Source of the DNA: Devosia sp. Root413D1 | GTDB taxonomy: Bacteria > Pseudomonadota > Alphaproteobacteria > Rhizobiales > Devosiaceae | Direction: 5' to 3' | Length of the DNA stretch: 64,000 bases | Assembly (NCBI RefSeq): GCF_001425235.1 | Contig: NZ_LMEA01000008.1 | Span: 186,001-250,000 of the forward strand | Shown here: one piece after another, positions 1-64,000 of the stretch | Numbering within the stretch: the first letter of the stretch is position 1 | How the letters are laid out: each line of letters begins with the position of its first letter | Position numbers and translations under genes: made by a program | The notes under the pieces: generated by a model | What the model was told of the DNA's origin: nothing | The model's input: the letters and a program-made list of their open reading frames with translations, nothing else | Database searches by the model: none

Positions 1-1307
1 CCGAGCGGCTTGTAATGGTCGGCGATCGCATTGGCGATGGCCATCGGCTCGCCCTGCGCCAGCGCATAATAGCGGCCCATGATGCCCTGCAGCTCGGGGA
101 ACTCGCCGACCATGCCGGTGGTGAGGTCGGCCTTCGCCAGCATCGCGGCACGCTTGGCCAGGTCGGGTTTGGCCCCGACCTTGGGAGCGATCTCGCCGCT
201 GAGCTTCACCAGCCGTTCGACGCGCTGGAACTGCGTGCCGAGCTTGGCGTGGAACACGCTCTCCTCGAGCTTGGGCAGGCCATGCTCGAGCGGCAGCGCC
301 AGGTCGGTCTGGTAGAAGAACCGCGCATCCGACAGGCGGGCACGGATGACCCGCTCGTTGCCGGCAACGATGGTTTTGCCGCCATCGGCTGCGACCTGGT
401 TCGAGGTGATGATGAAGAAGGGCGCCAGCTTGCCCGAACTATCGCGCAGGCAGAAGCATTTCTGGTTGGCGCGAATGGTGGCGATGATCACTTCCTCGGG
501 CACTTCGAGGAAGGCCGGGTCGAACGACCCCATCATCACCACCGGCCATTCGACGAGGCCGGCGACTTCTTCGAGCAGGCCTTCGTCATGGATGACGCTA
601 AGCCCCTGCGCGAAGGCGAGGTTGTCCGCGTCGGCCTTGATGATTTCCTTGCGCCGGTCGATGTCGAGAACGACCTTGGCCTTTTCCAGCGCCTGCACGT
701 AATCGTCGAAGCGCTTCACCCGGATCGCGTCGGGCGCGAGAAAGCGGTGGCCGAAGGTGGTCTGGCCGGAAGCAACAGTGTTCGACTTGAACGGGATGAC
801 CACCGGCTCGTCATTGTCGGTGCCGAACGTCGCGGTGATAGCGCGCAGCGGCCGCACCCAGGTCAGCCCGCCATTGCCCCACTGCATGGATTTCGGCCAG
901 TCGAAGCCGGTGATCACCTTGGGTAAGAGGGTCGCGAGAATGTCGGTCGCCTCGGCGCCTTTCTTCTTGATATGCGCGACGTAGAACTCGCCCTTCTTGG
1001 GGTCGGCCTCGATCTTGGCCTCTTCGATCGAGCCCAGTCCCGCGGCCTTGAGGAAGCCGTCGATCGCCTGCTGCGGCGAGCCGACCCGCGGGCCCTTGCG
1101 TTCTTCGCGGGTGTCGGGGGAACGGGCCGGGAGCCCGGTAACTGTCAGCGCCAACCGGCGTGGCGTGACGAACGCCTTGGCGCCCTCGTAGACGAGGCCG
1201 GCATCGACCAGCGCATTGGTCACGGCCTTCTTCAGATCCTCGGCGGCCTTGCGCTGCATGCGCGCAGGGATTTCTTCCGAGAACAGTTCAACGAGGAGTT
1301 CGGGCAT
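1..1307 (-). CDS. glyS: Glycyl-tRNA synthetase beta subunit (5' part; gene runs off the left edge)
   Basis: Read on the minus strand from the ATG at 1307, the frame stays open to base 1 (about 435 codons). The protein begins [18 protein letters not shown], the hallmark N-terminus of GlyS, and continues with family sequences such as [21 protein letters not shown] and [10 protein letters not shown]. The beta subunit forms an alpha2beta2 enzyme with GlyQ and supplies tRNA recognition and editing functions. The complete protein is usually near 700 residues, so the C-terminal third lies outside the window. The partner glyQ is about 18 kb away on the opposite strand, an unusual distance. A long palindromic repeat lies just upstream of the start. 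Confidence 0.97.
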
Positions 1308-1410
1308 CTCTTAACCGGGCGTTTGAAAGCGCGGTTTGCCTAGCAAGGGCAGGGGAGATTGTCCATTGCGGGGTGCGCGTCCTCATCCGATAGACCGGTG
1401 CGGGAAGAGC

Positions 1411-1514
1411 ACCCCCACCCCTGTCCCCTCCCCGCAAGGGGGAGGGAGACCAAAACACCGACGTCAGTGTGAGCGTCTCCCTCCCCCTTGCGGGGAGGGG
1501 ACAGGGGTGGGGGT
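1411..1514. repeat. Long perfect inverted repeat, GC-rich intergenic type A
   Basis: Two 40-bp arms, 1411-1450 and 1475-1514, are exact reverse complements separated by 24 bp. The arms contain CCCCTCCCCGCAAGGGGGAG. A near-identical copy lies at 3506-3608 and shorter relatives at 43.3, 46.0 and 47.9 kb. Here it sits between the end of the DUF2207 gene and the start of glyS. As RNA it would form a very stable stem-loop. No transposase or flanking duplication is visible, so it looks like a dispersed REP/MITE-like element. The remainder of the gap (1308-1410, 1515-1566) shows nothing else I can name. Confidence 0.9.
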
Positions 1515-1566
1515 ATCTTTGGAACTCGATGTTCAACCAACCCGCCGGCTCGCCGCGGCTCGGGCG

Positions 1567-3630
1567 CTACCACCCACCCCCGCCACCACCGCCTCCGCCA
1601 CCCCCGGAGCCGCCACCTCCGCCACCGCCGCCGCTGGAAAAGCCCGAGCCCGACGATGAGCTCGGCTGCGCAGCGACCATGGCAGCGCTCATGCCTGATG
1701 CCACCGACGACACCGAGTTGGCAAAGCCCCCCGAGCTGTTCGACCAGTTGCGACCGGTATAGAAGCCCGGCGCGTAGCTGCTGCCCTCTGCGTCGGCGAC
1801 GGCGTTGCGGGCGAGTTCCGCTTCAAAGTGCTCGGACCACGGTTTTTCGACACCCAGCGCAATGGCGTAGGGCAGGATGCGCTCGAAGCGCTCCACGGTC
1901 ATCGGCGGCTCGTTGGTCATGTTCAGCCGGTTCTTTTCGGCGGTGTTCATGTACATCTTGAAGCCGTCGAGCTGGTCCATGACCTGACGGCCCTGCACCG
2001 TCGGCGCCCGCATCAGCACGGCGAACAGCACATTGACGAAGATGATCGATGCGGCGCCGATCAGCGCCGCATCGGGACGGAACTCGCCGATCCGGAAGTC
2101 ACCGAGAAAGCTCGCACCGGCGCCGATCAGGTTGCCGCCGAAGATCACCGCCCACACTGCGAAGATGATCTTGGACAGGATCGGGCTGCGCCACAGCCCC
2201 CTGAGCACACCGCCCAGAATGCCGAGGAACAGCGCGCCGGCACCGGCGAAGACCAGCGTGATCGGGTCGATCAGGTCGAACACCACCATGCCGAGGAGGA
2301 TCAATAGCGAAAACCCGACCCCCACCAGGATGTAGCCGGTATTGTTCCTGAAATAGACCAGCCGGTTCTCGGTCTCGATGGCCGAGACGAACTGGCCGCG
2401 CGTCTCGTTCAGCTTGGGGCCGGTGGTGGTGTTGACCGTCACCTTGCCCTGCGACTTGAAGTAGTCGAACAGCAGCCGCTCGGCTGCCCCGAGATCGTCC
2501 GGCGGCGCCTTGCCGGTTACCGTCACACTCAAAGTCTTGCCCGGATTGTCGATCTTCACCAGCCCCTTGACCCCGAGGTCGAAGATCGAGGCGGTAAAGG
2601 CGGTCCAGCCGCTCTTTTCCCAACCCATGCCGTCGACATATTCGGCGAGCCCCGGCGAGAACCCCTTGGGGGGATGAAACAGCGGGATGATCGTGCCTTT
2701 CTTCGGGTCGCGGCCAACCGCGCTCCAGGCGAGGAGGTTGTAAAGCAGCACCAGGCCGACCGCGATGCCGGGCACCACGATGTCGCGATGGTCGCTCAGC
2801 CAGTAGAGCAGCCGGTCTAGTCCCTGCGGCTCGGCGAGAATGCCCTTTTGAAACGACGCCGCCACGCTGACGCCTTCGCCCGAGCTCAGCGGCCGGTTCA
2901 CCCGGAAGATCGCCGTGTTGTCGGACGTGCGGGTGATGGTGACGGCCTGCTCCATCGAGCCGGGCGCACCGGTATAGCCGACCAGTCGGTCGATCACGGC
3001 GCCCTTGGGCAGGGTGATCGAGGCGACGGCCTGGTCGATCGGAAAATTCCAGTAGTTGCCGGTGGCGTTCCAGAACAGCTCGTCGTGGTCGGCAAAGCTG
3101 CGACCCATCCGCGTCATGCTGTAGTGGATGGTGTACTTGTGCCGGCCATAGCTCAGCAGCACGTCGGCATCGCCGATACGGATGCGCTTGAAGCCGGCGC
3201 CGATATTGTCGAGCGAATAGGGTTCCGCCCGGCCGTCGCGGAGCACAGTCTTCACCGTGAGGTCGGAGCGGAGCCGCGAGTTGTCCGGATTGATCAGGAT
3301 CAGCGGGATGTCGCGATAGATGCCGCGGCGGATCTCATAGCCCTCGGCATTGACCTCGATGGTCTCGATGACGTCGACCGAGCCATCGGTGTTGAGGGTG
3401 ACGGCGGATGAGAACGAGGTGATGGCTTCGCGGGCAGCCGCGGGGAGGGCGAAGAGCAGGGTGAGGAGTGCCAGCAGAATTGCTGCAATTGCGGTGGCTA
3501 GCTGCCCCCCACCCCTGTCCCCTCCCCGCAAGGGGGAGGGAGACCAGAACACTGGCGTCGCAGTATGCGTCTCCCTCCCCCTTGCGGGGAGGGGACAGGG
3601 GTGGGGGTCCACAGCCACCGGGTTCTCCAC
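1567..3630 (-). CDS. DUF2207 domain membrane protein with glycine-rich tail
   Basis: This 687-residue frame has the layout of DUF2207 proteins: an exported N-terminal domain (VTLNTDGSVDVIETI, then EIRRGIYRDIPL), a membrane segment near residue 280, a middle cytosolic region, two or more membrane helices around 435-525, and a C-terminus made almost only of Gly and Ser. Its role is unknown; the family often neighbours LemA, as it does here (14 bp gap). The start is odd. The hydrophobic signal segment (ILLALLTLLFALPAAA) is preceded by about 34 residues encoded by a palindromic repeat. No ATG, GTG or TTG lies between repeat and signal. The GTG at 3630 or the one at 3618 (GGTGGAGA six bases upstream) must therefore be used, unless a rare ATT or CTG is. 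Confidence 0.8.
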   Translation of the reverse strand: MENPVAVDPHPCPLPARGRETHTATPVFWSPSPLRGGDRGGGQLATAIAAILLALLTLLFALPAAAREAITSFSSAVTLNTDGSVDVIETIEVNAEGYEIRRGIYRDIPLILINPDNSRLRSDLTVKTVLRDGRAEPYSLDNIGAGFKRIRIGDADVLLSYGRHKYTIHYSMTRMGRSFADHDELFWNATGNYWNFPIDQAVASITLPKGAVIDRLVGYTGAPGSMEQAVTITRTSDNTAIFRVNRPLSSGEGVSVAASFQKGILAEPQGLDRLLYWLSDHRDIVVPGIAVGLVLLYNLLAWSAVGRDPKKGTIIPLFHPPKGFSPGLAEYVDGMGWEKSGWTAFTASIFDLGVKGLVKIDNPGKTLSVTVTGKAPPDDLGAAERLLFDYFKSQGKVTVNTTTGPKLNETRGQFVSAIETENRLVYFRNNTGYILVGVGFSLLILLGMVVFDLIDPITLVFAGAGALFLGILGGVLRGLWRSPILSKIIFAVWAVIFGGNLIGAGASFLGDFRIGEFRPDAALIGAASIIFVNVLFAVLMRAPTVQGRQVMDQLDGFKMYMNTAEKNRLNMTNEPPMTVERFERILPYAIALGVEKPWSEHFEAELARNAVADAEGSSYAPGFYTGRNWSNSSGGFANSVSSVASGMSAAMVAAQPSSSSGSGFSSGGGGGGGGSGGGGGGGGGGGW
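3506..3608. repeat. Type A inverted repeat located inside a coding region
   Basis: The arms 3506-3544 and 3569-3608 match over 39 bp around a 24-bp spacer and are nearly identical to the 1411-1514 copy. Unlike that copy, this one lies inside the 5' end of the DUF2207 reading frame, in phase and without stop codons. It is read as a Pro/Arg/Gly-rich stretch (PHPCPLPARGRET ... SPSPLRGGDRGGG) just before the signal sequence. This resembles the in-frame palindromic elements known from other alphaproteobacteria such as Rickettsia; that parallel is inference. Confidence 0.9.
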
Positions 3631-3643
3631 CTGACGCTCGACG

Positions 3644-4201
3644 TCAGAACTTCACCGAAGGCACAGCCCGGTCGGCTTCGTTCTCCAGCTCGAAATACTC
3701 GGCCTTCTCGAACTTGAAGGCGTTGGCGACGACGTTGGAGGGGAAGCTCTCGACCGCGGTGTTCAGGTTGCGCACCGAGCCATTGTAGTAGCGGCGCGCC
3801 AGCTGGATTTCGTCTTCGACGTTCTGCAGCGCGCTCTGGAACTCGAGGAAGGTGGTGTTGGCCTTGAGGTCCGGGTAGGCCTCGGCAATGGCGAGGAGCT
3901 TGCCCAGCGCACCCGACAGCGCGCCTTCCAGCGCACTGCGCTCGGCCGGACCGGCATTGGCCCCGGCGGTGGCGGCGGCGCGGGCCTGGGTAACGGCCTC
4001 GAGCGTTTCGCGCTCGTGGCCCATATAGCCCTTCACCGTCTCCATCAGGTTAGGGATCAAGTCGGTGCGGCGCTTCAGCTGCACGTCGATGCCCGACCAG
4101 CCTTCTTCCTTGAGCTGACGCTTAGACACCAGATCGTTGTAGACGAAGATCGCGTAGCCGATGGCGACGACGACGATCGCCAGAATGATCAACCCAGTCA
4201 T
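3644..4201 (-). CDS. LemA family protein
   Basis: The 185-residue product starts with one membrane helix (LIILAIVVVAIGYAIFVYN). LemA-type helical sequence follows: KEEGWSGIDVQLKRRTDLIPNL, written here as KEEGWSGIDVQ then RRTDLIPNL, YPDLKANTTFLEFQ and ARRYYNGSVRNLN, and the end is PSVKF. The length equals the family norm. LemA proteins are inner-membrane-anchored helical bundles of unclear function. A GGAGG lies close upstream of the ATG at 4201. The DUF2207 gene follows 14 bp downstream, so the two are very likely one transcript. Upstream, 4202-4422 has no gene and should hold the promoter, though I cannot place one with confidence. Confidence 0.93.
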   Translation of the reverse strand: MTGLIILAIVVVAIGYAIFVYNDLVSKRQLKEEGWSGIDVQLKRRTDLIPNLMETVKGYMGHERETLEAVTQARAAATAGANAGPAERSALEGALSGALGKLLAIAEAYPDLKANTTFLEFQSALQNVEDEIQLARRYYNGSVRNLNTAVESFPSNVVANAFKFEKAEYFELENEADRAVPSVKF

Positions 4202-4422
4202 GGAGCCCTCCGCATGTGATGCTCAAACGCGCTCTCAGGTTCGAAAACGCGGCAAACCAAAGACCCTCAAGTGCCGCAAAGTGGCACCGGACCGTGGGCA
4301 TCGCAATTGAATTGCGCCGGCTGAATGGGAAATGAACGTGTTTTTGGAAGGGCTTCGCGGCGCGGCCTGAATCTCAAGATGAACTTGAAGCCGGCAAATT
4401 CATCAAGTGAACTGGATTCAGG

Positions 4423-4617
4423 TTACTCGACTTCGCCATCCTGCTTCTCGGCTTCCAACACCGGATCAGCCTTGTGCTTGTTCTTGCGCTTGTAGGCCTT
4501 GGGATCCGCCTCGACCTTGGGCTGGAACAGCCCCTCGCGCAACGACTTGGCGGCGGCGTTGCGCGGCGCGGTCTGCTTGCGCGTCAGGGCGACGGTGATT
4601 TTCTGGTCCTTGGCCAT
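4423..4617 (-). CDS. Small basic protein resembling ribosome-rescue factor ArfA
   Basis: This 64-residue, strongly basic protein has a central part, NAAAKSLREGLFQPKVEADP then KAYKRKNKHK. It follows the ArfA pattern N-A-x3-L-x3-LF-x2-[RK]V-x4-K-x-Y-x-RK-x-KH (compare E. coli NAIEALLHDPLFRQRVEK...SYMRKGKHG). ArfA binds stalled ribosomes lacking a stop codon and recruits RF2, using the basic tail in the mRNA channel. Here 15 extra, mostly acidic residues follow the KHK. I see no clear hairpin inside the gene like the one that truncates arfA mRNA in E. coli. The protein is certainly plausible as a gene; the function is inference from a short motif. Confidence 0.6.
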   Translation of the reverse strand: MAKDQKITVALTRKQTAPRNAAAKSLREGLFQPKVEADPKAYKRKNKHKADPVLEAEKQDGEVE

Positions 4618-4647
4618 AGCTGAGATTAGCGCCGCGGGGCCGGCTTG

Positions 4648-4797
4648 TCAGTGCCGCTTGAAGTACTGCACTTCGCGCTCGTGTTTTTCGGCGGCCTCGC
4701 GACTGTCGAAGGTGCCGAGGTTGCGGCGCTTGCCGGTCTTGGGATCGGTCTTTTTGGAATAGAGCCGGTACTCGCCGGACCTGAGTTTGCGGATCAT
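4648..4797 (-). CDS. Conserved small basic protein, 49 residues
   Basis: The sequence begins MIRKLRSGEYRLYSKK, continues with DPKTGKRRNLGTFDSREAAE and ends EREVQYFKRH. I recognise this as a conserved small protein found in many bacteria and annotated only as hypothetical. Its lysine- and arginine-rich makeup suggests nucleic acid or ribosome contact, which is inference. The start at 4797 is well supported by AAAGGAGA six bases upstream. It lies 56 bp downstream of moaB on the same strand and 30 bp before the ArfA-like gene. A much longer reading frame extends upstream through this start but is antisense-style noise over moaB. Confidence 0.85.
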   Translation of the reverse strand: MIRKLRSGEYRLYSKKTDPKTGKRRNLGTFDSREAAEKHEREVQYFKRH

Positions 4798-4853
4798 CGG
4801 ATGTCTCCTTTGGCGGGAGAACGTCGATGTTCGACAGCCGTTCCTGAAGCGCG

Positions 4854-5390
4854 TCAGCGCTCGGCGAGGCGCGGCATCAGTTCGACGAAGTTGCAGGGCT
4901 TGTGCCGGTTGTCGAGCTGGGCCCGCAGGATTCCCTCCCACGCGTCGCGGCAGGCGCCGCGCGAACCGGGGAGGACGAAGACGAAGGTCTCGCCGATCAG
5001 CCCGCCGGTGGCGCGCGACTGCAAAGTGGACGTGCCCACCGTGGTCGAGGAATACTGGTGGAACAGCACCGAAAACCCATCCATCCGCTTCTGGAACAGC
5101 GGCTCCAGCGCCTCCGGTGTCACGTCGCGGCCCGAAAAGCCGGTGCCGCCGGTGGTGATGATCGCGTCGACGCCATCGTTCACCACCCACTCCATCACCT
5201 TGGCGCGGATCTGGTGGATGTCGTCGCGCACTACGGCGCGCTCGAAGCAACTGTGCCCGTCGGCTTCCATCAGCGATTTCAGCAGGGCGCCCGCGGTATC
5301 GGTCTCCAGCGTCCGGGTGTCGGACACCGCGAGCACGGCGATCGACAGCGGTATGAACGGCTTGCTCTGGTCGAGCTCCGATTTGAACAT
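4854..5390 (-). CDS. moaB: Molybdenum cofactor biosynthesis protein B
   Basis: The 178-residue protein has the MoaB/MogA fold signatures: IAVLAVSDTRTLETDTAG at the start, TTGGTGFSGRDVTPEAL as the phosphate-binding loop, then GTSTLQSRATGG and FVLPGSRGACRDAW. MoaB-type proteins adenylylate molybdopterin or assist that step in molybdenum cofactor synthesis in the cytoplasm. The length matches the family. The start codon follows the MFS gene by five bases, so the two are probably cotranscribed, with the ribosome site GGAG overlapping the end of the upstream gene. Confidence 0.95.
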   Translation of the reverse strand: MFKSELDQSKPFIPLSIAVLAVSDTRTLETDTAGALLKSLMEADGHSCFERAVVRDDIHQIRAKVMEWVVNDGVDAIITTGGTGFSGRDVTPEALEPLFQKRMDGFSVLFHQYSSTTVGTSTLQSRATGGLIGETFVFVLPGSRGACRDAWEGILRAQLDNRHKPCNFVELMPRLAER

Positions 5391-5395
5391 GTGGG

Positions 5396-6787
5396 CTACT
5401 CCGGCTTCGGCTTGTCCGACTTGTCGGTATCACCGGGCGCATCGTTTTTCACGTGCCGTTCGACGATCACCGTCGGCTCGATCGGATCGGGCACCAGCAG
5501 TTCGGTTTCCTCGGGCTGGGGGGCCGCCGCCGGCGTGGCCGGGCGGGGCGTCGGCTTTTCCTCGCCGCGCGGATCGAGCGTCACGGTGCCGGGCGATACG
5601 CCCTTCTCGGCGCTCATGGCGCGGAAACGGACGCGGCCCGAGGCGTCGCGCACCGGGCGGATCTTCATGCGCAGGAACGCCGTAACCGCAAGCGCTCCAT
5701 GGAAGGTGGCGGTGACGATGAACAGGCCGACCGGCGCGATGGCGTTCATCACCCAGCTGGCGATGATCGGCCCGATGGCGAGCCCGATGCCGAGGATCAG
5801 CAGCATGCCGCCGGCGACGCGGCCGAACTCGCCTTCCTTGGCGAAGTCGTTCGCATGCGCCACGGCGATGGCATAAAGCGGGTAGGCGCCGAAGCCGTAG
5901 AGCCCGAACAGGATGAACATCAGCACGCCGCTGCTCGGGTTCAGCAGCACGGTGACGAGGCCGATCACTGCCGCAAAACCGCTGAGCCCGACGATCACCA
6001 GCCGGCGGTCGATCTTGTCGGAGAGCCGCCCGAACGGCGTCTGCGCCACGGCGCCCACCACTGCGGTGACGGCGAACAGGTAGGCGATGGTCGAGGCATC
6101 GAGTTTCTGCTCGAAGCCGTAGACCGGCGCCAGCGTGCCGAAGGTGCCGTTGGCCATGCCGCAGGCAAAGGCCGCGATCACCGCCAGCGGCGAGGTCTTG
6201 TAGAGCAGCACCACATCGAGCCGCGCCGACGAGATCGGCCGCGGCTGCGGCGTCGAGGTCAGGGCGCTCGGCAAAAGCGCACAGATGAAGGCAATGGCGC
6301 CGACCACGAACGGGATATGGCCGAAAGTGCCGGTCACCGCCATGGCCAGCTGACCGACGGTCGAAGCGGCCATGTTGATGGTGGTATAGACCGAAAAGAT
6401 CGTGCCGCGGCTGCGATTGTCCGCCACCTCGTTGAGCCAGCTCTCGACGATCATCGCCGCGCCGGCGAAGCAGAAGCCGGAAAAGGCGCGCAGCACGATC
6501 CAGCCGATATCCTGAACCCAAAGCAGGTTAAGCAGGATCGTCACGGTGCCGATGGCCGCCATGATCGAGTAGGCGCGAATATGCCCCACTCGCTTGACCA
6601 GCAGCGGTACGGTGATCGAACCGGCAACGAACCCCACCGACCAGCCGGTACCGATGAGGCCGAGCGCCGTCAGCGAAAACCCTTCCTCGGCGCCGCGCAC
6701 CGAGAGCAAGAGGCCCTGCAGGCCGCCTCCGAACATCAGGAGTGCCGAGCCGATGAACAGGGCATAAATCTTGAGGGCGGAGGACAT
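5396..6787 (-). CDS. MFS transporter, YcaD-like
   Basis: The 463-residue protein has twelve hydrophobic segments starting at ALKIYALFIGSALLMFGGGL, the MFS loop 8-9 motif as GRLSDKIDRRLVIVG, and a Pro/Glu-rich hydrophilic C-terminal tail of about 75 residues. It resembles the YcaD group of major facilitator proteins, whose substrates are mostly unknown. I start at the ATG at 6787 because the residues before it, in a longer frame from 6856, are not membrane-like. It is the first gene of an apparent moaB operon. The gap to the divergent gene at 7012 contains a 12-bp palindrome, GGGACCGGTCCC, at 6909-6920. Confidence 0.9.
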   Translation of the reverse strand: MSSALKIYALFIGSALLMFGGGLQGLLLSVRGAEEGFSLTALGLIGTGWSVGFVAGSITVPLLVKRVGHIRAYSIMAAIGTVTILLNLLWVQDIGWIVLRAFSGFCFAGAAMIVESWLNEVADNRSRGTIFSVYTTINMAASTVGQLAMAVTGTFGHIPFVVGAIAFICALLPSALTSTPQPRPISSARLDVVLLYKTSPLAVIAAFACGMANGTFGTLAPVYGFEQKLDASTIAYLFAVTAVVGAVAQTPFGRLSDKIDRRLVIVGLSGFAAVIGLVTVLLNPSSGVLMFILFGLYGFGAYPLYAIAVAHANDFAKEGEFGRVAGGMLLILGIGLAIGPIIASWVMNAIAPVGLFIVTATFHGALAVTAFLRMKIRPVRDASGRVRFRAMSAEKGVSPGTVTLDPRGEEKPTPRPATPAAAPQPEETELLVPDPIEPTVIVERHVKNDAPGDTDKSDKPKPE

Positions 6788-7011
6788 GGCGCTTTCTGCG
6801 GGTTCAGGGTCCTGAGGCGCTTGCCTATCAAGTCGGACCAAATTCGGGCAGCACAATCAAGCGCCATCAATATTCTTGGCTGGATAGTCTTAAGTAGGGG
6901 TCAAGACCGGGACCGGTCCCCCCGCCTAATCGCGACGCGTTCAGCCGCCATTCACTGCTTTTCGGCGTATCGGTGTGGCCACATCACCTGGTTTAGGAAG
7001 GCCGGGGCGTA

Positions 7012-7515
7012 ATGAGAGACGACGAGATGATAACCGCACGACTGCGGCTGGTGCCGCTCACAGCTGAACACCGGCAGGCCTTTCAGCAATCGCGCGAGGC
7101 GTTTGCGGCGCTGCTCGGCGTCACTTTGCCGGCGGCCTGGCCGGAGTTTCCCGAAGCGTTCGGTCCCGGCTTCCCCGAGGCGCCGGCGCCGTGGTCGCCG
7201 TACCTGTTTCTCCACCGCGACGGGCCGAGGCTGATCGGCAATGGTGGCTATGTCGGCGCTCCCGACGCCGACGGTGTCGTCGAGATTGGCTACGAGATCG
7301 GCCCCGAGCACCAGGGACGCGGCTATGCCACCGAGGCCGCCGGCGCGATGGTCGCCACGGCCTTCGAAGCCGGCGCCCGAGCCGTCATTGCCCACTCCCT
7401 GGCCGAGACCAACGCCTCGAACGCCGTGCTGCAGAAGCTCGGCATGCGCTTTGACGGGGCGCTCGAGCAGGAGAGGATGCAAATCTGGCGCTGGCGTATC
7501 GACCGGCAGGATTGA
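7012..7515 (+). CDS. GNAT family N-acetyltransferase (RimJ/RimL-like)
   Basis: The 167-residue protein opens ITARLRLVPLTAEHRQAF. It contains GYEIGPEHQGRGYATEAAGA, the acetyl-CoA-binding Q/RxxGxG/A motif, and AHSLAETNASNAVLQKLGM, typical of the RimJ/RimL branch that acetylates protein N-termini or small amines. The acceptor is unknown. The ATG at 7027 (MITARL) is an equally good start and would remove five residues. Confidence 0.88.
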   Translation: MRDDEMITARLRLVPLTAEHRQAFQQSREAFAALLGVTLPAAWPEFPEAFGPGFPEAPAPWSPYLFLHRDGPRLIGNGGYVGAPDADGVVEIGYEIGPEHQGRGYATEAAGAMVATAFEAGARAVIAHSLAETNASNAVLQKLGMRFDGALEQERMQIWRWRIDRQD

Positions 7516-7635
7516 CAGCCACCGCTGATCAATCGTGTGCAGCATATCGCTGAAATCATGTCACTGGCTTCATCGCGCCGACCGGTTGAGAAGGCGGCCC
7601 AGACGGCGGGGCGCCACAGACATGAGTTTTCTCCG

Positions 7636-8217
7636 ATGTTCCAGTCCAAAGATAACGACCGCTCCTCGGCTTCCATGCCTGGCGCTTTCTCGAGGCGGCT
7701 CGCCATCGCAGCCGGTGTGATCGCGCCGCTTCTGCTAAAGGCGGCAAAGGCCGAAGCGCCGCACGACGCGGTGGTTGCGAGCCTTGTCGACCGATCCGAG
7801 CGCCAGGCCCAGCTGTTCAATGCCGGGCGGATGGAGGAGTGGGTCAAGCACGTCCGTCTCGGCGACGATTTCACCCTGATGCAACCCTTTGGCGGCCCGG
7901 CCAGCCACGGCTTCGACGCTTCGCCGCAGCACCTGGCCGAGCTTGCGGCCCGCTTCCAGAATGGTGACGCCAGTCTCGAGCTGGTGCAGGCCGTGGCGAC
8001 CGATGATCTGGTCGTGCTCGCCTATATCGAACGCCAGGATGGCGAGGTTTCCGGCCTGCCCAAACAGGATTGGTCGCTGCGCGTCACTCAGGTGTTCCGG
8101 CGCCAGGGCGCCGACTGGCATCTGGTACATCGCCATGCCGATCCACTGGTGCGCTCGATCTCGCTCGCTACCACTGCGGCGCTTGCTGCCGGCCGCGACT
8201 TGGCGGTCGAGGGCTGA
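7636..8217 (+). CDS. Exported SnoaL-like (NTF2-fold) protein
   Basis: From the ATG at 7636 the product is 193 residues. A twin-arginine-like leader (FSRRLAIAAGVIAPLLLKAA, cleavage after KAEA) is followed by an NTF2-like domain of the DUF4440/SnoaL type (ELVQAVATDDLVVLAYIERQ, then WSLRVTQVFRRQGADWHLVH). Such domains form small cone-shaped pockets used as binding proteins or isomerases; no catalytic residues identify a reaction. Earlier starts at 7537 (GTG) and 7558, and a later one at 7675, are possible because none has a strong ribosome site. The stop overlaps the start of the next gene (TGATG), so the two are translationally coupled. Confidence 0.75.
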   Translation: MFQSKDNDRSSASMPGAFSRRLAIAAGVIAPLLLKAAKAEAPHDAVVASLVDRSERQAQLFNAGRMEEWVKHVRLGDDFTLMQPFGGPASHGFDASPQHLAELAARFQNGDASLELVQAVATDDLVVLAYIERQDGEVSGLPKQDWSLRVTQVFRRQGADWHLVHRHADPLVRSISLATTAALAAGRDLAVEG

Positions 8218-8612
8218 TGATGCGGATCTGGCACTTCTGCTTCATCATAGCCGCCGCGGCGGCGCTGGTCGGCATGAGTCTGGGCATCTTCATGGGGGCC
8301 AACGAGGATTTCACCCTCGCCCCCGTGCATGCCCACCTCAACCTGCTCGGCTGGATTTCGATGTTCCTCTACGGCCTTTACTACCGTGGGGGGCAGCATG
8401 CGCCCGGTCGCCTGGCCCGGCTGCAGGTCGGGATTGCGGCACTGGGTTTCCCGGGCATGACGGGAGGTCTCGCGATCCTGCTCACCGGCGGCGGCTCGGT
8501 CGCCTACGCGCTGGTGATGGCCGGCTCGATCCTGACCATCAGCTCGATGCTGCTGTTCATGGCCGTGCTGCTGCGCGATGCGTATCGCACCCGCCACGCC
8601 ACTGGCGCCTGA
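8217..8612 (+). CDS. Small four-helix membrane protein with heme-copper-oxidase-like motif
   Basis: The 131-residue protein has four membrane segments. Helix 2 carries VHAHLNLLGWISMFLYGLYY, which resembles the His-containing helix of cbb3/NO-reductase type subunit I. It is far too short to be a complete oxidase subunit. Similar short proteins are annotated cytochrome-c oxidase in databases on this motif alone. It may bind heme or copper, or help assemble a terminal oxidase; that is inference. The ATG at 8217 overlaps the preceding stop codon and a second ATG follows at once. Confidence 0.75.
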   Translation: MMRIWHFCFIIAAAAALVGMSLGIFMGANEDFTLAPVHAHLNLLGWISMFLYGLYYRGGQHAPGRLARLQVGIAALGFPGMTGGLAILLTGGGSVAYALVMAGSILTISSMLLFMAVLLRDAYRTRHATGA

Positions 8613-8661
8613 CGGCGAATTGCTGACACATGGATGGCCGGTCCACGGGCCGGCTACGTCG

Positions 8662-8928
8662 TCAATTGACGACATCCTTGTATTTGCAGCCTTTCTTCCG
8701 GAAGTCCGACATAGCCCGTTGGGCTGAGGTATAGGCCTCCTGACGCTGCTTGTTGGTTTTGTTCTTGGAGTAGTACGCCTCCATGTTGAGGTCGTAGATC
8801 TCGTAGATCGCTTTGCGCAGGGTGGTATTGTCCGTCGTCGATCCCGTATCCGATTTCTGCTCGGAGATCGCTGGCGCCACAAAAGCGAAGCTTGCTACCG
8901 CAACGGCAAATAGTACCGTTCTGGTCAT
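8662..8928 (-). CDS. Small exported protein of unknown function
   Basis: This 88-residue product has a clear signal peptide (VLFAVAVASFAFVAPAIS) and a mature, polar, helical region rich in Lys, Tyr and Ser, including AIYEIYDLNMEAYYSKNKTN. A single Cys follows near the end (KKGCKYKDVVN). I do not recognise the family. It stands alone between a convergent membrane protein gene and the uracil-DNA glycosylase gene. The region 8929-9087 upstream shows nothing I can name beyond an expected promoter. Confidence 0.7.
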   Translation of the reverse strand: MTRTVLFAVAVASFAFVAPAISEQKSDTGSTTDNTTLRKAIYEIYDLNMEAYYSKNKTNKQRQEAYTSAQRAMSDFRKKGCKYKDVVN

Positions 8929-9087
8929 GGCGTGATGTCCTTTGCTGCTCTGGGGAACTCCCGCGTACGTCTAGCCCGTGACGGCTGCCGCGAGGCCGGG
9001 GCGAGCAATCCTTTAGAATTATCAGTGCAGTCGTCGGGAATACAGCAGTGACATTGGCGTTTCGTTCCGGCAGCGCCAGCAGCGGAC

Positions 9088-9897
9088 CTAGCTGTCGATC
9101 GCCTGCTTCAAACTCAGCATGTCGCGCCAGGCCAGCGCCTTGCTGGCGGGGGTGCGCAGCAGATAGGCGGGGTGGAGCGTCGCCAGCGCCCGGGTCTGGT
9201 GGCTGTTGATCGTCAGGTCACACCACTGGCCGCGCATCCGAGTGATGCCGTTCTGGGTCTGGAACAGCGACTTGGTGGGCACGTTGCCGAGCGTCACCAG
9301 GAATTTTGGCGCCACCAGTTCAACCTGCCGCAGCAGGAACGGCGTGCAGAGCGCCATTTCTTCGGGCGAGGGGTCGCGGTTCCCCGGCGGGCGCCAGGGA
9401 ACCATGTTGGCGATGTAGACCTTGCTGCGGTCGAGCCCGATCGCAGCCAGCATGCGGTCGAGCAACTGCCCGGCCCGACCGACGAAGGGCTTGCCCTGCA
9501 GGTCCTCCTGCTCGCCAGGGCCTTCGCCCACCAGCATGATCTCCGATTCCGGGTTGCCGTCGGCGAACACCAGTTGCGTGGCGCGCTTCTTGAGGAGGCA
9601 CCCCTCATAGGCGTTCATCACGGCGCGCAATTCGTCGAGCGACTGCGCGCCCGCGGCCAGCGCCGTGGTTTCGGTCGGATCGGAGGTCAGCGAGATGGCG
9701 ATCGGCGCCGCGGCCGGAGCGGCAGTCGCCGCGACCGGTGCTTCCGGCGCCGGGATCGGCCGGGCGCGGGAGGGGGCGGTGGACGCCGCAAAGCGGTCGA
9801 CCGGCTCTTCACCGACGGCGAAATCGACCCCGACGGCGCGATACCAGTCGAGCGCCGCCCGGGCTTCGGCGTCATTTAGCGGTCGATTTTCGGACAT
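9088..9897 (-). CDS. Uracil-DNA glycosylase, family 4-like
   Basis: The 269-residue protein has an Ala/Pro-rich N-terminal linker (to about residue 85) and then a family 4/5 UDG core. Visible motifs are MLVGEGPGEQED (motif 1), GKPFVGRAGQLLDRML, ANMVPWRPPGNRDP, and LHPAYLLRTP (motif 2). It removes uracil from DNA to begin base-excision repair. Family 4 enzymes bind a 4Fe-4S cluster through four cysteines, beginning with a CxxC. Here the corresponding site is YEGCLLK with only one Cys; others are in EMALCTPFLL and GQWCDL. The cluster may be altered or absent. I chose the ATG at 9897 (MSENRPLND) over one five codons upstream. Confidence 0.9.
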   Translation of the reverse strand: MSENRPLNDAEARAALDWYRAVGVDFAVGEEPVDRFAASTAPSRARPIPAPEAPVAATAAPAAAPIAISLTSDPTETTALAAGAQSLDELRAVMNAYEGCLLKKRATQLVFADGNPESEIMLVGEGPGEQEDLQGKPFVGRAGQLLDRMLAAIGLDRSKVYIANMVPWRPPGNRDPSPEEMALCTPFLLRQVELVAPKFLVTLGNVPTKSLFQTQNGITRMRGQWCDLTINSHQTRALATLHPAYLLRTPASKALAWRDMLSLKQAIDS

Positions 9898-9938
9898 GGG
9901 TTCTGGTATCACAGCCCGCTTTCTCCCGCCATCCGTGA

Positions 9939-11603
9939 ATGGACCTGACCTTGGCCGACGCCGGCAATCGCGAGATCCTCGAGACCGATGTGCTGATCGT
10001 CGGGGCCGGTCCTGCGGGCCTCAGCGCCGCCATCCGGCTGAAGCAGGTGGCGCCGCAGCTTGCCGTCACAGTGGTGGAAAAGTCCGCCGAGCTGGGTGGG
10101 CACATCATCTCCGGCGCCGTGATGAATCCGGTGGGGCTCGATGCGCTGCTGCCGGGCTGGCGCGACATGGGAGCGCCGGTCGGCCCGGCGATGACGCGCG
10201 ACACCTTCCACTTCCTCACCGCCACGGCCGATATCGCGCTGCCGCAACTGATGATCCCGCCACAGATGCAGACGCCTGGCGCGGTGATCGTCAGCCTCGG
10301 CGATCTGGTGAAGTGGCTGGGCGAGCAGGCGCAGGGGCTCGGCGTCGATATCTTCCCGATGACGGCGGCGGTGGATGTACTGACCGGCGAAGGCGGCCGG
10401 ATCGAGGGCATCATCACCGGCGATCTCGGCGTCGATCATGCCGGCAACCCGAAATCCACCTACGCCGCCGGCATCGGCCTCAAGGCCAAGTACACCCTGA
10501 TCGGCGAAGGGGCGCGCGGTTCGCTCGCCAAACACCTGATCGGCCATTTCGGCCTCGCCGCCCGGCATGATCCGCAGCTCTACGGGCTGGGCATCAAGGA
10601 AGTATGGGAGATCGCACCGGATCGGCATGAGGCCGGGCGGGTCGATCACTATCTCGGCTTCCCGCTCGACAACGCCACCTCAGGCGGCGGCTTCGCCTAC
10701 CATGCTGCCGGCAACAAGCTCTACCTCGGTATCGCGGTGCATCTGAGCTACAGCGACCCGACGCTCTCGCCCTTCGGCGAGTTCCAGCGCTTCAAGACCC
10801 ATCCGGCGATTGCCCGGCTGCTCGAAGGCGGCCGGCGCTTGAGCTACGGCGCGCGGGCGATGACCTCGGGTGGGTTGCAATCCGTCCCCGATCTGGCGTT
10901 TCCGGGTGGCGCGCTGATCGGCTGCGCCGCCGGGTTCATGAACGTGCCGGCACTGAAGGCCATCCACAATGCCATCCGCTCGGGCATGGCGACTGCCGAT
11001 CGGGTCGCTGCGGCGATCGGCGAGGGCAGGGCGTACGATACGCTCGAGGGCCTGAACGAGAGCGTCCTGGCCACCGGCATCGGCGACGAGCTGAAGCGGG
11101 TCCGAAACGTCAAACCGTTCTGGTCGCGCTTCGGCACCTATCTCGGTGTGCTGCTGGGTGGCTTCGACATGTGGTGCGAGGCGCTGTTCCGCGTCTCGCC
11201 GTTCGGCACGCTGCGCCACGACAAGGCGGATTTTGCCAAGCTGCGGCCGCTCGCCGAGGTGACGCCGCGGCTCTATGCTCGGCCGGATGGCGCGACGACC
11301 TATGATCGTGCGGCCTCGGTCTATCTCGCCAATCTCAGCCACGACGAAGACCAGCCCGTGCATCTGAAGCTCGCCGATCCGGACCTGCCGGTGCGCGAGA
11401 ACCTGCCGCGCTACGGCGAGCCGGCGCCGCTTTATTGCCCGGCGGGGGTCTACGAGCTGGCCGAGGAGGGTGGGGCGCCGGTGTTCCGCATCCACGCCGC
11501 CAACTGCGTCCACTGCAAGACCTGCGACATCAAGGATCCCGCCCAGAACATCACCTGGGTACCGCCCGAGGGCGGCTCGGGGCCGAATTACTCGGGCATG
11601 TGA
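9939..11603 (+). CDS. Electron transfer flavoprotein-ubiquinone oxidoreductase
   Basis: At 554 residues this has the family's normal length. It shows the FAD-binding VLIVGAGPAGLSAAIRLK near the start, GGHIISGAVMNP, DMWCEALFRVSPFGTLRH in the middle, and a C-terminal 4Fe-4S region with NCVHCKTCDIKDPAQNITW, ending GGSGPNYSGM. The enzyme sits on the inner face of the cytoplasmic membrane and passes electrons from ETF, reduced by acyl-CoA and amine dehydrogenases, to ubiquinone. It is divergent from the glycosylase gene with about 40 bp between them, so the two promoters must overlap. No ETF subunit genes lie in the window. Confidence 0.96.
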   Translation: MDLTLADAGNREILETDVLIVGAGPAGLSAAIRLKQVAPQLAVTVVEKSAELGGHIISGAVMNPVGLDALLPGWRDMGAPVGPAMTRDTFHFLTATADIALPQLMIPPQMQTPGAVIVSLGDLVKWLGEQAQGLGVDIFPMTAAVDVLTGEGGRIEGIITGDLGVDHAGNPKSTYAAGIGLKAKYTLIGEGARGSLAKHLIGHFGLAARHDPQLYGLGIKEVWEIAPDRHEAGRVDHYLGFPLDNATSGGGFAYHAAGNKLYLGIAVHLSYSDPTLSPFGEFQRFKTHPAIARLLEGGRRLSYGARAMTSGGLQSVPDLAFPGGALIGCAAGFMNVPALKAIHNAIRSGMATADRVAAAIGEGRAYDTLEGLNESVLATGIGDELKRVRNVKPFWSRFGTYLGVLLGGFDMWCEALFRVSPFGTLRHDKADFAKLRPLAEVTPRLYARPDGATTYDRAASVYLANLSHDEDQPVHLKLADPDLPVRENLPRYGEPAPLYCPAGVYELAEEGGAPVFRIHAANCVHCKTCDIKDPAQNITWVPPEGGSGPNYSGM

Positions 11604-11771
11604 GGACAGTCTCATAGGCTGGCGCGGGCCACAGCCACCGGCGTTCCGGGCATCCAACTGACCTTGGAATCCTCACTTCATTGTGCCTGCCTCTTGCGGC
11701 GCAGTCGCAAAATCGCCCATGTTTCTTGGGCTAGTCAGCCGCTTCCTGCCTTCTCGGAGATATCGAGCCTC

Positions 11772-13511
11772 GTGACCCACAAAGCCCGTCTCGCTTCCGG
11801 CGTCCTTCTCGCCGTCGCGCTCACCATCGGCGGCGCCGCGGCGCTCGAATCGAGTGCGGCCTTCCCGCTGATGGATCAGAGTGTGACCGGCAGCTATCTG
11901 GCCGGCCGGCAGGCGCTTTCCGACCTCAGGACCGAAGACGCCGCGCGCTATTTCCGCGCTGCCGCGGAAGGCGACTGGGACAATCCGATCATCGTCGAGC
12001 GGAGCTTCATCGCCTATGCTGCGAACGGGCAGGTGTCGGATGCCTCGCGCGTCGCCAAGCACCTGCTCGAGCTCAGTGCTCCCAACGACCTTGCGAGCCT
12101 CGTCATCGGCACCGAGGCGATGAAGCAGCGTCGGTACGCCGCGGCGGCCAAGGAACTCGAGAATGTCGGTGGCGACACTTTCGCCGGCATCACCGGCGGG
12201 CTGCTGCGCGCCTGGGCGCTGCTCGGCGACGGCAAAAAGACTGAAGCCAACAACGTGCTCGACGAGATCGGGCAGGGCGGGCTCGAGGACTTTCTGGTCT
12301 TCCACCGGGCGCTGATGGCCGATGTCGAGGGGGACAACAAGGCGGCGCTGGAGTTCGCCGCCAAGGCCTATGAAGCCGACCCGTTCGTCGCGCGCATCGT
12401 CGAGGCCTATTCGCGCATGCTGGGCAATGCCGGCCGCTTCGATGAAGCCGAGAAGGTGATCGCCAAGTTCGAGTCCGAAGGGCTGGATCATCCGCTGATC
12501 GCTGCCGTAAAGGCCAAGATCGATAACAAGCAGCGGCCGGGCGTGTTCGCCGCCGATGTGCAGGCGGGCGCCGCCGAGATGTTCCACTCGGTGGGCGTGG
12601 CGCTGGCGCGTGAGGGGAGCCCGGATGTGTCCGCGGTGTTCCTGCAGCTGGGCATGTATCTCGACCCCAAGTCCGACGTCATCGACCTGGTCTATGGCCA
12701 GTTGCTGGACGGCGCCGGCCAGCACGATGCGGCCAACGCCATCTACGACAAGCTGCCGGCGGATTCGCCGATGAAGCCGATGGCAGTGGTGCGCGTCGCC
12801 GAGAACCTCAGCGCCACTGGCAACCGCGACGAAGCGCTGCGCCGGCTGGGCAATATCGTCGCGACGAACCCCAATGATCTCGAGGCCCTGTCGGTGCTCG
12901 GCGACATGCAGCGCGCCGCGCAGAAATATGCCGAGGCCGCCGACACCTATACCAAGGCGCTTGATGTCGCCGGCGGCGATGCCCCGGGCGATTGGCGCTT
13001 CTACTACGTGCGCGGCATAGCCTTCGAGCGCGCCAAGCAGTGGGACAAGGCCGAGGTCGATTTCAAGCGCGCGCTCGAGCTGAACCCCGACCAGCCGCAG
13101 GTGTTGAACTATCTCGGCTATAGCTGGGTCGATCAGGGGGTGAACCTGATGCCGGCGCTCGACATGATCGAGAAGGCCGTCGCCGCCGCGCCGAACGATG
13201 GCTACATCATCGATAGCCTGGGCTGGGCCTTCTTTCGCCTCGGCCGCTTCGATGATGCGGTCAAGCAACTCGAAATGGCGGTGCAGCTGCGCTCGACCGA
13301 CCCCGAAATCAACGACCATCTCGGCGATGCCTATTGGCGCGCCGGCCGCAAGCTCGAAGCGAAGTTCCAGTGGAACATCGCCGCTGCCGTCGACCAGGAA
13401 GGGGCGGTGAAGGAGCGGGTGGCGAAGAAACTCGCCGGCGGCCTCGATGCCGTGGCGCCAGCCCCCGATGCCGGCCCGGTAGCGGAAGGTCAGGCTGCGC
13501 CCGCCCAGTAG
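11772..13511 (+). CDS. Exported tetratricopeptide repeat protein
   Basis: From a GTG at 11772 (GGAG about 11 bases upstream) the product is 579 residues. It has a signal sequence (ASGVLLAVALTIGGAAALES) and then TPR repeats over nearly its whole length, for example YYVRGIAFERAKQWDKAEVD and INDHLGDAYWRAGRKLEAK. The frame is open further upstream, to 11664, but those residues look non-coding. TPR proteins of this type in alphaproteobacteria act as periplasmic scaffolds; no partner is evident. The stop is one base before the ispE ATG, so they share a transcript. Confidence 0.88.
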   Translation: MTHKARLASGVLLAVALTIGGAAALESSAAFPLMDQSVTGSYLAGRQALSDLRTEDAARYFRAAAEGDWDNPIIVERSFIAYAANGQVSDASRVAKHLLELSAPNDLASLVIGTEAMKQRRYAAAAKELENVGGDTFAGITGGLLRAWALLGDGKKTEANNVLDEIGQGGLEDFLVFHRALMADVEGDNKAALEFAAKAYEADPFVARIVEAYSRMLGNAGRFDEAEKVIAKFESEGLDHPLIAAVKAKIDNKQRPGVFAADVQAGAAEMFHSVGVALAREGSPDVSAVFLQLGMYLDPKSDVIDLVYGQLLDGAGQHDAANAIYDKLPADSPMKPMAVVRVAENLSATGNRDEALRRLGNIVATNPNDLEALSVLGDMQRAAQKYAEAADTYTKALDVAGGDAPGDWRFYYVRGIAFERAKQWDKAEVDFKRALELNPDQPQVLNYLGYSWVDQGVNLMPALDMIEKAVAAAPNDGYIIDSLGWAFFRLGRFDDAVKQLEMAVQLRSTDPEINDHLGDAYWRAGRKLEAKFQWNIAAAVDQEGAVKERVAKKLAGGLDAVAPAPDAGPVAEGQAAPAQ

Positions 13512-13512
13512 C

Positions 13513-14388
13513 ATGCTGCAAGGCACTGTCTCCGAGGCGGCTCCCGCCAAGGTCAACCTGGCCTTGCATGTGACCGGCAGGCGCGCCGACGGTTACCACG
13601 AGCTCGAGAGCCTGGTGGTGTTCGTCGATGTCGCCGACGAGGTGTCGGCGCATCCGGCCAAGGCCGACCGGCTGCGCGTCACCGGCCCGTTTGCGGCGGC
13701 AGCGGGCGGTGGTGATTCCAACCTTGTGATGCGCGCCGTGAAGGCGTTCCGCACCCGCTGGCCGGGCCGCCTGCCGGATGGTCTCGATATCGCACTCACC
13801 AAGAACCTGCCGGTCGCGGCGGGGATCGGCGGCGGCTCGGCCGATGCTGCCGCGATGCTCCGCCTGCTGGCCGGCATGGCAGGCGGCGACCTCGAACTCG
13901 TCGAGCTCAGTGCGCTGGCGCTGACGCTTGGCGCGGACGTGCCCGTATGCCTCTTGTCGCAACCCTCAGAGGTGCGCGGCGTCGGCGAGATCATCCACCC
14001 GCTGCGCAGCTTTCCGGCGACCCACCTGGTGCTGGTCAATCCACTGGTGCCGGTAGTCACCGCCGATGTGTTCCGCCGGCTCGAGCAGCGCAGCAACCCG
14101 CCGATGCCCGCCTTGCCGCAGCCGCTGACCCGGCCGGCGCAGCTCGGGCTGTGGCTGGCCGAGACCCGCAACGACCTCGAGCTAGCCGCCATCGGCCTGG
14201 TGCCGGCGATCGGCGAACTGCTGCGCCAGATGCGGGTGCTCGATGGTTGCGCGCTGGCCCGCATGTCGGGCTCGGGCGGCACCGTGTTCGGCCTGTTCGG
14301 CTCGGCCGCCCAGGCGCACCAGGCCGCGCACGACATGCGGGCAAGATACCCCCAGTTCTGGGTGGCCGCGGCGCCGGTGATCAGCTGA
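13513..14388 (+). CDS. ispE: 4-diphosphocytidyl-2-C-methyl-D-erythritol kinase
   Basis: The 291-residue GHMP kinase has APAKVNLALHVTGRRADGYHE cut into its two signatures, PAKVNLALHV and RRADGYHELES. The ATP loop is LPVAAGIGGGSADAAAMLR, and the C-terminal glycine motif is ARMSGSGGTVFGLF. It phosphorylates CDP-methylerythritol in the MEP pathway of isoprenoid synthesis. Two other isoprenoid genes, a polyprenyl diphosphate synthase and ispH, are in this window but in separate transcripts. A hairpin terminator follows eight bases after the stop. Confidence 0.96.
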   Translation: MLQGTVSEAAPAKVNLALHVTGRRADGYHELESLVVFVDVADEVSAHPAKADRLRVTGPFAAAAGGGDSNLVMRAVKAFRTRWPGRLPDGLDIALTKNLPVAAGIGGGSADAAAMLRLLAGMAGGDLELVELSALALTLGADVPVCLLSQPSEVRGVGEIIHPLRSFPATHLVLVNPLVPVVTADVFRRLEQRSNPPMPALPQPLTRPAQLGLWLAETRNDLELAAIGLVPAIGELLRQMRVLDGCALARMSGSGGTVFGLFGSAAQAHQAAHDMRARYPQFWVAAAPVIS

Positions 14389-14396
14389 AACGACAA

Positions 14397-14414
14397 CGGC
14401 CCCCGAAGGGGCCG
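14397..14414. terminator. Hairpin terminator between ispE and the porin gene
   Basis: CGGCCCC and GGGGCCG form a seven-pair GC stem around a CGAA tetraloop. It lies between two convergent genes and could stop transcription in both directions. No long U-tract follows on either strand. Confidence 0.65.
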
Positions 14415-14440
14415 CTGCGAAACTTGCTGATCGGAACGGA

Positions 14441-15106
14441 TCAGAAGTGGAAGTTCACGCCGGCCTTTACGGTGTGGGTCGTGAAACCCGTATCCACCGG
14501 CAAGGCGCCAAGGAAGTAGTCATAGGTCACGGCGCCGTAGTCAGCGTAGTTGTATTCGAGCTTGGCGGAGACGTTCTCGCTGACCATTGCTTCGGCGCCA
14601 ACGCCAACAGTCCAGCCAACATGAGTCTCAGTGACATCGTCGATCAGGAACACCTCGCCGGTGCTATTGGCAACGGCCACGCCAGCCGTGGCGTAAAGCA
14701 AGACCGCGTCCCACGCATAGCCGAGGCGGCCACGCAGCGAGGCAGTCCAATTGATGGTGCGATTGGCCGGGATGCTCAGATCTTCACCGTAGATGCTGGC
14801 CAGTGCCACGTCGCCCTCAATACCGAAGACGACGTTGTCCATCTGCCAGTTGTAACCGCCCTGAACACCGACCGAGAAGCCGTCGAGGTCATACGAGCCG
14901 TCCGGCGGCCCGCCACCAGCGATCTCCCAATTGACAGTGCCGGCGCTCCAGCCAATGTTGCCGCCGACATAAGCGCCGGTCCAGTCACCAAGCGCTGCAA
15001 TCTCCGCCACCGGGGCATCTTCAACAATCAGGTCTGCTGCGTTCGCGACGCCTGCCGCGCTCAACAGTAATACGCTTGAGAATACAATCTTCGTCTTGGT
15101 CCACAT
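14441..15106 (-). CDS. Omp25/31-like outer membrane beta-barrel protein
   Basis: The 221-residue product has a signal peptide (VLLLSAAGVANAADLIVE). An eight-stranded barrel pattern follows with the family hallmarks WTGAYVGGNIGWSAG, GVQGGYNWQMDNVVFGIEGD, LRGRLGYAW and the terminal aromatic VKAGVNFHF. These porin-family proteins are abundant surface proteins of Hyphomicrobiales (Omp25/Omp31 of Brucella). The gene stands alone. Bases 15107-15207 upstream should contain its promoter. Confidence 0.93.
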   Translation of the reverse strand: MWTKTKIVFSSVLLLSAAGVANAADLIVEDAPVAEIAALGDWTGAYVGGNIGWSAGTVNWEIAGGGPPDGSYDLDGFSVGVQGGYNWQMDNVVFGIEGDVALASIYGEDLSIPANRTINWTASLRGRLGYAWDAVLLYATAGVAVANSTGEVFLIDDVTETHVGWTVGVGAEAMVSENVSAKLEYNYADYGAVTYDYFLGALPVDTGFTTHTVKAGVNFHF

Positions 15107-15207
15107 AGTCGTCTCCCCATTCCGATGTCCCCTGATACGAGGGCGGAATAGCGGAGTCTAATCACATGTGGCGGGACTCAGTGCAAAACGGGGCGAGATG
15201 TTGCACG

Positions 15208-15227
15208 GCGGCCACAATGTTGGCCGC
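15208..15227 (-). terminator. Possible hairpin terminator of the polyprenyl synthase gene
   Basis: GCGGCCA, a six-base loop and TGGCCGC form a seven-pair stem about 25 bases past the polyprenyl synthase stop codon on the minus strand. No U-tract follows, so the role is tentative. Confidence 0.35.
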
Positions 15228-15252
15228 GGTGCCGCAGTGCTGGCGATAAGTA

Positions 15253-16272
15253 CTAGTACGCGCGGGCGACGGTGAACTCGGCGATGTCGCCGAGCAGGGC
15301 CTTCATCTCGCCGGGCGGCAGCGGCTTGAGCGCTTCGCGGGCGCGGTGGGCGTGGGTAAACGCCTGCTCGATGGTGCGGCCCAGTGTGTCGTAGCGCTCG
15401 AAGATCGCCACCACCTGCTTGAGCTGTGCTTCGCCGGCATCGACAGAGCCCAGCGTCTTGGCGATGATCTCGCGCTCGGCCGGTGTCGCCTGCTGCAGGG
15501 CGAGGATCACCGGCAGGGTCATCTTGCCCTCGCGCAGGTCATCGCCGGTATTCTTGCCGAGCGTGCCGGCCTCGCCGCGATAGTCGAGCACGTCGTCGAC
15601 CAGCTGGAAGGCGAAACCGAGCTCGCGGCCGTAGCGGTGGAGCGCCTCGCGGCCCACGGCGTCGGCGCCACCGGCCATGGCGCCCACTTCGGTCGCCGCT
15701 TCAAACAGCTTGGCGGTCTTGGCGCCGATCACTTCGTCATAGTCGGCGGCGCTGGCGCTGAGATCGCGGGTCTTGGCGAGCTGCAGCACTTCGCCCTCGG
15801 CGATGATGGTCGCGGCCTCGGCGATCACCTTGAGCGCGGCGATGTTGCCGGTATCGACCATCATCATGAAGGCCTGCCCGAGCAGGAAATCGCCGACCAG
15901 GACGCTTGCCTGGTTGCCCCACTTCATGCGTGCGGCGGCGCGACCGCGGCGCATGTCGCTCTCATCGACCACGTCATCGTGGAGCAGCGTGGCATTGTGC
16001 ATGAACTCGACCGCGGCGGCGAAGTTGACCTCGCTGCCATTGGCCTTGCCGAACAGCATGGCCGCCGCGATCGTCAGCATCGGCCTCAGGCGCTTGCCGC
16101 CGGAATCGATCAGGTAACGCGCCACCTCGGGCACCAGCTCGACATGCGAACTGGCCCTTTCGAGGATCATCGCATTGACCCGATCCATGCCCGGCCGGGT
16201 CGCGTCGAGCAGCCGGTCGAGCGCGCCGGCGCTGGTCATCGCCTCGTTTGCCGCTGCAGCCGATAGAGCCAT
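15253..16272 (-). CDS. Polyprenyl (octaprenyl/decaprenyl) diphosphate synthase
   Basis: The 339-residue trans-prenyltransferase has the first Asp-rich motif in LLHDDVVDESDMRRGRAA and the second in FQLVDDVLDYRGEAGTLGKN, with GGKRLRPML upstream. Large residues before the first motif are absent (MHNATL), consistent with a long-chain product. In alphaproteobacteria such enzymes make the side chain of ubiquinone, commonly ten isoprene units; chain length cannot be read with certainty here. It is divergent from the methyltransferase gene at 16343 across 70 bp that must hold both promoters. Confidence 0.94.
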   Translation of the reverse strand: MALSAAAANEAMTSAGALDRLLDATRPGMDRVNAMILERASSHVELVPEVARYLIDSGGKRLRPMLTIAAAMLFGKANGSEVNFAAAVEFMHNATLLHDDVVDESDMRRGRAAARMKWGNQASVLVGDFLLGQAFMMMVDTGNIAALKVIAEAATIIAEGEVLQLAKTRDLSASAADYDEVIGAKTAKLFEAATEVGAMAGGADAVGREALHRYGRELGFAFQLVDDVLDYRGEAGTLGKNTGDDLREGKMTLPVILALQQATPAEREIIAKTLGSVDAGEAQLKQVVAIFERYDTLGRTIEQAFTHAHRAREALKPLPPGEMKALLGDIAEFTVARAY

Positions 16273-16342
16273 GAAATCCCCGGTTTGAGCTACGCATCCG
16301 GCACCCTATAGTCGGGCGCCTGCGAACTGTCGCGATGGTGCG

Positions 16343-17125
16343 ATGTCCCTAGACGAAGCCACTGATCTTGTAAAACAACAAACGCTGACGCGCGACGCCT
16401 TTTTGGGTGGCCGCCTCACCGTGTCGCAGCCGGAAAAAGGGTTTCGAGCCGGGTTGGACTCGGTGCTGCTCGGGGCCGCTATACGTGCCAATGCGCATAG
16501 CCTGCTCGACCTTGGGGCCGGGGCTGGTACTGCGTCACTGGTGGCTATGGCCGACCTGCCGCAGCTCCACGCGACGCTGCTGGAAGCCGATCCGGGGATG
16601 GCCGCGCTGGCCGGCCTCAATGCTCACGGCAACGGCATGGCCGAGCGCGCCAGGGTGCTGACGCTCGACCTGACGGCGCCCGGCCGGCTGCGGGCCGCTG
16701 CGGGGCTTACCGCCGACCATTTCAGCACCGTCATCGCCAACCCGCCCTTCTTCGATCCAGCGCGAGGCTCCGCGCCGACCCGCGCCCGGGCTGGCGCGCG
16801 GCACATGGATGATGCTGCGCTCGACAAATGGGTGAAGACCGCGGCGACCCACGCCGCGCCGGGTGGCGAGGTAATCTTCATCCACGTCGCCGAGGCGCTG
16901 CCGCTGCTTTTGGCGGCGTTCACCCAGCGCTTCGGCGCCGTCGCTGTGTTGCCCCTGCTGCCGCGCGAGGGCGAGGCGGCCAGCCGGGTGCTGATCCGTG
17001 GCATCAAGGGCTCGCGCGCCCCGTTCGCCTTGCTGGCGGCGCGGGCGATGCACGAAGCCGAGGGGCGCGGCTTCCGGCCGGAGTTCGACGCCATCTTCCG
17101 CGGCACCGCGCGCCTCATCTGGTAA
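16343..17125 (+). CDS. TrmN6-like methyltransferase
   Basis: The 260-residue protein has the SAM-binding motif LLDLGAGAGTASLVAM, an acidic residue after strand 2 (TLLEADPGMAALA), and the N6-adenine/protein-glutamine motif NPPFFDP. The N-terminal DAFLGGRLTVSQPEKGFRAG is typical of the tRNA1(Val) A37 N6-methyltransferase group (YfiC/TrmN6). It probably methylates an adenine in tRNA; the exact target is inferred from family. It is first in a likely run of genes with the S49 peptidase downstream. Confidence 0.85.
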   Translation: MSLDEATDLVKQQTLTRDAFLGGRLTVSQPEKGFRAGLDSVLLGAAIRANAHSLLDLGAGAGTASLVAMADLPQLHATLLEADPGMAALAGLNAHGNGMAERARVLTLDLTAPGRLRAAAGLTADHFSTVIANPPFFDPARGSAPTRARAGARHMDDAALDKWVKTAATHAAPGGEVIFIHVAEALPLLLAAFTQRFGAVAVLPLLPREGEAASRVLIRGIKGSRAPFALLAARAMHEAEGRGFRPEFDAIFRGTARLIW

Positions 17126-17135
17126 TCCCGGCGCG

Positions 17136-17153
17136 GGGCACATACATGTGCCC
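17136..17153. promoter_or_regulatory. Perfect 18-bp palindrome before the S49 peptidase gene
   Basis: GGGCACAT-AC-ATGTGCCC is an exact inverted repeat 20 bases before the peptidase ATG and 10 bases after the methyltransferase stop. It is too short and U-poor for a strong terminator and could be an operator or a translation-affecting hairpin. Function unknown. Confidence 0.45.
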
Positions 17154-17173
17154 GGTCAAAAGCGAGGCGTCAC

Positions 17174-17998
17174 ATGGGTTTGCGGTCCTGGATCAAGCGC
17201 AAGATGGGGCAGACCGGTCCGGTCGTCCCGGTGGTGCGCCTGCATGGCGTGATCGCTGCGGACCAGCGCCCGGGTCGGCTGAACATTGAGACGGTGGCGC
17301 CGCTGCTGAAGCGCGCCTTCGCCGTGAAATCCGCCCCTGCGGTTGCCATCATCATCAACTCACCGGGTGGCTCGGCTGTGCAGTCGCGGCTGATCTCCAA
17401 GCGCATCCGCGACCTCGCCGACGAGCACCACAAGCCCGTGCTGGTGTTCGTCGAGGACGCGGCGGCATCAGGCGGTTATTTCATTGCCACTGCCGGTGAC
17501 GAGATCATCGCCGACCCCTCCTCGATCGTCGGCTCGATCGGAGTGATCTTCGCCAGCTTCGGTTTCGTCGAAACCCTGAAGAAGGTGGGCGTCGACCGCC
17601 GCGTTCACACCGCCGGCCGCAACAAGTCGACGCTCGATCCGTTCCTGCCCGAGAAACCGGAGGACGTGGAGCGGATCAAGCAGATGGAAAGCGAGATCCA
17701 CCAGGTCTTCATCGACTGGGTGAAGCAGCGCCGCGGCGAGCGCCTGAAGGCCTCGGACGATCAGCTGTTCACCGGTGAGTTCTGGAGCGGCGTGAAGGGG
17801 CTCGAGCTCGGCCTGGTCGATGGCCTCGGCGACCTGCACGAGGTGCTGCAGAGCCGCTTCGGCGACAAGGTCGAGCTGTTGCCGATTGCGCCCAAGCGCG
17901 GACTGCTGACGCTGCCGCGAGTGGGTCTTGCGGCGCTGACCGGCGACATCGCCGCCAGCATCGAGGATCGCTCTGTCTGGGCCCGGCTGGGGCTCTAA
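17174..17998 (+). CDS. S49 family peptidase (SppA/SohB-like)
   Basis: The 274-residue protein has the S49 core: VVPVVRLHGVIA, INSPGGSAVQSRLI, then FVEDAAASGGYFIATAGDE with the probable nucleophilic Ser in ASGGY, and SSIVGSIGVIFASFGF. It is the short SohB-like form with one domain. There is no clear N-terminal membrane anchor, which many SppA proteins have. Such enzymes digest signal peptides or other membrane fragments by a Ser-Lys dyad. The small membrane protein at 18002 follows three bases after the stop. Confidence 0.9.
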   Translation: MGLRSWIKRKMGQTGPVVPVVRLHGVIAADQRPGRLNIETVAPLLKRAFAVKSAPAVAIIINSPGGSAVQSRLISKRIRDLADEHHKPVLVFVEDAAASGGYFIATAGDEIIADPSSIVGSIGVIFASFGFVETLKKVGVDRRVHTAGRNKSTLDPFLPEKPEDVERIKQMESEIHQVFIDWVKQRRGERLKASDDQLFTGEFWSGVKGLELGLVDGLGDLHEVLQSRFGDKVELLPIAPKRGLLTLPRVGLAALTGDIAASIEDRSVWARLGL

Positions 17999-18001
17999 GC
18001 G

Positions 18002-18220
18002 ATGACCGGCACGTTGCTCCGCATCCTGATCTTTGGCGCGATCATCCTGTTGATCCTGTGGGGGATCAGGAAGATCTGGCGGGATTGGACCGGCCAGTTC
18101 AAGCAGCTCGATAAGGAGCGCCACGAGCGCGACCTGCGCGAACGCCAGCAACCTGATGTCATCACTTTGAAGCGCGACAAGGACGGCAAGTTCCGGCCGC
18201 CCGAGGACGACGGCCGCTAG
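18002..18220 (+). CDS. Small single-helix membrane protein
   Basis: The 72-residue product has an N-terminal membrane helix (LLRILIFGAIILLILWGI) followed by a charged cytosolic tail rich in Arg, Asp and Lys. I do not recognise a family. It starts three bases after the S49 peptidase stop and is surely cotranscribed with it, so it may anchor or partner the peptidase, which itself lacks a clear helix. Confidence 0.7.
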   Translation: MTGTLLRILIFGAIILLILWGIRKIWRDWTGQFKQLDKERHERDLRERQQPDVITLKRDKDGKFRPPEDDGR

Positions 18221-18281
18221 ATTACCGACGACAAGCCCACTGCCGGCCGCTAGCCTTCTCGCGGATTTTGGAGTCGCGAGC

Positions 18282-19475
18282 ATGGTCGGCACATTACTGC
18301 GCAGTCGGCGCTCGGAGCATCATGCGCAGGTGACCTCGGTCGAGCTGTTCTTCGACCTCGTCTTTGTCATCGCCGTCACCCAGATTTCCCACGCGCTGGT
18401 CGAGCACCTGACCTGGCTTGGTGCGCTCGAAGCCGCGCTCCTGCTGCTAGCGATCTGGTGGGCGTGGATCGACACCGCCTGGATCACCAACTGGCTCGAT
18501 CCTGAAAAGCCGTTGGTCCGGCTGATGCTCTTCGTGCTGATGGGCATTGGGCTGGTGATGTCGAGCTCGCTGCCTGAGGCGTTCGGCGATCGGGGCCTCG
18601 CCTTCGCCATCGCCTTCGCCGTCTTCCAGCTCGGCCGCACCGCTTTCATGCTCTGGGCGGTGCGAGCCCGGCCGACGCTCTATCGCAACTTCATCCGCAT
18701 CATCATCTGGTACGCCGCCTCCGCCGCGCTGTGGGTAGTCGGTGGACTCGCTGGCGGCGAAGCCCGGCTCATCTGCTGGCTGATCGCCGTGGCACTCGAC
18801 AGCGTCTCGCCGGCGCTCGGTTTCTGGGTTCCAGGCCTCGGGCGCGCCGATACCCGGGATTGGGACGTCGATGGCGGCCACATGGCGGAGCGCAGCGGGC
18901 TGTTCGTGATGATCGCGCTCGGCGAGTCGGTCCTCGTCACCGGCGTTGGCTTCACCCAGCTCGCCTGGACGCCGGACGTCGTACTGGCCATGACCGTGTC
19001 GCTGCTGCAGTCGATTGCCATGTGGTGGATCTTCTTCGGCCAGCATGCGGAAGCCGCGAGTGCGGCTATCTCCAACTCGTCCGATCCCGGCCGCGTGGCG
19101 CGGCAGGCCTACACCTATGTGCCCATCCTCCTGGTTGCCGGTATCGTCGTCTCGGCCGTCGGCGACGAAATCGTGCTGGCGCACCCGATGGGGCACCTGG
19201 AGGCGGCGACCATCCTGGTGCTCATCGGCGGGCCGGCCTTGTTCCTTTTGGGCGCGGCATTGTTCAAACTCGCGGTGTTCGGGCACTGGTCGCTGCCGCG
19301 CTTCGGTGGCTTGCTGGCGGTCCTCGCGCTCTACCCGTTCGCCATCGGGCTGTCGCCGCTGCTGCTCTCCTCGCTGACCACTGGTATTGTCGTGCTGGTC
19401 GCGGTGTGGGAGGCGGTGGAGCTGGCGCGCCATCCCGAGCGCTATCCCGTGACGACGCGACATCACCCCGAATGA
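18282..19475 (+). CDS. Low temperature requirement protein A (LtrA)
   Basis: This 397-residue membrane protein has about ten hydrophobic segments. It carries LtrA family signatures: SVELFFDLVFVIAVTQISHA near the start and MIALGESVLVTGVGF past the middle. LtrA is named for a Listeria gene required for growth in the cold; its molecular role is unknown. The start follows GGAG at good spacing. It stands 61 bp after the small membrane protein and 70 bp before glyQ on the same strand. Confidence 0.93.
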   Translation: MVGTLLRSRRSEHHAQVTSVELFFDLVFVIAVTQISHALVEHLTWLGALEAALLLLAIWWAWIDTAWITNWLDPEKPLVRLMLFVLMGIGLVMSSSLPEAFGDRGLAFAIAFAVFQLGRTAFMLWAVRARPTLYRNFIRIIIWYAASAALWVVGGLAGGEARLICWLIAVALDSVSPALGFWVPGLGRADTRDWDVDGGHMAERSGLFVMIALGESVLVTGVGFTQLAWTPDVVLAMTVSLLQSIAMWWIFFGQHAEAASAAISNSSDPGRVARQAYTYVPILLVAGIVVSAVGDEIVLAHPMGHLEAATILVLIGGPALFLLGAALFKLAVFGHWSLPRFGGLLAVLALYPFAIGLSPLLLSSLTTGIVVLVAVWEAVELARHPERYPVTTRHHPE

Positions 19476-19545
19476 ACTGCGGAATTGACCCACTGCGCTG
19501 GCCCAACTAGGTTCCGCCCGCCATTCGCACCCCGGAATATAGCCG

Positions 19546-20472
19546 ATGCCCGACGCTTTGCCCGCCCACATGGACCCCAGGAACTCGTTCCAGGGTCTGA
19601 TCCTGACGCTGCAGCGCTTCTGGGCGGAGCAGGGTTGCGTGATCCTGCAGCCATACGACATGCAGATGGGCGCCGGCACGTTCCACACCGCGACGACACT
19701 CAGGGCGCTGGGGCCGAAGCCGTGGAAGGCCGCCTATGTGCAGCCCTCGCGCCGCCCCAAGGATGGACGCTACGGTGAAAACCCCAACCGGCTGCAGCAC
19801 TACTATCAGTTCCAGGTGATCCTGAAGCCGTCGCCGGACAATATCCAGGAGCTCTATCTGCAGTCGCTGGCCGAGATCGGTCTCGATTCCAGCCTGCACG
19901 ATATCCGCTTCGTCGAAGACGATTGGGAGAGCCCGACGCTGGGCGCCTGGGGCCTCGGCTGGGAATGCTGGTGCGACGGCATGGAAGTCAGCCAGTTCAC
20001 CTATTTCCAGCAGGTCGCCGGCTTCGAGACCAAGCCCGTGCCGGGCGAGATCACCTACGGCCTCGAGCGCCTCGCCATGTATGTGCAGGGTGTCGAGAAC
20101 GTCTACGACCTCAACTTCAATGGCCGCGAAGGCGAGGACAAGGTCACCTACGGCGATATCTTCCTGCAGAACGAGCAGGAGTTCTCGAAATACAATTTCG
20201 AGGCCGCCGATACCGAGATGCTGTTCCGGCACTTCAGGGATGCCGAGGAAGAGTGCCGTGCCATCCTGAAGAAGGGCGCCGACGGCAATCGCCAGACCAT
20301 GGCGGTCCCCGCCTATGAGCAGGTCATCAAGGCTAGCCACAACTTCAACCTGCTGGACGCGCGCGGCGTGATCTCGGTGCAGGAGCGCCAGAGCTACATC
20401 CTGCGCATCCGCGAGCTGGCCAAGGAATGCGGCGCCGCCTGGCTGCAGACGGCGGGCGGCGGGGCGGAGTAA
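19546..20472 (+). CDS. glyQ: Glycyl-tRNA synthetase alpha subunit
   Basis: The 308-residue protein matches GlyQ throughout: [54 protein letters not shown] and WEVWCDGMEV-type sequence (here [18 protein letters not shown]). It carries the class II catalytic core that activates glycine and charges tRNA-Gly together with GlyS. The partner gene, glyS, is 18 kb to the left in opposite orientation, so the two subunits are made from separate transcripts. Confidence 0.98.
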
Positions 20473-20540
20473 CGCCACGAACTGTCCGGTCCCGGCGCTT
20501 TGGTGATGTCTGATCAGCTGGGGGCACCGAGCTTTCCTCA

Positions 20541-20587
20541 CCCCCAGTGTCACCCCGGCGAAGGCCGGGAGACACCGTGGTTGGGGG
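20541..20587. repeat. Hairpin-forming intergenic sequence after glyQ
   Basis: Nested complementary parts (GTGTC/GACAC and CCCGGC/GCCGGG around GAA) form a stem 70 bases past glyQ. The core TGTCACCCCGGCGAA resembles a single arm of the type C repeats at 27.8, 39.0 and 44.8 kb. It could act as a terminator between glyQ and the convergent gene at 20710. The rest of 20473-20709 shows nothing else. Confidence 0.5.
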
Positions 20588-20709
20588 AAGGGCAGGGCCC
20601 ACTCGGATAACAGCCAGACGTGTCTGATCCGCTTTCGAGGTGAAAGTCTGCGATCTGCCTGCGCGAGGACAGGCGCTTTCCCAAGAATGCGTTAGGCCCG
20701 TCGTCTGCC

Positions 20710-21486
20710 TCAGGCCTGTGCCGTCGCCGACGGGATCGCGCGGCCTTCGATATAGTGGCCGTAAAGCGTGGTCAGGATGCTGACGCCGACGATCATTTTC
20801 ACCCAGCCAGTGGCCAGCGTCCACAGTACGGCGAGGAAGCCGCCGATCGGGCCGGCCATGGCGAAGATGAAGGCCGGGATGTCGATGACCAGCGCCGCAA
20901 CCGCCGAGAGCACCGCCAGGACGATGATCGGTACGTTGGCGCTGTTGGTTGCCTCCCAGGCCTGCCGCAGGGTGATTGGTTTGCCGATGGCGATCGAGGG
21001 CAGGATCGGCGCAAGCCGGTAGCCGATGATCAGCACCGCCGCGAGAGCGAGCAGGCCGGTGAGGAAAACGCCGACCACGTTCAGCAGCGGGATCGCGATG
21101 ATCCCCACCACGGCCGAGACGATGAACGACAGCACGAAGCCGATCAGGCCGATCAGCAGCGAATAGCCGCCATAGGACAGCAGCCGGCTGCTGTTGAACT
21201 CCGGAAACTGCCCGGCAGGCATCTCGTCGAGCAGCACGTAGCGGTGCCAGGCCACCGCCACCCAGACGAACGCCACGATGGCGAGGATGGCTGTGATGAG
21301 GCCCAGGAAACCGCCGCTGCCCAGCGCTGCCATGGCCTGCTCGGGTTGCACCGGCGTCGGAAACAGCAGGGCAAAGACCAGCGCCGGGACAGCGTAGATC
21401 AGGTAGAGCAGCCCAGTGATCTTCAAGGCATTGCGCCAATCGCCCAGCACCAGGCGGACGGAATGTACAAACAGACTAACGCCCAT
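20710..21486 (-). CDS. Multi-pass membrane protein of unknown function
   Basis: The 258-residue protein has about six hydrophobic segments in a Gly/Ala/Ile-rich background, with ITGLLYLIYAVPALVFALLF first. Between the second and third lies WVAVAWHRYVLLDEMPAG, a stretch seen in many alphaproteobacterial membrane proteins of unknown role. I use the ATG at 21486; a TTG four codons upstream is possible. It stands alone, convergent with glyQ. Confidence 0.8.
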   Translation of the reverse strand: MGVSLFVHSVRLVLGDWRNALKITGLLYLIYAVPALVFALLFPTPVQPEQAMAALGSGGFLGLITAILAIVAFVWVAVAWHRYVLLDEMPAGQFPEFNSSRLLSYGGYSLLIGLIGFVLSFIVSAVVGIIAIPLLNVVGVFLTGLLALAAVLIIGYRLAPILPSIAIGKPITLRQAWEATNSANVPIIVLAVLSAVAALVIDIPAFIFAMAGPIGGFLAVLWTLATGWVKMIVGVSILTTLYGHYIEGRAIPSATAQA

Positions 21487-21597
21487 GAAATGCCCCAATA
21501 TCTCAATGTTGAATGCCGACCCAGGCGTGAGGCTAGCGCAACAGCAAGAGTCGCGGAAGCTGCGCTCGCGAATAGCTGGGGACTGAGGTTGGCGACG

Positions 21598-21924
21598 CTA
21601 CTGGCAGCTCACTTCAAGCCCATCGGCGCCGGTGAAGCGGAACGTGGTCTTGCCGGCGTCGTCGGTGCCGAACACACCGATAAGCTGCATGTCCTTGAGT
21701 GGGCCGGAGAGCGGGTTCACGTCGGTCCCGGCGGAGGCAACCTGGCCGCTCGCGCTGTTGCCATCGACATTCTTGAACGAATAGTCGCCTGCCACGAACA
21801 GCGTGAGTTCACCGAGGTTGGCGCCATTCTCGCTGACGCACTCATACACGCCCGGCGGTGGAAACTGCGCCAGGGCAGGGGTGGCGAGGAGCAGAAGGGC
21901 GGCGGCGGCAAGGAGCGGGCGCAT
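21598..21924 (-). CDS. Small exported protein of unknown function
   Basis: From the ATG at 21924 the product is 108 residues, with a signal peptide (PLLAAAALLLLATPALAQF). The mature part has two Cys, one near each end (GVYECVSE and LEVSCQ), probably joined by a disulfide. FVAGDYSFKN and TTFRFTGADGL suggest a small beta-structured domain. I do not recognise the family. The frame extends 24 codons upstream but that part is proline-rich and unconvincing. Confidence 0.72.
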   Translation of the reverse strand: MRPLLAAAALLLLATPALAQFPPPGVYECVSENGANLGELTLFVAGDYSFKNVDGNSASGQVASAGTDVNPLSGPLKDMQLIGVFGTDDAGKTTFRFTGADGLEVSCQ

Positions 21925-22006
21925 GGCGCGGATTATCGGCGCGGCGGGCGGTGGAGGCAAGGGCGTAGCCTCGGTGATCTCACGGGCGAACGGCACGACC
22001 GCGACC

Positions 22007-22038
22007 CGGTGGTGGGGCCAGAGTCGGCCCCACCACCG
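22007..22038. terminator. Strong hairpin after rnhA
   Basis: CGGTGGTGGGGCC and GGCCCCACCACCG form a perfect 13-pair stem with a six-base loop, 25 bases past the rnhA stop. A T-run follows only on the plus strand (TTT), so on the minus strand it would be a U-less terminator or 3'-end protector of the ispH-rnhA transcript. Confidence 0.55.
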
Positions 22039-22062
22039 TTTGGTGCAGCTCGATGGTGAAAC

Positions 22063-22536
22063 CTAGACCGGCGGCATCAGGCCTTCGGGCTTGCGACGCT
22101 TGCCCTTGAACGGCTCCATGCCTTCGTTGGCGAGCTGGTCGGCGCGTTCGTTCATTTCGTCGCCGTTATGGCCTTTGACCCAGTGCCAGTTGATCTTGTG
22201 GCGCTGCGTAGCGGCGTCGAGGGCCTGCCACAGTTCGACATTCTTGACCGGCTTCTTGTCTGCGGTGCGCCAGCCGTTCTTCTTCCAGCCGTGGATCCAC
22301 TTGGTCAGCCCGTCCTTGACGTAGTTGCTGTCGGTGTGGAGCTCGATCTCGCACGGGCGTTTCAGCGCCGTCAGCGCCTCGATGGCAGCGGTCAGTTCCA
22401 TCTGGTTGTTGGTGGTGAGCGGCGCGCCGCCCTTCAGTTCCTTGACCGTATCGCCGTATTGCAGCACGGCGCCCCAGCCCCCCGGGCCGGGATTGCCCGA
22501 GCACGCGCCGTCAGTGTGGATGATGACCGAGTTCAT
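22063..22536 (-). CDS. rnhA: Ribonuclease HI
   Basis: The 157-residue protein has all catalytic acids: Asp in [12 protein letters not shown], Glu in [13 protein letters not shown], Asp in [12 protein letters not shown] and the last Asp in [11 protein letters not shown]. It also has the flexible-loop His in WVKGHNGDE and the basic handle [15 protein letters not shown]. It cuts RNA in RNA-DNA hybrids. The start overlaps the upstream acetyltransferase stop by four bases (ATGA), so rnhA is the last gene of an ispH-GNAT-rnhA operon. Confidence 0.97.
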
Positions 22537-23057
22537 GCGGCCGGCCGGTCGTAGCGATAGAACTCGACATCGGGGTGGTCGTAGCTGTCGCCCGTGTGGG
22601 TGTAGACGCCGCCGAGCTTGCGCAGCACCTTCAGCGAGGCCTCGTTGCGCGCGTCCGCCATGCCGAGGAAATGGTCGCGGTCGGTCTCGCGCCAATACCA
22701 ATCCCTGAGCCCGCTCGCCGCCTCGAGGACGTAGCCATTGCCCCAGAACTCCGGATAGAGCGAGTAGCCGATCTCCGGGATTTCCTCGACCCCGTAGACG
22801 CCGAAGCCGCAACGCCCCACCAGCACCCCGTCAGCTTTTCGCGTCACCCTGAGCTTCCCCATCTTCTGTCGCTCGAACAGGGCGATCCAGTGGGCGAGCG
22901 CCTGGTCCATCTCCTCGGTCGTCCAGGGCCGGCCATGTCCGGTGAGATAACGCGCCACGGTCGGATCGCCATGCAGGCGGTAGAGATCGTCGATCTGGTC
23001 GGTGCGCCAGCCGGAGAGCACCAGCCGGTCGGTTTCGAGAAGCGTCAGGTCGGTCAT
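22533..23057 (-). CDS. GNAT family N-acetyltransferase
   Basis: The 174-residue protein starts [20 protein letters not shown] and has [20 protein letters not shown], a variant of the acetyl-CoA loop with GNGY, followed by [17 protein letters not shown]. This is the RimJ/RimL-like group; the substrate is unknown. It overlaps both neighbours by four bases, ispH upstream and rnhA downstream, which indicates tight translational coupling. Confidence 0.9.
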
Positions 23058-24016
23058 GCTGCAGGCTGGGCTCGGAGTTCGCGGGGGAGGTTGAAGACGA
23101 TGCGCTCGCGCTGTTCGCCACTGGCGCTGACCGCGATATCGAAGCGCTGCGCAAAGGCCTCGATCACCTCGTCGACCAGGGTCTCGGGCGCCGAGGCGCC
23201 GGCGGTGATGCCGAGCGTCTTGATCCCTGCGAAGCGGCTCCAGTCGATCTTGTCGGCGCGCTCGACCAGCGAGGCATTGGCGCAGCCGACCCGCTGCGCC
23301 ACTTCGACCAGCCGGACCGAGTTGGACGATTCGGGCGCACCCACCACGATCATCGCGTCGACATGCGGCGCCACCTGCTTCACTGCTTCCTGGCGGTTAG
23401 TGGTGGCGTAGCAGATGTCTTCCTTGTGCGGCAGCGCGATCGCCGGGAAGCGGCGGCGCAGCACGTCGACGATCGCCGAGGTGTCATCGACGCTGAGCGT
23501 CGTCTGCGTCACATAGGCGAGCTTTTCCGGATCGCGCGGCACAAAGGTTTCGGCTTCCTCGACCGTCTGGATCAGGGTGATGGCGCCATCGACCAGCTGG
23601 CCCATGGTGCCGATCACTTCGACATGCCCGGCATGGCCGATCAGCACGATCTCGCGGCCCTCATTGTGATGCCGGTTGGCCTCGATATGGACCTTCGACA
23701 CCAGTGGGCACGTCGCATCGAGGAAAAACATGTTGCGCGCCTTGGCGCCGGCGGGAACCGACTTCGGCACGCCATGCGCCGAAAACACCACCGGAGCGCC
23801 GGTATCGGGGATCTCGTCGAGCTCTTCGACGAACACCGCGCCCTTCTGCTTCAGCCCGTCGACCACGTATTTGTTGTGCACGATCGCATGGCGCACATAG
23901 ACCGGCGCGCCATAGCGCTCCAGCGCCAGCTCGACGATCTGAATGGCGCGATCGACGCCGGCGCAGAATCCGCGCGGCGCACATAGCGTAATGTCCAAGT
24001 GCGGCCTTGTTTGCAT
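23054..24016 (-). CDS. ispH: 4-hydroxy-3-methylbut-2-enyl diphosphate reductase
   Basis: The 320-residue protein has the three cluster-binding cysteines in [24 protein letters not shown] and [11 protein letters not shown]. The substrate-contact segments are [14 protein letters not shown] and [13 protein letters not shown]. It is the last enzyme of the MEP pathway, making IPP and DMAPP with an iron-sulfur cluster. I start at the ATG at 24016 ([14 protein letters not shown]); the longer frame upstream is not ispH-like. No good ribosome site is visible. It leads the ispH-GNAT-rnhA operon and diverges from the PPDK-like gene. Confidence 0.96.
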
Positions 24017-24174
24017 AGGAGAGCAGATGCGTTCAATGACCGGGCAAGTCAAGCTGTGAGCGCCGCGACCAAAGCGTGCGGCACGCGATCCCAAGCGGGG
24101 TCTGAAGTGTGCAGTTGCGGTGCAACGGCCTGAACGGCAATATGTTTCGCTAAAGTTGGTCGGAAGGTGTCCAG

Positions 24175-26427
24175 GTGACCCTCGCAATGGAAATGTTCGC
24201 AATCGCGCCCGCCACGGGCAAGGCGAACCTTTCCGCCATCCAGGATGGGTTGTTGGTCGGCAAGGCGCTGTGGCTGAGCCGCGCCGCCAATGCCGGGCTA
24301 CCCGTCGCCCCAACCATTGTGATCAGCCGCGCCGCCTGGAATGCGCTCCAGGAAGAGCGCAAGGCGCATGATGACCGGCTGCGGGTCCACTGGGTGGCGA
24401 CGCTGTTCCGGCTGGTTGGTCGCAACGGGCGCCCGCCGGCCCTGGTGGTGCGCACCTCGAGCGCCGCGCATAGCGCCGGGCTGATGCCGGCCCGGCCCGG
24501 GCTGAGCCCCCCTGCCAACGAGGCTGAGTCGGTCGATCCGGCTCGGCCGCTGGCGCGGGCGATCTCCGACGCGTTTGCCTCCTACGCCAGCTTCGATCCG
24601 CGGCCGGAGCGCCAGATTGTCATCATCCAGGCGATGGCCGATGGCGATGTCCGGCAGTTCCTGACCCGCGACGCCCAGACTGGCGCGCTCGGTCCGGCGC
24701 CGGTGAACGGCACGCCATTCGGCCCGCTGCCGGCTTCGGCCACCGCCTTCGTCGATCTGCTCGATGCGGCGGCCGGCCAGCATCTGAGCTGTCTCGTCTC
24801 CGTCGAGGGTGACACCATCCGTCTGCTCTCGGCCCGCGCCGCGCCGGCTTCGGCGGCCGCCGAACTGGAGGCCGCCGTTGATCGCGTGGCGCGCGGACGC
24901 TGGACGCAGCGCGAGGCGGTGACCCATATCGATCCGGCCCGCCTGCAGCAGATGCTGCACCCGCGGCTGCGCTCGCCGGAAAGCGCCACCGTGCTCGCCA
25001 ATGGCCTCGGCGTCTCGCCGGGCGCGGCCAGCGGCGTCATCGTCTTCAACTCCGAAGACGCGGCGCGCATGAAGGCGCGGGGGCGTCACTGCATCCTCGT
25101 CGTCACCGAAACCGGCCCCACCGACATCGAGGGGATGAAGGCGGCAACCGGCATCCTGACGGCGCGTGGTGGCATGACCAGCCATGCCGGCGTCGTGGCT
25201 CGCATCACCGGCAAACCCTGTGTCGCCGGGGTGCGGACGCTCAGCGTCAACCTCGCCGAGCTGACCTGCCGGATCGGCTCGCGGGAGTTCCGGCAGGGCG
25301 ATCGCATCACCATCGATGGCACCGACGGCTCGGTCTATCTCGGTGCGCTGCCGCTGGCCCAGCCGCATATCGGCGGCGCCATGGGCAAGCTCCTCGGCTG
25401 GTCGGACGCCTCGCGCCGGATCAAGGTGCGGGCCAACGCCGAGACGGTCGAGGCGGTGAACACCGCGCTGAGTTTTGGGGCAGAGGGTATCGGGCTGGCC
25501 CGTTCCGAGCACATGTTCTTCTCGCGCGAGCGCCTCGTGGCGCTGCGCCGGCTGATCCTCTCGGAGGATGCCGACGATCGCGCCAAGGCGCTGACCGGGC
25601 TCGTCGACTTCCAGACCGAGGACTATTCGGCGATCTTCATGGCGATGAAGGGCCGGCCGGTGACGGTGCGGCTGTTCGATCCGCCGCTGCACGAGTTCCT
25701 GCCGCGCACCGACGAGGACATCGACGAGACGGCTCAGTCGCTAGGTCTCGAGGTCCGGGCGCTGAAGCTGCGGCTCGACCGCATCGCCGAGATCAATCCG
25801 ATGCTGGGCCATCGCGGCGTGCGGCTCGCCATCACCTATCCCGAGATCCTAAAGATGCAGATCGAGGCGCTGTGCGCCGGGGTGCGGGCGGCGTCCGCGA
25901 GGCAATCGGAACCGGTGACGCTCGAAGTGATGGTGCCGTTCGTCTCGACGGTCTCAGAGGTGGTGGAGGTCAAGCGCCAGACCTATGCCATCGTCGAGCA
26001 GGCTGGCCTGCCGCCGGCAGCGCGGGAACGCTTCGCTTTCGGCACGATGATCGAGCTGCCGCGCGCCGCGCTGCGGGCCGGGGATATCGCCGAACATGTC
26101 GACTTCTTCTCGTTCGGCACCAACGACCTGACCCAGACCACCTATGGCATCAGCCGCGACGATGCCCCGGCTTTCCTCTCGGCCTACCAGCGCAAGGGGC
26201 TTTACGACCTCGATCCGTTCGTGACGCTCGATCAGAAGGGCGTCGGCGAGATGATCACCATGGCGATCGATCGCGGCAAGCGGGCCAACCCGAACTTGAA
26301 GATCGGCATCTGCGGCGAGCATGCCGGCGACCCCGCCTCGCTGTGGTTCTTCTCGCGGCTGGACGTCGATTACGTCAGCTGCTCGCCCTATCGGGTGCCG
26401 GTGGCGCGACTGACTTTGGCGCAGTGA
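24175..26427 (+). CDS. Shortened pyruvate phosphate dikinase-like protein
   Basis: The 750-residue protein matches PPDK in its phosphohistidine domain ([20 protein letters not shown], with the catalytic His) and its C-terminal PEP-binding barrel ([48 protein letters not shown] with the catalytic Cys). The N-terminal ATP-grasp part is only about 240 residues instead of about 340. It keeps pieces such as [16 protein letters not shown] but lacks the long insert and glycine loop. Authentic PPDK is near 870-890 residues. It may be a PEP-utilising enzyme with reduced or changed nucleotide use. Start: GTG at 24175 after GGAAGG; ATGs follow at 24187 and 24193. Confidence 0.82.
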
Positions 26428-26638
26428 CGGGCGGCATTTAAGTCAACCTGGCTGCCCCATTTCGCCTGCATATGGCCCAGCCTAGGCCATCTCAGGCCCG
26501 TCCTGACGCCAAATTTCCCCTGTTTACGGTCGGCTAACCCTAAACCCGCATTATCGCGAAAGCCGGCATTTGCGTCACAGTTTATCTAGATTGCCGGCGC
26601 GTCGTTTGTTGCGTTCGCGTGGATAGTAAAGCGTTCTG

Positions 26639-27685
26639 ATGGCCCAGTACCGGACCACCCCGACGCGTCGGGCTCGCAATGAGCTCGCCGTGCTCAAGAC
26701 ATGCGCAGGTTTCGCGCTCGCAGTTTTCGCCGTCGCCGGCTTGACCGGCGCTGCACACGCCCCCGATGGCGGGTCGCTTTCGGCATACGAGGCCAGCTTA
26801 ACGCGGCCGACCCTCAGTCGTTCCGGCACCGATGTGATCATCACCGGTTCGATCGACAACATCTTCCTGTCGCAGAGCTTCGTCGGCGCCAACCGCGCCA
26901 TCAAGCAGGATCGCGCCCGCCCCACCGTGGAGCTGGCCGAACTGACCGCCAGCTTTGCCGATATCCGCGCCAAAATCGCCGCCGCCCGCAACCCCAAGGG
27001 GGTTACGCCGGAGACAGTTGAGACAGCGAAGGCGGACCTCTCGGACCTGACCAAGAGCGACACCAAGCTGCCCAAGGATATGCCGGTCGCCGTCGCCGCA
27101 CTGAACCCCGCCTGGACCTCGCCGGCGCTCGACGCCATCGAGGGGCTTGCCGGTACCGGCAGCGATGTGCCGATGCCGCACACCATGTCGCAGAAGCTCG
27201 CCTATGCGCGCGCCGACTTGCCGGCAACGGTGTTCGACGGTTCGGTGTTGAACAAGTCGGGCAAGAAGGTTTCCGACAAGGAAGTCTGGTGCATGGCCAC
27301 GGCCATCTATTTCGAATCCCGCGGCGAGAGCTATCGCGGCCAGGTGGCGGTGGGGCAGGTGGTGATGAACCGCGTCGCCCATAAGCTCTACCCCGACACC
27401 ATCTGCGGCGTGGTGTTCCAGAACCAGAGTAAGCGCAACGCCTGCCAGTTCTCCTTCGCCTGCGACGGCATCCCGGAAAAGATCAACGACGACAAGTCGT
27501 GGAAGCAGGCCATGGCCATCGCCAAGGACGTGATCTCGGGCAAGGAATACCTGACCGAGGTCGGCTACTCGACCCACTACCACGCCACCTACGTCTACCC
27601 GCACTGGGCGCCGCGCATGAAGAAGAACGTGAAGATCGGCATGCACGTCTTCTACCAGTTCAAGCGTGGCTGGAAGTTCGGCTGA
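26639..27685 (+). CDS. SleB/CwlJ-like cell wall hydrolase
   Basis: The 348-residue protein has an N-terminal membrane or signal segment (FALAVFAVAGLTGAAHA), about 200 residues of low-complexity linker, and a C-terminal Hydrolase_2 domain: WCMATAIYFESRGESYRGQ with the catalytic Glu, VGQVVMNRV, and YSTHYHATYVYPHWA near the end. Such enzymes cleave glycan strands of peptidoglycan. Upstream (26428-26638) the sequence GGCTAACCCTAAACC at about 26531 loosely resembles a CtrA-type site, as seen before cell-envelope genes of related bacteria; I do not claim it as a feature. Confidence 0.9.
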   Translation: MAQYRTTPTRRARNELAVLKTCAGFALAVFAVAGLTGAAHAPDGGSLSAYEASLTRPTLSRSGTDVIITGSIDNIFLSQSFVGANRAIKQDRARPTVELAELTASFADIRAKIAAARNPKGVTPETVETAKADLSDLTKSDTKLPKDMPVAVAALNPAWTSPALDAIEGLAGTGSDVPMPHTMSQKLAYARADLPATVFDGSVLNKSGKKVSDKEVWCMATAIYFESRGESYRGQVAVGQVVMNRVAHKLYPDTICGVVFQNQSKRNACQFSFACDGIPEKINDDKSWKQAMAIAKDVISGKEYLTEVGYSTHYHATYVYPHWAPRMKKNVKIGMHVFYQFKRGWKFG

Positions 27686-27797
27686 TAAGGGGCTGGCACG
27701 GGATCGAATTCGCTCGATCGACGTCGCACGTTCCTTCTCCGCGAGGTGGGTTAGGAATAGGGTCGAGTTCTGGCCCTGGAAGGTTACCCAAACTCGG

Positions 27798-27876
27798 TGT
27801 CATCCCAGCGAAAGCTGGGACCCAACTCGCCGCAGCACAAGTGGGTAGATGGGTCCCAGCTTTCGCTGGGATGACA
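27798..27876. repeat. Type C inverted repeat
   Basis: Arms 27798-27824 and 27850-27876 are perfect 27-bp reverse complements (TGTCATCCCAGCGAAAGCTG begins the left arm) around 25 bp. Related copies lie at 27981, 39006 and 44768. This common alphaproteobacterial intergenic palindrome has no coding content. With the next repeat it fills the 409-bp gap between the hydrolase and the reductase gene (27686-28094), which otherwise shows nothing. Confidence 0.9.
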
Positions 27877-27980
27877 TCGGTGTGTGAGGCGATCGCAGTG
27901 GATCAACGCGACCACCGTTCGCCACGATCATCGTCTGTCGATCCCGCGGTTTAGCTCAAAGACGAAGACCCAGGCTCGAT

Positions 27981-28056
27981 GTCATCCCCGCGAAAACGGG
28001 GATCTCCGTTTGCCGCACTCTCCGCAAACAGAGCTTCCCGCTTTCGCGGGAATGAC
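27981..28056. repeat. Type C inverted repeat, imperfect copy
   Basis: The left arm GTCATCCCCGCGAAAACGGG and the right arm ending CTTTCGCGGGAATGAC pair with a few mismatches, and an inner pair (GTTTGC/GCAAAC) extends the stem. It is a diverged member of the family at 27798, only 105 bp away. Confidence 0.8.
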
Positions 28057-28094
28057 CCGGCGCAGGGGGCACACGAGGCGAGTAGAGGGCGATC

Positions 28095-28697
28095 TCAGAA
28101 CGTCGCCATCTTCCGCTTCACCTTGTCGATGAACCCCTTCAACCCAGCCTCGGTCTGATTGTTCATGTCATAGAGCGCCAGGTAGGTCGGCGGCATCAGG
28201 GTGCCGAAGGTGGCCCAGGCCCAGCGCATGGCGAGGCGGCGCGGCGGGTCGCCCATGATCATGGTGCGGAAGCGATCGCCGCCATAGGTGGTGACATAGG
28301 CGACCTTCCGGATGTTCTTCATCCCCGGGATCAGCTTGCCCTTGTCCGGCGCGTCGCCGCCTTCCAGCACGAAAGCCACGCCCGGCAGGAAGATCCGGTC
28401 GAAAAAGCCCTTGAGGATCGCCGGATAGCCGTAGTTCCACACCGGGTGGACGAAGACGATCTTGTCGGCGGCGCGCAGCCGATCGACATAGGGCTTGATG
28501 ATTGGCGTCAGGTTGCCCGGCACATCGTGATACTCGAGCCGTTCGGCGCGGCTCATCGCGGCCTGGAAATCCTCTTCGTAGAGATTGAGCGCATCGACCT
28601 CGTCGCCCTTGGCCCGGAGGGACTCGCAGACCGCGTGGAACAGCGCGCGGTTGTAGCTGGTTTCGACCGGGTGGGCGTGGACGACGAGGACCTTCAT
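28095..28697 (-). CDS. Flavodoxin-fold NAD(P)H oxidoreductase
   Basis: The 200-residue protein has the FMN-binding start MKVLVVHAHPVETSYNRALF, the HPVWNYGYPAILKGFFDRIF segment and VTTYGGDRFRTM of the NQO/MdaB group of NAD(P)H:quinone or flavin reductases. Expected role: two-electron reduction of a quinone or flavin in the cytoplasm. Its ATG overlaps the stop of the FAD-linked oxidase by four bases. It is the last gene of the minus-strand importer/amidohydrolase operon, so it may recycle the acceptor of that oxidase (inference). Confidence 0.9.
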   Translation of the reverse strand: MKVLVVHAHPVETSYNRALFHAVCESLRAKGDEVDALNLYEEDFQAAMSRAERLEYHDVPGNLTPIIKPYVDRLRAADKIVFVHPVWNYGYPAILKGFFDRIFLPGVAFVLEGGDAPDKGKLIPGMKNIRKVAYVTTYGGDRFRTMIMGDPPRRLAMRWAWATFGTLMPPTYLALYDMNNQTEAGLKGFIDKVKRKMATF

Positions 28698-30103
28698 TCA
28701 GCCGCGCCGCCGAGTGTGTAAAGGCCGGTGAACAGCCAGGTGCGGCCGGATTCGAAATCGAAATCCGGATCGTCCCAGGCGATCATCTTGCCGGGGTTCA
28801 GGATGCCCTTGGGGTCGGCTTCCTTCTTGAACTGCAGCTGCGCCCGGTCGGTGCGCTTCATGCCGCCTTCTTCGAGGGTATAGCGGTGCGGGTTGAAGAC
28901 GAGGCAGCCATTCTCCTCGTGCAGCCGGATGATCTCCTCGAGCCGCTCCTCCGAGCTGTAGCGGACGATCGGCAGGCCGGAGAACACCACGCGGCCGTCG
29001 AAGCGGGTCATCTCGATATGCATCGGCAGCTCGTCGCCGAACGTGTCCACCGCCCACTTTACATGTGCGAGGTCGGGGTACTGGGTCTGGAGGTACGTGA
29101 TGGTCGGATCGATCTTCAGCCCGCGCAGCGTGGTGTGGTTCCAGGCCAGCTCGTAGATCGGCGGCAGCTTGGCCTTCTCCTCGGGCGTCAGCGTGTCGGC
29201 GCGATAGAGCAGGTCGCCTTCATGGAAGGCGACGAAGTCGACCAGTGCGGGCACTGCGGCCGGGGCAGCCATCAGCAGCACCACCGATTGCTCGCGGCTG
29301 CGGATATAGGGGCGGTGGCGGTTGAAATAGTCGTGCGCCACCGGCGCTGCGACCGGCGAGATTTCCTTGCACAGCAGGCCATCCTGCAGCGCCACCTGCT
29401 CGGCAAAGGCGCAGGCATCGATGATCGAATCGAAGCCGACCATCATGTCGACCCAGTCGTAATGCGCGGTCAGCGGCATCTCGGCTTCGACGATGATGCC
29501 GTTAGTGCCGTAGGCGTGCGCCACCTTGAGGATGTCGGGGCCGCGCAGATCGAGGATGCGCGGCTCGGCCTCGCAGGTGACGACCTTCAGGCCCAGGATG
29601 TTGCCGAAATTGCGCAGGCCGCCCCAGCGGATCGAGCCAACGCCGCCCGAACCGCCGGCGATGAAGCCGCCGAGCGAGGCCATGCGATAGGTCGAGGGAT
29701 GGAAGCGCAGCTCGCCGCTGACCGCGTGGATGGTTTGCTCGTCGAGCTGCTCGAGGATGACGCCAGCTTCGGCGCGCACCCGGTCCTGCTCGATCTTGAT
29801 CACCTTGTTGAGGTTCATCAGGTTGAGCATGGCGCCACCCGAGAGCGGCATCGCCTGGCCGTAATTGCCGGTGCCGGCGCCGCGCGGGGTCACCGGCACG
29901 TCGTATTTGAAGGCCTCGCGCAGCACGGTGACCACTTCGTCGACTGACCGCGGCGAGACCACGATCTCGGCGGTGACCCCTTCGAGCTGCTGCTTCAGGC
30001 GCGGCGAATACCAGTAATGGTCGCGGCTCTTCTGCTGCACGATGCGCGGGTTGTCTTCGACCGGAATGTCGCCGAGAGCGGCGCGAAAGCCAGAAATGTC
30101 CAT
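28694..30103 (-). CDS. FAD-linked oxidase (FAD_binding_4 / GlcD-like)
   Basis: The 469-residue protein has the PP-loop FAD domain: AEIVVSPRSVDEVVTVLREA, VTPRGAGTGNYGQAMPLSGG and FHPSTYRMASLGGFIAGGSG. The C-terminus has DPKGILNPGKMIAW, as in GlcD-type 2-hydroxyacid dehydrogenases and related oxidases. The substrate is unknown. It follows the cytosine-deaminase-like gene by three bases and overlaps the flavodoxin-fold reductase gene, so all three probably act on one imported compound. Confidence 0.88.
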   Translation of the reverse strand: MDISGFRAALGDIPVEDNPRIVQQKSRDHYWYSPRLKQQLEGVTAEIVVSPRSVDEVVTVLREAFKYDVPVTPRGAGTGNYGQAMPLSGGAMLNLMNLNKVIKIEQDRVRAEAGVILEQLDEQTIHAVSGELRFHPSTYRMASLGGFIAGGSGGVGSIRWGGLRNFGNILGLKVVTCEAEPRILDLRGPDILKVAHAYGTNGIIVEAEMPLTAHYDWVDMMVGFDSIIDACAFAEQVALQDGLLCKEISPVAAPVAHDYFNRHRPYIRSREQSVVLLMAAPAAVPALVDFVAFHEGDLLYRADTLTPEEKAKLPPIYELAWNHTTLRGLKIDPTITYLQTQYPDLAHVKWAVDTFGDELPMHIEMTRFDGRVVFSGLPIVRYSSEERLEEIIRLHEENGCLVFNPHRYTLEEGGMKRTDRAQLQFKKEADPKGILNPGKMIAWDDPDFDFESGRTWLFTGLYTLGGAAE

Positions 30104-30106
30104 CAG

Positions 30107-31423
30107 TTACTCCATCAGGTCGTCGAGTTCGCGATAATCGGGAAGGCTCGGATCGATCGCCTTGCCGGTGCGCAGCACGATGCGGTCATGTTGCGGGCGG
30201 GCGTTGAGCTCGGTCCAGCTGCGGGCCCGGAACAGAACCAGATCGGCCGGCGCGCCGACTTCGATCACCGCCTTGTAGGTAAAGCCGGCATGCGCCGCCG
30301 GGGCCGAACCGACGGCGCGCACCCAGTCCCAGGCCTGGTCTTGCGGGTGATCGAACTGCAGGATCCGCGCCCCCTCGCGCAGCACCTCGACGCCGTCGAG
30401 GTCGCCATAGGCATAGAACGGGTCGCGGGTATTGTCCGAGGCGATGGCGACGACCGCGCCGGCCGCCTTGAATTCGTTGAGCAGCGTGGCTCCGCGGCGG
30501 ATCGGGGTGCGCACGGTACCGTTCGTGTTGACCCGGTCCTGCAGGTAAATGTTGCACATCGGCAGCGAGACGATGGCGATGCCGGCCTCGACCGCCTTGT
30601 CGATGGTCAGCCGCTGGGTGCGCTCGTCCTGCACGGTGAGGACGCAGCAATGGCCGGCCATCACCTTGCCGGTAAAGCCGGTTTCCAGCACCGCCTCGGC
30701 GAGATGCAGCAAGGCGTGCGCCGTCGGGTCGCCCGTTTCATCGGTATGGAGATCGAGATCGAGGCCAAGCTCGCCGGCCTTCTCGACCACCCGCAGCATG
30801 GCTTCCTTGGAGCGGGCATATTCGGCGACCGAGCCGCCGAGAATGCCACCCGAAGCTTTCACCTGCTGCGCCACCGCATCGAGCTCGTCCGGGTTCACCA
30901 GCGTGTCCGGCCCGACGATCGACACAGCCTGCAATTCGATACGGCCAGCCCAGCGCGTCCGCATCTGTTCGAACAGCGACCAGCTGATCTCGTGCTGCGG
31001 CGGCGCGCTGTCGAGATGCGTGCGGATCGCCGCGGTGCCATGTGCATAGGCACAGCGCAGCGCGAAATCGAAGCGGCGCTCGACATCGGCGGCGGCCCAG
31101 TTGCGCTCGCGATCGGCGCCGACGGCGAGCAGCGCCCCGAGCCAGGTCCCGTCAGGGTTCGGTTTGCGCGGCCAGATGTGGCCTTTGTCGAGATGGGTGT
31201 GGATATCGACGAAGGCCGGCAGGATCAGCCCGGCATCGAGATCGTAGCTCGGGCCGTCGATGGGCGTCGAGCCGGCCGGACGAATGGAGACGATGCGGCC
31301 ATCGGCGATCTCGATGTCGACACTCTCCACCTCGCCGCTACCGACCTTGCCGCGCGCCGCGCTCGGGATCCGGGCGTTGCGTAGCGTTACAGTACCGGTC
31401 GACAGGGCAGGGGTGCCGTGCAA
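30107..31423 (-). CDS. Cytosine deaminase-like metal-dependent amidohydrolase
   Basis: From a TTG at 31423 (GGGAG eight bases upstream, overlapping the permease end) the product is 438 residues. It has the HxH metal motif in PAFVDIHTHLDKGHIWPRK, then DLHTDETGDPTAHALL, MAGHCCVLTVQDE and IASDNTRDPFYAYGDLDG. These are the residues of the cytosine deaminase/AtzC-like branch of the amidohydrolase superfamily. It likely deaminates a ring compound brought in by the adjacent importer. A longer frame starting at 31954 lies over the permease gene and is not real. Confidence 0.88.
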   Translation of the reverse strand: MHGTPALSTGTVTLRNARIPSAARGKVGSGEVESVDIEIADGRIVSIRPAGSTPIDGPSYDLDAGLILPAFVDIHTHLDKGHIWPRKPNPDGTWLGALLAVGADRERNWAAADVERRFDFALRCAYAHGTAAIRTHLDSAPPQHEISWSLFEQMRTRWAGRIELQAVSIVGPDTLVNPDELDAVAQQVKASGGILGGSVAEYARSKEAMLRVVEKAGELGLDLDLHTDETGDPTAHALLHLAEAVLETGFTGKVMAGHCCVLTVQDERTQRLTIDKAVEAGIAIVSLPMCNIYLQDRVNTNGTVRTPIRRGATLLNEFKAAGAVVAIASDNTRDPFYAYGDLDGVEVLREGARILQFDHPQDQAWDWVRAVGSAPAAHAGFTYKAVIEVGAPADLVLFRARSWTELNARPQHDRIVLRTGKAIDPSLPDYRELDDLME

Positions 31424-31425
31424 GC

Positions 31426-32292
31426 TCAATTCTCCCGCTTCAACGCGCTCTCGTGCCAGCGGTGGAGCAGCAGCCAGGAGATCAGGCTGGTGAGGGCGAA
31501 GATGGCGACGCCCGTGATCATCAGCAGCACCAGCGCAGCGTAGAGGCGCGGATAGTTTAGGCGGTAGCCCGATTCCAGCAGGCGGAAGGCGAGGCCCGAA
31601 CCGCGACCAGCCGAGCCTACTGCGAACTCTGCGACCACCGCCGCAATCAATGACAGCCCGCCGCCGATGCGCAGGGCTGCCGCGAAATAGGGCAGGGACG
31701 AGGGGAGCTTGAGGTAGATAAGCGTCTGCCAGCGGCTGGCGCCGTTGAGCTCGAACAGGTTGAGCAGGTTGTGATCGACGCTCTTCAGCCCCGCCACCAT
31801 GTTGGAGAGGATCGGGAAGAACGCGACGATGAACGCGCAGGTCAAAAGAACCGTCTGCGGGTCCTTGATGTAGATGATCAGCAGCGGCGCGATGGCGATC
31901 ATCGGCGTCACCTGCAGGATCACCGCGAACGGGAAGATCGCCAGTTCGATCCATTTGGACTGGACAAGGATGATCGCGAGCCCAACCCCGCCGATGAGCG
32001 CCAGAGCGAGCGCCAGCAGCGTAACTCTCAGCGTGACCAGCAGCGACGGATAGAGCGTCGGCCAGTCGGTAAAGAGCGTGGTCACGACGGTGAGCGGCGC
32101 CGGCATGATGTAATGCGGCACGTTGTTGACGGTGATGTGGAGCTGCCAGAGCCCGATCGCCAGCGCCACCATGGCAACTGGGATGACGACGCGCAGGATG
32201 CGCTCGGTCATGCTGGTCCGGCTGGCAACGATGGCGACGGCGCTGTCGGTGCCGGCTTCAGAGGATTTGATTGCGGTTGCAGCGTCGCTCAT
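31426..32292 (-). CDS. ABC transporter permease (TauC/SsuC type)
   Basis: The 288-residue protein has six membrane helices and the coupling-loop EAA-type sequence LNLFELNGASRWQTLIYLKL typical of the BPD permeases for taurine, sulfonates, nitrate or thiamine precursors. It works with the ATPase at 32289 and the binding protein at 33192. The start overlaps the ATPase stop by four bases. Confidence 0.92.
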   Translation of the reverse strand: MSDAATAIKSSEAGTDSAVAIVASRTSMTERILRVVIPVAMVALAIGLWQLHITVNNVPHYIMPAPLTVVTTLFTDWPTLYPSLLVTLRVTLLALALALIGGVGLAIILVQSKWIELAIFPFAVILQVTPMIAIAPLLIIYIKDPQTVLLTCAFIVAFFPILSNMVAGLKSVDHNLLNLFELNGASRWQTLIYLKLPSSLPYFAAALRIGGGLSLIAAVVAEFAVGSAGRGSGLAFRLLESGYRLNYPRLYAALVLLMITGVAIFALTSLISWLLLHRWHESALKREN

Positions 32293-33128
32293 TTGCCGGC
32301 CGCTCCGATCTCGATGGCTTCCTGCAGGGCGCGCGACACCGTGTCGGTGGTGGCGCGGTACTCCTCTGAGGTGCGGTAGTGGGAGTCGCGCGTCAGCGAG
32401 GTCTTGATCGGCAGGTCGGAATAGACCTGACCGGGGCGGGCGCGCATGACGACGATGCGGTTGGAGAGGAATGCGCTCTCGAACACCGAGTGGGTGACGA
32501 AGATCACCGTGATGCCGCTGTCGCGCCAGAGGCGCAGCACATCGTCATTGAGCTTCTGCCGGGTGATTTCATCGAGCGCCGCGAAGGGCTCGTCCATCAA
32601 GAGGAGCTTGGGTTTGGTGACCAGAGCACGAGCGATCGAGACGCGCATCTTCATGCCGCCGGACAGTTCGCGCGGATAGGCTTTGTGGAAATCGGCGAGG
32701 CCGACCGAAGTCAGCACTTCCATGATGCGCGGGCGCGCCTCTGATTTCGATACGCCGTTGAGGCGCAGCGGCAGGTAGACGTTGCTGAACACCGTAGCCC
32801 ACGGCATCAGCGTCGGTTCCTGGAACACAAAGCCGATATCGCCCTTGGGCTTTCCGCGGCTGTCGAGCTGGCTTGATGGCCAGTCGATGCTGCCGGTGGA
32901 GGGCTCGCCGAGGCCGGCGATGATGCGGAGCGCCGTCGATTTGCCGCAGCCCGAGGGGCCCAGCAGCGACAGGAACTCGCCGCGCTGCACATTCAGCGTC
33001 ATGTCCTTGAGGGCAAGAGTGCCATTCGAGAACAGTTTCGAGACATTGCGCATCGAGACCAGGACGCGGCCCGGAGCGGTGTCGGTGGCCGGCGCAGCGG
33101 CGAGAGTGGTGTCAGTCAATGAAAGCAC
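32289..33128 (-). CDS. ABC transporter ATPase (TauB/SsuB type)
   Basis: The 279-residue ATPase has Walker A in LLGPSGCGKSTALRIIAGL, the Q-loop in GFVFQEPTLMPW, the signature LSGGMKMRVSIARAL, Walker B in LLLMDEPFAALDE and the switch His in VIFVTHSVFE. It begins with GTG at 33128. It belongs with the flanking permease and binding-protein genes. A hairpin in the 63-bp gap upstream may lower its expression relative to the binding protein. Confidence 0.95.
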   Translation of the reverse strand: MLSLTDTTLAAAPATDTAPGRVLVSMRNVSKLFSNGTLALKDMTLNVQRGEFLSLLGPSGCGKSTALRIIAGLGEPSTGSIDWPSSQLDSRGKPKGDIGFVFQEPTLMPWATVFSNVYLPLRLNGVSKSEARPRIMEVLTSVGLADFHKAYPRELSGGMKMRVSIARALVTKPKLLLMDEPFAALDEITRQKLNDDVLRLWRDSGITVIFVTHSVFESAFLSNRIVVMRARPGQVYSDLPIKTSLTRDSHYRTSEEYRATTDTVSRALQEAIEIGAAGK

Positions 33129-33147
33129 GCCCAGGTTAGGGTCGGAA

Positions 33148-33173
33148 CGGCGCCGGCGGAATCGCCGACGCCG
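33148..33173 (-). terminator. Hairpin between binding protein and ATPase genes
   Basis: CGGCGCCGGCG and CGCCGACGCCG pair with one mismatch around GAAT. In ABC operons such intergenic stems stabilise the upstream binding-protein mRNA and partly terminate. No U-tract. Confidence 0.45.
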
Positions 33174-33191
33174 ATGGCTCGAATAGCCGTG

Positions 33192-34193
33192 TTATTTCAC
33201 GAGGTCTACGCCGAGGCCCTGGCAAACCAGCTCGGTCGTGAAAGCTTGTGTATAGTCGATGCCGGCTTCGTAGAGGCCAACCTTCACGCCCTCGTCGTAG
33301 TAGGCCTTCCAGCGGGCGTCGGTCATGCAGCCGATGCCCTTGGTCTCAGCGTCGCCCGAGATCACGATGCCGTATTCCTTCATCTTGGCGATGGAATAGG
33401 CGATCTGCTCGTCGGTCATCTCAGGATTGTCGGCCTTGATCAGGGCGTTGCCGGCAGCGTTGTCACCGTAGAGGTAATTGTACCAGCCGATGATCGAGGC
33501 CTCGACGAAGCGCTTGGCGACGTCCTTGTTGGCGTCGAACCAGGGCTTCATGGTCTCGATGGTGGTCGAATAGGGAGCGTAGCCCTGGTCGGCCAGCAGC
33601 CACACATCCGGCGCGAAACCGGCTTCCTTCTCGATCGAGTATGGCTCTGAGGTCAGGTAGCCCTGCTGGATGGCGCCTTCGTCGGCGAGGAACGAGGCCG
33701 GGTTGAACTGGTACGGCTCATACTTTTCCTCGACGAACTCCGGCCAGGTCGCCTTCATCCACAGGAAGTAGGACGACAGCGCGTCGGCGGCGAGGATGTA
33801 CTTGCTGGCGCCGGCCAGCTCCGGGAACGTCTTGTACTTGCCCGGGTGCGAAATCAGGATCTGCGGATCCTTCTGGAAGATCGCGGCCAGCGTGACCGTC
33901 GGGATGCCTTCCTTGACGCTGTTGATCGCGGTGGTGGTGCCGCCCATGTAGAACTGGATCTGCCCGGCGACCAGCTGCGGGCGCATCGGCGCCTGCGGGC
34001 CGCCCTGCGCGATGGTGACATCGAGGCCGTATTTGGCATAGGTGCCATCAGCCACGGCCTGGTAGTAGCCGCCGTGCTCCGCCTGGGCTAGCCAGTTGGT
34101 GCCGAAGGTTACCTTGTCCTGCGCCATGGCGCCGCCCATGCCCAATGCCAGCGTTACCACGCCAGCGGAAATGAGCTTGGTGAAGTCGATCAT
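33192..34193 (-). CDS. ABC transporter substrate-binding protein (NMT1/THI5-like)
   Basis: The 333-residue protein has a signal sequence (AGVVTLALGMGGAMAQDK) and an NMT1-type binding fold: FGTNWLAQAEHGGYYQAVAD, YGLDVTIAQGGPQAP, GQIQFYMGGTTTAINSVKEG and LTSEPYSIEKEAGFAPDVWL. The family binds taurine, sulfonates, nitrate, or pyrimidine precursors of thiamine. The pairing with a cytosine-deaminase-like enzyme suggests a pyrimidine-like or other nitrogen heterocycle. It is the first gene of a six-gene operon, divergent from the RidA gene; 34194-34422 should contain both promoters. Confidence 0.92.
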   Translation of the reverse strand: MIDFTKLISAGVVTLALGMGGAMAQDKVTFGTNWLAQAEHGGYYQAVADGTYAKYGLDVTIAQGGPQAPMRPQLVAGQIQFYMGGTTTAINSVKEGIPTVTLAAIFQKDPQILISHPGKYKTFPELAGASKYILAADALSSYFLWMKATWPEFVEEKYEPYQFNPASFLADEGAIQQGYLTSEPYSIEKEAGFAPDVWLLADQGYAPYSTTIETMKPWFDANKDVAKRFVEASIIGWYNYLYGDNAAGNALIKADNPEMTDEQIAYSIAKMKEYGIVISGDAETKGIGCMTDARWKAYYDEGVKVGLYEAGIDYTQAFTTELVCQGLGVDLVK

Positions 34194-34422
34194 CGTTAGT
34201 CTCCCTGTTAAGGTATCCGCCGGGGCTTGTCCCCCGCCCGGCCGTTAGGCAAACTTCCGTGCCCGAGGGCACACAGAGCATTCATTCCGCGCCGGATTGC
34301 AAAAGAAAAGCCCAAAATTGCGCCATTCAGCGAAGTGCCGCTGGAATAGGCAATACGGTTCAGAATGGGGCTTACATTCGCTGTCGTTTGACGCTTAGCT
34401 GAGCATACACATCGGGGGTCCT

Positions 34423-34812
34423 GTGCATAAGCCGCTTTCGCCTTCATCGATTCACCCCGCGTTCTCGCAATACAGCCTCGGCATCGAGGTCAGTTCGCGC
34501 TCGCGCTACGTGTTCTGTTCCGGCCAGATCGGCATCACGGCCGACGGAACGATTCCCCCCGATTGTGCCGGCCAGACCCGCGTCTGCTTCGACAATATCG
34601 CTGCCGTGCTGGCCGAGGCCGGCATGGGATTCGGCGACGTGGTGAAGCTTAATGCCTTCGTCACCGGCCGCGAGCATCTCGCCGAATACATGAAGGTGCG
34701 CAACGAGCTGTTCCCCGAGCCATTCCCGGCCTCGACGCTGATGATCGTCAGCGGCTTCGCCCGACCCGAGTTCGTCGTCGAGATCGAGGCGATTGCTGCG
34801 ATCCCCAGCTGA
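34423..34812 (+). CDS. RidA family protein
   Basis: The 129-residue protein has the RidA pattern, with YVFCSGQIGITADGTIPPDC, VVKLNAFVTGREHLAEYMKV and FPASTLMIVSGFARPEFVVE. The Arg commonly needed for imine hydrolysis sits at ...TGRE rather than in the usual C-terminal S-R-x-x-V-x-V segment, where ARPEFVVEIE is present. RidA proteins hydrolyse reactive imines or enamines released by other enzymes. The start is a GTG. It is divergent from the importer operon and 121 bp upstream of the creatininase-like gene. Confidence 0.9.
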   Translation: MHKPLSPSSIHPAFSQYSLGIEVSSRSRYVFCSGQIGITADGTIPPDCAGQTRVCFDNIAAVLAEAGMGFGDVVKLNAFVTGREHLAEYMKVRNELFPEPFPASTLMIVSGFARPEFVVEIEAIAAIPS

Positions 34813-34816
34813 CCTT

Positions 34817-34919
34817 GGAGCATCTTCGTCGTTTCTCTGAAACGGCGAAGATGCTCCAAGGTTTTGATTTGTCACACTTTTCGAACCGGAAAAGTCTGCA
34901 ACTCTCCCGAAAGTGCTCT
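34817..34919 (+). repeat. Composite dispersed repeat, copy 1
   Basis: A 45-base hairpin (GGAGCATCTTCG ... CGAAGATGCTCC around GTTTCTCTGAAAC) is followed by a spacer and by CGAACCGGAAAAGTCTGCAA and ...GAAAGTGCTCT. A second copy with the same order, about 101 bp, lies inverted at 55699-55799. It fills the gap between the RidA stop and the creatininase-like start. Confidence 0.85.
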
Positions 34920-34933
34920 GCGAAAGACTTGAG

Positions 34934-35728
34934 ATGACCTACCGCAAGATCTGGTGGAATGACTTTTCCGCCTTCGAATTCCATGGCATCGACCCCAACA
35001 AAACCATCGCAGTGTTCCCCACTGCCGCAGTCGAACAGCATGGGCCGCATCTGCCGGTTGGCACCGACACCATCATCAACCAGGGGCACCTCGATCTCCT
35101 GGTCGAGCGCGCACCCCATGATCTCGACATCCGTATCCTGCCGGTGCAGGCGATCGGCAAATCCAACGAGCACATCTGGCAGACCGGGACGCTGAGCCAC
35201 ACCGCGACCAACCTGATCGATGCCTGGACGCAGATCGGGCTCGAGATCGCCCGTGCTGGCGTCAAGAAGGTGGTCTTCGTCAACTCGCATGGCGGGAACG
35301 TCTCGATCCTCGACATCGTGGCGCGCGAACTCCGGGTGCGCGCCGGCATGTTGGCGGTGAAGACCGGCTGGAGCCAGTACTGGCCCAAGGACATCTATTC
35401 CGACATCGAGAACCGCCACGGCATCCACGGCGGCGACAGCGAAACCTCCGTGGTGATGCACCTCAGGCCCGAGCTGGTGAACCGCGACAAGCTGCAGGAT
35501 TACCCCTCGGTCGCGGCGCGCGACGAGCAGGCCTACAAATACATGCGGCCCACGGGAGCAACGAGCTACGCCTGGATCGCCAGCGATATCAACCCGCTCG
35601 GCGCGGCCGGCGACGCGCACCTGGCGACGCCCGACAAGGGGCGGATCACCGTCGAGACGGCAGTCGGCAGTTTCATCGAGCTGCTGCGCGAGGTGGAGCG
35701 CTACCCGCTGCCGGGGACGCGGGGGTAG
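34934..35728 (+). CDS. Creatininase family amidohydrolase
   Basis: From the ATG at 34934 the protein has 264 residues. It carries the creatininase metal-binding pattern: FPTAAVEQHGPHLPVGTDT with Glu and His, KSNEHIWQTGTLSH, VFVNSHGGNVSIL and HGIHGGDSETSVVM with the late Glu. The family includes creatininase, a formylamino-pyrimidine deformylase and the mycofactocin enzyme MftE, so the substrate cannot be read from sequence. It lies between two nitrogen-compound gene sets and may belong to either. The Imm11-like gene follows 24 bp downstream. Confidence 0.9.
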   Translation: MTYRKIWWNDFSAFEFHGIDPNKTIAVFPTAAVEQHGPHLPVGTDTIINQGHLDLLVERAPHDLDIRILPVQAIGKSNEHIWQTGTLSHTATNLIDAWTQIGLEIARAGVKKVVFVNSHGGNVSILDIVARELRVRAGMLAVKTGWSQYWPKDIYSDIENRHGIHGGDSETSVVMHLRPELVNRDKLQDYPSVAARDEQAYKYMRPTGATSYAWIASDINPLGAAGDAHLATPDKGRITVETAVGSFIELLREVERYPLPGTRG

Positions 35729-35752
35729 TATCGCCCACAAGAGGTCTCCCGA

Positions 35753-36304
35753 ATGTCCTTCTATCGACTGGGTTTCGACCACACTATCCAGCCGCAGTGG
35801 TTCTTGTCTGAGCCGACCGATGAGGCTGGCCAAGCGATCGATCCCAGGGCATTAACGGAGGGGCAATCCTACATAGGACCGAGGCCGCGTAAGCTCACGG
35901 TTCTGCAGCAGGGGTTGGAGTTGGACTTCAGTTTCGGGCCATTCGACATGCCCGTCGTACGATGCAGAATTGGTGACGCACTGGAAGAGCTGTGCGGTCC
36001 GAGCATCGAGCGCTTTCCAGTTCACATAGCCGGTGTGCCTGGGTTCGAGGTGCTGAACGTTACGAGTGCGCTAGATTGCTTCGACTATGCAAACTCCGTC
36101 TACACCTTGTGGCCAGAAGGCGGTGATCGACCCGAAAAGGTGGGCGAGCTGCGAATGGTGCTAGAGTTGCGCATCGATCCAGAACGCGTTGGGAATGCTC
36201 ACCTGTTCAGAGTTGACGGTTGGCCGATTGCGCTGATCGCGTCCTCCTTCTTGAAGGAAGTGCTTGAAGGGACCGCGACCGGCCTGACCTTTACGCCGGT
36301 GTAG
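35753..36304 (+). CDS. Imm11 (DUF1629) family protein, orphan immunity-type gene
   Basis: The 183-residue protein has the C-terminal pattern of the Imm11/MXAN_0049 family: FPVHIAGVPGFEVLNVTSAL, DCFDYANSVYTLWPEG, GELRMVLELRIDPERVG, then HLFRVDGWPIALIASSFLKE and TGLTFTPV at the end. Family members are immunity proteins beside polymorphic toxins. No toxin, secretion or Rhs-type gene is in this window. Its base composition looks less GC-rich and its codon use more mixed than that of its neighbours, which hints at recent transfer. It sits between the creatininase-like and ergothionase-like genes on the same strand. Confidence 0.72.
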   Translation: MSFYRLGFDHTIQPQWFLSEPTDEAGQAIDPRALTEGQSYIGPRPRKLTVLQQGLELDFSFGPFDMPVVRCRIGDALEELCGPSIERFPVHIAGVPGFEVLNVTSALDCFDYANSVYTLWPEGGDRPEKVGELRMVLELRIDPERVGNAHLFRVDGWPIALIASSFLKEVLEGTATGLTFTPV

Positions 36305-36356
36305 CTACTATCGCCGTCCCATTGCATGGCACTGCGGCACCCGCTAATCCCTGTAG

Positions 36357-37910
36357 ATGCATCACTTTCAGACCCAGTCCGATACTCTTTCACTCGACGG
36401 CAAGCCCATGAGTTTTGCGAGTCTGGCGCGGGTCGGCGCACGAGCGGTTTCGCTCGCGGCCGACGCCGCCGCGATGGCGCGGGTCGATGTCGCCCGCAAG
36501 GTGGTCGAGGACAAGATCGCGCGCGGCGAGCCGGTGTATGGCGCCAATACCGGCGTCGGCGCCATGAAGGATGTCGAGTGGTCGCCCGAGGAGCTCGAAA
36601 CGTTCAACCTCGGGCTGGTGCGGGCGCATCATTTCGGCACTGGCGCGCCGTTCCCCAGTTCGGTGGTGCGGAGCGCCATGGCGATCCGCGTCAATACCGC
36701 ATTGACCGGCCGCGTCGGTTGTTCGCGCGCGCTGGTCGACGCCTACCTGGCGCTGCTCGATAAGGACGTGGTGCCGGTGGTGCGGCGTACCGGCTCGATC
36801 GGCACCGCCGATATCGGGTTGATGGGCCAGATCGGCGCCGTACTGACCGGCGTCGGCGAGGCGGTGTACCAGAACCGGCGCATGTCGGCCGAAGCGGCGC
36901 TGGCCGAAGCGGGGCTCGTGCCCTGCCGCATGGCGCCGCGCGACAGCCTCGCATCGATCAGCGTCAACGCCGTGGGCTTTGCCGCCGCCGCCGAGGCGGT
37001 GCGCTCGGCCGCTTCGGCGATGCGCATGCTGCTCGCCACCGGCCTCACCACTGCCGGTGCGCTCGGCGCATCGCGCGACCCGTGGAAGGCCGTGGCGCAT
37101 GTGGGGACCGAGCGCGAGGCCGAGATCGGCGCCTGGCTCTATCACAACGCCATGGGCTGGGACTGGCCGAACGCCACGCATGTGCAGGACCCGCTGTCGC
37201 TGCGCATGATGGCGCAGGTGTTCGGCTCTGGCTTCGATACTCTGCTGGTCGCCGGCCGCACCGTGCTCGCCGCCACCGGCCGCACCGATGACAACCCGGT
37301 AGTGGTCGACGGACAGGTGCTGACCTCAGGCGGCTCCCTGCCGCTCGACGTGACCATCTACCTGCAGACGGCGCAGCTGGCGCTGGCGCATGCGGCGCGC
37401 AACTCGTTCAACCGTTGCGTGCTGCTGTCGAACGGCGCCCGGCGCGATCTGCCGATCAACCTGGTGCCGCGCGGCGCCATCGCCACCGGCTTTGGCCCGA
37501 TCATCAAGCTGGCGGGCGAACTCTTCGCGCGCGCCCTGTCGATGGCGATGCCGGTCTCGGCGCAATCGCTGGTTGTCGCCGCCGGGCTCGAGGACGAGGT
37601 GTCGTTCCTGCCGCTGGTGGTCGAGCGATTCGAGCGGCAGGTGCGGGCGCTGAAGCGTCTGGCGGCCCTAGAGGGCCTGCTCGCCGCGCAGGCGATGGAC
37701 ATTCACGGCGACCGTCCGAGCGGTGTGCCCGCGATGATCTACGACAAGGTCAGGCAGCACGCCGCCTTCTACGTGGTGGACCGGCCACTTTCTGCGGAAG
37801 TCGAAATCATTGAAAGCGATCTGGGTTCGGAACAGAGCATGGCGGAACTGATTTCCCACGCGCCCATTCCTGCACTGGACGAGTTTTTCGCGCTGGGCCC
37901 CGTCGCGTAG
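36357..37910 (+). CDS. Ergothionase-like aromatic amino acid lyase without MIO triad
   Basis: The 517-residue protein is a homologue of histidine ammonia-lyase: VYGANTGVGAMKD matches the HAL Tyr loop, and TGRTDDNPVVVDGQVLTSGG matches its middle region. In HAL the motif GSVGASGDLAPL forms the MIO cofactor from Ala-Ser-Gly. Here it reads GSIGTADIGLMGQ, with Thr150-Ala151-Asp152 in place of the triad, so MIO cannot form. Ergothionase is a member of this superfamily known to act without MIO, because trimethylamine is already a good leaving group; it makes thiourocanate and trimethylamine from ergothioneine. The neighbours supply the other pathway steps. It is very unlikely to be a working histidine lyase. 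Confidence 0.82.
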   Translation: MHHFQTQSDTLSLDGKPMSFASLARVGARAVSLAADAAAMARVDVARKVVEDKIARGEPVYGANTGVGAMKDVEWSPEELETFNLGLVRAHHFGTGAPFPSSVVRSAMAIRVNTALTGRVGCSRALVDAYLALLDKDVVPVVRRTGSIGTADIGLMGQIGAVLTGVGEAVYQNRRMSAEAALAEAGLVPCRMAPRDSLASISVNAVGFAAAAEAVRSAASAMRMLLATGLTTAGALGASRDPWKAVAHVGTEREAEIGAWLYHNAMGWDWPNATHVQDPLSLRMMAQVFGSGFDTLLVAGRTVLAATGRTDDNPVVVDGQVLTSGGSLPLDVTIYLQTAQLALAHAARNSFNRCVLLSNGARRDLPINLVPRGAIATGFGPIIKLAGELFARALSMAMPVSAQSLVVAAGLEDEVSFLPLVVERFERQVRALKRLAALEGLLAAQAMDIHGDRPSGVPAMIYDKVRQHAAFYVVDRPLSAEVEIIESDLGSEQSMAELISHAPIPALDEFFALGPVA

Positions 37911-38003
37911 CATGCCGGAGTATGACTTTTCCTTGGCGCCCGTATAGGTTTGGCGCCAATTCCGGCCCAGGGACTGCACGGCCGGAACAATAAGGAGACC
38001 ATC

Positions 38004-38912
38004 ATGCTTTCGAAGAAACTGCTCGGCGCTGCTGTCGCGCTGGCCTTCACGGTGACCGCTGCGAATGCCCAGGTCGTCGTGTCGTCGAAGATCGATACCG
38101 AAGGTGGCTTGCTCGGCAACATCATCAGCCAGGTGCTGCAGGCCAATGGCGTCGCCGTGACCGAGAAGATCCAGCTCGGCGGCACGCCCGTCGTGCGCCA
38201 GGCGATCACCGCCGGCGAGATCGACATCTATCCAGAATATACCGGCAACGCCGCGTTCTTCTTCGAGAAGGCCGACGACCCGCTGTGGAACGACGCCGCC
38301 AAGGCCTATGCCGAGGCGAAGAAACTCGACTACGACGCCAACAAGATCGTCTGGCTGTCCCCCGCTCCTGCCAACAACACCTGGGCAGTGGCCGTCCGCA
38401 AGGATGTCGCCGATGCCAACAAGCTCGCGACCTTCAGTGAGCTCGGCGCCTATATCGCCGGCGGCGGCAACATCAAGCTGGCCGCCTCGGCCGAGTTCGT
38501 CTCGTCCCCGGCCGCCTTGCCGAAGTTCCAGGAAGTCTACGGCTTCACTCTGAAGCCCGACCAGCTGGTGACCCTCTCCGGTGGTGACACCGCGGCGACC
38601 ATCGCTGCCGCTGCGCAGCAGACCAACGGCGTCAACGCCGCCATGGTCTACGGCACCGACGGCGGCATCGCTCCCTCGGGTCTGGTGGTGATGACCGACG
38701 ACAAGGGCGTGCAGCCGGTCTACGAGCCGGCCCCGATCATCCGCGAGGCCGTGCTGCAGGCCAATCCGCAGATCGAAGAGCTGCTGAAGCCGGTATTCGC
38801 CAAGCTCGACCTGGCGACGCTGCAGACGCTCAACGGCCGCATCCAGGTCGGTGGCGAAGCCGCCAAGGACGTCGCCATCGACTGGCTGAAGACCAACGGC
38901 TTCCTGAAGTAA
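38004..38912 (+). CDS. Quaternary amine ABC transporter binding protein (OsmF/YehZ-like)
   Basis: The 302-residue protein starts at the ATG after TAAGGAGA, with signal sequence LLGAAVALAFTVTAANAQ. It has the OpuAC-like fold of betaine-binding proteins: SKIDTEGGLLGNIISQVLQ, AGEIDIYPEYTGNAAFFF and LSPAPANNTWAVAVRKD, with aromatic residues able to cage a trimethylammonium group. Lengths and order of the next three genes match E. coli yehZYXW. In this cluster the likely ligand is ergothioneine or a related betaine (inference). A hairpin terminator follows, suggesting the binding protein is made in excess. Confidence 0.88.
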   Translation: MLSKKLLGAAVALAFTVTAANAQVVVSSKIDTEGGLLGNIISQVLQANGVAVTEKIQLGGTPVVRQAITAGEIDIYPEYTGNAAFFFEKADDPLWNDAAKAYAEAKKLDYDANKIVWLSPAPANNTWAVAVRKDVADANKLATFSELGAYIAGGGNIKLAASAEFVSSPAALPKFQEVYGFTLKPDQLVTLSGGDTAATIAAAAQQTNGVNAAMVYGTDGGIAPSGLVVMTDDKGVQPVYEPAPIIREAVLQANPQIEELLKPVFAKLDLATLQTLNGRIQVGGEAAKDVAIDWLKTNGFLK

Positions 38913-38937
38913 GCTGCCGCACGGTCAGTGCATTTTG

Positions 38938-38972
38938 GGGGTGGGCAGGACGACTGCCCACCCCTAGTGTTT
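38938..38972 (+). terminator. Terminator-like hairpin after the binding protein gene
   Basis: GGGGTGGGCA and TGCCCACCCC form a ten-pair stem with a seven-base loop, followed by TAGTGTTTT. It lies 26 bases after the stop. Partial termination here would raise binding protein over permease. Confidence 0.65.
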
Positions 38973-39005
38973 TCGGCATGACGCGCTTCGGCAATGACCA
39001 CCGCC

Positions 39006-39085
39006 TGTCATCCCTGCGAAAGCAGGGACCCATCGCCCAGCCCGCGCTGGCTGCGAGTTGGGTCCCTGCTTTCGCAGGGATGACA
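39006..39085. repeat. Type C inverted repeat
   Basis: Arms 39006-39031 and 39060-39085 are perfect 26-bp reverse complements (TGTCATCCCTGCGAAAGCAG begins the left arm) around 28 bp. It lies 20 bases before the permease GTG, after the terminator-like hairpin, and belongs to the family at 27798. Confidence 0.9.
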
Positions 39086-39105
39086 TCGAGTATGGAGCGA
39101 GACCG

Positions 39106-40293
39106 GTGACCGACGCTGCGATCGCCGCACCGACACGAAGCTTCGCCGTCGATAAGCTCGGCGTGCTGATCGCCGCGCTCGCCGCCATCGCCGCCTTCCT
39201 GCCCTTCGCCGCGTTCCGCGCCAACCGCATCGTGCTCGGGGAGGCCAAGGGTCTCTTCGCCGCGCTCCCCGGCTGGGAAGCTGCGGCCCTCGCCATCGTG
39301 CTGGCCGCCGGCATCGGCATCGCGCTGTTCCGGACGCCGACGCTGTGGCGGCTGGCCACCAGCCTCGTCGTGCTGGCGCTGCTGTTCGTCGCCATCGGCC
39401 ACGCCGGCACCTTCCTCACGCCACCGGGTGACAAGATCGCCCGCGTCTCGCCCGGCGCCGGTTTCTGGCTCTTGATCTTTGCCTTCGCTTTGCTGGCCGC
39501 CGACGCCATAGCGCGGCTGAAGCTGAAGCCATGGACGCGCATCGGCGTGCTGGCGGCGGTGGCCCTGTTCTTCGCCGTGCTGCTCGGCTCGGGCACGCTG
39601 AACGATCTCTCGATCCTCCGCGAATATGCCAATCGCGGCGATACCTTCTGGCGTGAGGCGCAAACGCATCTGGCGCTGGCGCTGGGTTCGCTCGCCGCGG
39701 CAACGGTGGCCGGCATCCCGATCGGCATTCTCTGCCATCGCAGCGATGCCTGGCGCGCGCCGGTGCTGAACGTGCTGAACGCCATCCAGACCATCCCGTC
39801 GATCGCGCTGTTTGGCCTCTTGATCGCGCCGCTCGCCTGGGTGGCGGCCAACATCCCGGGCGCCTCGGCCGTCGGCATCTCCGGCATCGGCGCGGCGCCG
39901 GCCATGGTGGCGCTGTTCGCCTATTCGCTGCTGCCGGTGGTCGCCAACACTGTGGTCGGCCTCGATGGCGTGCCGCCCGCCGCCAATGACGCGGCCAAGG
40001 GCATGGGCATGACCGACTGGCAGCGGCTGGTGACCGTCGAGTTTCCGCTGGCCTTTCCGGTGATCCTCACCGGCATCCGCATCGTGCTGGTGCAGAATAT
40101 CGGCCTCGCCACCATTGCCGCGCTGATCGGTGGCGGCGGTTTTGGCGTCTTCGTGTTCCAGGGCGTCGGGCAGACGGCGATGGACCTGGTGCTGCTCGGC
40201 GCCGTACCCACCGTGGCGCTCGCCTTCGCCGCGGCTGTCGTGCTGGACGCAATTGTCGAAATGGTCTCACCCAAGGATACGCGCCGTGATTGA
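39106..40293 (+). CDS. Quaternary amine ABC permease, long form (YehY-like)
   Basis: From the GTG at 39106 (GGAGCGAG four bases upstream) the protein has 395 residues. The N-terminal half adds about four hydrophobic helices. The C-terminal half is a standard betaine-type BPD permease with LNVLNAIQTIPSIALFGLLI, GLDGVPPAANDAAKGMGMTD as coupling loop and NIGLATIAALIGGGGFGVFV. E. coli YehY has the same two-part build and a similar length. The end overlaps the ATPase start by eight bases. The frame upstream of the GTG runs through a palindromic repeat and is not used. Confidence 0.9.
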   Translation: MTDAAIAAPTRSFAVDKLGVLIAALAAIAAFLPFAAFRANRIVLGEAKGLFAALPGWEAAALAIVLAAGIGIALFRTPTLWRLATSLVVLALLFVAIGHAGTFLTPPGDKIARVSPGAGFWLLIFAFALLAADAIARLKLKPWTRIGVLAAVALFFAVLLGSGTLNDLSILREYANRGDTFWREAQTHLALALGSLAAATVAGIPIGILCHRSDAWRAPVLNVLNAIQTIPSIALFGLLIAPLAWVAANIPGASAVGISGIGAAPAMVALFAYSLLPVVANTVVGLDGVPPAANDAAKGMGMTDWQRLVTVEFPLAFPVILTGIRIVLVQNIGLATIAALIGGGGFGVFVFQGVGQTAMDLVLLGAVPTVALAFAAAVVLDAIVEMVSPKDTRRD

Positions 40294-41224
40294 GATCGAA
40301 GCCCTCACCAAGGACTATCTCGAGCTGACCGTGGTCGACCACGTCGGCCTCACCGTCGCCGACGGCGAGATCGCGGTGATCGTCGGCACCTCCGGGTCAG
40401 GCAAGACCACGCTGTTGCGGATGATCAACCGATTGATCGAGCCGACCTCGGGCACGGTGAAGATCGATGGCCAGGATACCCGGGATGTGCCGGCCTTCGA
40501 GCTCAGGCGCCGCATCGGCTACGCCATCCAGGGGCACGGGCTGTTCCCGCACCGCACCGTCGGGCAGAACATTGCCACGGTCCCGACCCTGCTCGGCTGG
40601 GACAAGGGCAAGATCGCGGCGCGGGTCGATGAACTGCTGGAACTGTTTCAGCTGCCGGCGGCGGAGTTTCGCGACCGTATGCCGAGCGAACTGTCCGGCG
40701 GCCAGCAGCAGCGCGTTGGGGTGGCACGGGCCCTCGCCGCCGAGCCGAAACTGCTGCTGATGGACGAACCGTTCGGCGCGCTCGACCCGATCATCCGCGC
40801 CAAGGCGCAATCGGACCTGCTCGCCATCCAGAAGCGCTTCGGCACCACCATCGTCTTGGTGACGCACGACATGGAGGAGGCGATCCATCTCGGTTCGCGC
40901 ATCGCCGTGATGGATAAGGGTAAGCTCCTGCAATACGCGCCGCCGGACGAGATCATCGCCCGGCCCGCAACGCCGTTCGTTGCCGAACTGATCGGCACCG
41001 GCGAGCGGCCGTTCCGGCTGCTGTCGCTGGGCAAGGTCCGCGACCTGGTCGAGTCCGGCCCGGCACAGGGCGAGCCGATCTCCGCCGACGCCTCACTGCG
41101 CGACGCCTATGCCGAGTGCCTGTGGACCGGCCGCGAGATGCTGCCGGTGGTCGATGCCGATGGCGCCAGCATCGGCCGCATCCGTCGCGACGACATCGCC
41201 CACAAGGCCGAGCGCCCGCAATGA
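40286..41224 (+). CDS. Quaternary amine ABC ATPase (YehX-like)
   Basis: The 312-residue ATPase starts at a GTG overlapping the permease end. It has Walker A in [40 protein letters not shown] before the signature SGGQQQRVGVARALA, Walker B in LLLMDEPFGALDP and VLVTHDMEEAIHLG. The C-terminal tail (ISADASLRDAYAECLW, then VVDADGASIGRIRRDDI) is one CBS-like half as in YehX and OpuCA. It energises import together with the flanking permeases and overlaps the next gene by four bases. Confidence 0.94.
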   Translation: MIEIEALTKDYLELTVVDHVGLTVADGEIAVIVGTSGSGKTTLLRMINRLIEPTSGTVKIDGQDTRDVPAFELRRRIGYAIQGHGLFPHRTVGQNIATVPTLLGWDKGKIAARVDELLELFQLPAAEFRDRMPSELSGGQQQRVGVARALAAEPKLLLMDEPFGALDPIIRAKAQSDLLAIQKRFGTTIVLVTHDMEEAIHLGSRIAVMDKGKLLQYAPPDEIIARPATPFVAELIGTGERPFRLLSLGKVRDLVESGPAQGEPISADASLRDAYAECLWTGREMLPVVDADGASIGRIRRDDIAHKAERPQ

Positions 41225-41970
41225 AGCCGGGGCTGATCATCCGGCTGGTGGTTCTGGCGCTGCTGGTGGCGTTCATCGTCACGCCGGAGAGCTTCGCCTG
41301 GGTGTTCCAGCCGCTGACCAAGAACGGCCAGCCGGCGATCTACGTGCAGAACTCGCTGCTCAACCTCACCGTAAGCCACCTGACCATCGTCGCCATCGCC
41401 ACCATCGCCTCGACGTTGCTGGCGGTGGGTCTCGCCATTCTCGTCACCCGGCCATTCGGCGCCGAATTTCTGCCGTTGAGCCGCTCGCTCGCCAATATCG
41501 GCCAGACCTTTCCGCCGGTGGCGGTGCTGGCACTGGCCGTGCCGGTACTGGGCTTCGGCACCGCGCCGACGCTGGTGGCGCTGTTCCTCTACGGCCTGCT
41601 GCCGATCTTCGAGAACGCCCTCACCGGCCTCACCACCTTGCCGCCCGCCGTGACCGAAGCGGCCCGCGGCGTCGGGATGACCGACCGGCAGCGGCTGCTG
41701 GGCGTGGAACTGCCGCTGGCAACGCCGGTGATCCTCGCCGGCATCCGGCTCTCGGTAGTGATCTCGGTGGCGACGGCCACTATCGGCTCGACCGTCGCGG
41801 CCTCGACGCTGGGCGAGGTGATCATCGCCGGGCTGCTCAGCAATAACCTCGCCTTCATCGCCCAGGGCGGGCTGGTGGTCGGCGTGATGGCGGTTCTGAT
41901 CTATGATGCGCTTTCGGCGCTCGAGCGGGCACTGATGGCCCGCACCGGCCAGCGCCGGCAGCACGCGTAG
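41221..41970 (+). CDS. Quaternary amine ABC permease, short form (YehW-like)
   Basis: The 249-residue permease starts at ATG overlapping the ATPase stop (ATGA). Six helices are visible, with SLANIGQTFPPVAVLALAVP, the coupling loop LTTLPPAVTEAARGVGMTDR and the segment VVISVATATIGSTVAASTLG. Length and position match YehW. The hydantoinase-like gene starts eight bases after its stop, which ties importer and catabolic enzymes into one transcript. Confidence 0.92.
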   Translation: MKPGLIIRLVVLALLVAFIVTPESFAWVFQPLTKNGQPAIYVQNSLLNLTVSHLTIVAIATIASTLLAVGLAILVTRPFGAEFLPLSRSLANIGQTFPPVAVLALAVPVLGFGTAPTLVALFLYGLLPIFENALTGLTTLPPAVTEAARGVGMTDRQRLLGVELPLATPVILAGIRLSVVISVATATIGSTVAASTLGEVIIAGLLSNNLAFIAQGGLVVGVMAVLIYDALSALERALMARTGQRRQHA

Positions 41971-41978
41971 GAGCCAAC

Positions 41979-43322
41979 ATGTCCGATTTCGATCTCGTCC
42001 TCGCCGGCACGGTGGTGCTGCCATCCATGGTGGTCGAGGATGGCTATGTGGCGGTGCGCGACGGCAAGGTGGTGCATGTCGGCGAGGGGACGCCGCCGCA
42101 CGCGCATGAGCGGCATTTGCTCGGCAAAGCGCTGATCCTGCCCGGTGCCATCGACGCGCAGACCCACTCCTTGAGCCAGAGAGGTCAGGAAGATTTCATC
42201 TGGTCGACCCGCTCGGCCGCGGCCGGCGGGGTGACCACCATTGTCGACATGCCCTATGACGAGGGCAACCTCGTCTGCTCCGCCGAGGCGGTGCGGATCA
42301 AGGTGGCGCATGCCGAGCCGCAGGCCCGGGTGGATTTCGCGCTCTATGGCACCATCAACCCGGAGGACGGTGCGAGCCGCATCGCCGAGCAGGCGGCAGC
42401 CGGCGTTGCGGCGTTCAAGTTCTCGACCTTCGGCACTGACCCGGTGCGCTTCCCGCGCATCTCGCCGCCGCTCCTCGCCGAGGCCTTCGCCGAGGTGGCG
42501 AAGACCGGGTTGACGGCGGGCGTCCACAACGAGGACGACGAGAGCGTCCGCGCCGCCATGGCCAAGGTGAAGGCCTTGGGCATCACCGACTGGCGGGCGC
42601 ATGGCCTGAGCCGGCCGCCGCTGACCGAATTGCTGGCGACGCTGCAGATCTACGAGACCGGGGCGCAAACCGGGTGCGATGCTCATGTGGTGCACTGCTC
42701 GCTGAGCCGAGGCTATGACATCGCGGCCGACTATCGGGCGCACGGCTTCGGCGCCACCATCGAGTGCTGCATCCACTACCTGACGCTGGACGAGGAAAAC
42801 GACGTCCGCCGGCTGGGCGGCAAGGCCAAGATCAACCCGCCGATCCGCCCGCGCGCCGAGGTGGAAGCGCTGTGGCGCCAGGTGGCGGCCGGCAATGTGA
42901 CGCTGGTCTCGACCGATCACGTCAGCTGGTCGGAAGATCGGAAGACCAACCCGGACATGCTGGCCAATTCCTCCGGCGTGCCGGGCCTCGAGGCGATGGT
43001 GCCGCTGTTCGTCAAGGGCGCGCTGGAGCGCGGCGTGTCGCTGACCTGGGCGGCAAAGCTGATGGCGGCGAACCCGGCCAGGCACTTCCGGCTGGGGCAG
43101 AAAGGCGCGCTCGAGGCCGGCAAGGATGCCGACATCACCGTGCTGGTAGATCGACCGGTGGTCTATGACGCGGCAAGATCCGGGCACAATGTGGTGGGGT
43201 GGTCGCCGTACAACGGCATCGAGCTGCCATGGACGGTGGCCGGCACCTGGCTGCGCGGGCAGCAGGTGTTTGACGGAACCACGGTGGCCGAACCGGGGGC
43301 AGGGCGGTGGGTGCGGCCGTGA
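41979..43322 (+). CDS. Hydantoinase/allantoinase-like cyclic amidohydrolase
   Basis: The 447-residue protein follows the dihydropyrimidinase/allantoinase pattern: AGTVVLPSMVVEDGYVAVRD, the carboxylated Lys in GVAAFKFSTFG, VHNEDDESV, AHVVHCSLSRG and VTLVSTDHVSWSED. The first metal motif, normally DxHxH, reads IDAQTHSLS, so the first His is Gln. In the ergothioneine route this would open hydantoin-5-propionate to N-carbamoyl-glutamate. It starts eight bases after the importer and lies before the carbamoylase that would use its product. Confidence 0.87.
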   Translation: MSDFDLVLAGTVVLPSMVVEDGYVAVRDGKVVHVGEGTPPHAHERHLLGKALILPGAIDAQTHSLSQRGQEDFIWSTRSAAAGGVTTIVDMPYDEGNLVCSAEAVRIKVAHAEPQARVDFALYGTINPEDGASRIAEQAAAGVAAFKFSTFGTDPVRFPRISPPLLAEAFAEVAKTGLTAGVHNEDDESVRAAMAKVKALGITDWRAHGLSRPPLTELLATLQIYETGAQTGCDAHVVHCSLSRGYDIAADYRAHGFGATIECCIHYLTLDEENDVRRLGGKAKINPPIRPRAEVEALWRQVAAGNVTLVSTDHVSWSEDRKTNPDMLANSSGVPGLEAMVPLFVKGALERGVSLTWAAKLMAANPARHFRLGQKGALEAGKDADITVLVDRPVVYDAARSGHNVVGWSPYNGIELPWTVAGTWLRGQQVFDGTTVAEPGAGRWVRP

Positions 43323-43339
43323 GGATCGAGCACTTTGCC

Positions 43340-43473
43340 ACCCCCACCCAGCTTCGCTACGCGCCAACGGCGCTAGCTTCGCTACCCTCCCCACAAGGGG
43401 GAGGGAGAGGCCGGAGCCGCCCTATCGGCGAGCGTCTCCCTCCCCCTTGTGGGAAGGGATCAAGGGTGGGGGT
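43340..43473. repeat. Type A-variant inverted repeat between hydantoinase and carbamoylase genes
   Basis: Outer arms ACCCCCACCC/GGGTGGGGGT and inner arms around CCTCCCCACAAGGGGGAGGG enclose 25 bases. The left side carries an extra 36-base insert (GCTTCGCTACGCGCC...) absent from the 1411 and 3506 copies but present, diverged, at 46029 and 47889. It fills the 172-bp gap. Confidence 0.85.
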
Positions 43474-43494
43474 GCCCCACGCTCGGTGCCACCA

Positions 43495-44757
43495 ATGACC
43501 CGCAATCTCCCCACCCAGGAAGCCCGGATCGCCGAGGATATCGCGACCCTCGCCGAGATCACCGAACCGGGTCGCCCTTACACCCGCCGCGCCTTCACCC
43601 CGATGTTCCTCCGCGGCCGCGAGTGGCTCGTCCGGCGCTTCGAAGCCGCGGGCCTCGAGACCCGCATCGACGCCTCCGGCAACCTGATCGGGCGGCGGCG
43701 CGGCCGCGCCGGCAGGGGCACCATCATGCTCGGTTCACACTCCGACACCGTGCCCGATGGCGGTCGGTTCGACGGCATTGCCGGAGTATCGGCAGCGCTG
43801 GAAGTAGCGCGGGCGCTGGCCGATCAAGGCGTACAGCTGCAGCATGACCTGGAGATCGTCGATTTCCTCGCTGAGGAGGTGTCGATCTTCGGCGTTTCCT
43901 GCGTCGGCAGCCGCGGCATGGCCGGCGTACGGCCGGACAATTGGCTGGATCGCGAGGTCGACCGGTTCACTTTGCGCGAAGGGATCGCCGAGGTCGGCGG
44001 CAATCCTCAGAAAATCGAGAAGCGCGAGGACATCGCCGCCTTCCTCGAGCTGCATATCGAGCAGGGGCCGGTGCTGGAGGACGGACATCTCGATATCGGC
44101 GTGGTCACGGCGATAGCGGGGATCACGCGGATCGAACTGGTGGTGAACGGTCGCGCCGACCACGCCGGCACCACCCCGATGGGCTCGCGGCAGGATGCGC
44201 TGACCACCGCGGCACGGCTGGTGGTGGGGATCGAGGAACTGGGCACGCTGCTCAGCCAGGGCAAGTTCCATTTCGCCGCCACCGTCGGCGAGTTCTCCAT
44301 CGAACCTGGGGCGGCGAACGTCGTGCCATCCAGGGCGCGATTGCTGATCGATGCGCGGGCCGAGCGGCGCGAGGATATGGAGCGGTTCATCGCCGAGCTC
44401 ACGGTGCTGGTTAACGCCACGGCCGCCGCGACCGGGGTGGCGATAGAGCCGCCATTGACCATTTCCGACAATTTGCCAACGCCTTGCGACCCGTTCGTGC
44501 TTGATACGCTGGACGCGGCAGCCGTGGCCGTGGGGGCGCGCCATCGCCGCATGGCATCGGGCGCCGGGCACGACACGGCCTGGATGGCGCGGGTGACCAA
44601 GGCGGCGATGATCTTCATCCCCTGCCTCGGCGGCCGCAGCCATACGCCGGAAGAATATGCCGAAACGGCCGACGTGGCGCTGGGCGCCGCCGTGCTGCAG
44701 GAGGCGGTGAAGCGGTTGGATAGGGAATTAGTCGACCAAGATGGCAAGCGAGCTTGA
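43495..44757 (+). CDS. N-carbamoyl-L-amino acid hydrolase (M20/HyuC family)
   Basis: From the ATG at 43495 the protein has 420 residues. It has the dimetal M20 set: GSHSDTVPDGGRFDGIAGV, EIVDFLAEEVSIFGVSCVGS, LELHIEQGPVLED, ADHAGTTPMGSRQDAL, ASGAGHDTAWMARVTKAAM and LGGRSHTPEEYA. The family hydrolyses N-carbamoyl amino acids or allantoate. Following the hydantoinase-like enzyme, the likely substrate is N-carbamoyl-glutamate, giving glutamate, CO2 and ammonia. The frame extends far upstream through a repeat, but the family start is at 43495. Confidence 0.9.
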   Translation: MTRNLPTQEARIAEDIATLAEITEPGRPYTRRAFTPMFLRGREWLVRRFEAAGLETRIDASGNLIGRRRGRAGRGTIMLGSHSDTVPDGGRFDGIAGVSAALEVARALADQGVQLQHDLEIVDFLAEEVSIFGVSCVGSRGMAGVRPDNWLDREVDRFTLREGIAEVGGNPQKIEKREDIAAFLELHIEQGPVLEDGHLDIGVVTAIAGITRIELVVNGRADHAGTTPMGSRQDALTTAARLVVGIEELGTLLSQGKFHFAATVGEFSIEPGAANVVPSRARLLIDARAERREDMERFIAELTVLVNATAAATGVAIEPPLTISDNLPTPCDPFVLDTLDAAAVAVGARHRRMASGAGHDTAWMARVTKAAMIFIPCLGGRSHTPEEYAETADVALGAAVLQEAVKRLDRELVDQDGKRA

Positions 44758-44767
44758 AACACCCCAC

Positions 44768-44857
44768 GGCGTCATTCCCGCGAAGGCGGGAAACCAGAGC
44801 CGCACGCTCGATGGCCGGTGGCTTCCCCTGGGTTCCCGCCTTCGCGGGAATGACGCC
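44768..44857. repeat. Type C inverted repeat
   Basis: GGCGTCATTCCCGCGAAGGC on the left pairs with GCCTTCGCGGGAATGACGCC on the right (about 25-bp arms) around some 36 bases. It occupies almost the whole gap between the carbamoylase stop and the DUF917 start. Confidence 0.88.
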
Positions 44858-44876
44858 GGCGGTAAGGTGATCCACC

Positions 44877-46004
44877 GTGGGTAGAATTCTGACCGAGAAG
44901 GATGTGGAAGCCGCGGTGAAAGGCGGTTCCGTCTATGCCGCCGGCGGCGGGGGTTGGGCCGATCATGGCCGGATGCTTGGGCTTGCGGCGGTGAGCGTCG
45001 GCAAGCCCGAGCTGGTCGATATCGAAGAGCTGGAGCCGCGCGACTGGGTGGCGACTGCGGCCGCGATCGGCGCACCGGCCTCGACCACACCATGGGAGAT
45101 GCGCGGCGTCGATTACGTCAAGGCCGTGAAGCTGCTCGAGAAGGCGCTGGGCGACAAGGTCCGCGGCCTGATGATCGGCCAGAACGGCAAGAGCTCGACC
45201 CTCAATGCCTGGCTGCCGAGCGCCATCCTCGGCACCAAGGTGGTCGACGCGGTGGGCGATATCCGCGCCCACCCGACCGGCGACATGGGTTCGATCGGCA
45301 TGGCCGGCAGCCCCAAGAAGATGATCCAGACCGCCGTGGGCGGCAATCGCGCCGAGAACCGCTACATCGAGCTGGTGGTCAAGGGCGCAACGGCCAAGAT
45401 CTCGCCGATCCTCCGTACCGCGGCCGATATGTCGGGTGGTTTCATCGCCTCCTGCCGCAACCCGCTGCGCGCCAAATATGTGCAGCGCAACGCGGCGCTT
45501 GGCGGCATCTCGCTGGCGCTGAGCCTCGGTGAGGCGATCATCGCGGCCGAGAAAAAGGGTGGCTCGGCGATAATCGACGCCATCGTCAAGGCGACCGGCG
45601 GCACCATCCTGGTGAAGGGCGCGGTGACGAAGAAGGATCTCGTCTACACCAAGGAGGCCTTCGATATCGGCCGCTTTGTGCTGGGCGAGGGCGACAAGGC
45701 CGTCACCATCCACACCATGAACGAATACATGGCGATCGACGATGCCGGCGGTAACCGGCTCGCTACCTTCCCCGATGTGATCGCCACGCTCGACGCGGCG
45801 GGCCAACCGCTGAGCGCCGGGCAGCTGCGCGAAGGCATGTTCGTCTTCGTGCTGCACGTGCCCAAGAAGGTCATCCCGCTCTCCTCCTCGGTGATCGACC
45901 CGGCGGTCTACCCGCCGGTAGAAAAGGCCATGGGGATCGAGCTGGCCAAGTACGCGCTCGACGGCGTGAAGCGGAAGAAGAAGGCTCGGAAGGGCTGGGC
46001 GTAG
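44877..46004 (+). CDS. DUF917 protein, thiohydantoin desulfurase family
   Basis: The 375-residue protein starts at a GTG (AAGGTG seven bases upstream) with ILTEKDVEAAVKGGSVYAAG. It continues with DUF917 sequences such as AIGAPASTTPWEMRG, LMIGQNGKSSTLNAWLPSA and DAVGDIRAHPTGDMGSIGMA. The DUF917 family (S-methyl thiohydantoin desulfurase domain) removes sulfur from 2-thiohydantoin-type rings. In ergothioneine breakdown this is the step from the thioxo-imidazolidinone propionate to hydantoin-5-propionate, releasing sulfide. It sits between the carbamoylase and the urocanase-like gene, exactly where the pathway needs it. Confidence 0.85.
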   Translation: MGRILTEKDVEAAVKGGSVYAAGGGGWADHGRMLGLAAVSVGKPELVDIEELEPRDWVATAAAIGAPASTTPWEMRGVDYVKAVKLLEKALGDKVRGLMIGQNGKSSTLNAWLPSAILGTKVVDAVGDIRAHPTGDMGSIGMAGSPKKMIQTAVGGNRAENRYIELVVKGATAKISPILRTAADMSGGFIASCRNPLRAKYVQRNAALGGISLALSLGEAIIAAEKKGGSAIIDAIVKATGGTILVKGAVTKKDLVYTKEAFDIGRFVLGEGDKAVTIHTMNEYMAIDDAGGNRLATFPDVIATLDAAGQPLSAGQLREGMFVFVLHVPKKVIPLSSSVIDPAVYPPVEKAMGIELAKYALDGVKRKKKARKGWA

Positions 46005-46028
46005 GCCCAATCTCGAGGTTGTGGCTCC

Positions 46029-46159
46029 ACCCCACCCAGCTCGCTAGGCCGCGGGCGGCCAAGCTACGCTACCCTCCCCATCGAGGGGAGGGAGACGAAG
46101 GAACCGAAGCATCAGTCGGGTCTCCCTCCCACTTGTGGGGAGGGATCAAGGGTGGGGGT
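46029..46159. repeat. Type A-variant inverted repeat before the urocanase-like gene
   Basis: Outer arms ACCCCACCC/GGGTGGGGGT and inner arms CCCTCCCCATCGAGGGGAGG/CCTCCCACTTGTGGGGAGGG enclose about 25 bases, with the nested left-side insert (TCGCTAGGCCGCGGGCGGCC). It fills the 193-bp gap and ends 39 bases before the start codon. Confidence 0.82.
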
Positions 46160-46197
46160 AGCCACACGCACCGGCGGGGCGATATTCTCCGCCCACC

Positions 46198-47865
46198 ATG
46201 CCAAAACCCAATCCCCGCCACCCGAATTTCCCCATTCCCTCCGGTCCGGTTCTGCGCGCCAAAGGCTGGCGGCAGGAGGCGTTGCTGCGGCTGCTCGAGA
46301 ACGTGCTGGCCGTCGGTGAGGACCCCGAAAAGCTGATCGTCTATGCCGCGCTCGGCAAGGCCGCGCGGAACGGGGCGGCGCATCGGCAGATTGTCGAGGC
46401 GTTGACCACGATGGACGAGGATCAGACCCTGGTCATCCAGTCGGGCAAGCCGATCGGGCTGCTGAAGACCCATGCGCAGGCGCCACTGGTGATCATGGCG
46501 AATTGCAACATCGTCGGGCAATGGGCCAAGGCCGAGGTGTTCTACGAGCTCGAGAAAAAGGGCTTGATCGCCTGGGGCGGACTGACCGCCGGGGCGTGGC
46601 AGTATATCGGCAGCCAGGGCGTCATCCAGGGCACCTACGAGATCTTCATGCGCATCGCCGAGAAGCGCTTCGGCGGTTCGCTCGCCGGGCGTTTCATTCT
46701 CACCGCCGGCATGGGCGGCATGGGTGGCGCGCAGCCGCTGGCCGGGCGCATGGCCGGCGCGGCGATCCTCGATGCCGATGTCGACCCGGCGCGCGCCGAG
46801 CGCCGCAAGGAGATCGGCTATCTTGAGGAGATCGCGCCGAACCTTGATGCGGCGCTCGAAATGATCGCCGCGGCGGTGCGCGACAAGCGGGCGCTGTCGG
46901 TGGGGCTGGTCGCCAATGCGGCCGAGGTCTATCCGGAAATCCTCCGGCGCGGCATCATCCCCGACATCGTCACCGACCAGACCAGCGCGCACGATCTCGT
47001 CTACGGCTACGTCCCCAAGGGCATGAGCCTAGACGAAGTGCGGCGGTTGCGGGTCGACGGGCAGGGCCAACTTATGGCGGCGAGCCGCGCTTCGATCGCC
47101 GACCATGTGCGGGCCATGCTGGGGTTCCAGGCGGCCGGTTCGGAAGTGTTCGACAATGGCAACCTGATCCGCACCCAGGCCAAGCAGGCCGGCGTCGAGA
47201 ACGCCTTCGATATCCCGATCTTCACCGAGGCCTATCTGAGACCGCTATTCGCCCGCGCCATCGGCCCGTTCCGCTGGATGGCGCTGAGCGGGGAAGCCTC
47301 GGATATCGCGCGCATCGACGATCTGGTGCTCGAGATGTTCCCCGACAACAAGATCGTCACCAACTGGATCCGGCTGGCCCGGCAGTACGTGCCGTTCGAA
47401 GGGCTGCCGGCGCGCATCGCCTGGCTGGGGCATGGCGAACGGACCGCGCTGGCCCTGGCAGCGAACGCGCTGGTGCGGAACGGCGAGCTGAAAGCGCCGG
47501 TGGCGTTCTCGCGTGACCATCTCGATGCCGGGGCGATGGCCCACCCCAACATCATGACCGAGAACATGAAGGACGGCTCCGACGCCATAGCCGACTGGCC
47601 GCTGCTCGATGCCATGCTGCTCACCGCCTCAATGGCCGACCTGGTGGTGATCCACTCGGGCGGCGGCGGCTATGCCGGCTACATGACCTCTGCCGGCGTG
47701 ACGCTGGTGGCGGATGGGACCGAGGCAGGCGACGAGAGGCTGTCGCACGCGCTGACCAATGACACCTCACTCGGCGTGATGCGCTATGCCGACGCCGGGT
47801 ATGAGGAGGCGGTGGATGAGGCGGCGGTCAAGGGGATCGGGTGGTTTGATTTGAGGGGGAGCTGA
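46198..47865 (+). CDS. Urocanase homologue, probable thiourocanate hydratase
   Basis: The 555-residue protein aligns with HutU over its length: LVIQSGKPIGLLKTHAQAP, AGMGGMGGAQPLAGRMAGAA for NAD binding, IGPFRWMALSGEASDI and MKDGSDAIADWPLLDAML. Positions normally fixed in urocanase differ: the Cys in LPARICWLG (Cys410 of the Pseudomonas enzyme) is Ala408 here (LPARIAWLGHG), RDHLD-C/S-GS reads RDHLDAGAMAHP, and HHGGGVG reads HSGGGGYAG. The changes suit a bulkier 2-thio substrate. With no hutI, hutG or hutF nearby, hydration of thiourocanate is more likely than of urocanate. Confidence 0.83.
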   Translation: MPKPNPRHPNFPIPSGPVLRAKGWRQEALLRLLENVLAVGEDPEKLIVYAALGKAARNGAAHRQIVEALTTMDEDQTLVIQSGKPIGLLKTHAQAPLVIMANCNIVGQWAKAEVFYELEKKGLIAWGGLTAGAWQYIGSQGVIQGTYEIFMRIAEKRFGGSLAGRFILTAGMGGMGGAQPLAGRMAGAAILDADVDPARAERRKEIGYLEEIAPNLDAALEMIAAAVRDKRALSVGLVANAAEVYPEILRRGIIPDIVTDQTSAHDLVYGYVPKGMSLDEVRRLRVDGQGQLMAASRASIADHVRAMLGFQAAGSEVFDNGNLIRTQAKQAGVENAFDIPIFTEAYLRPLFARAIGPFRWMALSGEASDIARIDDLVLEMFPDNKIVTNWIRLARQYVPFEGLPARIAWLGHGERTALALAANALVRNGELKAPVAFSRDHLDAGAMAHPNIMTENMKDGSDAIADWPLLDAMLLTASMADLVVIHSGGGGYAGYMTSAGVTLVADGTEAGDERLSHALTNDTSLGVMRYADAGYEEAVDEAAVKGIGWFDLRGS

Positions 47866-47888
47866 CCAGCTTCCGAGTTGGCGGCTCC

Positions 47889-48022
47889 ACCCCACCCAGC
47901 TCCGCTAGGCGGCGGCGCCGCCTAGCTGCGCTGCCCTCCCCATCAAGGGGAGGGAGACGATAGAGCCGAAGCCGCAGTATGCGTCTCCCTCCCCCTTGTG
48001 GGGAGGGATCAAGGGTGGGGGT
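47889..48022. repeat. Type A-variant inverted repeat after the urocanase-like gene
   Basis: This is the same build as 46029-46159. The nested left-side insert contains a perfect 21-base palindrome at 47905-47925 (CTAGGCGGCG, G, CGCCGCCTAG). It lies between the convergent urocanase-like and yejA genes and could end both transcripts. Confidence 0.85.
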
Positions 48023-48046
48023 GCCCCACGCGCCAACGTCGGCGCC

Positions 48047-49888
48047 CTAGTTCTTCGCCGCCCCGGTCTTGGCCGCCTTGGCTTCGTCGTACCACCACAC
48101 CGTCGGGAAGCCGATTGAGAACTCCGGCAGGGTTTCGGGGTGGCTGAAGCGGTCCCAGCGGGCGATGCGCGACTTGCGCAGCGTGTAGGTGGGCACGGTG
48201 TAGTGGTGGGCCAGCAGCACGCGGTCGAGCGCCCGGGTGGCGGCGATCAGCGTTTCGCGGTCGTCGGCGAAGACGATCTTGTCGATCAGTGCGTCGACGC
48301 CCTTGTCGGAAATGCCGCCATAGTTGCGGCTGTCGTTCTGCGCCGCCGAGGCCGACCCCCAGAAATCGCGCTGCTCGTTGCCCGGGGAAAGCGACTGCGC
48401 CCAGCCGGTGTACGTCATATCGAAGTCGCGATTCTGCACGCGCTCTATGAATTGCGGGGAATCCACCGAGCGGATGGTGGCGTTGATGCCGAGCCGCTTG
48501 AGATTGGTCTGGAACGCCGTGGCGATCGGCTCGATGGTCGGCCCGTTGAGCAGGATCTCGAAGCTCACCGGCGTGCCGCTGGGATCGACCAGCTGGTTGC
48601 CGTTGAGGGTGTAGCCGGCTTTCGTGAGGATCTCGTTGGCGGTGCGCAGGCTCTGCCGGAGCTTGGTCGTATCGCCGTTGACCGGGTTCTTGTACTCGGT
48701 GGTGAACACCGATGTGGGGACGAGATCCTTGACCGAGTTGAGGATCTCCAGCTCCTCCCCCTGCGGCAGGCCGGAAGACGCGAACTCGGTGCCGTAAAAG
48801 AACGAGTTGATGCGGTCGTACTGGCCGAAGAAGCGCAGCTTGTCGAGCTCCTCGAAATCGAAGGCGTAGAGCATCGCTTCGCGCAGCGCTTCGTTCTGGA
48901 ACAGTGGTTTCCTGAGGTTCGGGACGAACCCGACCAGGATGCCCGAGCCGCGATAGGCGTTCTCGAACAACTCTTTGATCACCTTGCCTTCGGTGACGGC
49001 GGGGAAATCGTAGCCGCCCTGCCAGCGCAGCGCGAGGTTCTCGTCCCACCAGTCGAACTCGTCGCCCTTGAAGCCTTCGAACTCAGCGGTGGTGTCGAGG
49101 AAATACTCGTACTTGACGGTCTGGAAGTTGTTCTGACCGATGTTGAAGGGCTCCTTCAGGCCCCAGTAGTTGGGATCGCGCTCATAGGTGACCGAGGTGC
49201 CGGGGCTGAAGGCCGCCAATTTGTACGGGCCGGATCCCAACGGCGGCTCGAGGCCGGGCTTGGAGATGTCCCGCGGCTTGCCGTCGGGGCCGGCGCCCTC
49301 CCACCAGTGCTGGGGCAGGACGATCAACTGGCCCATGATGTTGGGCAGTTCGCGGTTGCCGCCCTTGTCGAAGGTGAAGGTCACTTCGCCGGGTGCGGTC
49401 ACTTCGGCTTTGGTGACGTTGGCGAAGTAGTTGGCCTGGCTGGGGTTCAGGGCGATGACCTTGTTGAAGGTCCACACCACGTCCTCGGCGGTAACCGGCT
49501 CACCGTCAGCCCACTTGGCACGCGGGTTCATCCGGAAGGTGACCGAGGAGAAATCGTCGGGGTAACTGAAGGCTTCGGCGAGGTTGCCGTACTGTGTGGA
49601 GTTCTCGTCGAGCGACGGCGTGGTCAGCGTCTCGAACACCAGCCCGATGCCGTCGGCGGGTTCGCCCTGTGGCAGGATCGGGTTGAAGGTGTCGAAGCCG
49701 CCCATCGAGCTGAGCCGCACCACGCCGCCCACCGGCGCATCCGGGTTCACGTAGTCGAATTTCTCGAAGCCCGCAGGGTATTTCGGCTCGCCGATCAGCG
49801 AACCGCCATGGTGCCAGACTTTCTCCTGGGCGATCGCTGGGCTGAACGCGAGGAGCGCGGCGAGGGTAAGGGCGGCTAGCTTTTGCAT
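48047..49888 (-). CDS. Peptide ABC transporter binding protein (YejA-like)
   Basis: The 613-residue product starts at ATG 49888 with signal sequence LAALTLAALLAFSPAIAQ. It has the SBP_bac_5 fold typical of YejA: WHHGGSLIGEPKYPAGFEKF, FDTFNPILPQGEPADGIGL, GSGPYKLAAFSPGTSVTYER, and GWAQSLSPGNEQRDFWGSAS near the end. YejA feeds peptides and related compounds such as microcin C to YejBEF. Usually yejA is first in the operon; here it is last, 67 bp after yejF. Confidence 0.92.
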   Translation of the reverse strand: MQKLAALTLAALLAFSPAIAQEKVWHHGGSLIGEPKYPAGFEKFDYVNPDAPVGGVVRLSSMGGFDTFNPILPQGEPADGIGLVFETLTTPSLDENSTQYGNLAEAFSYPDDFSSVTFRMNPRAKWADGEPVTAEDVVWTFNKVIALNPSQANYFANVTKAEVTAPGEVTFTFDKGGNRELPNIMGQLIVLPQHWWEGAGPDGKPRDISKPGLEPPLGSGPYKLAAFSPGTSVTYERDPNYWGLKEPFNIGQNNFQTVKYEYFLDTTAEFEGFKGDEFDWWDENLALRWQGGYDFPAVTEGKVIKELFENAYRGSGILVGFVPNLRKPLFQNEALREAMLYAFDFEELDKLRFFGQYDRINSFFYGTEFASSGLPQGEELEILNSVKDLVPTSVFTTEYKNPVNGDTTKLRQSLRTANEILTKAGYTLNGNQLVDPSGTPVSFEILLNGPTIEPIATAFQTNLKRLGINATIRSVDSPQFIERVQNRDFDMTYTGWAQSLSPGNEQRDFWGSASAAQNDSRNYGGISDKGVDALIDKIVFADDRETLIAATRALDRVLLAHHYTVPTYTLRKSRIARWDRFSHPETLPEFSIGFPTVWWYDEAKAAKTGAAKN

Positions 49889-49955
49889 GAAGGCCTCCAT
49901 TCGGGGGAGAACGTGTTGTCGGAGCTTAGCGTCAGGGGCGATTGCGTCAAAACTT

Positions 49956-51584
49956 TCACTGCGCCACCTCGGCCGACGGCACCGCTTCGACGGCGAAGGC
50001 GGCGGCCATCAGGGCGCGGGTATAGTCGGACTGCGGCGCCGCGAAGATCTCGGCGGCCGGCCCGTGTTCCACCACCTTGCCGTTGCGCATCACCATCAGC
50101 TGGTTGGCGAGCGCCCGGACAACGCGCAGGTCATGCGAGATGAACAGATAGGTGAGGCCATGGCGCCGCTGCAGGTCGCGCAGCAGGTCGACGACCTGGG
50201 CTTGGACGCTGACGTCGAGCGCCGAGGTCGGCTCGTCGAGGACGACGAATTTCGGCTCGAGGACCATGGCGCGGGCGATGGCAACTCGCTGGCGCTGGCC
50301 GCCGGAGAACTCGTGCGGGTAGCGGTGCCGGTCGGCGGGATCGAGACCGACCTCGGTGAGGGCGCGGACCACTCGAGCGTCGCGATCGGCCGCGCTGAGT
50401 TCGCGGTGGTGGACCCCCAGACCCTCGGCGATAATCTCGGTGATCGACATGCGCGGGCTGAGCGAGCCGAACGGGTCCTGGAACACGATCTGCAGGTCTT
50501 GGCGGAGCGGCCGCATGCCGGCCCAGGAGAGCTTGTCGATGGGCCGGCCGATATAGACGATGCGGCCTTCGGACGAGACCAGCCGCAGCAGGGCGCGGCC
50601 GAGCGTGGTCTTGCCGGAGCCGGACTCGCCGACGACGCCCAGCGTCTCGCCGCGGCGAATGGTGATGTCGATGTCGTCGACCGCCTTGATGTGGCCAACG
50701 GTACGGCGCAGCAGGCCGCGCCTGATCGGGAACCAGACGCGCAGCTTCTCGGCGGAAACGATGGTCTCGGCCGCAAGATCGGTGGTCGGCGGCTCGCCCT
50801 TTGGCTCCGCGGCGAGAAGCTTCCTGGTGTACGGATGCTGCGGGTTGGCGAAGATTGCTTCAGTCGGGCCCTGTTCGACGATCCTTCCTTCGGTCATCAC
50901 GTGGGTGACTGGTGCCATCTTCCGGACGATGCCGAGATCGTGGGTGATGAACAGGATCGCCATGCCGCGCTTCTTCTGCAGCGACAGCAGCAGTTCGAGA
51001 ATCTGCGCCTGCACGGTGACGTCGATGGCGGTGGTGGGTTCATCCGCGATCAGCAGTTCCGGCTCGTTGGCGAGCGCCATGGCGATCATCACGCGCTGAC
51101 GCTGGCCGCCGGACAGCTGGTGCGGGAAGTCATCGAGGCGGGAGGCGGGGTCGGGGATGCCGACTTCGTCGAGCAGTTCGATGGTTCGCACCCGGGCCGC
51201 GGCGCGGTTCATGCCGCGATGGATGACCAAGGCCTCGGAGACCTGCCGCGCCACGGTGTGCAACGGGTTCAGCGAGCTCATCGGCTCCTGGAAGATCATC
51301 GAGATGGCGTTACCGCGCACTGCGCGGATGCCCGCCTCGTCGGCGCCGAGCAAGTCGGTGCCTTTGAACAGGATGCGGCCGCCGGGATAGGTTGCGGCGG
51401 GGTGGGGCAGCAGCTTCAGCACCGAGAGCGCCGTGACGGATTTGCCGGAGCCACTTTCGCCGACCAGCGCCACGGTCTGGCCGGGCATGATGTCGAAGGA
51501 CACGCCGCGCACGGCATGGACGATGCGATCGTCGGTCTGGAAGTCGATCTGCAGGTTGTCGACGCTGAGCAGCGGTTCGGTCAT
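49956..51584 (-). CDS. Peptide ABC transporter ATPase, double domain (YejF-like)
   Basis: The 542-residue protein has two ATPase units. The first has [38 protein letters not shown] and [12 protein letters not shown]. The second has [36 protein letters not shown] and [17 protein letters not shown]. Two-unit ATPases are normal for YejF. It starts at 51584, overlapping the yejE stop by four bases. A longer frame upstream lies over yejE and is not real. Confidence 0.94.
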
Positions 51585-52756
51585 AGCCGCACCGCGAAGG
51601 TCTTGCGCGGATCGAACGCGTCGCGCACCGCCTCGCCGATGAAGACGAGGAGAATGAGGATCGCGGCGATGACCACAAAGCTGGTGATCGCAAGCCACGG
51701 GGCGAACAGGTATTCCTTGCCCTGGCTGAGGAGCTCGCCGAGCGAGGGTGAACCACTCGGCAGGCCGAAGCCGATGAAATCGAGCGCCGTCAGCGTGGTG
51801 ACCGAACCGGCGACGATGAACGGCGCAAAGGTGAGGGTCGCCACGGTTGCGTTGGGCAGCAGGTGCCGTGTCATCAGCGCGATGTTCGATACGCCCAGGG
51901 CCCGCGCGGCGGCGACGTACTCGAGGTTGCGGGCGCGCAGGAACTCCGCCCGCACGATGCCGACCAACGAGGTCCACGAGAATAGCAGCAGGATGCCGAG
52001 CAATACCCAGAAGCTGGGAGTGAGAACACTGGAGATGATCAGCAGCAGATAGAGGGACGGAATGGCGCCGTAGATCTCGAGGAAGCGCTGGCCGGTGAGA
52101 TCGACCCAGCCGCCGAAGAAGCCCTGGATGGCGCCGACGGTGATGCCGATAATGGACGAGAAGAAGCTGAGGATCAGGCCGAACATCACCGAGATGCGGA
52201 AGCCGTAGAGCAGCCGGGCCAGCACGTCGCGGCCCTGATCATCGGTGCCGAGCCAGTGAAAATTGCCGAGGCTGCAATTGGGATCGTCGACGCCCTGGGG
52301 AAGCAATTGGCAGCGCACCTCGACCGACTGCAACCAGGATGGAGCGGAGGGCACCGGCACGGACAGCGCATCATCGACGGTGCTGTAGGAAAAGCGGATC
52401 GGCGGCCACAGCATCCAGCCGTTGGCGTTGATCTCATCCGCGATGAACGGGTCGCGATAGTTGGTGACGGCGAAAAAGCCGCCGAACTTGGTCTCTGGAT
52501 ATTCGATGAGCGCCGGGAACAGCAGTTCGCCCTTGTACGAGGCCATGAGCGGCCGGTCGTTGGCGACCAGTTCGGAGCAGAGGGTCACCGCCAGCAGGAT
52601 GAGGAAGACCCACAGCGACCAGACGCCGCGGCGGTTACCCTGGAATACCTTGAGCCGTCGCCGGTTGATCGGCGACAGCAGCGGCGCCGAGCGCGCCGCA
52701 TCGGCGGGGGCGAAGGCGATGAGCGGCGGGCCGAGGCGTAGTCCGGTGGCGTGCAT
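51581..52756 (-). CDS. Peptide ABC transporter permease (YejE-like)
   Basis: The 391-residue protein has an N-terminal cytosolic stretch, a first helix (VWSLWVFLILLAVTLCSEL), a periplasmic loop with FGGFFAVTNYRDPFIADEIN and FHWLGTDDQGRDVLARLLYG, then five helices and the coupling loop EYVAAARALGVSNIALMTRH. The long loop after helix 1 is typical of YejE. It overlaps yejB by one base and yejF by four, indicating an operon. Confidence 0.94.
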   Translation of the reverse strand: MHATGLRLGPPLIAFAPADAARSAPLLSPINRRRLKVFQGNRRGVWSLWVFLILLAVTLCSELVANDRPLMASYKGELLFPALIEYPETKFGGFFAVTNYRDPFIADEINANGWMLWPPIRFSYSTVDDALSVPVPSAPSWLQSVEVRCQLLPQGVDDPNCSLGNFHWLGTDDQGRDVLARLLYGFRISVMFGLILSFFSSIIGITVGAIQGFFGGWVDLTGQRFLEIYGAIPSLYLLLIISSVLTPSFWVLLGILLLFSWTSLVGIVRAEFLRARNLEYVAAARALGVSNIALMTRHLLPNATVATLTFAPFIVAGSVTTLTALDFIGFGLPSGSPSLGELLSQGKEYLFAPWLAITSFVVIAAILILLVFIGEAVRDAFDPRKTFAVRL

Positions 52757-53865
52757 CACACCTTCCGGCTCTCGAAATCGATCCGCGGATCGATCCACAT
52801 GTACATGAGGTCGGAGATCAGTCCAAGGACCAGGCCGACCAGCGAGAAGATGTAGAAGGTGGCAAAGACCACCGAATAGTCGCGGTTGATCACCGACTGG
52901 TAGCTGAGATAACCGAGCCCATCGAGCGAGAACACCGTCTCGATCAGCAGCGAGCCGCCGAAGAACGCGCCGACGAATGCGGCGGGGAAACCGGCGATCA
53001 CCAGCAGCATAGCGTTGCGAAACACATGGCCGTAGAGCACCCGCTTTTCGGTGAGGCCTTTGGCGCGGGCGACGGTGACGTATTGCTTGGAAATCTCGTC
53101 GATGAACGAGTTCTTGATCAGCATGGTGGCGGTGGCGAAAGCGCCGAGCGCCATTGCGGTGATGGGCAGGGTGATGTGCCAGAGATAGTCGAGGATCTGG
53201 CTGTACCAGGGCAGGCTCGACCAGTTCTCCGAGACCAGTCCGCGCAACGGGAAGATATCGAGGAAACTGCCGCCGGCGAACAGTACGATCAACAGCACGG
53301 CGACGACGAAATCGGGCAGGGAGTAGCCAACGATGACGATGGCGGAGGTGCTGACGTCGAAGCGGCTGCCGTCCCTGACCGCCTTGGCGATGCCCAGAGG
53401 GATCGAGATGCCGTAGCTGAGCAGCGTCATCCATAGCCCGAGCGTAATCGACACCGGAAGCTTCTGGATGATCAGGTCGATGACCGGCACGCCACGCGAG
53501 TAGCTGTCGCCGAAATCGAAGCGGACGTAGTTCCACACCATGGTGAAGAAGCGCTCGAGCGGCGGCTTGTCGAAGCCGAACTGCTTTTCGATGCGGGCGA
53601 GGATCTCGGGCCGGATACCCTTTGCCCCGCGGTAGGTCGAATTCTCGTTCTGGTCGGTGGACTTGACGACGTTCTGGCCGGCGAAATCGCCCTCGGCATT
53701 GCCGATGACGCCCTCCGAGACGCTGACCGACTGGCCGCTCATCTGCGCGATATAGTTCTCGACCGGTCCGCCGGGCGCAAACTGGGTGATGACGAAAGAG
53801 ACCACCAGCATCCCGAACATGGTCGGGATGATCAGCAGCAGGCGTCTCAGGATGTAGGCGCCCAA
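52756..53865 (-). CDS. Peptide ABC transporter permease (YejB-like)
   Basis: The 369-residue DppB-type permease starts with YILRRLLLIIPTMFGMLVVS. It has a long periplasmic insert after helix 1 (about residues 35-95, with GAKGIRPEILARIEKQFGFD), as YejB does, then LMTLLSYGISIPLGI-like helices (here LWMTLLSYGISIPLGIAKAV). The coupling loop is EISKQYVTVARAKGLTEKRV. It is first in the yejBEFA operon; 53866-53950 upstream would hold the promoter, unless transcription continues from the isomerase gene 85 bp upstream. Confidence 0.94.
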   Translation of the reverse strand: MGAYILRRLLLIIPTMFGMLVVSFVITQFAPGGPVENYIAQMSGQSVSVSEGVIGNAEGDFAGQNVVKSTDQNENSTYRGAKGIRPEILARIEKQFGFDKPPLERFFTMVWNYVRFDFGDSYSRGVPVIDLIIQKLPVSITLGLWMTLLSYGISIPLGIAKAVRDGSRFDVSTSAIVIVGYSLPDFVVAVLLIVLFAGGSFLDIFPLRGLVSENWSSLPWYSQILDYLWHITLPITAMALGAFATATMLIKNSFIDEISKQYVTVARAKGLTEKRVLYGHVFRNAMLLVIAGFPAAFVGAFFGGSLLIETVFSLDGLGYLSYQSVINRDYSVVFATFYIFSLVGLVLGLISDLMYMWIDPRIDFESRKV

Positions 53866-53950
53866 TGGCGGCTCCAGTCGTCCGGGATCAGTTCAAGCTA
53901 GCAACGCAGCACTGTGGGCCGGATTGCGGCAAATCACCAAGGAGTGAATG

Positions 53951-54805
53951 TCACGGGCGCACCGCGAAATCGATGCCGGCGGCATCGCCGACCGCGAAGA
54001 GGCGGTCGCGCGCCACTGCATACTCCTCGCCCTTGAGGTGCTCGAGCATCAGCGGCACTTCGCGCGGCAGACGACTCAACTCGCCCAGATAAGTGCGGTA
54101 GTCGAGCACGCCCTCGCCGATCTGCACCTCGTCGAGGTGCAGTGCCGCCTGGTGATAGAGCTTGATGTCTTTGGCGTGACACGACACCACCCACTGGCCA
54201 AGCTTACTGAAGCACTCGCGGATCAGCGCGCCGTTATCGAAATACACCCGCGGCGTCATGATGAGGTTCACCGGGTCGAAATGCGCGCCGAACATCGGGC
54301 GGTCGATGGCGCGGATCAGCTCGACATAGTTGTCGACGCTGTCCGGCAGGGAATACTGCATCATCTCGAGCGCAAATTTTGCGCGGGTCGGCTTCACGGT
54401 ATCAAGCAGGTAGCGCACGGTTTCGACCGAGGCGTCGAAGGCCTCGGGGCTCATGTTCTCGGCCGCTGGGGCATAGTCGGTGCCAGCCTGAAACGAGCCG
54501 ATATAGCTGACAGCGCACCCGGCCCCCACAGCGTCGGCGATGGCGAGACGCTCGACCGCGTAGGCGAGGTTGGCCTTGCGCACCGCCTCATCGGGCGAGA
54601 CGAGGTTACGCCAGATGCCGATCTCGGCCAGCACGATGTTCTCGGCGGCAAACGCCTGCTCGATCGCGACAAGGCGGTCGCGATCGTCGAGCCTCACCTC
54701 CGGCACATAGGCGGCGCCATAGCCGAAATCGCGATGCGCCCGGGCGAAGGCGTCGGGATCCTCGCTGCCGATGGGCAAGCCGTGCCCGCCGAGCCGGATA
54801 GCCAT
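53951..54805 (-). CDS. Xylose isomerase-like TIM barrel protein (sugar epimerase/isomerase)
   Basis: The 284-residue protein has AP_endonuc_2/xylose-isomerase-like barrel features: IVLAEIGIWRNLVSPDEAVR, FALEMMQYSLPDSVDNYVEL with the metal Glu, FGAHFDPVNLIMTPRVYFD with His and Asp, SCHAKDIKLYHQAALHLDEV and LMLEHLKGEEYAVARDRLF with the final Glu. It probably isomerises or epimerises a keto-sugar; the substrate is unknown. It overlaps the upstream epimerase gene by one base (TGATG), so the two act in one sugar or sugar-acid pathway. Confidence 0.85.
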   Translation of the reverse strand: MAIRLGGHGLPIGSEDPDAFARAHRDFGYGAAYVPEVRLDDRDRLVAIEQAFAAENIVLAEIGIWRNLVSPDEAVRKANLAYAVERLAIADAVGAGCAVSYIGSFQAGTDYAPAAENMSPEAFDASVETVRYLLDTVKPTRAKFALEMMQYSLPDSVDNYVELIRAIDRPMFGAHFDPVNLIMTPRVYFDNGALIRECFSKLGQWVVSCHAKDIKLYHQAALHLDEVQIGEGVLDYRTYLGELSRLPREVPLMLEHLKGEEYAVARDRLFAVGDAAGIDFAVRP

Positions 54806-55662
54806 CAGACGTGGTTCCGCCAGCTATGCTGCGGGTTGTAGTCCAGCAGGCGGCGGGCCTTGTCGATCGACAGCAGCGTGCCGTTCTGGCTGAGTTCGCG
54901 CTTGTGCGGCACCTTGGGGAACACTTCGGCCATCAGCGACATGTTGGAACGGCTCATCACCGTATCCTGGTTGGCGATGATAAAGGCCTCGAACCCCTTG
55001 AACTCGGCCTCGATGCCGCGGCGTACCGCCTGCGCCCCATCGCGCGCGTCGATATAGCCCCAGAGGTTCCATTTCCTCAGCTTGGGGTCGGCGTCGAAGG
55101 CCGGGAACGCTTTGTAGTCTTCGACATCCATGACGTTGGAAAAGCGCAGGCCGACGATCTTCAGCTCCGGATCCCAGCGGCAGAACTGCGCCGCCATCGT
55201 CTCGTCGAGGAGCTTGCCGAGCGAATAGGCGGTTTCGGGACGGGGGAAATACTCCTCGTCGATCGGAACGTAAGGCGGCGGCGTTTCGAAGGGCAGCCCG
55301 AGCACGGTTTCGCTCGAGGCGAAGACAACGTTCTTGACCCCGGCAAGGCGGCAGGCCTCGAACACGTTGTAGCTGGTGGGCACATTGTTCGCGACGGTGC
55401 GGCTATTGGCGAACAGACCTGGCGCTGGGATCGCGGCGAGATGCACCACGGCATCGAACGGGCCGTGGCGTTCATCGACGCCGCCAAGGATCGCCTGCGC
55501 CACCTGGCCGAAATCGGTGAGGTCGATGCGGACGGTCGGGCAGATCGGGTCTTTCGGCAGCGTCTGGTCAATATTGAGGACGGAATAGCCGTTGGTCACC
55601 AGGTCCTTGAGCACCGCTCGTCCCAGCTTGCCGCTGCCGCCCGTCACCAGAACCTTGGCCAT
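54805..55662 (-). CDS. NAD-dependent epimerase/dehydratase (uronate dehydrogenase-like)
   Basis: The 285-residue extended SDR has the NAD motif VLVTGGSGKLGRAVLKDL, VVHLAAIPAPGLFANSRTVA, the catalytic Ser in FASSETVLG and Tyr-Lys in YSLGKLLDETMA. The short length and the sequence around the active site resemble uronate dehydrogenases and simple sugar epimerases. It leads a two-gene unit with the isomerase-like gene. The composite repeat copy 2 lies 37 bp upstream of its start. Confidence 0.87.
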   Translation of the reverse strand: MAKVLVTGGSGKLGRAVLKDLVTNGYSVLNIDQTLPKDPICPTVRIDLTDFGQVAQAILGGVDERHGPFDAVVHLAAIPAPGLFANSRTVANNVPTSYNVFEACRLAGVKNVVFASSETVLGLPFETPPPYVPIDEEYFPRPETAYSLGKLLDETMAAQFCRWDPELKIVGLRFSNVMDVEDYKAFPAFDADPKLRKWNLWGYIDARDGAQAVRRGIEAEFKGFEAFIIANQDTVMSRSNMSLMAEVFPKVPHKRELSQNGTLLSIDKARRLLDYNPQHSWRNHV

Positions 55663-55698
55663 TTCCCGTCCTCCCGAAACTGATTTGCCCGAAAGCCT

Positions 55699-55799
55699 AG
55701 AGCGCTTTCAGGAAAAGTTGCAGACTTTTCCGGTTCGAAAGCACGACAAAAATGACCAGGAGCGTTTTTTGGCGTTTCATTGAAACGGCGAAACGCTCC
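55699..55799 (-). repeat. Composite dispersed repeat, copy 2 (inverted)
   Basis: Read on the minus strand it has the same order as copy 1 at 34817: a hairpin (GGAGCGTTTCGCCGTTTCAA ...), a spacer, then TTTCGAACCGGAAAAGTCTG and ...GAAAGCGCTCT. The 25-base core is identical in both. It lies in the 317-bp gap 55663-55979 between divergent genes, beside operator 1. Confidence 0.85.
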
Positions 55800-55829
55800 G
55801 ACACGGGTTGGGGCCATTCTGTCACGAGG

Positions 55830-55857
55830 CTGAACGCACTCGTCAGTGCCGGTTCAA
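55830..55857 (+). promoter_or_regulatory. Conserved 28-bp operator-like element, copy 1
   Basis: CTGAACG, 14 bp with a central TCA, then GGTTCAA. TGAAC and GTTCA form an inverted repeat 21 bp apart, two helical turns. It lies 122 bp before the first gene of the exported-protein family. The same element with identical spacing precedes three more genes. Confidence 0.7.
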
Positions 55858-55979
55858 AGCCGATGGCGCACTCTCCTGTCCAGCGTCAGGAGGCGGATCG
55901 CTTCATCGCGATCCCCTCGATTGGAAAAGGACTACGACGTGCGGGCCAACCCCCCGCCGCCCCACCCCAGGAGACTGAA

Positions 55980-56393
55980 ATGACCAAGCTCGCACTTGCC
56001 GCGACATTCGCGGTTGCCATGCTGACTTCGTTCTCTGCTATTCCTGCCAATGCCCAACCAAGGGATACATGCACCGCCGGCCCCCAGTGTCCCAGCCATG
56101 GGGGCGGTAGCGACCCCTATTGCGGCGACCAGCTCGGTGTGCTGAAGCGCGTGATGCCCGCCGAAGTGCTCGGCGTCGACCGCCACTACCGTGTCTGGAT
56201 CACCGAGTTCTGCACCTCCGAGACGTTGATGCGCTCTGACGGCAACGCCGCGTACCTGCGCACCGCCATCGCCAAGAACGATGTGCTCACTGACGTGCTG
56301 ACCGAGCGCGGCTTCCATGCCGACGACGTCTACGCGGTCAAGATGATGGGCGACGACACCATCAACCTCTACGTCCACGATTTCGGACGCTGA
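55980..56393 (+). CDS. Small exported protein, tandem family member 1
   Basis: The 137-residue product starts at ATG after AGGAG (seven-base spacing), with signal peptide LALAATFAVAMLTSFSAIPA cleaved after NAQ. A Cys- and Gly-rich stretch leads into a shared domain: CGDQLGVLKRVMPAEVLGVD, VWITEFC, AAYLRTAIAKNDVLTDVLTE, GFHADDVYAVKMMGDDTINL and YVHDFGR. Two Cys about 40 residues apart may pair. I do not recognise the domain. Three paralogues follow in the same direction. Confidence 0.82.
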   Translation: MTKLALAATFAVAMLTSFSAIPANAQPRDTCTAGPQCPSHGGGSDPYCGDQLGVLKRVMPAEVLGVDRHYRVWITEFCTSETLMRSDGNAAYLRTAIAKNDVLTDVLTERGFHADDVYAVKMMGDDTINLYVHDFGR

Positions 56394-56445
56394 TCCAACT
56401 CGGCTCTGATGATGCGGTACGGGTTGGCCCGTTCCTGTCGCCAAT

Positions 56446-56473
56446 CTGAACGGCGTCATCAGAGCCGGTTCAA
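56446..56473 (+). promoter_or_regulatory. Conserved 28-bp operator-like element, copy 2
   Basis: CTGAACG-N14-GGTTCAA, with ATCAG in the middle, as in copy 1. It lies 84 bp before the second family gene, within the gap 56394-56557. Confidence 0.7.
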
Positions 56474-56557
56474 CGTGATGAGCCCAACTCCTGGCCATCG
56501 TACGAGCAGCAATGTCTCGCACCCCGCGGCGTTAGCCGCATTGACCAAGGAGATAAA

Positions 56558-56971
56558 ATGCCCAAGCTCGCTCTCGCCGCGACCTTCGCCATCGCGATGC
56601 TCACTTCGTTCTCAAGCGCACCGACGCAGGCCCAGGTTCAGCTGGACACCCCATGCGGCCAGGCCAGCTGTCCTCAGGGCGGCTCCACCACCACCTCTTG
56701 CGGCAATCAGCTCGGTGCGCTGAAGCGCGTGCTGCCCGCCGAGGTGCTCGGCGTCGACAGCCATTATCGTGTCTGGGTCACCGAGTTCTGCACCTCCGCG
56801 ACATTGATGCGCTCCGACGGCAATGCCGCCTATCTCCGCACCGCCATCGCCAAGAACGACGTGCTCACCGACCTGCTGGCCGAGCGCGGTTTCCATGCCG
56901 ACGACGTCTACGCCGTCAAGATGATGGGCGACGACACCATCAACCTTTACGTCCACAATTTCGGACGCTGA
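56558..56971 (+). CDS. Small exported protein, tandem family member 2
   Basis: The 137-residue product is a close copy of member 1: signal sequence LALAATFAIAMLTSFSSAPT, a variable Cys/Gly/Ser stretch (about residues 27-47), then an almost identical C-terminal domain ending GDDTINLYVHNFGR. The start follows AAGGAGA. The near identity of DNA in the domain-coding halves shows a recent duplication, while the linker has diverged quickly. Confidence 0.83.
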   Translation: MPKLALAATFAIAMLTSFSSAPTQAQVQLDTPCGQASCPQGGSTTTSCGNQLGALKRVLPAEVLGVDSHYRVWVTEFCTSATLMRSDGNAAYLRTAIAKNDVLTDLLAERGFHADDVYAVKMMGDDTINLYVHNFGR

Positions 56972-56994
56972 TCCAACACCTTGGTGCTAAACTG

Positions 56995-57027
56995 ACGCCG
57001 GATCGGCCGCGGGGCCGACCGGCGTTT
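56995..57027 (+). terminator. Hairpin terminator after family member 2
   Basis: ACGCCGG/CCGGCGT and TCGGCC/GGCCGA make a 13-pair stem with one bulged A and a GCGG loop, followed by TTT. It lies 24 bases past the stop codon. Confidence 0.55.
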
Positions 57028-57075
57028 GTGCATTCGCGGCCCCCGGCGCCGCAGCCAACCACAGGAGACCGCCAG

Positions 57076-57444
57076 ATGAAGAAGCTCATGCTGGGCGCTG
57101 TTACTGCCGTCGCGCTCGGCGCGTCGATGATTCCGCCCGCGCTCGCCACCGCCCTTCCGATCGAGAAGGATGACGATGTCTGCGATGACTACCTTGGCGT
57201 GCTGAAGCGCGTCACGCCGGACGACATCGCAGGCGTGACGGAGCGACAGCGAGTCTGGGTCACTGAATACTGCCCCGGCCGCTCAGTTCTGAGGACCGAG
57301 GGCAATGCCGCCTCGGTGCGGTCGGCCATCGGCGACAACGAAGCGCTGGCCGCTGCGTTGCGCCAGAAGGGCTTTTCCGCCAGTGACGTGTTCGCCGTCA
57401 AGATGATGGGCGACGACACCGTCAATCTCTACGTTCATCGCTAG
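57076..57444 (+). CDS. Small exported protein, tandem family member 3
   Basis: The 122-residue product has a signal peptide (LGAVTAVALGASMIPPALA) and a diverged version of the shared domain: VCDDYLGVLKRVTPDDIAGV, VWVTEYCPG, NAASVRSAIGDNEALAAALR, GFSASDVFAVKMMGDDTVNL and YVHR. It lacks the Cys/Gly-rich linker. CAGGAGACCGCCAG precedes the ATG. Unlike its neighbours it has no operator-like element directly upstream, and a hairpin separates it from member 2, so its promoter is unclear. Confidence 0.8.
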   Translation: MKKLMLGAVTAVALGASMIPPALATALPIEKDDDVCDDYLGVLKRVTPDDIAGVTERQRVWVTEYCPGRSVLRTEGNAASVRSAIGDNEALAAALRQKGFSASDVFAVKMMGDDTVNLYVHR

Positions 57445-57497
57445 ACGAGTGCAGGTATTCGGCGCCCTCCGTCGGGTGCTGTTTCTATGAATGATCT

Positions 57498-57525
57498 CTG
57501 AATGCCCGGATCAGCGGCGGTTCAA
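57498..57525 (+). promoter_or_regulatory. Conserved 28-bp operator-like element, copy 3
   Basis: CTGAATG-N14-GGTTCAA with ATCAG in the middle. A further TGAATG lies 11 bp upstream, one helical turn, giving tandem half-sites as for OmpR-type regulators. It is 92 bp before member 4. Confidence 0.7.
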
Positions 57526-57617
57526 ACGCCCCGCACTATTTCCGCCGCCAACGAAGCGCTGAGCGCGACGAACGGCGGCAGGGGTGCCGCCGGGCAATCA
57601 AACTGTTGAGAGAGATC

Positions 57618-58229
57618 ATGAAAAACCTGAAACTCATTCTGCTGGCCCTGGTGGCCACCTTCGGCCTTGCGGTCATCACTACGCTTCCCGCCCAGGCTAT
57701 GAACTGCGGCGCCGGCATCGCCTGTGGCGGTGGTGGCGGTGGCGGCGGTGGTGGTGACGACACCTCCGACGGCGGCGAGCCGTTCGATCCGTTCTGCCAT
57801 GTTGTCGACTGCGACGAACCGGAGATCGCCGAAGAAGGCTGTATGAAGAACTGCGACCAGCCGGACATTCCGAAGATCGCCGAGGAAGGCTGCATGAAGA
57901 ACTGCCAGCCCGGCAAGCCGGGCGACGATCCGGAGATCCCGGGTAACGTGGCTGGCCTGGTGCGTTGCGATGCCCAGATCGGCGACCTCGCCAAAGTGAC
58001 CGCCAAGCAGATCGGTAGCGTCAAGGGCCGCGATGCGGTGGATGTGGTGCCGGTTTGCGTCGACAAGAACCTGGTCGAGCAGCAGCTCGGCGTCGACAGC
58101 CTGCGCAGCGCCATCGCCCAGAACGACAAGATGGACAAGGCCTTGGACCAGGGCGGCTATGCTGCTGACGACGTGGTTGGCGTGATCGTCGGTCGCAGCT
58201 CGGCGGTGCTCTACGTCCACGCTCTCTGA
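57618..58229 (+). CDS. Exported protein, tandem family member 4 with Gly and Cys-rich insert
   Basis: The 203-residue product has a signal peptide (LILLALVATFGLAVITTLPA), a run of about ten Gly, then an acidic Cys-containing region with an exact tandem ten-residue repeat, IAEEGCMKNC, twice. The shared domain follows: RCDAQIGDLAKVTAKQIGSV, VVPVC, SLRSAIAQNDKMDKALDQGG and SSAVLYVHAL. The repeat and Gly run suggest recent slippage. Function unknown; export to the periplasm or surface is expected. Confidence 0.8.
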   Translation: MKNLKLILLALVATFGLAVITTLPAQAMNCGAGIACGGGGGGGGGGDDTSDGGEPFDPFCHVVDCDEPEIAEEGCMKNCDQPDIPKIAEEGCMKNCQPGKPGDDPEIPGNVAGLVRCDAQIGDLAKVTAKQIGSVKGRDAVDVVPVCVDKNLVEQQLGVDSLRSAIAQNDKMDKALDQGGYAADDVVGVIVGRSSAVLYVHAL

Positions 58230-58251
58230 GCGACAACCAACGACTGATTGA

Positions 58252-58285
58252 AGGGCGGGTACCGAGAAGGTTCCCGCCCTTTCCT
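58252..58285 (+). terminator. Rho-independent terminator after family member 4
   Basis: AGGGCGGGTACC and GGTTCCCGCCCT pair around GAGAA and are followed by TTCCTTATT. It lies 22 bases past the stop codon. Confidence 0.75.
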
Positions 58286-58323
58286 TATTGCTGCCGCGAC
58301 ATTGCCCTGCCGATGAATGCTGT

Positions 58324-58351
58324 CTGAATGACGGGCTCACTAGGGGTTCAA
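58324..58351 (+). promoter_or_regulatory. Conserved 28-bp operator-like element, copy 4
   Basis: CTGAATG-N14-GGTTCAA with CTCAC in the middle, and an extra TGAATG 11 bp upstream as in copy 3. It is 59 bp before the SH3-like gene, which is not a member of the tandem family, so the element marks a regulon rather than a duplicated block. Confidence 0.7.
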
Positions 58352-58410
58352 TCGGGGAAGGGCATGGTCGGGACAACAGAACGAAACCCGGCCCCCGAAA
58401 GGATGCCACG

Positions 58411-58752
58411 ATGAACAGATCCCATGAGAAGCTGCTGGTCGCGACCCTCGCCGGTCTGATCATTGCCAGCGCCGCCGTTTTCGCCATCCAGCCCGCCATG
58501 GCCGCCGGCTATGACGTCGAGAGCCCCGCCCACATCGTCGGTGTGAAAAAGTGGGATACGCTCAATGTCCGCAAGTGGCCCGCCTCCTATTCGCAGAAGA
58601 TCGGCGAGTTCGAGCCCAAGAGCTCGGTCTGGGTCGAGCGCTGCATCATCTCCCCGCAGGGCGGGGCCGACTGGTGCCTCGTCGAACAGCAGGACACCAA
58701 GGGCTGGGTGAACGCCAAGTTCCTGAAGCTGGCCTACGACTGGGACATCTGA
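58411..58752 (+). CDS. Exported SH3-like domain protein
   Basis: The 113-residue product has a signal peptide (LVATLAGLIIASAAVFAI, cleaved after AMA) and a bacterial SH3-like domain: DTLNVRKWPASYSQKIGEFE, SSVWVERCI, DWCLVEQQDTKGWVNAKFLK. The two Cys flank the central strand and may pair. Such domains bind peptidoglycan or partner proteins in the periplasm. It has its own operator-like element and terminator. Confidence 0.88.
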   Translation: MNRSHEKLLVATLAGLIIASAAVFAIQPAMAAGYDVESPAHIVGVKKWDTLNVRKWPASYSQKIGEFEPKSSVWVERCIISPQGGADWCLVEQQDTKGWVNAKFLKLAYDWDI

Positions 58753-58862
58753 TCCCCAAGTCTCCTGCCGCGTTGCTCCAAACGGCGTGGCAGGTTCCTG
58801 TGACGACCCGACTACCCCCATGCACACGTGCCTTTGACTGACCTCCGAAACATTGACTTCAC

Positions 58863-58900
58863 GGCCCGGACGCGTTCCCTAGGAACCTCCGGGCCTTTTT
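58863..58900 (+). terminator. Rho-independent terminator before the asparaginase gene
   Basis: GGCCCGGA and TCCGGGCC form an eight-pair stem directly followed by TTTTT. It lies 110 bases past the SH3-like gene and 18 bases before the asparaginase start. Confidence 0.8.
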
Positions 58901-58918
58901 CTTTTGAAGAGCTGAGTT

Positions 58919-59914
58919 TTGGACGCCAATCCCATCCTTATCGAGCAGACCCGCGGCACCTTCGTCGAGAACCGGCATCGCGGCGCCTTTGTGATCTCCG
59001 ACGCCGAGGGCAACGTCATCGCTGCCGCCGGCGACACTTCGCGACCGGTGTTTCCGCGCTCGGCCATCAAGTCGATGCAGGCGCTGGCCATGGTGACCTC
59101 GGGCGCCATCGACCGCTTCGGCTTGAGCGACGAGGAACTGGCGCTGGCCTGCGCTTCGCATCACGGCGAGGATGTGCATGTCGAGGGCGTGACGCATTTT
59201 CTCGATCACATCGGCCTTGCCGCCGGCGATCTCGAGTGCGGCGCGCACCAACCGAGCAACGGCAAGGCGCGCGAGGCGCTGCGGGCGCACGGGCTGGAGG
59301 CGAGCCAGTTGCACAATAACTGCTCGGGCAAGCATTCCGGCATGCTGAGCGTCGCGCGGGCGCTTGGCGTCGACACGCACGACTACGTGACGCGCGGTCA
59401 TCCGGTGCAGGTGGCGGTGCGCAAGGCCGTCGAGACGGTGATCGGCGAGCCGCTGAGTGAGGACCGGTGCGGCACCGACGGCTGCTCGATCCCCACCTGG
59501 GCCGCGCCGCTCTCGGCCTTTGCCCGTGGTTTCGCCAGGATGGCGACGGGAATCGGGCTGCCGGAGGAGATCGGCAGCGCGGCGACGCGCATCTTCGACG
59601 CCGCGACCGCTCACCCTTTGCTGGTCGCCGGCACCGGCCATCTCGATACCCTGGTGATGGAGGCCTTTGGCGGCCGCGTCATGCAGAAGGGCGGCGCCGA
59701 GGGCGTGCAATGCGGCGCCATCCGCGACAAGGGCTGGGGCTACGCGCTGAAGATCGACGACGGCAACATGCTGGCGAGCCAGACGCTGGTCGCCAACCTG
59801 CTGCTGCGCTTCGCCGACCCCGACGCCGGCCAGCGCGCCGTACTGGAAAAGTTCGCCCGCCAGTTGGTGCGCAATGTCCGCGGCTTGGAGGTCGGCGAGA
59901 TGCGGGCGGCCTGA
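58919..59914 (+). CDS. L-asparaginase, Rhizobium (ReAV) type
   Basis: The 331-residue protein belongs to the Rhizobium-type asparaginases, unrelated to E. coli AnsA/AnsB. It has the Ser-Lys pair in FPRSAIKSMQAL, the second Ser in ACASHHGEDVHVEG, the metal-site Cys and Lys in NNCSGKHSGMLS, and DRCGTDGCSIPTWA. It converts asparagine to aspartate and ammonia. The start is a TTG at 58919 with a weak upstream GAAGAG. The start is only 18 bases after a strong terminator, so its promoter must lie at or within that stem, or readthrough is used. Confidence 0.92.
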   Translation: MDANPILIEQTRGTFVENRHRGAFVISDAEGNVIAAAGDTSRPVFPRSAIKSMQALAMVTSGAIDRFGLSDEELALACASHHGEDVHVEGVTHFLDHIGLAAGDLECGAHQPSNGKAREALRAHGLEASQLHNNCSGKHSGMLSVARALGVDTHDYVTRGHPVQVAVRKAVETVIGEPLSEDRCGTDGCSIPTWAAPLSAFARGFARMATGIGLPEEIGSAATRIFDAATAHPLLVAGTGHLDTLVMEAFGGRVMQKGGAEGVQCGAIRDKGWGYALKIDDGNMLASQTLVANLLLRFADPDAGQRAVLEKFARQLVRNVRGLEVGEMRAA

Positions 59915-59972
59915 CCAAGGACGCGCTGCCCGGCGACGTCCAATATCCACAACAGCAGCTCCGGAGACCCGC

Positions 59973-60764
59973 ATGCGCCGTGCCGTCGTGACTATCGTTG
60001 CCTCGACCCTGCTCTGCGGAGCGGCGCTTGCTGGACCTGCCTATGCCCCGCCGAAGGTCTCGCCGGCGAAGACCGCCGAGGTCCCGGCCGACCTGCGCGC
60101 GGCAGCGACCGAACTGCTGAAGGCGGTGGCCGCCAAGGATGTCGACGGTATCGGGAAATGGCTGGCGCCGAAGATGTCGATCGTCACGGGTACCCTCGAT
60201 CTCTCGATTCCGCGCGGCACCAGGCTCGAGGGGCCGTGGGAGAGCGCCAAGTCGCAGGTCGCCGGCCTCGGCAACAGCACTGGTGGCGACTGGGACCTGC
60301 CGCCAAACGTCGATATCGGCGTGTTCCTGACCAAGATGGAGCTGGATTTCATCGGCCAGTCGCTGACCGACGGACAGCCCTGGGGCACTGACGCCGCGGT
60401 GAGGGGTGCGATCTGCACCTATGGGCTCGGAACGGTCGACCCGGCCGCGGTGAAGCGCGCGGCCAAGGCGCTGGACACGAGTGGCGACAACTTCGTCGGC
60501 GTGAAGCGCGAGATCGAGCTGTTCGAGACGATGGAAGACAGCAGCAAGTCTGTAGGCAAGCTGGTCCCCGGCCTGCTCTATGCCACCGACTACGACGCCG
60601 AGACCTCGACCGAATGGACCGCCTTCCACCTGCCGGAAGGCGGCGTCGGTTTCGGCAAAACCACCGGCGACGACTTCGACCGTCCTTACGCCTCCGGCCT
60701 CTGCTTCAAGCAGCAGGCGGCGGGCGAGTGGGCCGTAGTGGCGCAGGCCTCGACGGGGCTTTAG
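59973..60764 (+). CDS. Exported protein of unknown function
   Basis: The 263-residue product starts at ATG after CCGGAGA, with signal peptide VTIVASTLLCGAALAGPAYA. The mature part has a helical opening (LRAAATELLKAVAAKDVDGI) and later TYGLGTVDPAAVKRAAKALD and FHLPEGGVGFGKTTGDD, with Cys near 160 and near the end. I do not recognise the family; an SH3-like or lipocalin-like fold cannot be told. Its stop overlaps the convergent TIGR03808 gene by three bases. Confidence 0.75.
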   Translation: MRRAVVTIVASTLLCGAALAGPAYAPPKVSPAKTAEVPADLRAAATELLKAVAAKDVDGIGKWLAPKMSIVTGTLDLSIPRGTRLEGPWESAKSQVAGLGNSTGGDWDLPPNVDIGVFLTKMELDFIGQSLTDGQPWGTDAAVRGAICTYGLGTVDPAAVKRAAKALDTSGDNFVGVKREIELFETMEDSSKSVGKLVPGLLYATDYDAETSTEWTAFHLPEGGVGFGKTTGDDFDRPYASGLCFKQQAAGEWAVVAQASTGL

Positions 60765-62092
60765 CCACTCACCGAGTTGTCCGCCAGCGTCACGTGCGGG
60801 TATTTCGCGGCGTCTTTCACCAGGTCTTCGACCACCACCGTGTCCCACTCGAGACCCACGATGGCGTGGTCGAGCGGAGCGTTGACGATGTTGCCGGTGA
60901 TGGTGACGGGCCCGGGGGAGGGGTTTTGCACGACGCTGACACCAATGCCGGTGCTGGTGGCGTAGAGCACGTTGTCGGCGATGATCACGTCGCGCAGGAA
61001 CGTGCCGCGGCCGGCGAGGATGCCGATGCCGGGGACGTTGTCGATGCTGTTGCCCGAAATGCTGGTTTCGGCCTCGGCATAGATGCCGAAGGGCCTCGTG
61101 TCCAGATTGACCTCGGAGCGCGAGCGGATGTTGCGCACGATATTGCCCGAGCAGACGGCGAGCCGCCCGCCCGAATCGAGGTTGGTGATCGAGATGCCGG
61201 CGGCGGCGCCATCGACGATGTTGTTGGAGATCACCGAACCGGAGAAGGCGAACTCCGAAAAGATCGCCACTTCGCCCGAGTTGCGGCAGACATTGCCGGT
61301 GACAGCGACATTGCTCGTCGAATTGAGCCGCACCGCAGTGAACATGCAGTCGGCGATCTGGTTGTTGGCGACGATCACGTCGTTGCAGCGGAAAACGTTG
61401 ATGCCATTGCCGTTCTGGCCGTTGCCGCCATTGGTGGAGCCGATGCCGGCGATGGTGTTGCCGGTGATGACCGAGCCATCGTGGCGCGGCTTGCTGCCCC
61501 AGATCAGGAAGCCGCCATTGCCACATTTGCTGACGCGGTTGGAAACGATGTTGAGGCCGCGGCCATCGACCGAGAAGATCGCAGCGAGGGCATGGCCGGT
61601 GAAATCGCAATCCTCGATATCCGCCCCGGCATCGCGCACCGCGAGGCCGTTGGCGGCGCCGCCGATGAAGCTGCAATTGCTCAGGGTGACGTGGTCGCTG
61701 GCCTCGATTTCGACCAGTCCGCGATCGGCGCCGCTCGGCCCGCCATTGCCGCGGGTGAAGGTGAGGCCCGAGAAACTGACATGGGCGCTGCCGGCGACGC
61801 GGAACACCGGCGCATCGCCCGCCGCAGCAAGGATGGTGCCGCCGGGAATGCCTGTAATCACGACGTTGCTCGGCACCTGCAGGTTCTGCACGTAGTAGCT
61901 GCCCGAACCGAGGAACAGCGGACGGCCTTCCTCGCCGGCGCGCAGCAGCGCTTCCTGCATCGGGCCGCTCTGATCATCGAGGCTGCCCGGCACCAGGTTC
62001 AGGGTCGTCGAATCGAGCGACTGCGCCCGAACGCCGCCAGCCAGCGGCAGGGCGATGAGGCCCGCAAGAATGTGACGGCGGTTCATACGCAT
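60761..62092 (-). CDS. TIGR03808-type Tat-exported parallel beta-helix protein
   Basis: The 443-residue protein starts MRMNRRHILAGLIALPLAGG, a twin-arginine signal. It then repeats a strand pattern of about 22 residues such as GLNIVSNRVSKCGNGGFLIW, SVITGNTIAGIGSTNGG and VIVANNQIADCMFTAVRLN. This is the right-handed beta-helix of the TIGR03808 family of Tat-translocated repeat proteins in Hyphomicrobiales. Such helices often bind or cleave polysaccharide; no catalytic residues are evident. Bases 62093-62327 upstream hold no gene. Confidence 0.88.
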   Translation of the reverse strand: MRMNRRHILAGLIALPLAGGVRAQSLDSTTLNLVPGSLDDQSGPMQEALLRAGEEGRPLFLGSGSYYVQNLQVPSNVVITGIPGGTILAAAGDAPVFRVAGSAHVSFSGLTFTRGNGGPSGADRGLVEIEASDHVTLSNCSFIGGAANGLAVRDAGADIEDCDFTGHALAAIFSVDGRGLNIVSNRVSKCGNGGFLIWGSKPRHDGSVITGNTIAGIGSTNGGNGQNGNGINVFRCNDVIVANNQIADCMFTAVRLNSTSNVAVTGNVCRNSGEVAIFSEFAFSGSVISNNIVDGAAAGISITNLDSGGRLAVCSGNIVRNIRSRSEVNLDTRPFGIYAEAETSISGNSIDNVPGIGILAGRGTFLRDVIIADNVLYATSTGIGVSVVQNPSPGPVTITGNIVNAPLDHAIVGLEWDTVVVEDLVKDAAKYPHVTLADNSVSG

Positions 62093-62327
62093 GAGGGGAG
62101 TGTAAGGGGGTAGGGGGGCGTTTGGGAATTGCCGATTCCGGCGCCGTCCCCAAGCTATGTGGGATTGAATCCAACCGTACCGACACCCATCGGCGCCAGG
62201 TTTCTACCCGGTGATGGGGGCCGTGCGAGCGGTCCAGCATCAAGCCGGCAACGGCCGCTTTCATTTGGCAGCCCATCCCCCCGCCGCTATAGAGTCCACA
62301 ACTGGCTATCGAATCCTGTGAGGCGTC

Positions 62328-63845
62328 ATGCTCCTTCCCGACAAGATCTATCTCGGCCAAAGCACCCGGCCGGAGTACCTGGCGCTGAAATACGGCAACC
62401 GGCACGGGCTGGTGACCGGCGCCACGGGTACCGGCAAGACGGTGACGCTGCAGTCGATCGCCGAGGGGTTCTCGGCCGCCGGCGTCCCGGTGTTTGCCGC
62501 CGATATCAAGGGTGACCTGTCGGGCATCGCCAATATGGGCAAGATGCTCGACTGGCAGGTGAAGCGCGCCGAAGAGATCGGTTTCACCGATTATGCGGCG
62601 AGCAAGTTCCCGGTGATCTTCTGGGATCTGTTCGGCCGGCAGGGCCACCCGGTGCGGACCACCATCTCCGAGATGGGCCCGCTGCTGCTGAGCCGCATCC
62701 TCGACCTCAATGACACCCAGGAAGGCGTGCTGAACATCGCCTTCAAATATGCCGACGATAACGGGCTGCTGCTGCTCGACCTGAAGGACCTGCGTGCGCT
62801 GCTGGTGGAAATCGCCAACAACGCCAAGGATATCTCGGTGCAGTACGGCAATGTCGCCTCGGCCACGGTGGGCGCGGTGCAGCGCTCGCTGCTGGTGCTG
62901 GAGCAGCAGGGCGGCGACCAGTTTTTCGGCGAGCGGGCGCTCGACATCCGCGACCTGATGCGCACCACCACCGACGGCAAGGGCTATGTTTCGATCCTCG
63001 CCGCCGACGAGCTGATGCGCGCGCCGCGGCTCTACGCGACGTTCCTGCTCTGGCTGATGTCGGAGCTGTTCGAAGTGCTGCCGGAAGTCGGCGACCCGGA
63101 AAAACCCAAGCTGGTGTTCTTCTTTGACGAAGCCCACCTGCTGTTCGACGACGCGCCCAAGGCGCTGGTCGATAAGGTGGAGCAGGTGGTCAAGCTGGTG
63201 CGCTCCAAGGGCGTCGGCGTCTATTTCGTCACCCAGAACCCGGCCGACATTCCGGACGCCGTGCTGGCGCAGCTTTCCAACCGCGTGCAGCACGCGCTCA
63301 GGGCCTATACGCCCAAGGAGCAGAAGGCGGTGCGGATGGCGGCAGAGTCGTTCCGCCCTAACCCCGACTTCTCGACCGCCGAAGTGATCACCCAGATGGG
63401 TACCGGCGAGGCGCTGGTCTCGGTGCTGGAAGATAAGGGCGTACCCTCGATCGTCGGGCGCACGCTGATCCGGCCGCCCTCAGGGCAGGTCGGGCCGCTG
63501 CTGCCGGAGGAACGGCGCACGGTGATCGCCAACTCGCCGGTGGCTGGCGTCTACGACGCGGTGGTCGATCGCGAGTCGGCCTTCGAGGTGCTGACCAAAA
63601 AGACCCAGGAGCGCCAGGCGAGCGAGGCGGAGGCCAAGCAGGCCGAGCTCGACGCCAAGCAGGCGCAGGCGGACGCCAAGGCCGCAGCGGCGCAGGAACG
63701 CGCCGAGCGCGCCGCCCAGCCGCGCCGTTCGACCCGGCAGACGCCGACCGAAGCCGCCATCACCTCGTTCAGTCGCACCATGGCGAACGGGCTCGGCAAG
63801 GCACTGCTGCGCGGCATCCTGGGTGGCCTCACCCGTGGCCGCTAA
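62328..63845 (+). CDS. HerA-like helicase C-terminal domain protein (DUF853, YjgR-like)
   Basis: The 505-residue ATPase has Walker A in [20 protein letters not shown] and Walker B in [20 protein letters not shown]. The sensor region is [20 protein letters not shown], then [19 protein letters not shown]-terminal Ala/Gln/Lys-rich coiled coil (about residues 420-465) precedes a short conserved end. This matches the YjgR/DUF853 branch of HerA/FtsK ATPases, whose substrate is not established. It overlaps the next gene by 11 bases. Confidence 0.92.
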
Positions 63846-64000
63846 CGTCGCGCAGAACCACCCGGCGCTCGCGGTCTTCGCCTCCGACAAAGGGCCGGGC
63901 GATGCCGAGCGCAGCTCGATCATGTCGCAGGCCGGCACGCTCCTGGCACGGCATGGGGCGCGGATCATCTGCCTCGCCGACGAGACGCTGGACAATATCC
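63835..64000 (+). CDS. Rossmann-fold LOG-like protein (5' part; runs off the right edge)
   Basis: From a GTG at 63835 the frame is open to the window end (55 codons): [20 protein letters not shown], then [15 protein letters not shown]. The pattern (strand, small loop, helix, strand) looks like the start of a LOG/TIGR00725-type nucleotide-binding protein. The fragment is too short for certainty. It overlaps the HerA-like gene, so the two are translationally linked. Confidence 0.55.

Follow-up and report, generated by a model that had tools for sequence, protein, structure and literature searches.

A putative operon for ergothioneine uptake and breakdown to glutamate in Devosia sp. Root413D1

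The window, a 64,000-nucleotide stretch of a Devosia sp. Root413D1 contig, carries nine + strand genes between positions 36357 and 47865. They encode a lyase lacking the MIO triad, a four-gene ABC importer of the YehZ/OsmF type and four further enzymes. An earlier note on this DNA had placed these parts together on one strand, and all nine were found there as open frames. The genes and two non-coding elements lying among them are listed below.

36357..37910, + strand, ergothionase-type lyase (517 aa); best PDB match 6s7j, MIO triad absent
38004..38912, + strand, periplasmic substrate-binding protein (SBP) of the YehZ/OsmF type; NF049931 OsmF, start codon reconsidered
38935..38967, + strand, hairpin with 14 pairs in the gap separating the SBP and permease 1 genes; consensus scan alone
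39106..40293, + strand, ABC permease 1; PF00528, proposed start GTG
40286..41224, + strand, ABC ATPase, ProV-like; TIGR01186 at 283.3 bits (below the cut-off of 326.6), PF00005
41221..41970, + strand, ABC permease 2; PF00528
41979..43322, + strand, predicted ErtD, hydantoin-5-propionate amidohydrolase; NF058538
43371..43473, no strand assigned, operon-internal copy of a dispersed palindromic intergenic repeat; repeat search
43495..44757, + strand, predicted ErtE, N-carbamoyl-L-glutamate amidohydrolase; NF058540
44877..46004, + strand, predicted thiohydantoin desulfurase, S-Me-THD/DUF917 fold; NF058529
46198..47865, + strand, predicted thiourocanate hydratase (urocanase homologue); NF058530

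The start of ErtE was set at 43495 because the open frame, which runs from 43165, begins well ahead of the family match. The hairpin, which possibly limits expression downstream, comes from a consensus scan that returned 10 terminator-like sites in the region against 5.4 expected. Further copies of the palindromic repeat lie at 46055-46159 and 47917-48022, and a promoter scan of the region gave nothing above chance.

Enzymes were called with NCBI curated equivalog cut-offs (NCBIfam), using models named for steps of the ergothioneine pathway. The hydratase scores 1021.8 bits on NF058530 (cut-off 930), the desulfurase 589.7 bits on NF058529 (cut-off 440), ErtD 770.5 bits on NF058538 (cut-off 600) and ErtE 581.5 bits on NF058540 (cut-off 520). 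On a second ErtD model, NF058539, ErtD reaches 367 bits (cut-off 650), and ErtE scores higher on the generic Zn-dependent hydrolase model NF009531 (639.9 bits, cut-off 486). Family models and synteny together support these predicted assignments. The same scores bear on whether the true substrate is instead an ergothioneine derivative (S-methyl-ergothioneine or the sulfonate, for example), which we consider quite unlikely. Sister families for the S-methyl compound exist and give high scores, but the hydratase (728.3 bits on NF058531, cut-off 880) and the desulfurase (278.4 bits on NF058532, cut-off 450) miss these models by wide margins while passing the ergothioneine ones, and the S-methyl pathway was rejected on these cut-offs. 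A pathway for ergothioneine sulfonate has been published and is cited for Agrobacterium radiobacter; such a route, we expect, would have no need of a desulfurase.

No ergothionase model occurred among the NCBIfam matches of the scanned proteins, so that the lyase stands outside the curated cut-off test and was judged by its relatives. Its best solved match is 6s7j, the Treponema denticola ergothionase (E 4.5e-53), with 184.1 bits in phmmer against the PDB versus 159.6 bits for the histidine ammonia-lyase (HAL) 1gkj, a modest margin. The lyase belongs to the same fold family as the T. denticola enzyme (6s7j, 6s7q) and shares with 6s7j the missing MIO triad, a one-residue deletion and the QDPLS motif, at a large sequence distance (phmmer 184 bits). 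The sequence of its MIO region is GSIGTADI, one residue fewer than the GSVGASGDL (with ASG) of the genome's own HAL, which bears out the earlier description of a HAL homologue without the triad. The deletion occurs in 6s7j and in 98/98 aligned lyases (query included; 95 distinct sequences), and the same 98 all conserve the columns of HAL residues Y53, H83, R283 and E414. Another known ergothionase is reportedly that of Burkholderia sp. HME13. These features support the prediction that the lyase is of the ergothionase type and splits ergothioneine into trimethylamine and thiourocanate. All five activities proposed in the earlier note therefore have a candidate, four over curated equivalog cut-offs and the lyase by its ergothionase match and MIO-loop deletion.

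Could the locus be a variant of histidine or methylhistidine utilisation? The lyase falls in the HAL superfamily and the hydratase in the urocanase superfamily, and the latter also clears the broader hutU model (682.9 bits, cut-off 375), so that one mark of a hut locus, a urocanase over the hutU cut-off, is present, while the other, an MIO-type HAL, is missing. The lyase, besides lacking the triad, falls far under the hutH cut-off (220.5 bits, cut-off 539), and the hydratase score also clears the narrower thiourocanate model. A hydantoinase, a carbamoylase and a desulfurase stand where an imidazolonepropionase would be expected. Elsewhere in the genome, a separate locus on contig C7 encodes a genuine histidine ammonia-lyase together with a urocanase. 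Neither the ten proteins scanned by profiles nor the ten flanking ORFs included a hutI, hutG or hutF, in line with their reported absence. The histidine reading, which the earlier note had already judged unfit, was rejected on the missing triad and the separate hut genes, and we regard it as very improbable.

We favour the reading that the locus is an operon for ergothioneine uptake and breakdown to glutamate, with a probability of roughly 0.87. Five-step bacterial catabolism of ergothioneine was reportedly described by Beliaeva, Leisinger and Seebeck (2021, ACS Chem Biol). The enzymes are those of this described pathway and hence of an already known kind: a matching family member is present for each of the five activities, with no known difference in the enzymes. 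In the order of reactions described for the pathway, ergothioneine, a betaine that the YehZ-type importer would bring in, would be split by the MIO-less lyase into thiourocanate and trimethylamine, and the hydratase would turn thiourocanate into thiohydantoin propionate. The DUF917-type desulfurase would then swap sulfur for oxygen with release of sulfide, ErtD would open the hydantoin ring to yield N-carbamoyl-glutamate, and ErtE would convert this to L-glutamate. For the cell, the yield would be glutamate, ammonia and sulfide along with trimethylamine. A search of the organism's own genome gave no match to the EgtD family (PF10017), so ergothioneine would need an external source. The single model tried, TIGR03105, scored under its cut-off and revealed no onward route for trimethylamine or sulfide.

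The gene order recurs in 80 named relative loci, the best 80 of 214 relatives, and all five enzyme genes are present in 66 of them, so the cluster did not arise by chance. Among the remaining 14, some loci run off a contig or locus end and others lack genes; five of the 80 are lyase-only (L072, L096, L100, L110 and L111). Pathway loci are common in Devosia and Rhizobium within these best 80 of 214, and Rhizobium loci have the enzymes without the importer. In the phylum sample, 6/398 were over the cut-off; the 26 matches listed all came from the organism's own order, and the sample says little on breadth.

The place of the importer is conserved as well. In our search of 136 genomes of the same family, the importer lies directly 3′ of the lyase in 48/52 lyase-bearing genomes, with a gap of 43-233 nt; 69 genomes had a lyase match, of which the 52 at ≥62% identity were retained, the dropped matches (26-32% identity) resembling ordinary ammonia-lyases. 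Across the order, 20 loci were chosen from 29 genomes with a hydratase over the cut-off; importer genes are found immediately 5′ of the enzymes in 13 of these, 11 of the 13 outside the family, and the lyase precedes the importer genes in 12 of the 13, at identities down to 46%. Position and orientation ahead of the enzymes are the same in at least four families, and lyase and importer adjoin even where the lyase is only 37% identical (L212) or where the stretch fetched contains no enzymes (L206). Hydratase and SBP co-occurred in the order sample (14/17 vs 52/280, Fisher p 9e-8) in a test that ignores relatedness and rests on hand counts, with both searches assumed to cover the same 297 genomes and unlinked SBPs included among the 14. 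The importer's conserved position beside the lyase and enzymes lends support to ergothioneine import, and we infer that the importer carries this substrate.

By family, the importer is of the YehZ/OsmF kind, with an SBP at 498.8 bits on the OsmF model NF049931 (cut-off 400), two PF00528 permeases and a PF00005 ATPase. Over aligned columns, the SBP is 78.9% identical to 5teu, 77.2% to 4nd9 and 59.5% to 4wep, the E. coli SBP of the YehZYXW/OsmF importer; we take 5teu to be a Brucella and 4nd9 an Agrobacterium SBP. Residues are identical to these three at the twelve pocket columns compared, whereas residue 78 is Gly here and Thr, Ala and Ala in 4wep, 5teu and 4nd9, respectively, and the importer here, unlike the reference systems, sits within an ergothioneine operon. 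The E. coli YehZYXW system binds glycine betaine weakly.

The SBP retains possible cage residues (Y97, N143, W145, Y234 and Y258) and the lip K47-I48. According to PMC9732360, EgtUV is an ergothioneine importer whose SBP is likewise of the OpuAC family; it has a fused EgtUBC, in contrast to the separate SBP and two permeases found here. With columns mapped by spacing and by alignment to AfProX, EgtU K242, I243, T274, N339, Y419 and Y443 are matched in the SBP, and G244, T275, F293, T296, Y337 and Y341, half of the twelve compared, are replaced. The SBP thus has Y97 and D49 at the columns of F293 (the Y-to-F switch) and G244.

These replacements, together with the OsmF score, are what one would expect if the enzymes degrade ergothioneine while the importer, a YehZYXW betaine importer of general type placed in the operon by chance, serves mainly other quaternary amines. 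Unlinked relatives are common: SBPs of 64-92% identity without enzymes occur at 45 places in the family, and an SBP relative was found in 171 plasmid records, against a lyase relative in only 3, with YehZ-type SBPs in records of Sinorhizobium, Rhizobium, Azospirillum, Paracoccus, Klebsiella, Escherichia and others. On trees, linked SBPs are mixed with unlinked ones (3 of 48 and 5 of 79 sequences excluded, the former for an internal stop or shortness, the latter for internal stops), and supported branches force 6/8 and 9/18 changes; given this mixing, a specialised ergothioneine-only subfamily was sought but not found. Against a general importer stand the conserved place and orientation in at least four families, the adjacency to the lyase described above and the pocket lip, and we judge this account less likely than not. 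The earlier claim that the importer handles ergothioneine gains from its conserved position within and beyond the family, still as an inference; the phrase "its own importer" was too strong for a kind that also occurs without the enzymes, intermixes on trees and has a pocket unlike that of EgtU.

Column 78 of the mature SBP, at the pocket lip, best separates linked from unlinked copies and corresponds to G273 of EgtU, which lies close to the thione sulfur. Residues 78-80 are [GA]TP in 60/60 linked and 51/82 unlinked distinct sequences, 17 duplicates and one SBP of unknown linkage having been excluded from 160. In a phylogeny-aware comparison, column 78 ranked first of 174, narrowly (3.67 vs 3.64 for the second); about 4 of the 12 pairs were informative and the median p was 0.125, so the result alone is not significant. 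The ProX sequence 3mam, presumably a relative of the glycine-betaine-binding AfProX, also has Gly there, so the residue is a lead at most.

To our knowledge, the YehZYXW/OsmF importers of Hyphomicrobiales have been orphan betaine importers until now. We tentatively suggest, at somewhat less than even odds, that they form a second class of ergothioneine importer, with a pocket differing in detail from that of EgtU. They would derive from an ancestral ergothioneine operon whose enzymes were later lost in many lineages while the importer was kept, perhaps for antioxidant use, residue 78 staying small (Gly/Ala) beside enzymes and drifting elsewhere. The pathway itself is known, and what the cluster chiefly adds is a wider range for it, now taking in a Devosia-like soil bacterium along with many relatives. 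Tests would be best spent on the importer, since YehZ-type SBPs are common: its conserved place within ergothioneine operons is a direct, testable substrate proposal, and if it does take up ergothioneine, the orphan YehZYXW family would gain a substrate.

Nine genes lie on the + strand at 36357-47865 (window, contig C8:186001-250000; genome, 5.85 Mb), and the earlier note's reading of them as an ergothioneine catabolic cluster is borne out. Four of the enzymes exceed the cut-offs of NCBIfam equivalog models: ErtD (770.5 bits vs a cut-off of 600), ErtE (581.5 vs 520), thiohydantoin desulfurase (589.7 vs 440) and thiourocanate hydratase (1021.8 vs 930). The desulfurase and hydratase both fall below cut-off on the sister NCBIfam models for the S-methyl pathway. 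The hydratase also clears the broader hutU model (682.9 vs 375), and a generic model of Zn-dependent hydrolases gives ErtE a higher score (639.9 vs 486) than the ErtE model does. Since no ergothionase model appears among the NCBIfam matches of the lyase, this protein was examined by other means. Its top solved relative is the ergothionase of T. denticola, 6s7j, at 184 bits vs 160 bits for histidine ammonia-lyase (HAL). Across an alignment of 98 lyases that includes the window's (95 distinct, 37–97% identity to it), the MIO triad is absent through a one-residue deletion in 98/98, as in 6s7j, and the columns of what we take to be Y53, H83, R283 and E414 in HAL numbering are invariant in all 98. 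The genome's own HAL, on contig C7, carries GSVGASGDL as its MIO region. Among the named relatives found, from which records very near the window may be missing, the lyase is closest to that of Devosia insulae (97% identity).

The operon and its surroundings contain the following features.

1412-1514, 3506-3608, 43371-43473, 46055-46159 and 47917-48022: dispersed palindromic intergenic repeat, ~105 nt
31426-34193, opposite strand: ABC importer with an NMT1/THI5-like substrate-binding protein
34913-35728: creatininase-family gene, upstream of the cluster
35753-36304: 183-aa ORF with an Imm11-like C-terminal match
48047-53536, − strand: peptide-type ABC importer just downstream, with double ATPase and permease (Pfam)
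56097-57437: trio of related repeats spaced 578 and 482 nt apart, with 140 nt common to the trio and 300 nt shared by two

Three copies of the palindromic repeat lie in or just 3′ of the operon; the genome holds 69 matches (191 candidates, of which 40 were scored), and a single place frequently yields two that overlap. The creatininase gene and the NMT1/THI5-like importer are possibly another nitrogen-compound unit. The Imm11-like ORF recurs in 1 of 80 relative loci, and the binding protein of the peptide-type importer is named solely from its translated sequence.

Thiourocanate hydratase scores over cut-off in 29 of 397 genomes sampled from the order. The named lyase loci studied, the best 80 of 214 relatives, come chiefly from Devosia and Rhizobium, with some from Salinarimonas, Pelagibacterium, Shinella and Neorhizobium. 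Conservation of the gene set, which the earlier note had proposed as a check, was found: across the 80 loci, such genes as are present follow a single arrangement (lyase, [importer], ErtD, ErtE, desulfurase, hydratase), and the five enzymes are complete in 66. The periplasmic substrate-binding protein (SBP, YehZ/OsmF type) is present in 28/80 and all four importer genes in 26/80. Rhizobium loci hold the enzymes and lack the importer; the neighbours scanned at one such locus, L058, are housekeeping genes (ubiB and ubiE, for example) and a single family-less ORF. Rhizobium sp. SL42 is a named plasmid example, with generic annotation only. Five Rhizobiaceae-type loci (L072, L096, L100, L110, L111) have the lyase alone, the other four enzymes being absent from the fetched flanks.

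The window SBP clears the OsmF model (498.8 vs 400). EgtU, the SBP of the EgtUV ergothioneine importer, was mapped onto it by spacing and by alignments to ProX and a related sensor protein, EgtU itself lying outside the alignment. Of the EgtU residues compared (PMC9732360), K242, I243, T274, N339, Y419 and Y443 are kept, whereas G244, T275 and F293 become D, P and Y, and T296, Y337 and Y341 become N, A and W. Because six mapped residues are replaced, the window SBP is, as judged from sequence, not an EgtU; an aromatic cage can presumably still be formed. At SBP positions 78-80, GTP or ATP stands in 60/60 distinct copies directly following a lyase (linked) vs 51/82 distinct copies placed elsewhere (unlinked), and residue 78 is the mature SBP column that best separates the two in a comparison made without phylogeny; when phylogeny is taken into account, its lead is narrow and falls short of significance (median p 0.125). 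Residue 78 maps to EgtU G273, which PMC9732360 places near the thione sulfur. In a literature search covering few subscription journals, no YehZ-ergothioneine link was found, and OsmF with ergothioneine appeared only in an oral cancer nutrition context; given that coverage, the importer link is only tentatively new.

The claim that the cluster has its own importer held in part: the importer has a fixed place beside the enzymes, but close unlinked relatives are common and interleave with linked copies on trees. Among 136 genomes of the Devosiaceae, the lyase (at least 62% identity) occurs in 52 and the SBP in 90; 48 of these lyase-bearing genomes have the SBP on the same strand, beginning 43-233 nt past the lyase. 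A further 45 SBPs are placed otherwise, though one of them (in G472) lies too close to the end of its contig for a clear call. In 20 hand-chosen hydratase loci from the order, importer genes stand immediately 5′ of the enzymes in 13, 11 of them outside the family; these span at least four families, with lyase identity down to 46%. One, L179, lies on a contig that begins within the importer and hence shows no lyase, and another, L191, is without ErtD and ErtE. The remaining seven have no such importer at that place, including G288, where lyase and importer are adjacent and ErtD is ~9 kb off. In G182, lyase and importer occur with the enzymes absent from the stretch fetched. As repeated insertion would hardly yield so fixed a place, the importer was probably already part of the ancestral operon.

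Unlinked SBPs are 64-92% identical to the window's. A tree of 45 rows shows 8 changes between the linked and unlinked states, of which supported branches force at least 6; for a quick tree of 75 rows the figures are 18 and at least 9. At four unlinked loci (L154, L156, L163, L170), genes 5′ of the importer have counterparts, at 81-95% among the matches listed, 5′ of the lyase at 11 linked loci. These shared upstream genes are as expected if the enzymes had been lost in place, and are possibly explained instead by gain in place. Sinorhizobium and Ensifer replicons carry SBP relatives (~72-77% among the matches listed), and among the plasmids searched, 171 records have SBP relatives and only 3 the lyase. 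L193 (G055), from another family, has an importer SBP 88% identical to the window's and no enzymes in the 14 kb fetched, which suggests horizontal transfer. Unlinked YehZ-type SBP genes at L159, L160 and L161 have no matching permease or ATPase genes within the 13 kb fetched.

By its gene content, then, the cluster reads as a true but unremarkable example of an established catabolic pathway, with a putative ergothioneine importer as its less settled part. No route for trimethylamine or sulfide was found with model TIGR03105, which scored below its cut-off. PF10017 (EgtD-type) has no match in the genome, against matches in 2 of 14 control genomes, one of them E. coli, so any ergothioneine would need an external source.
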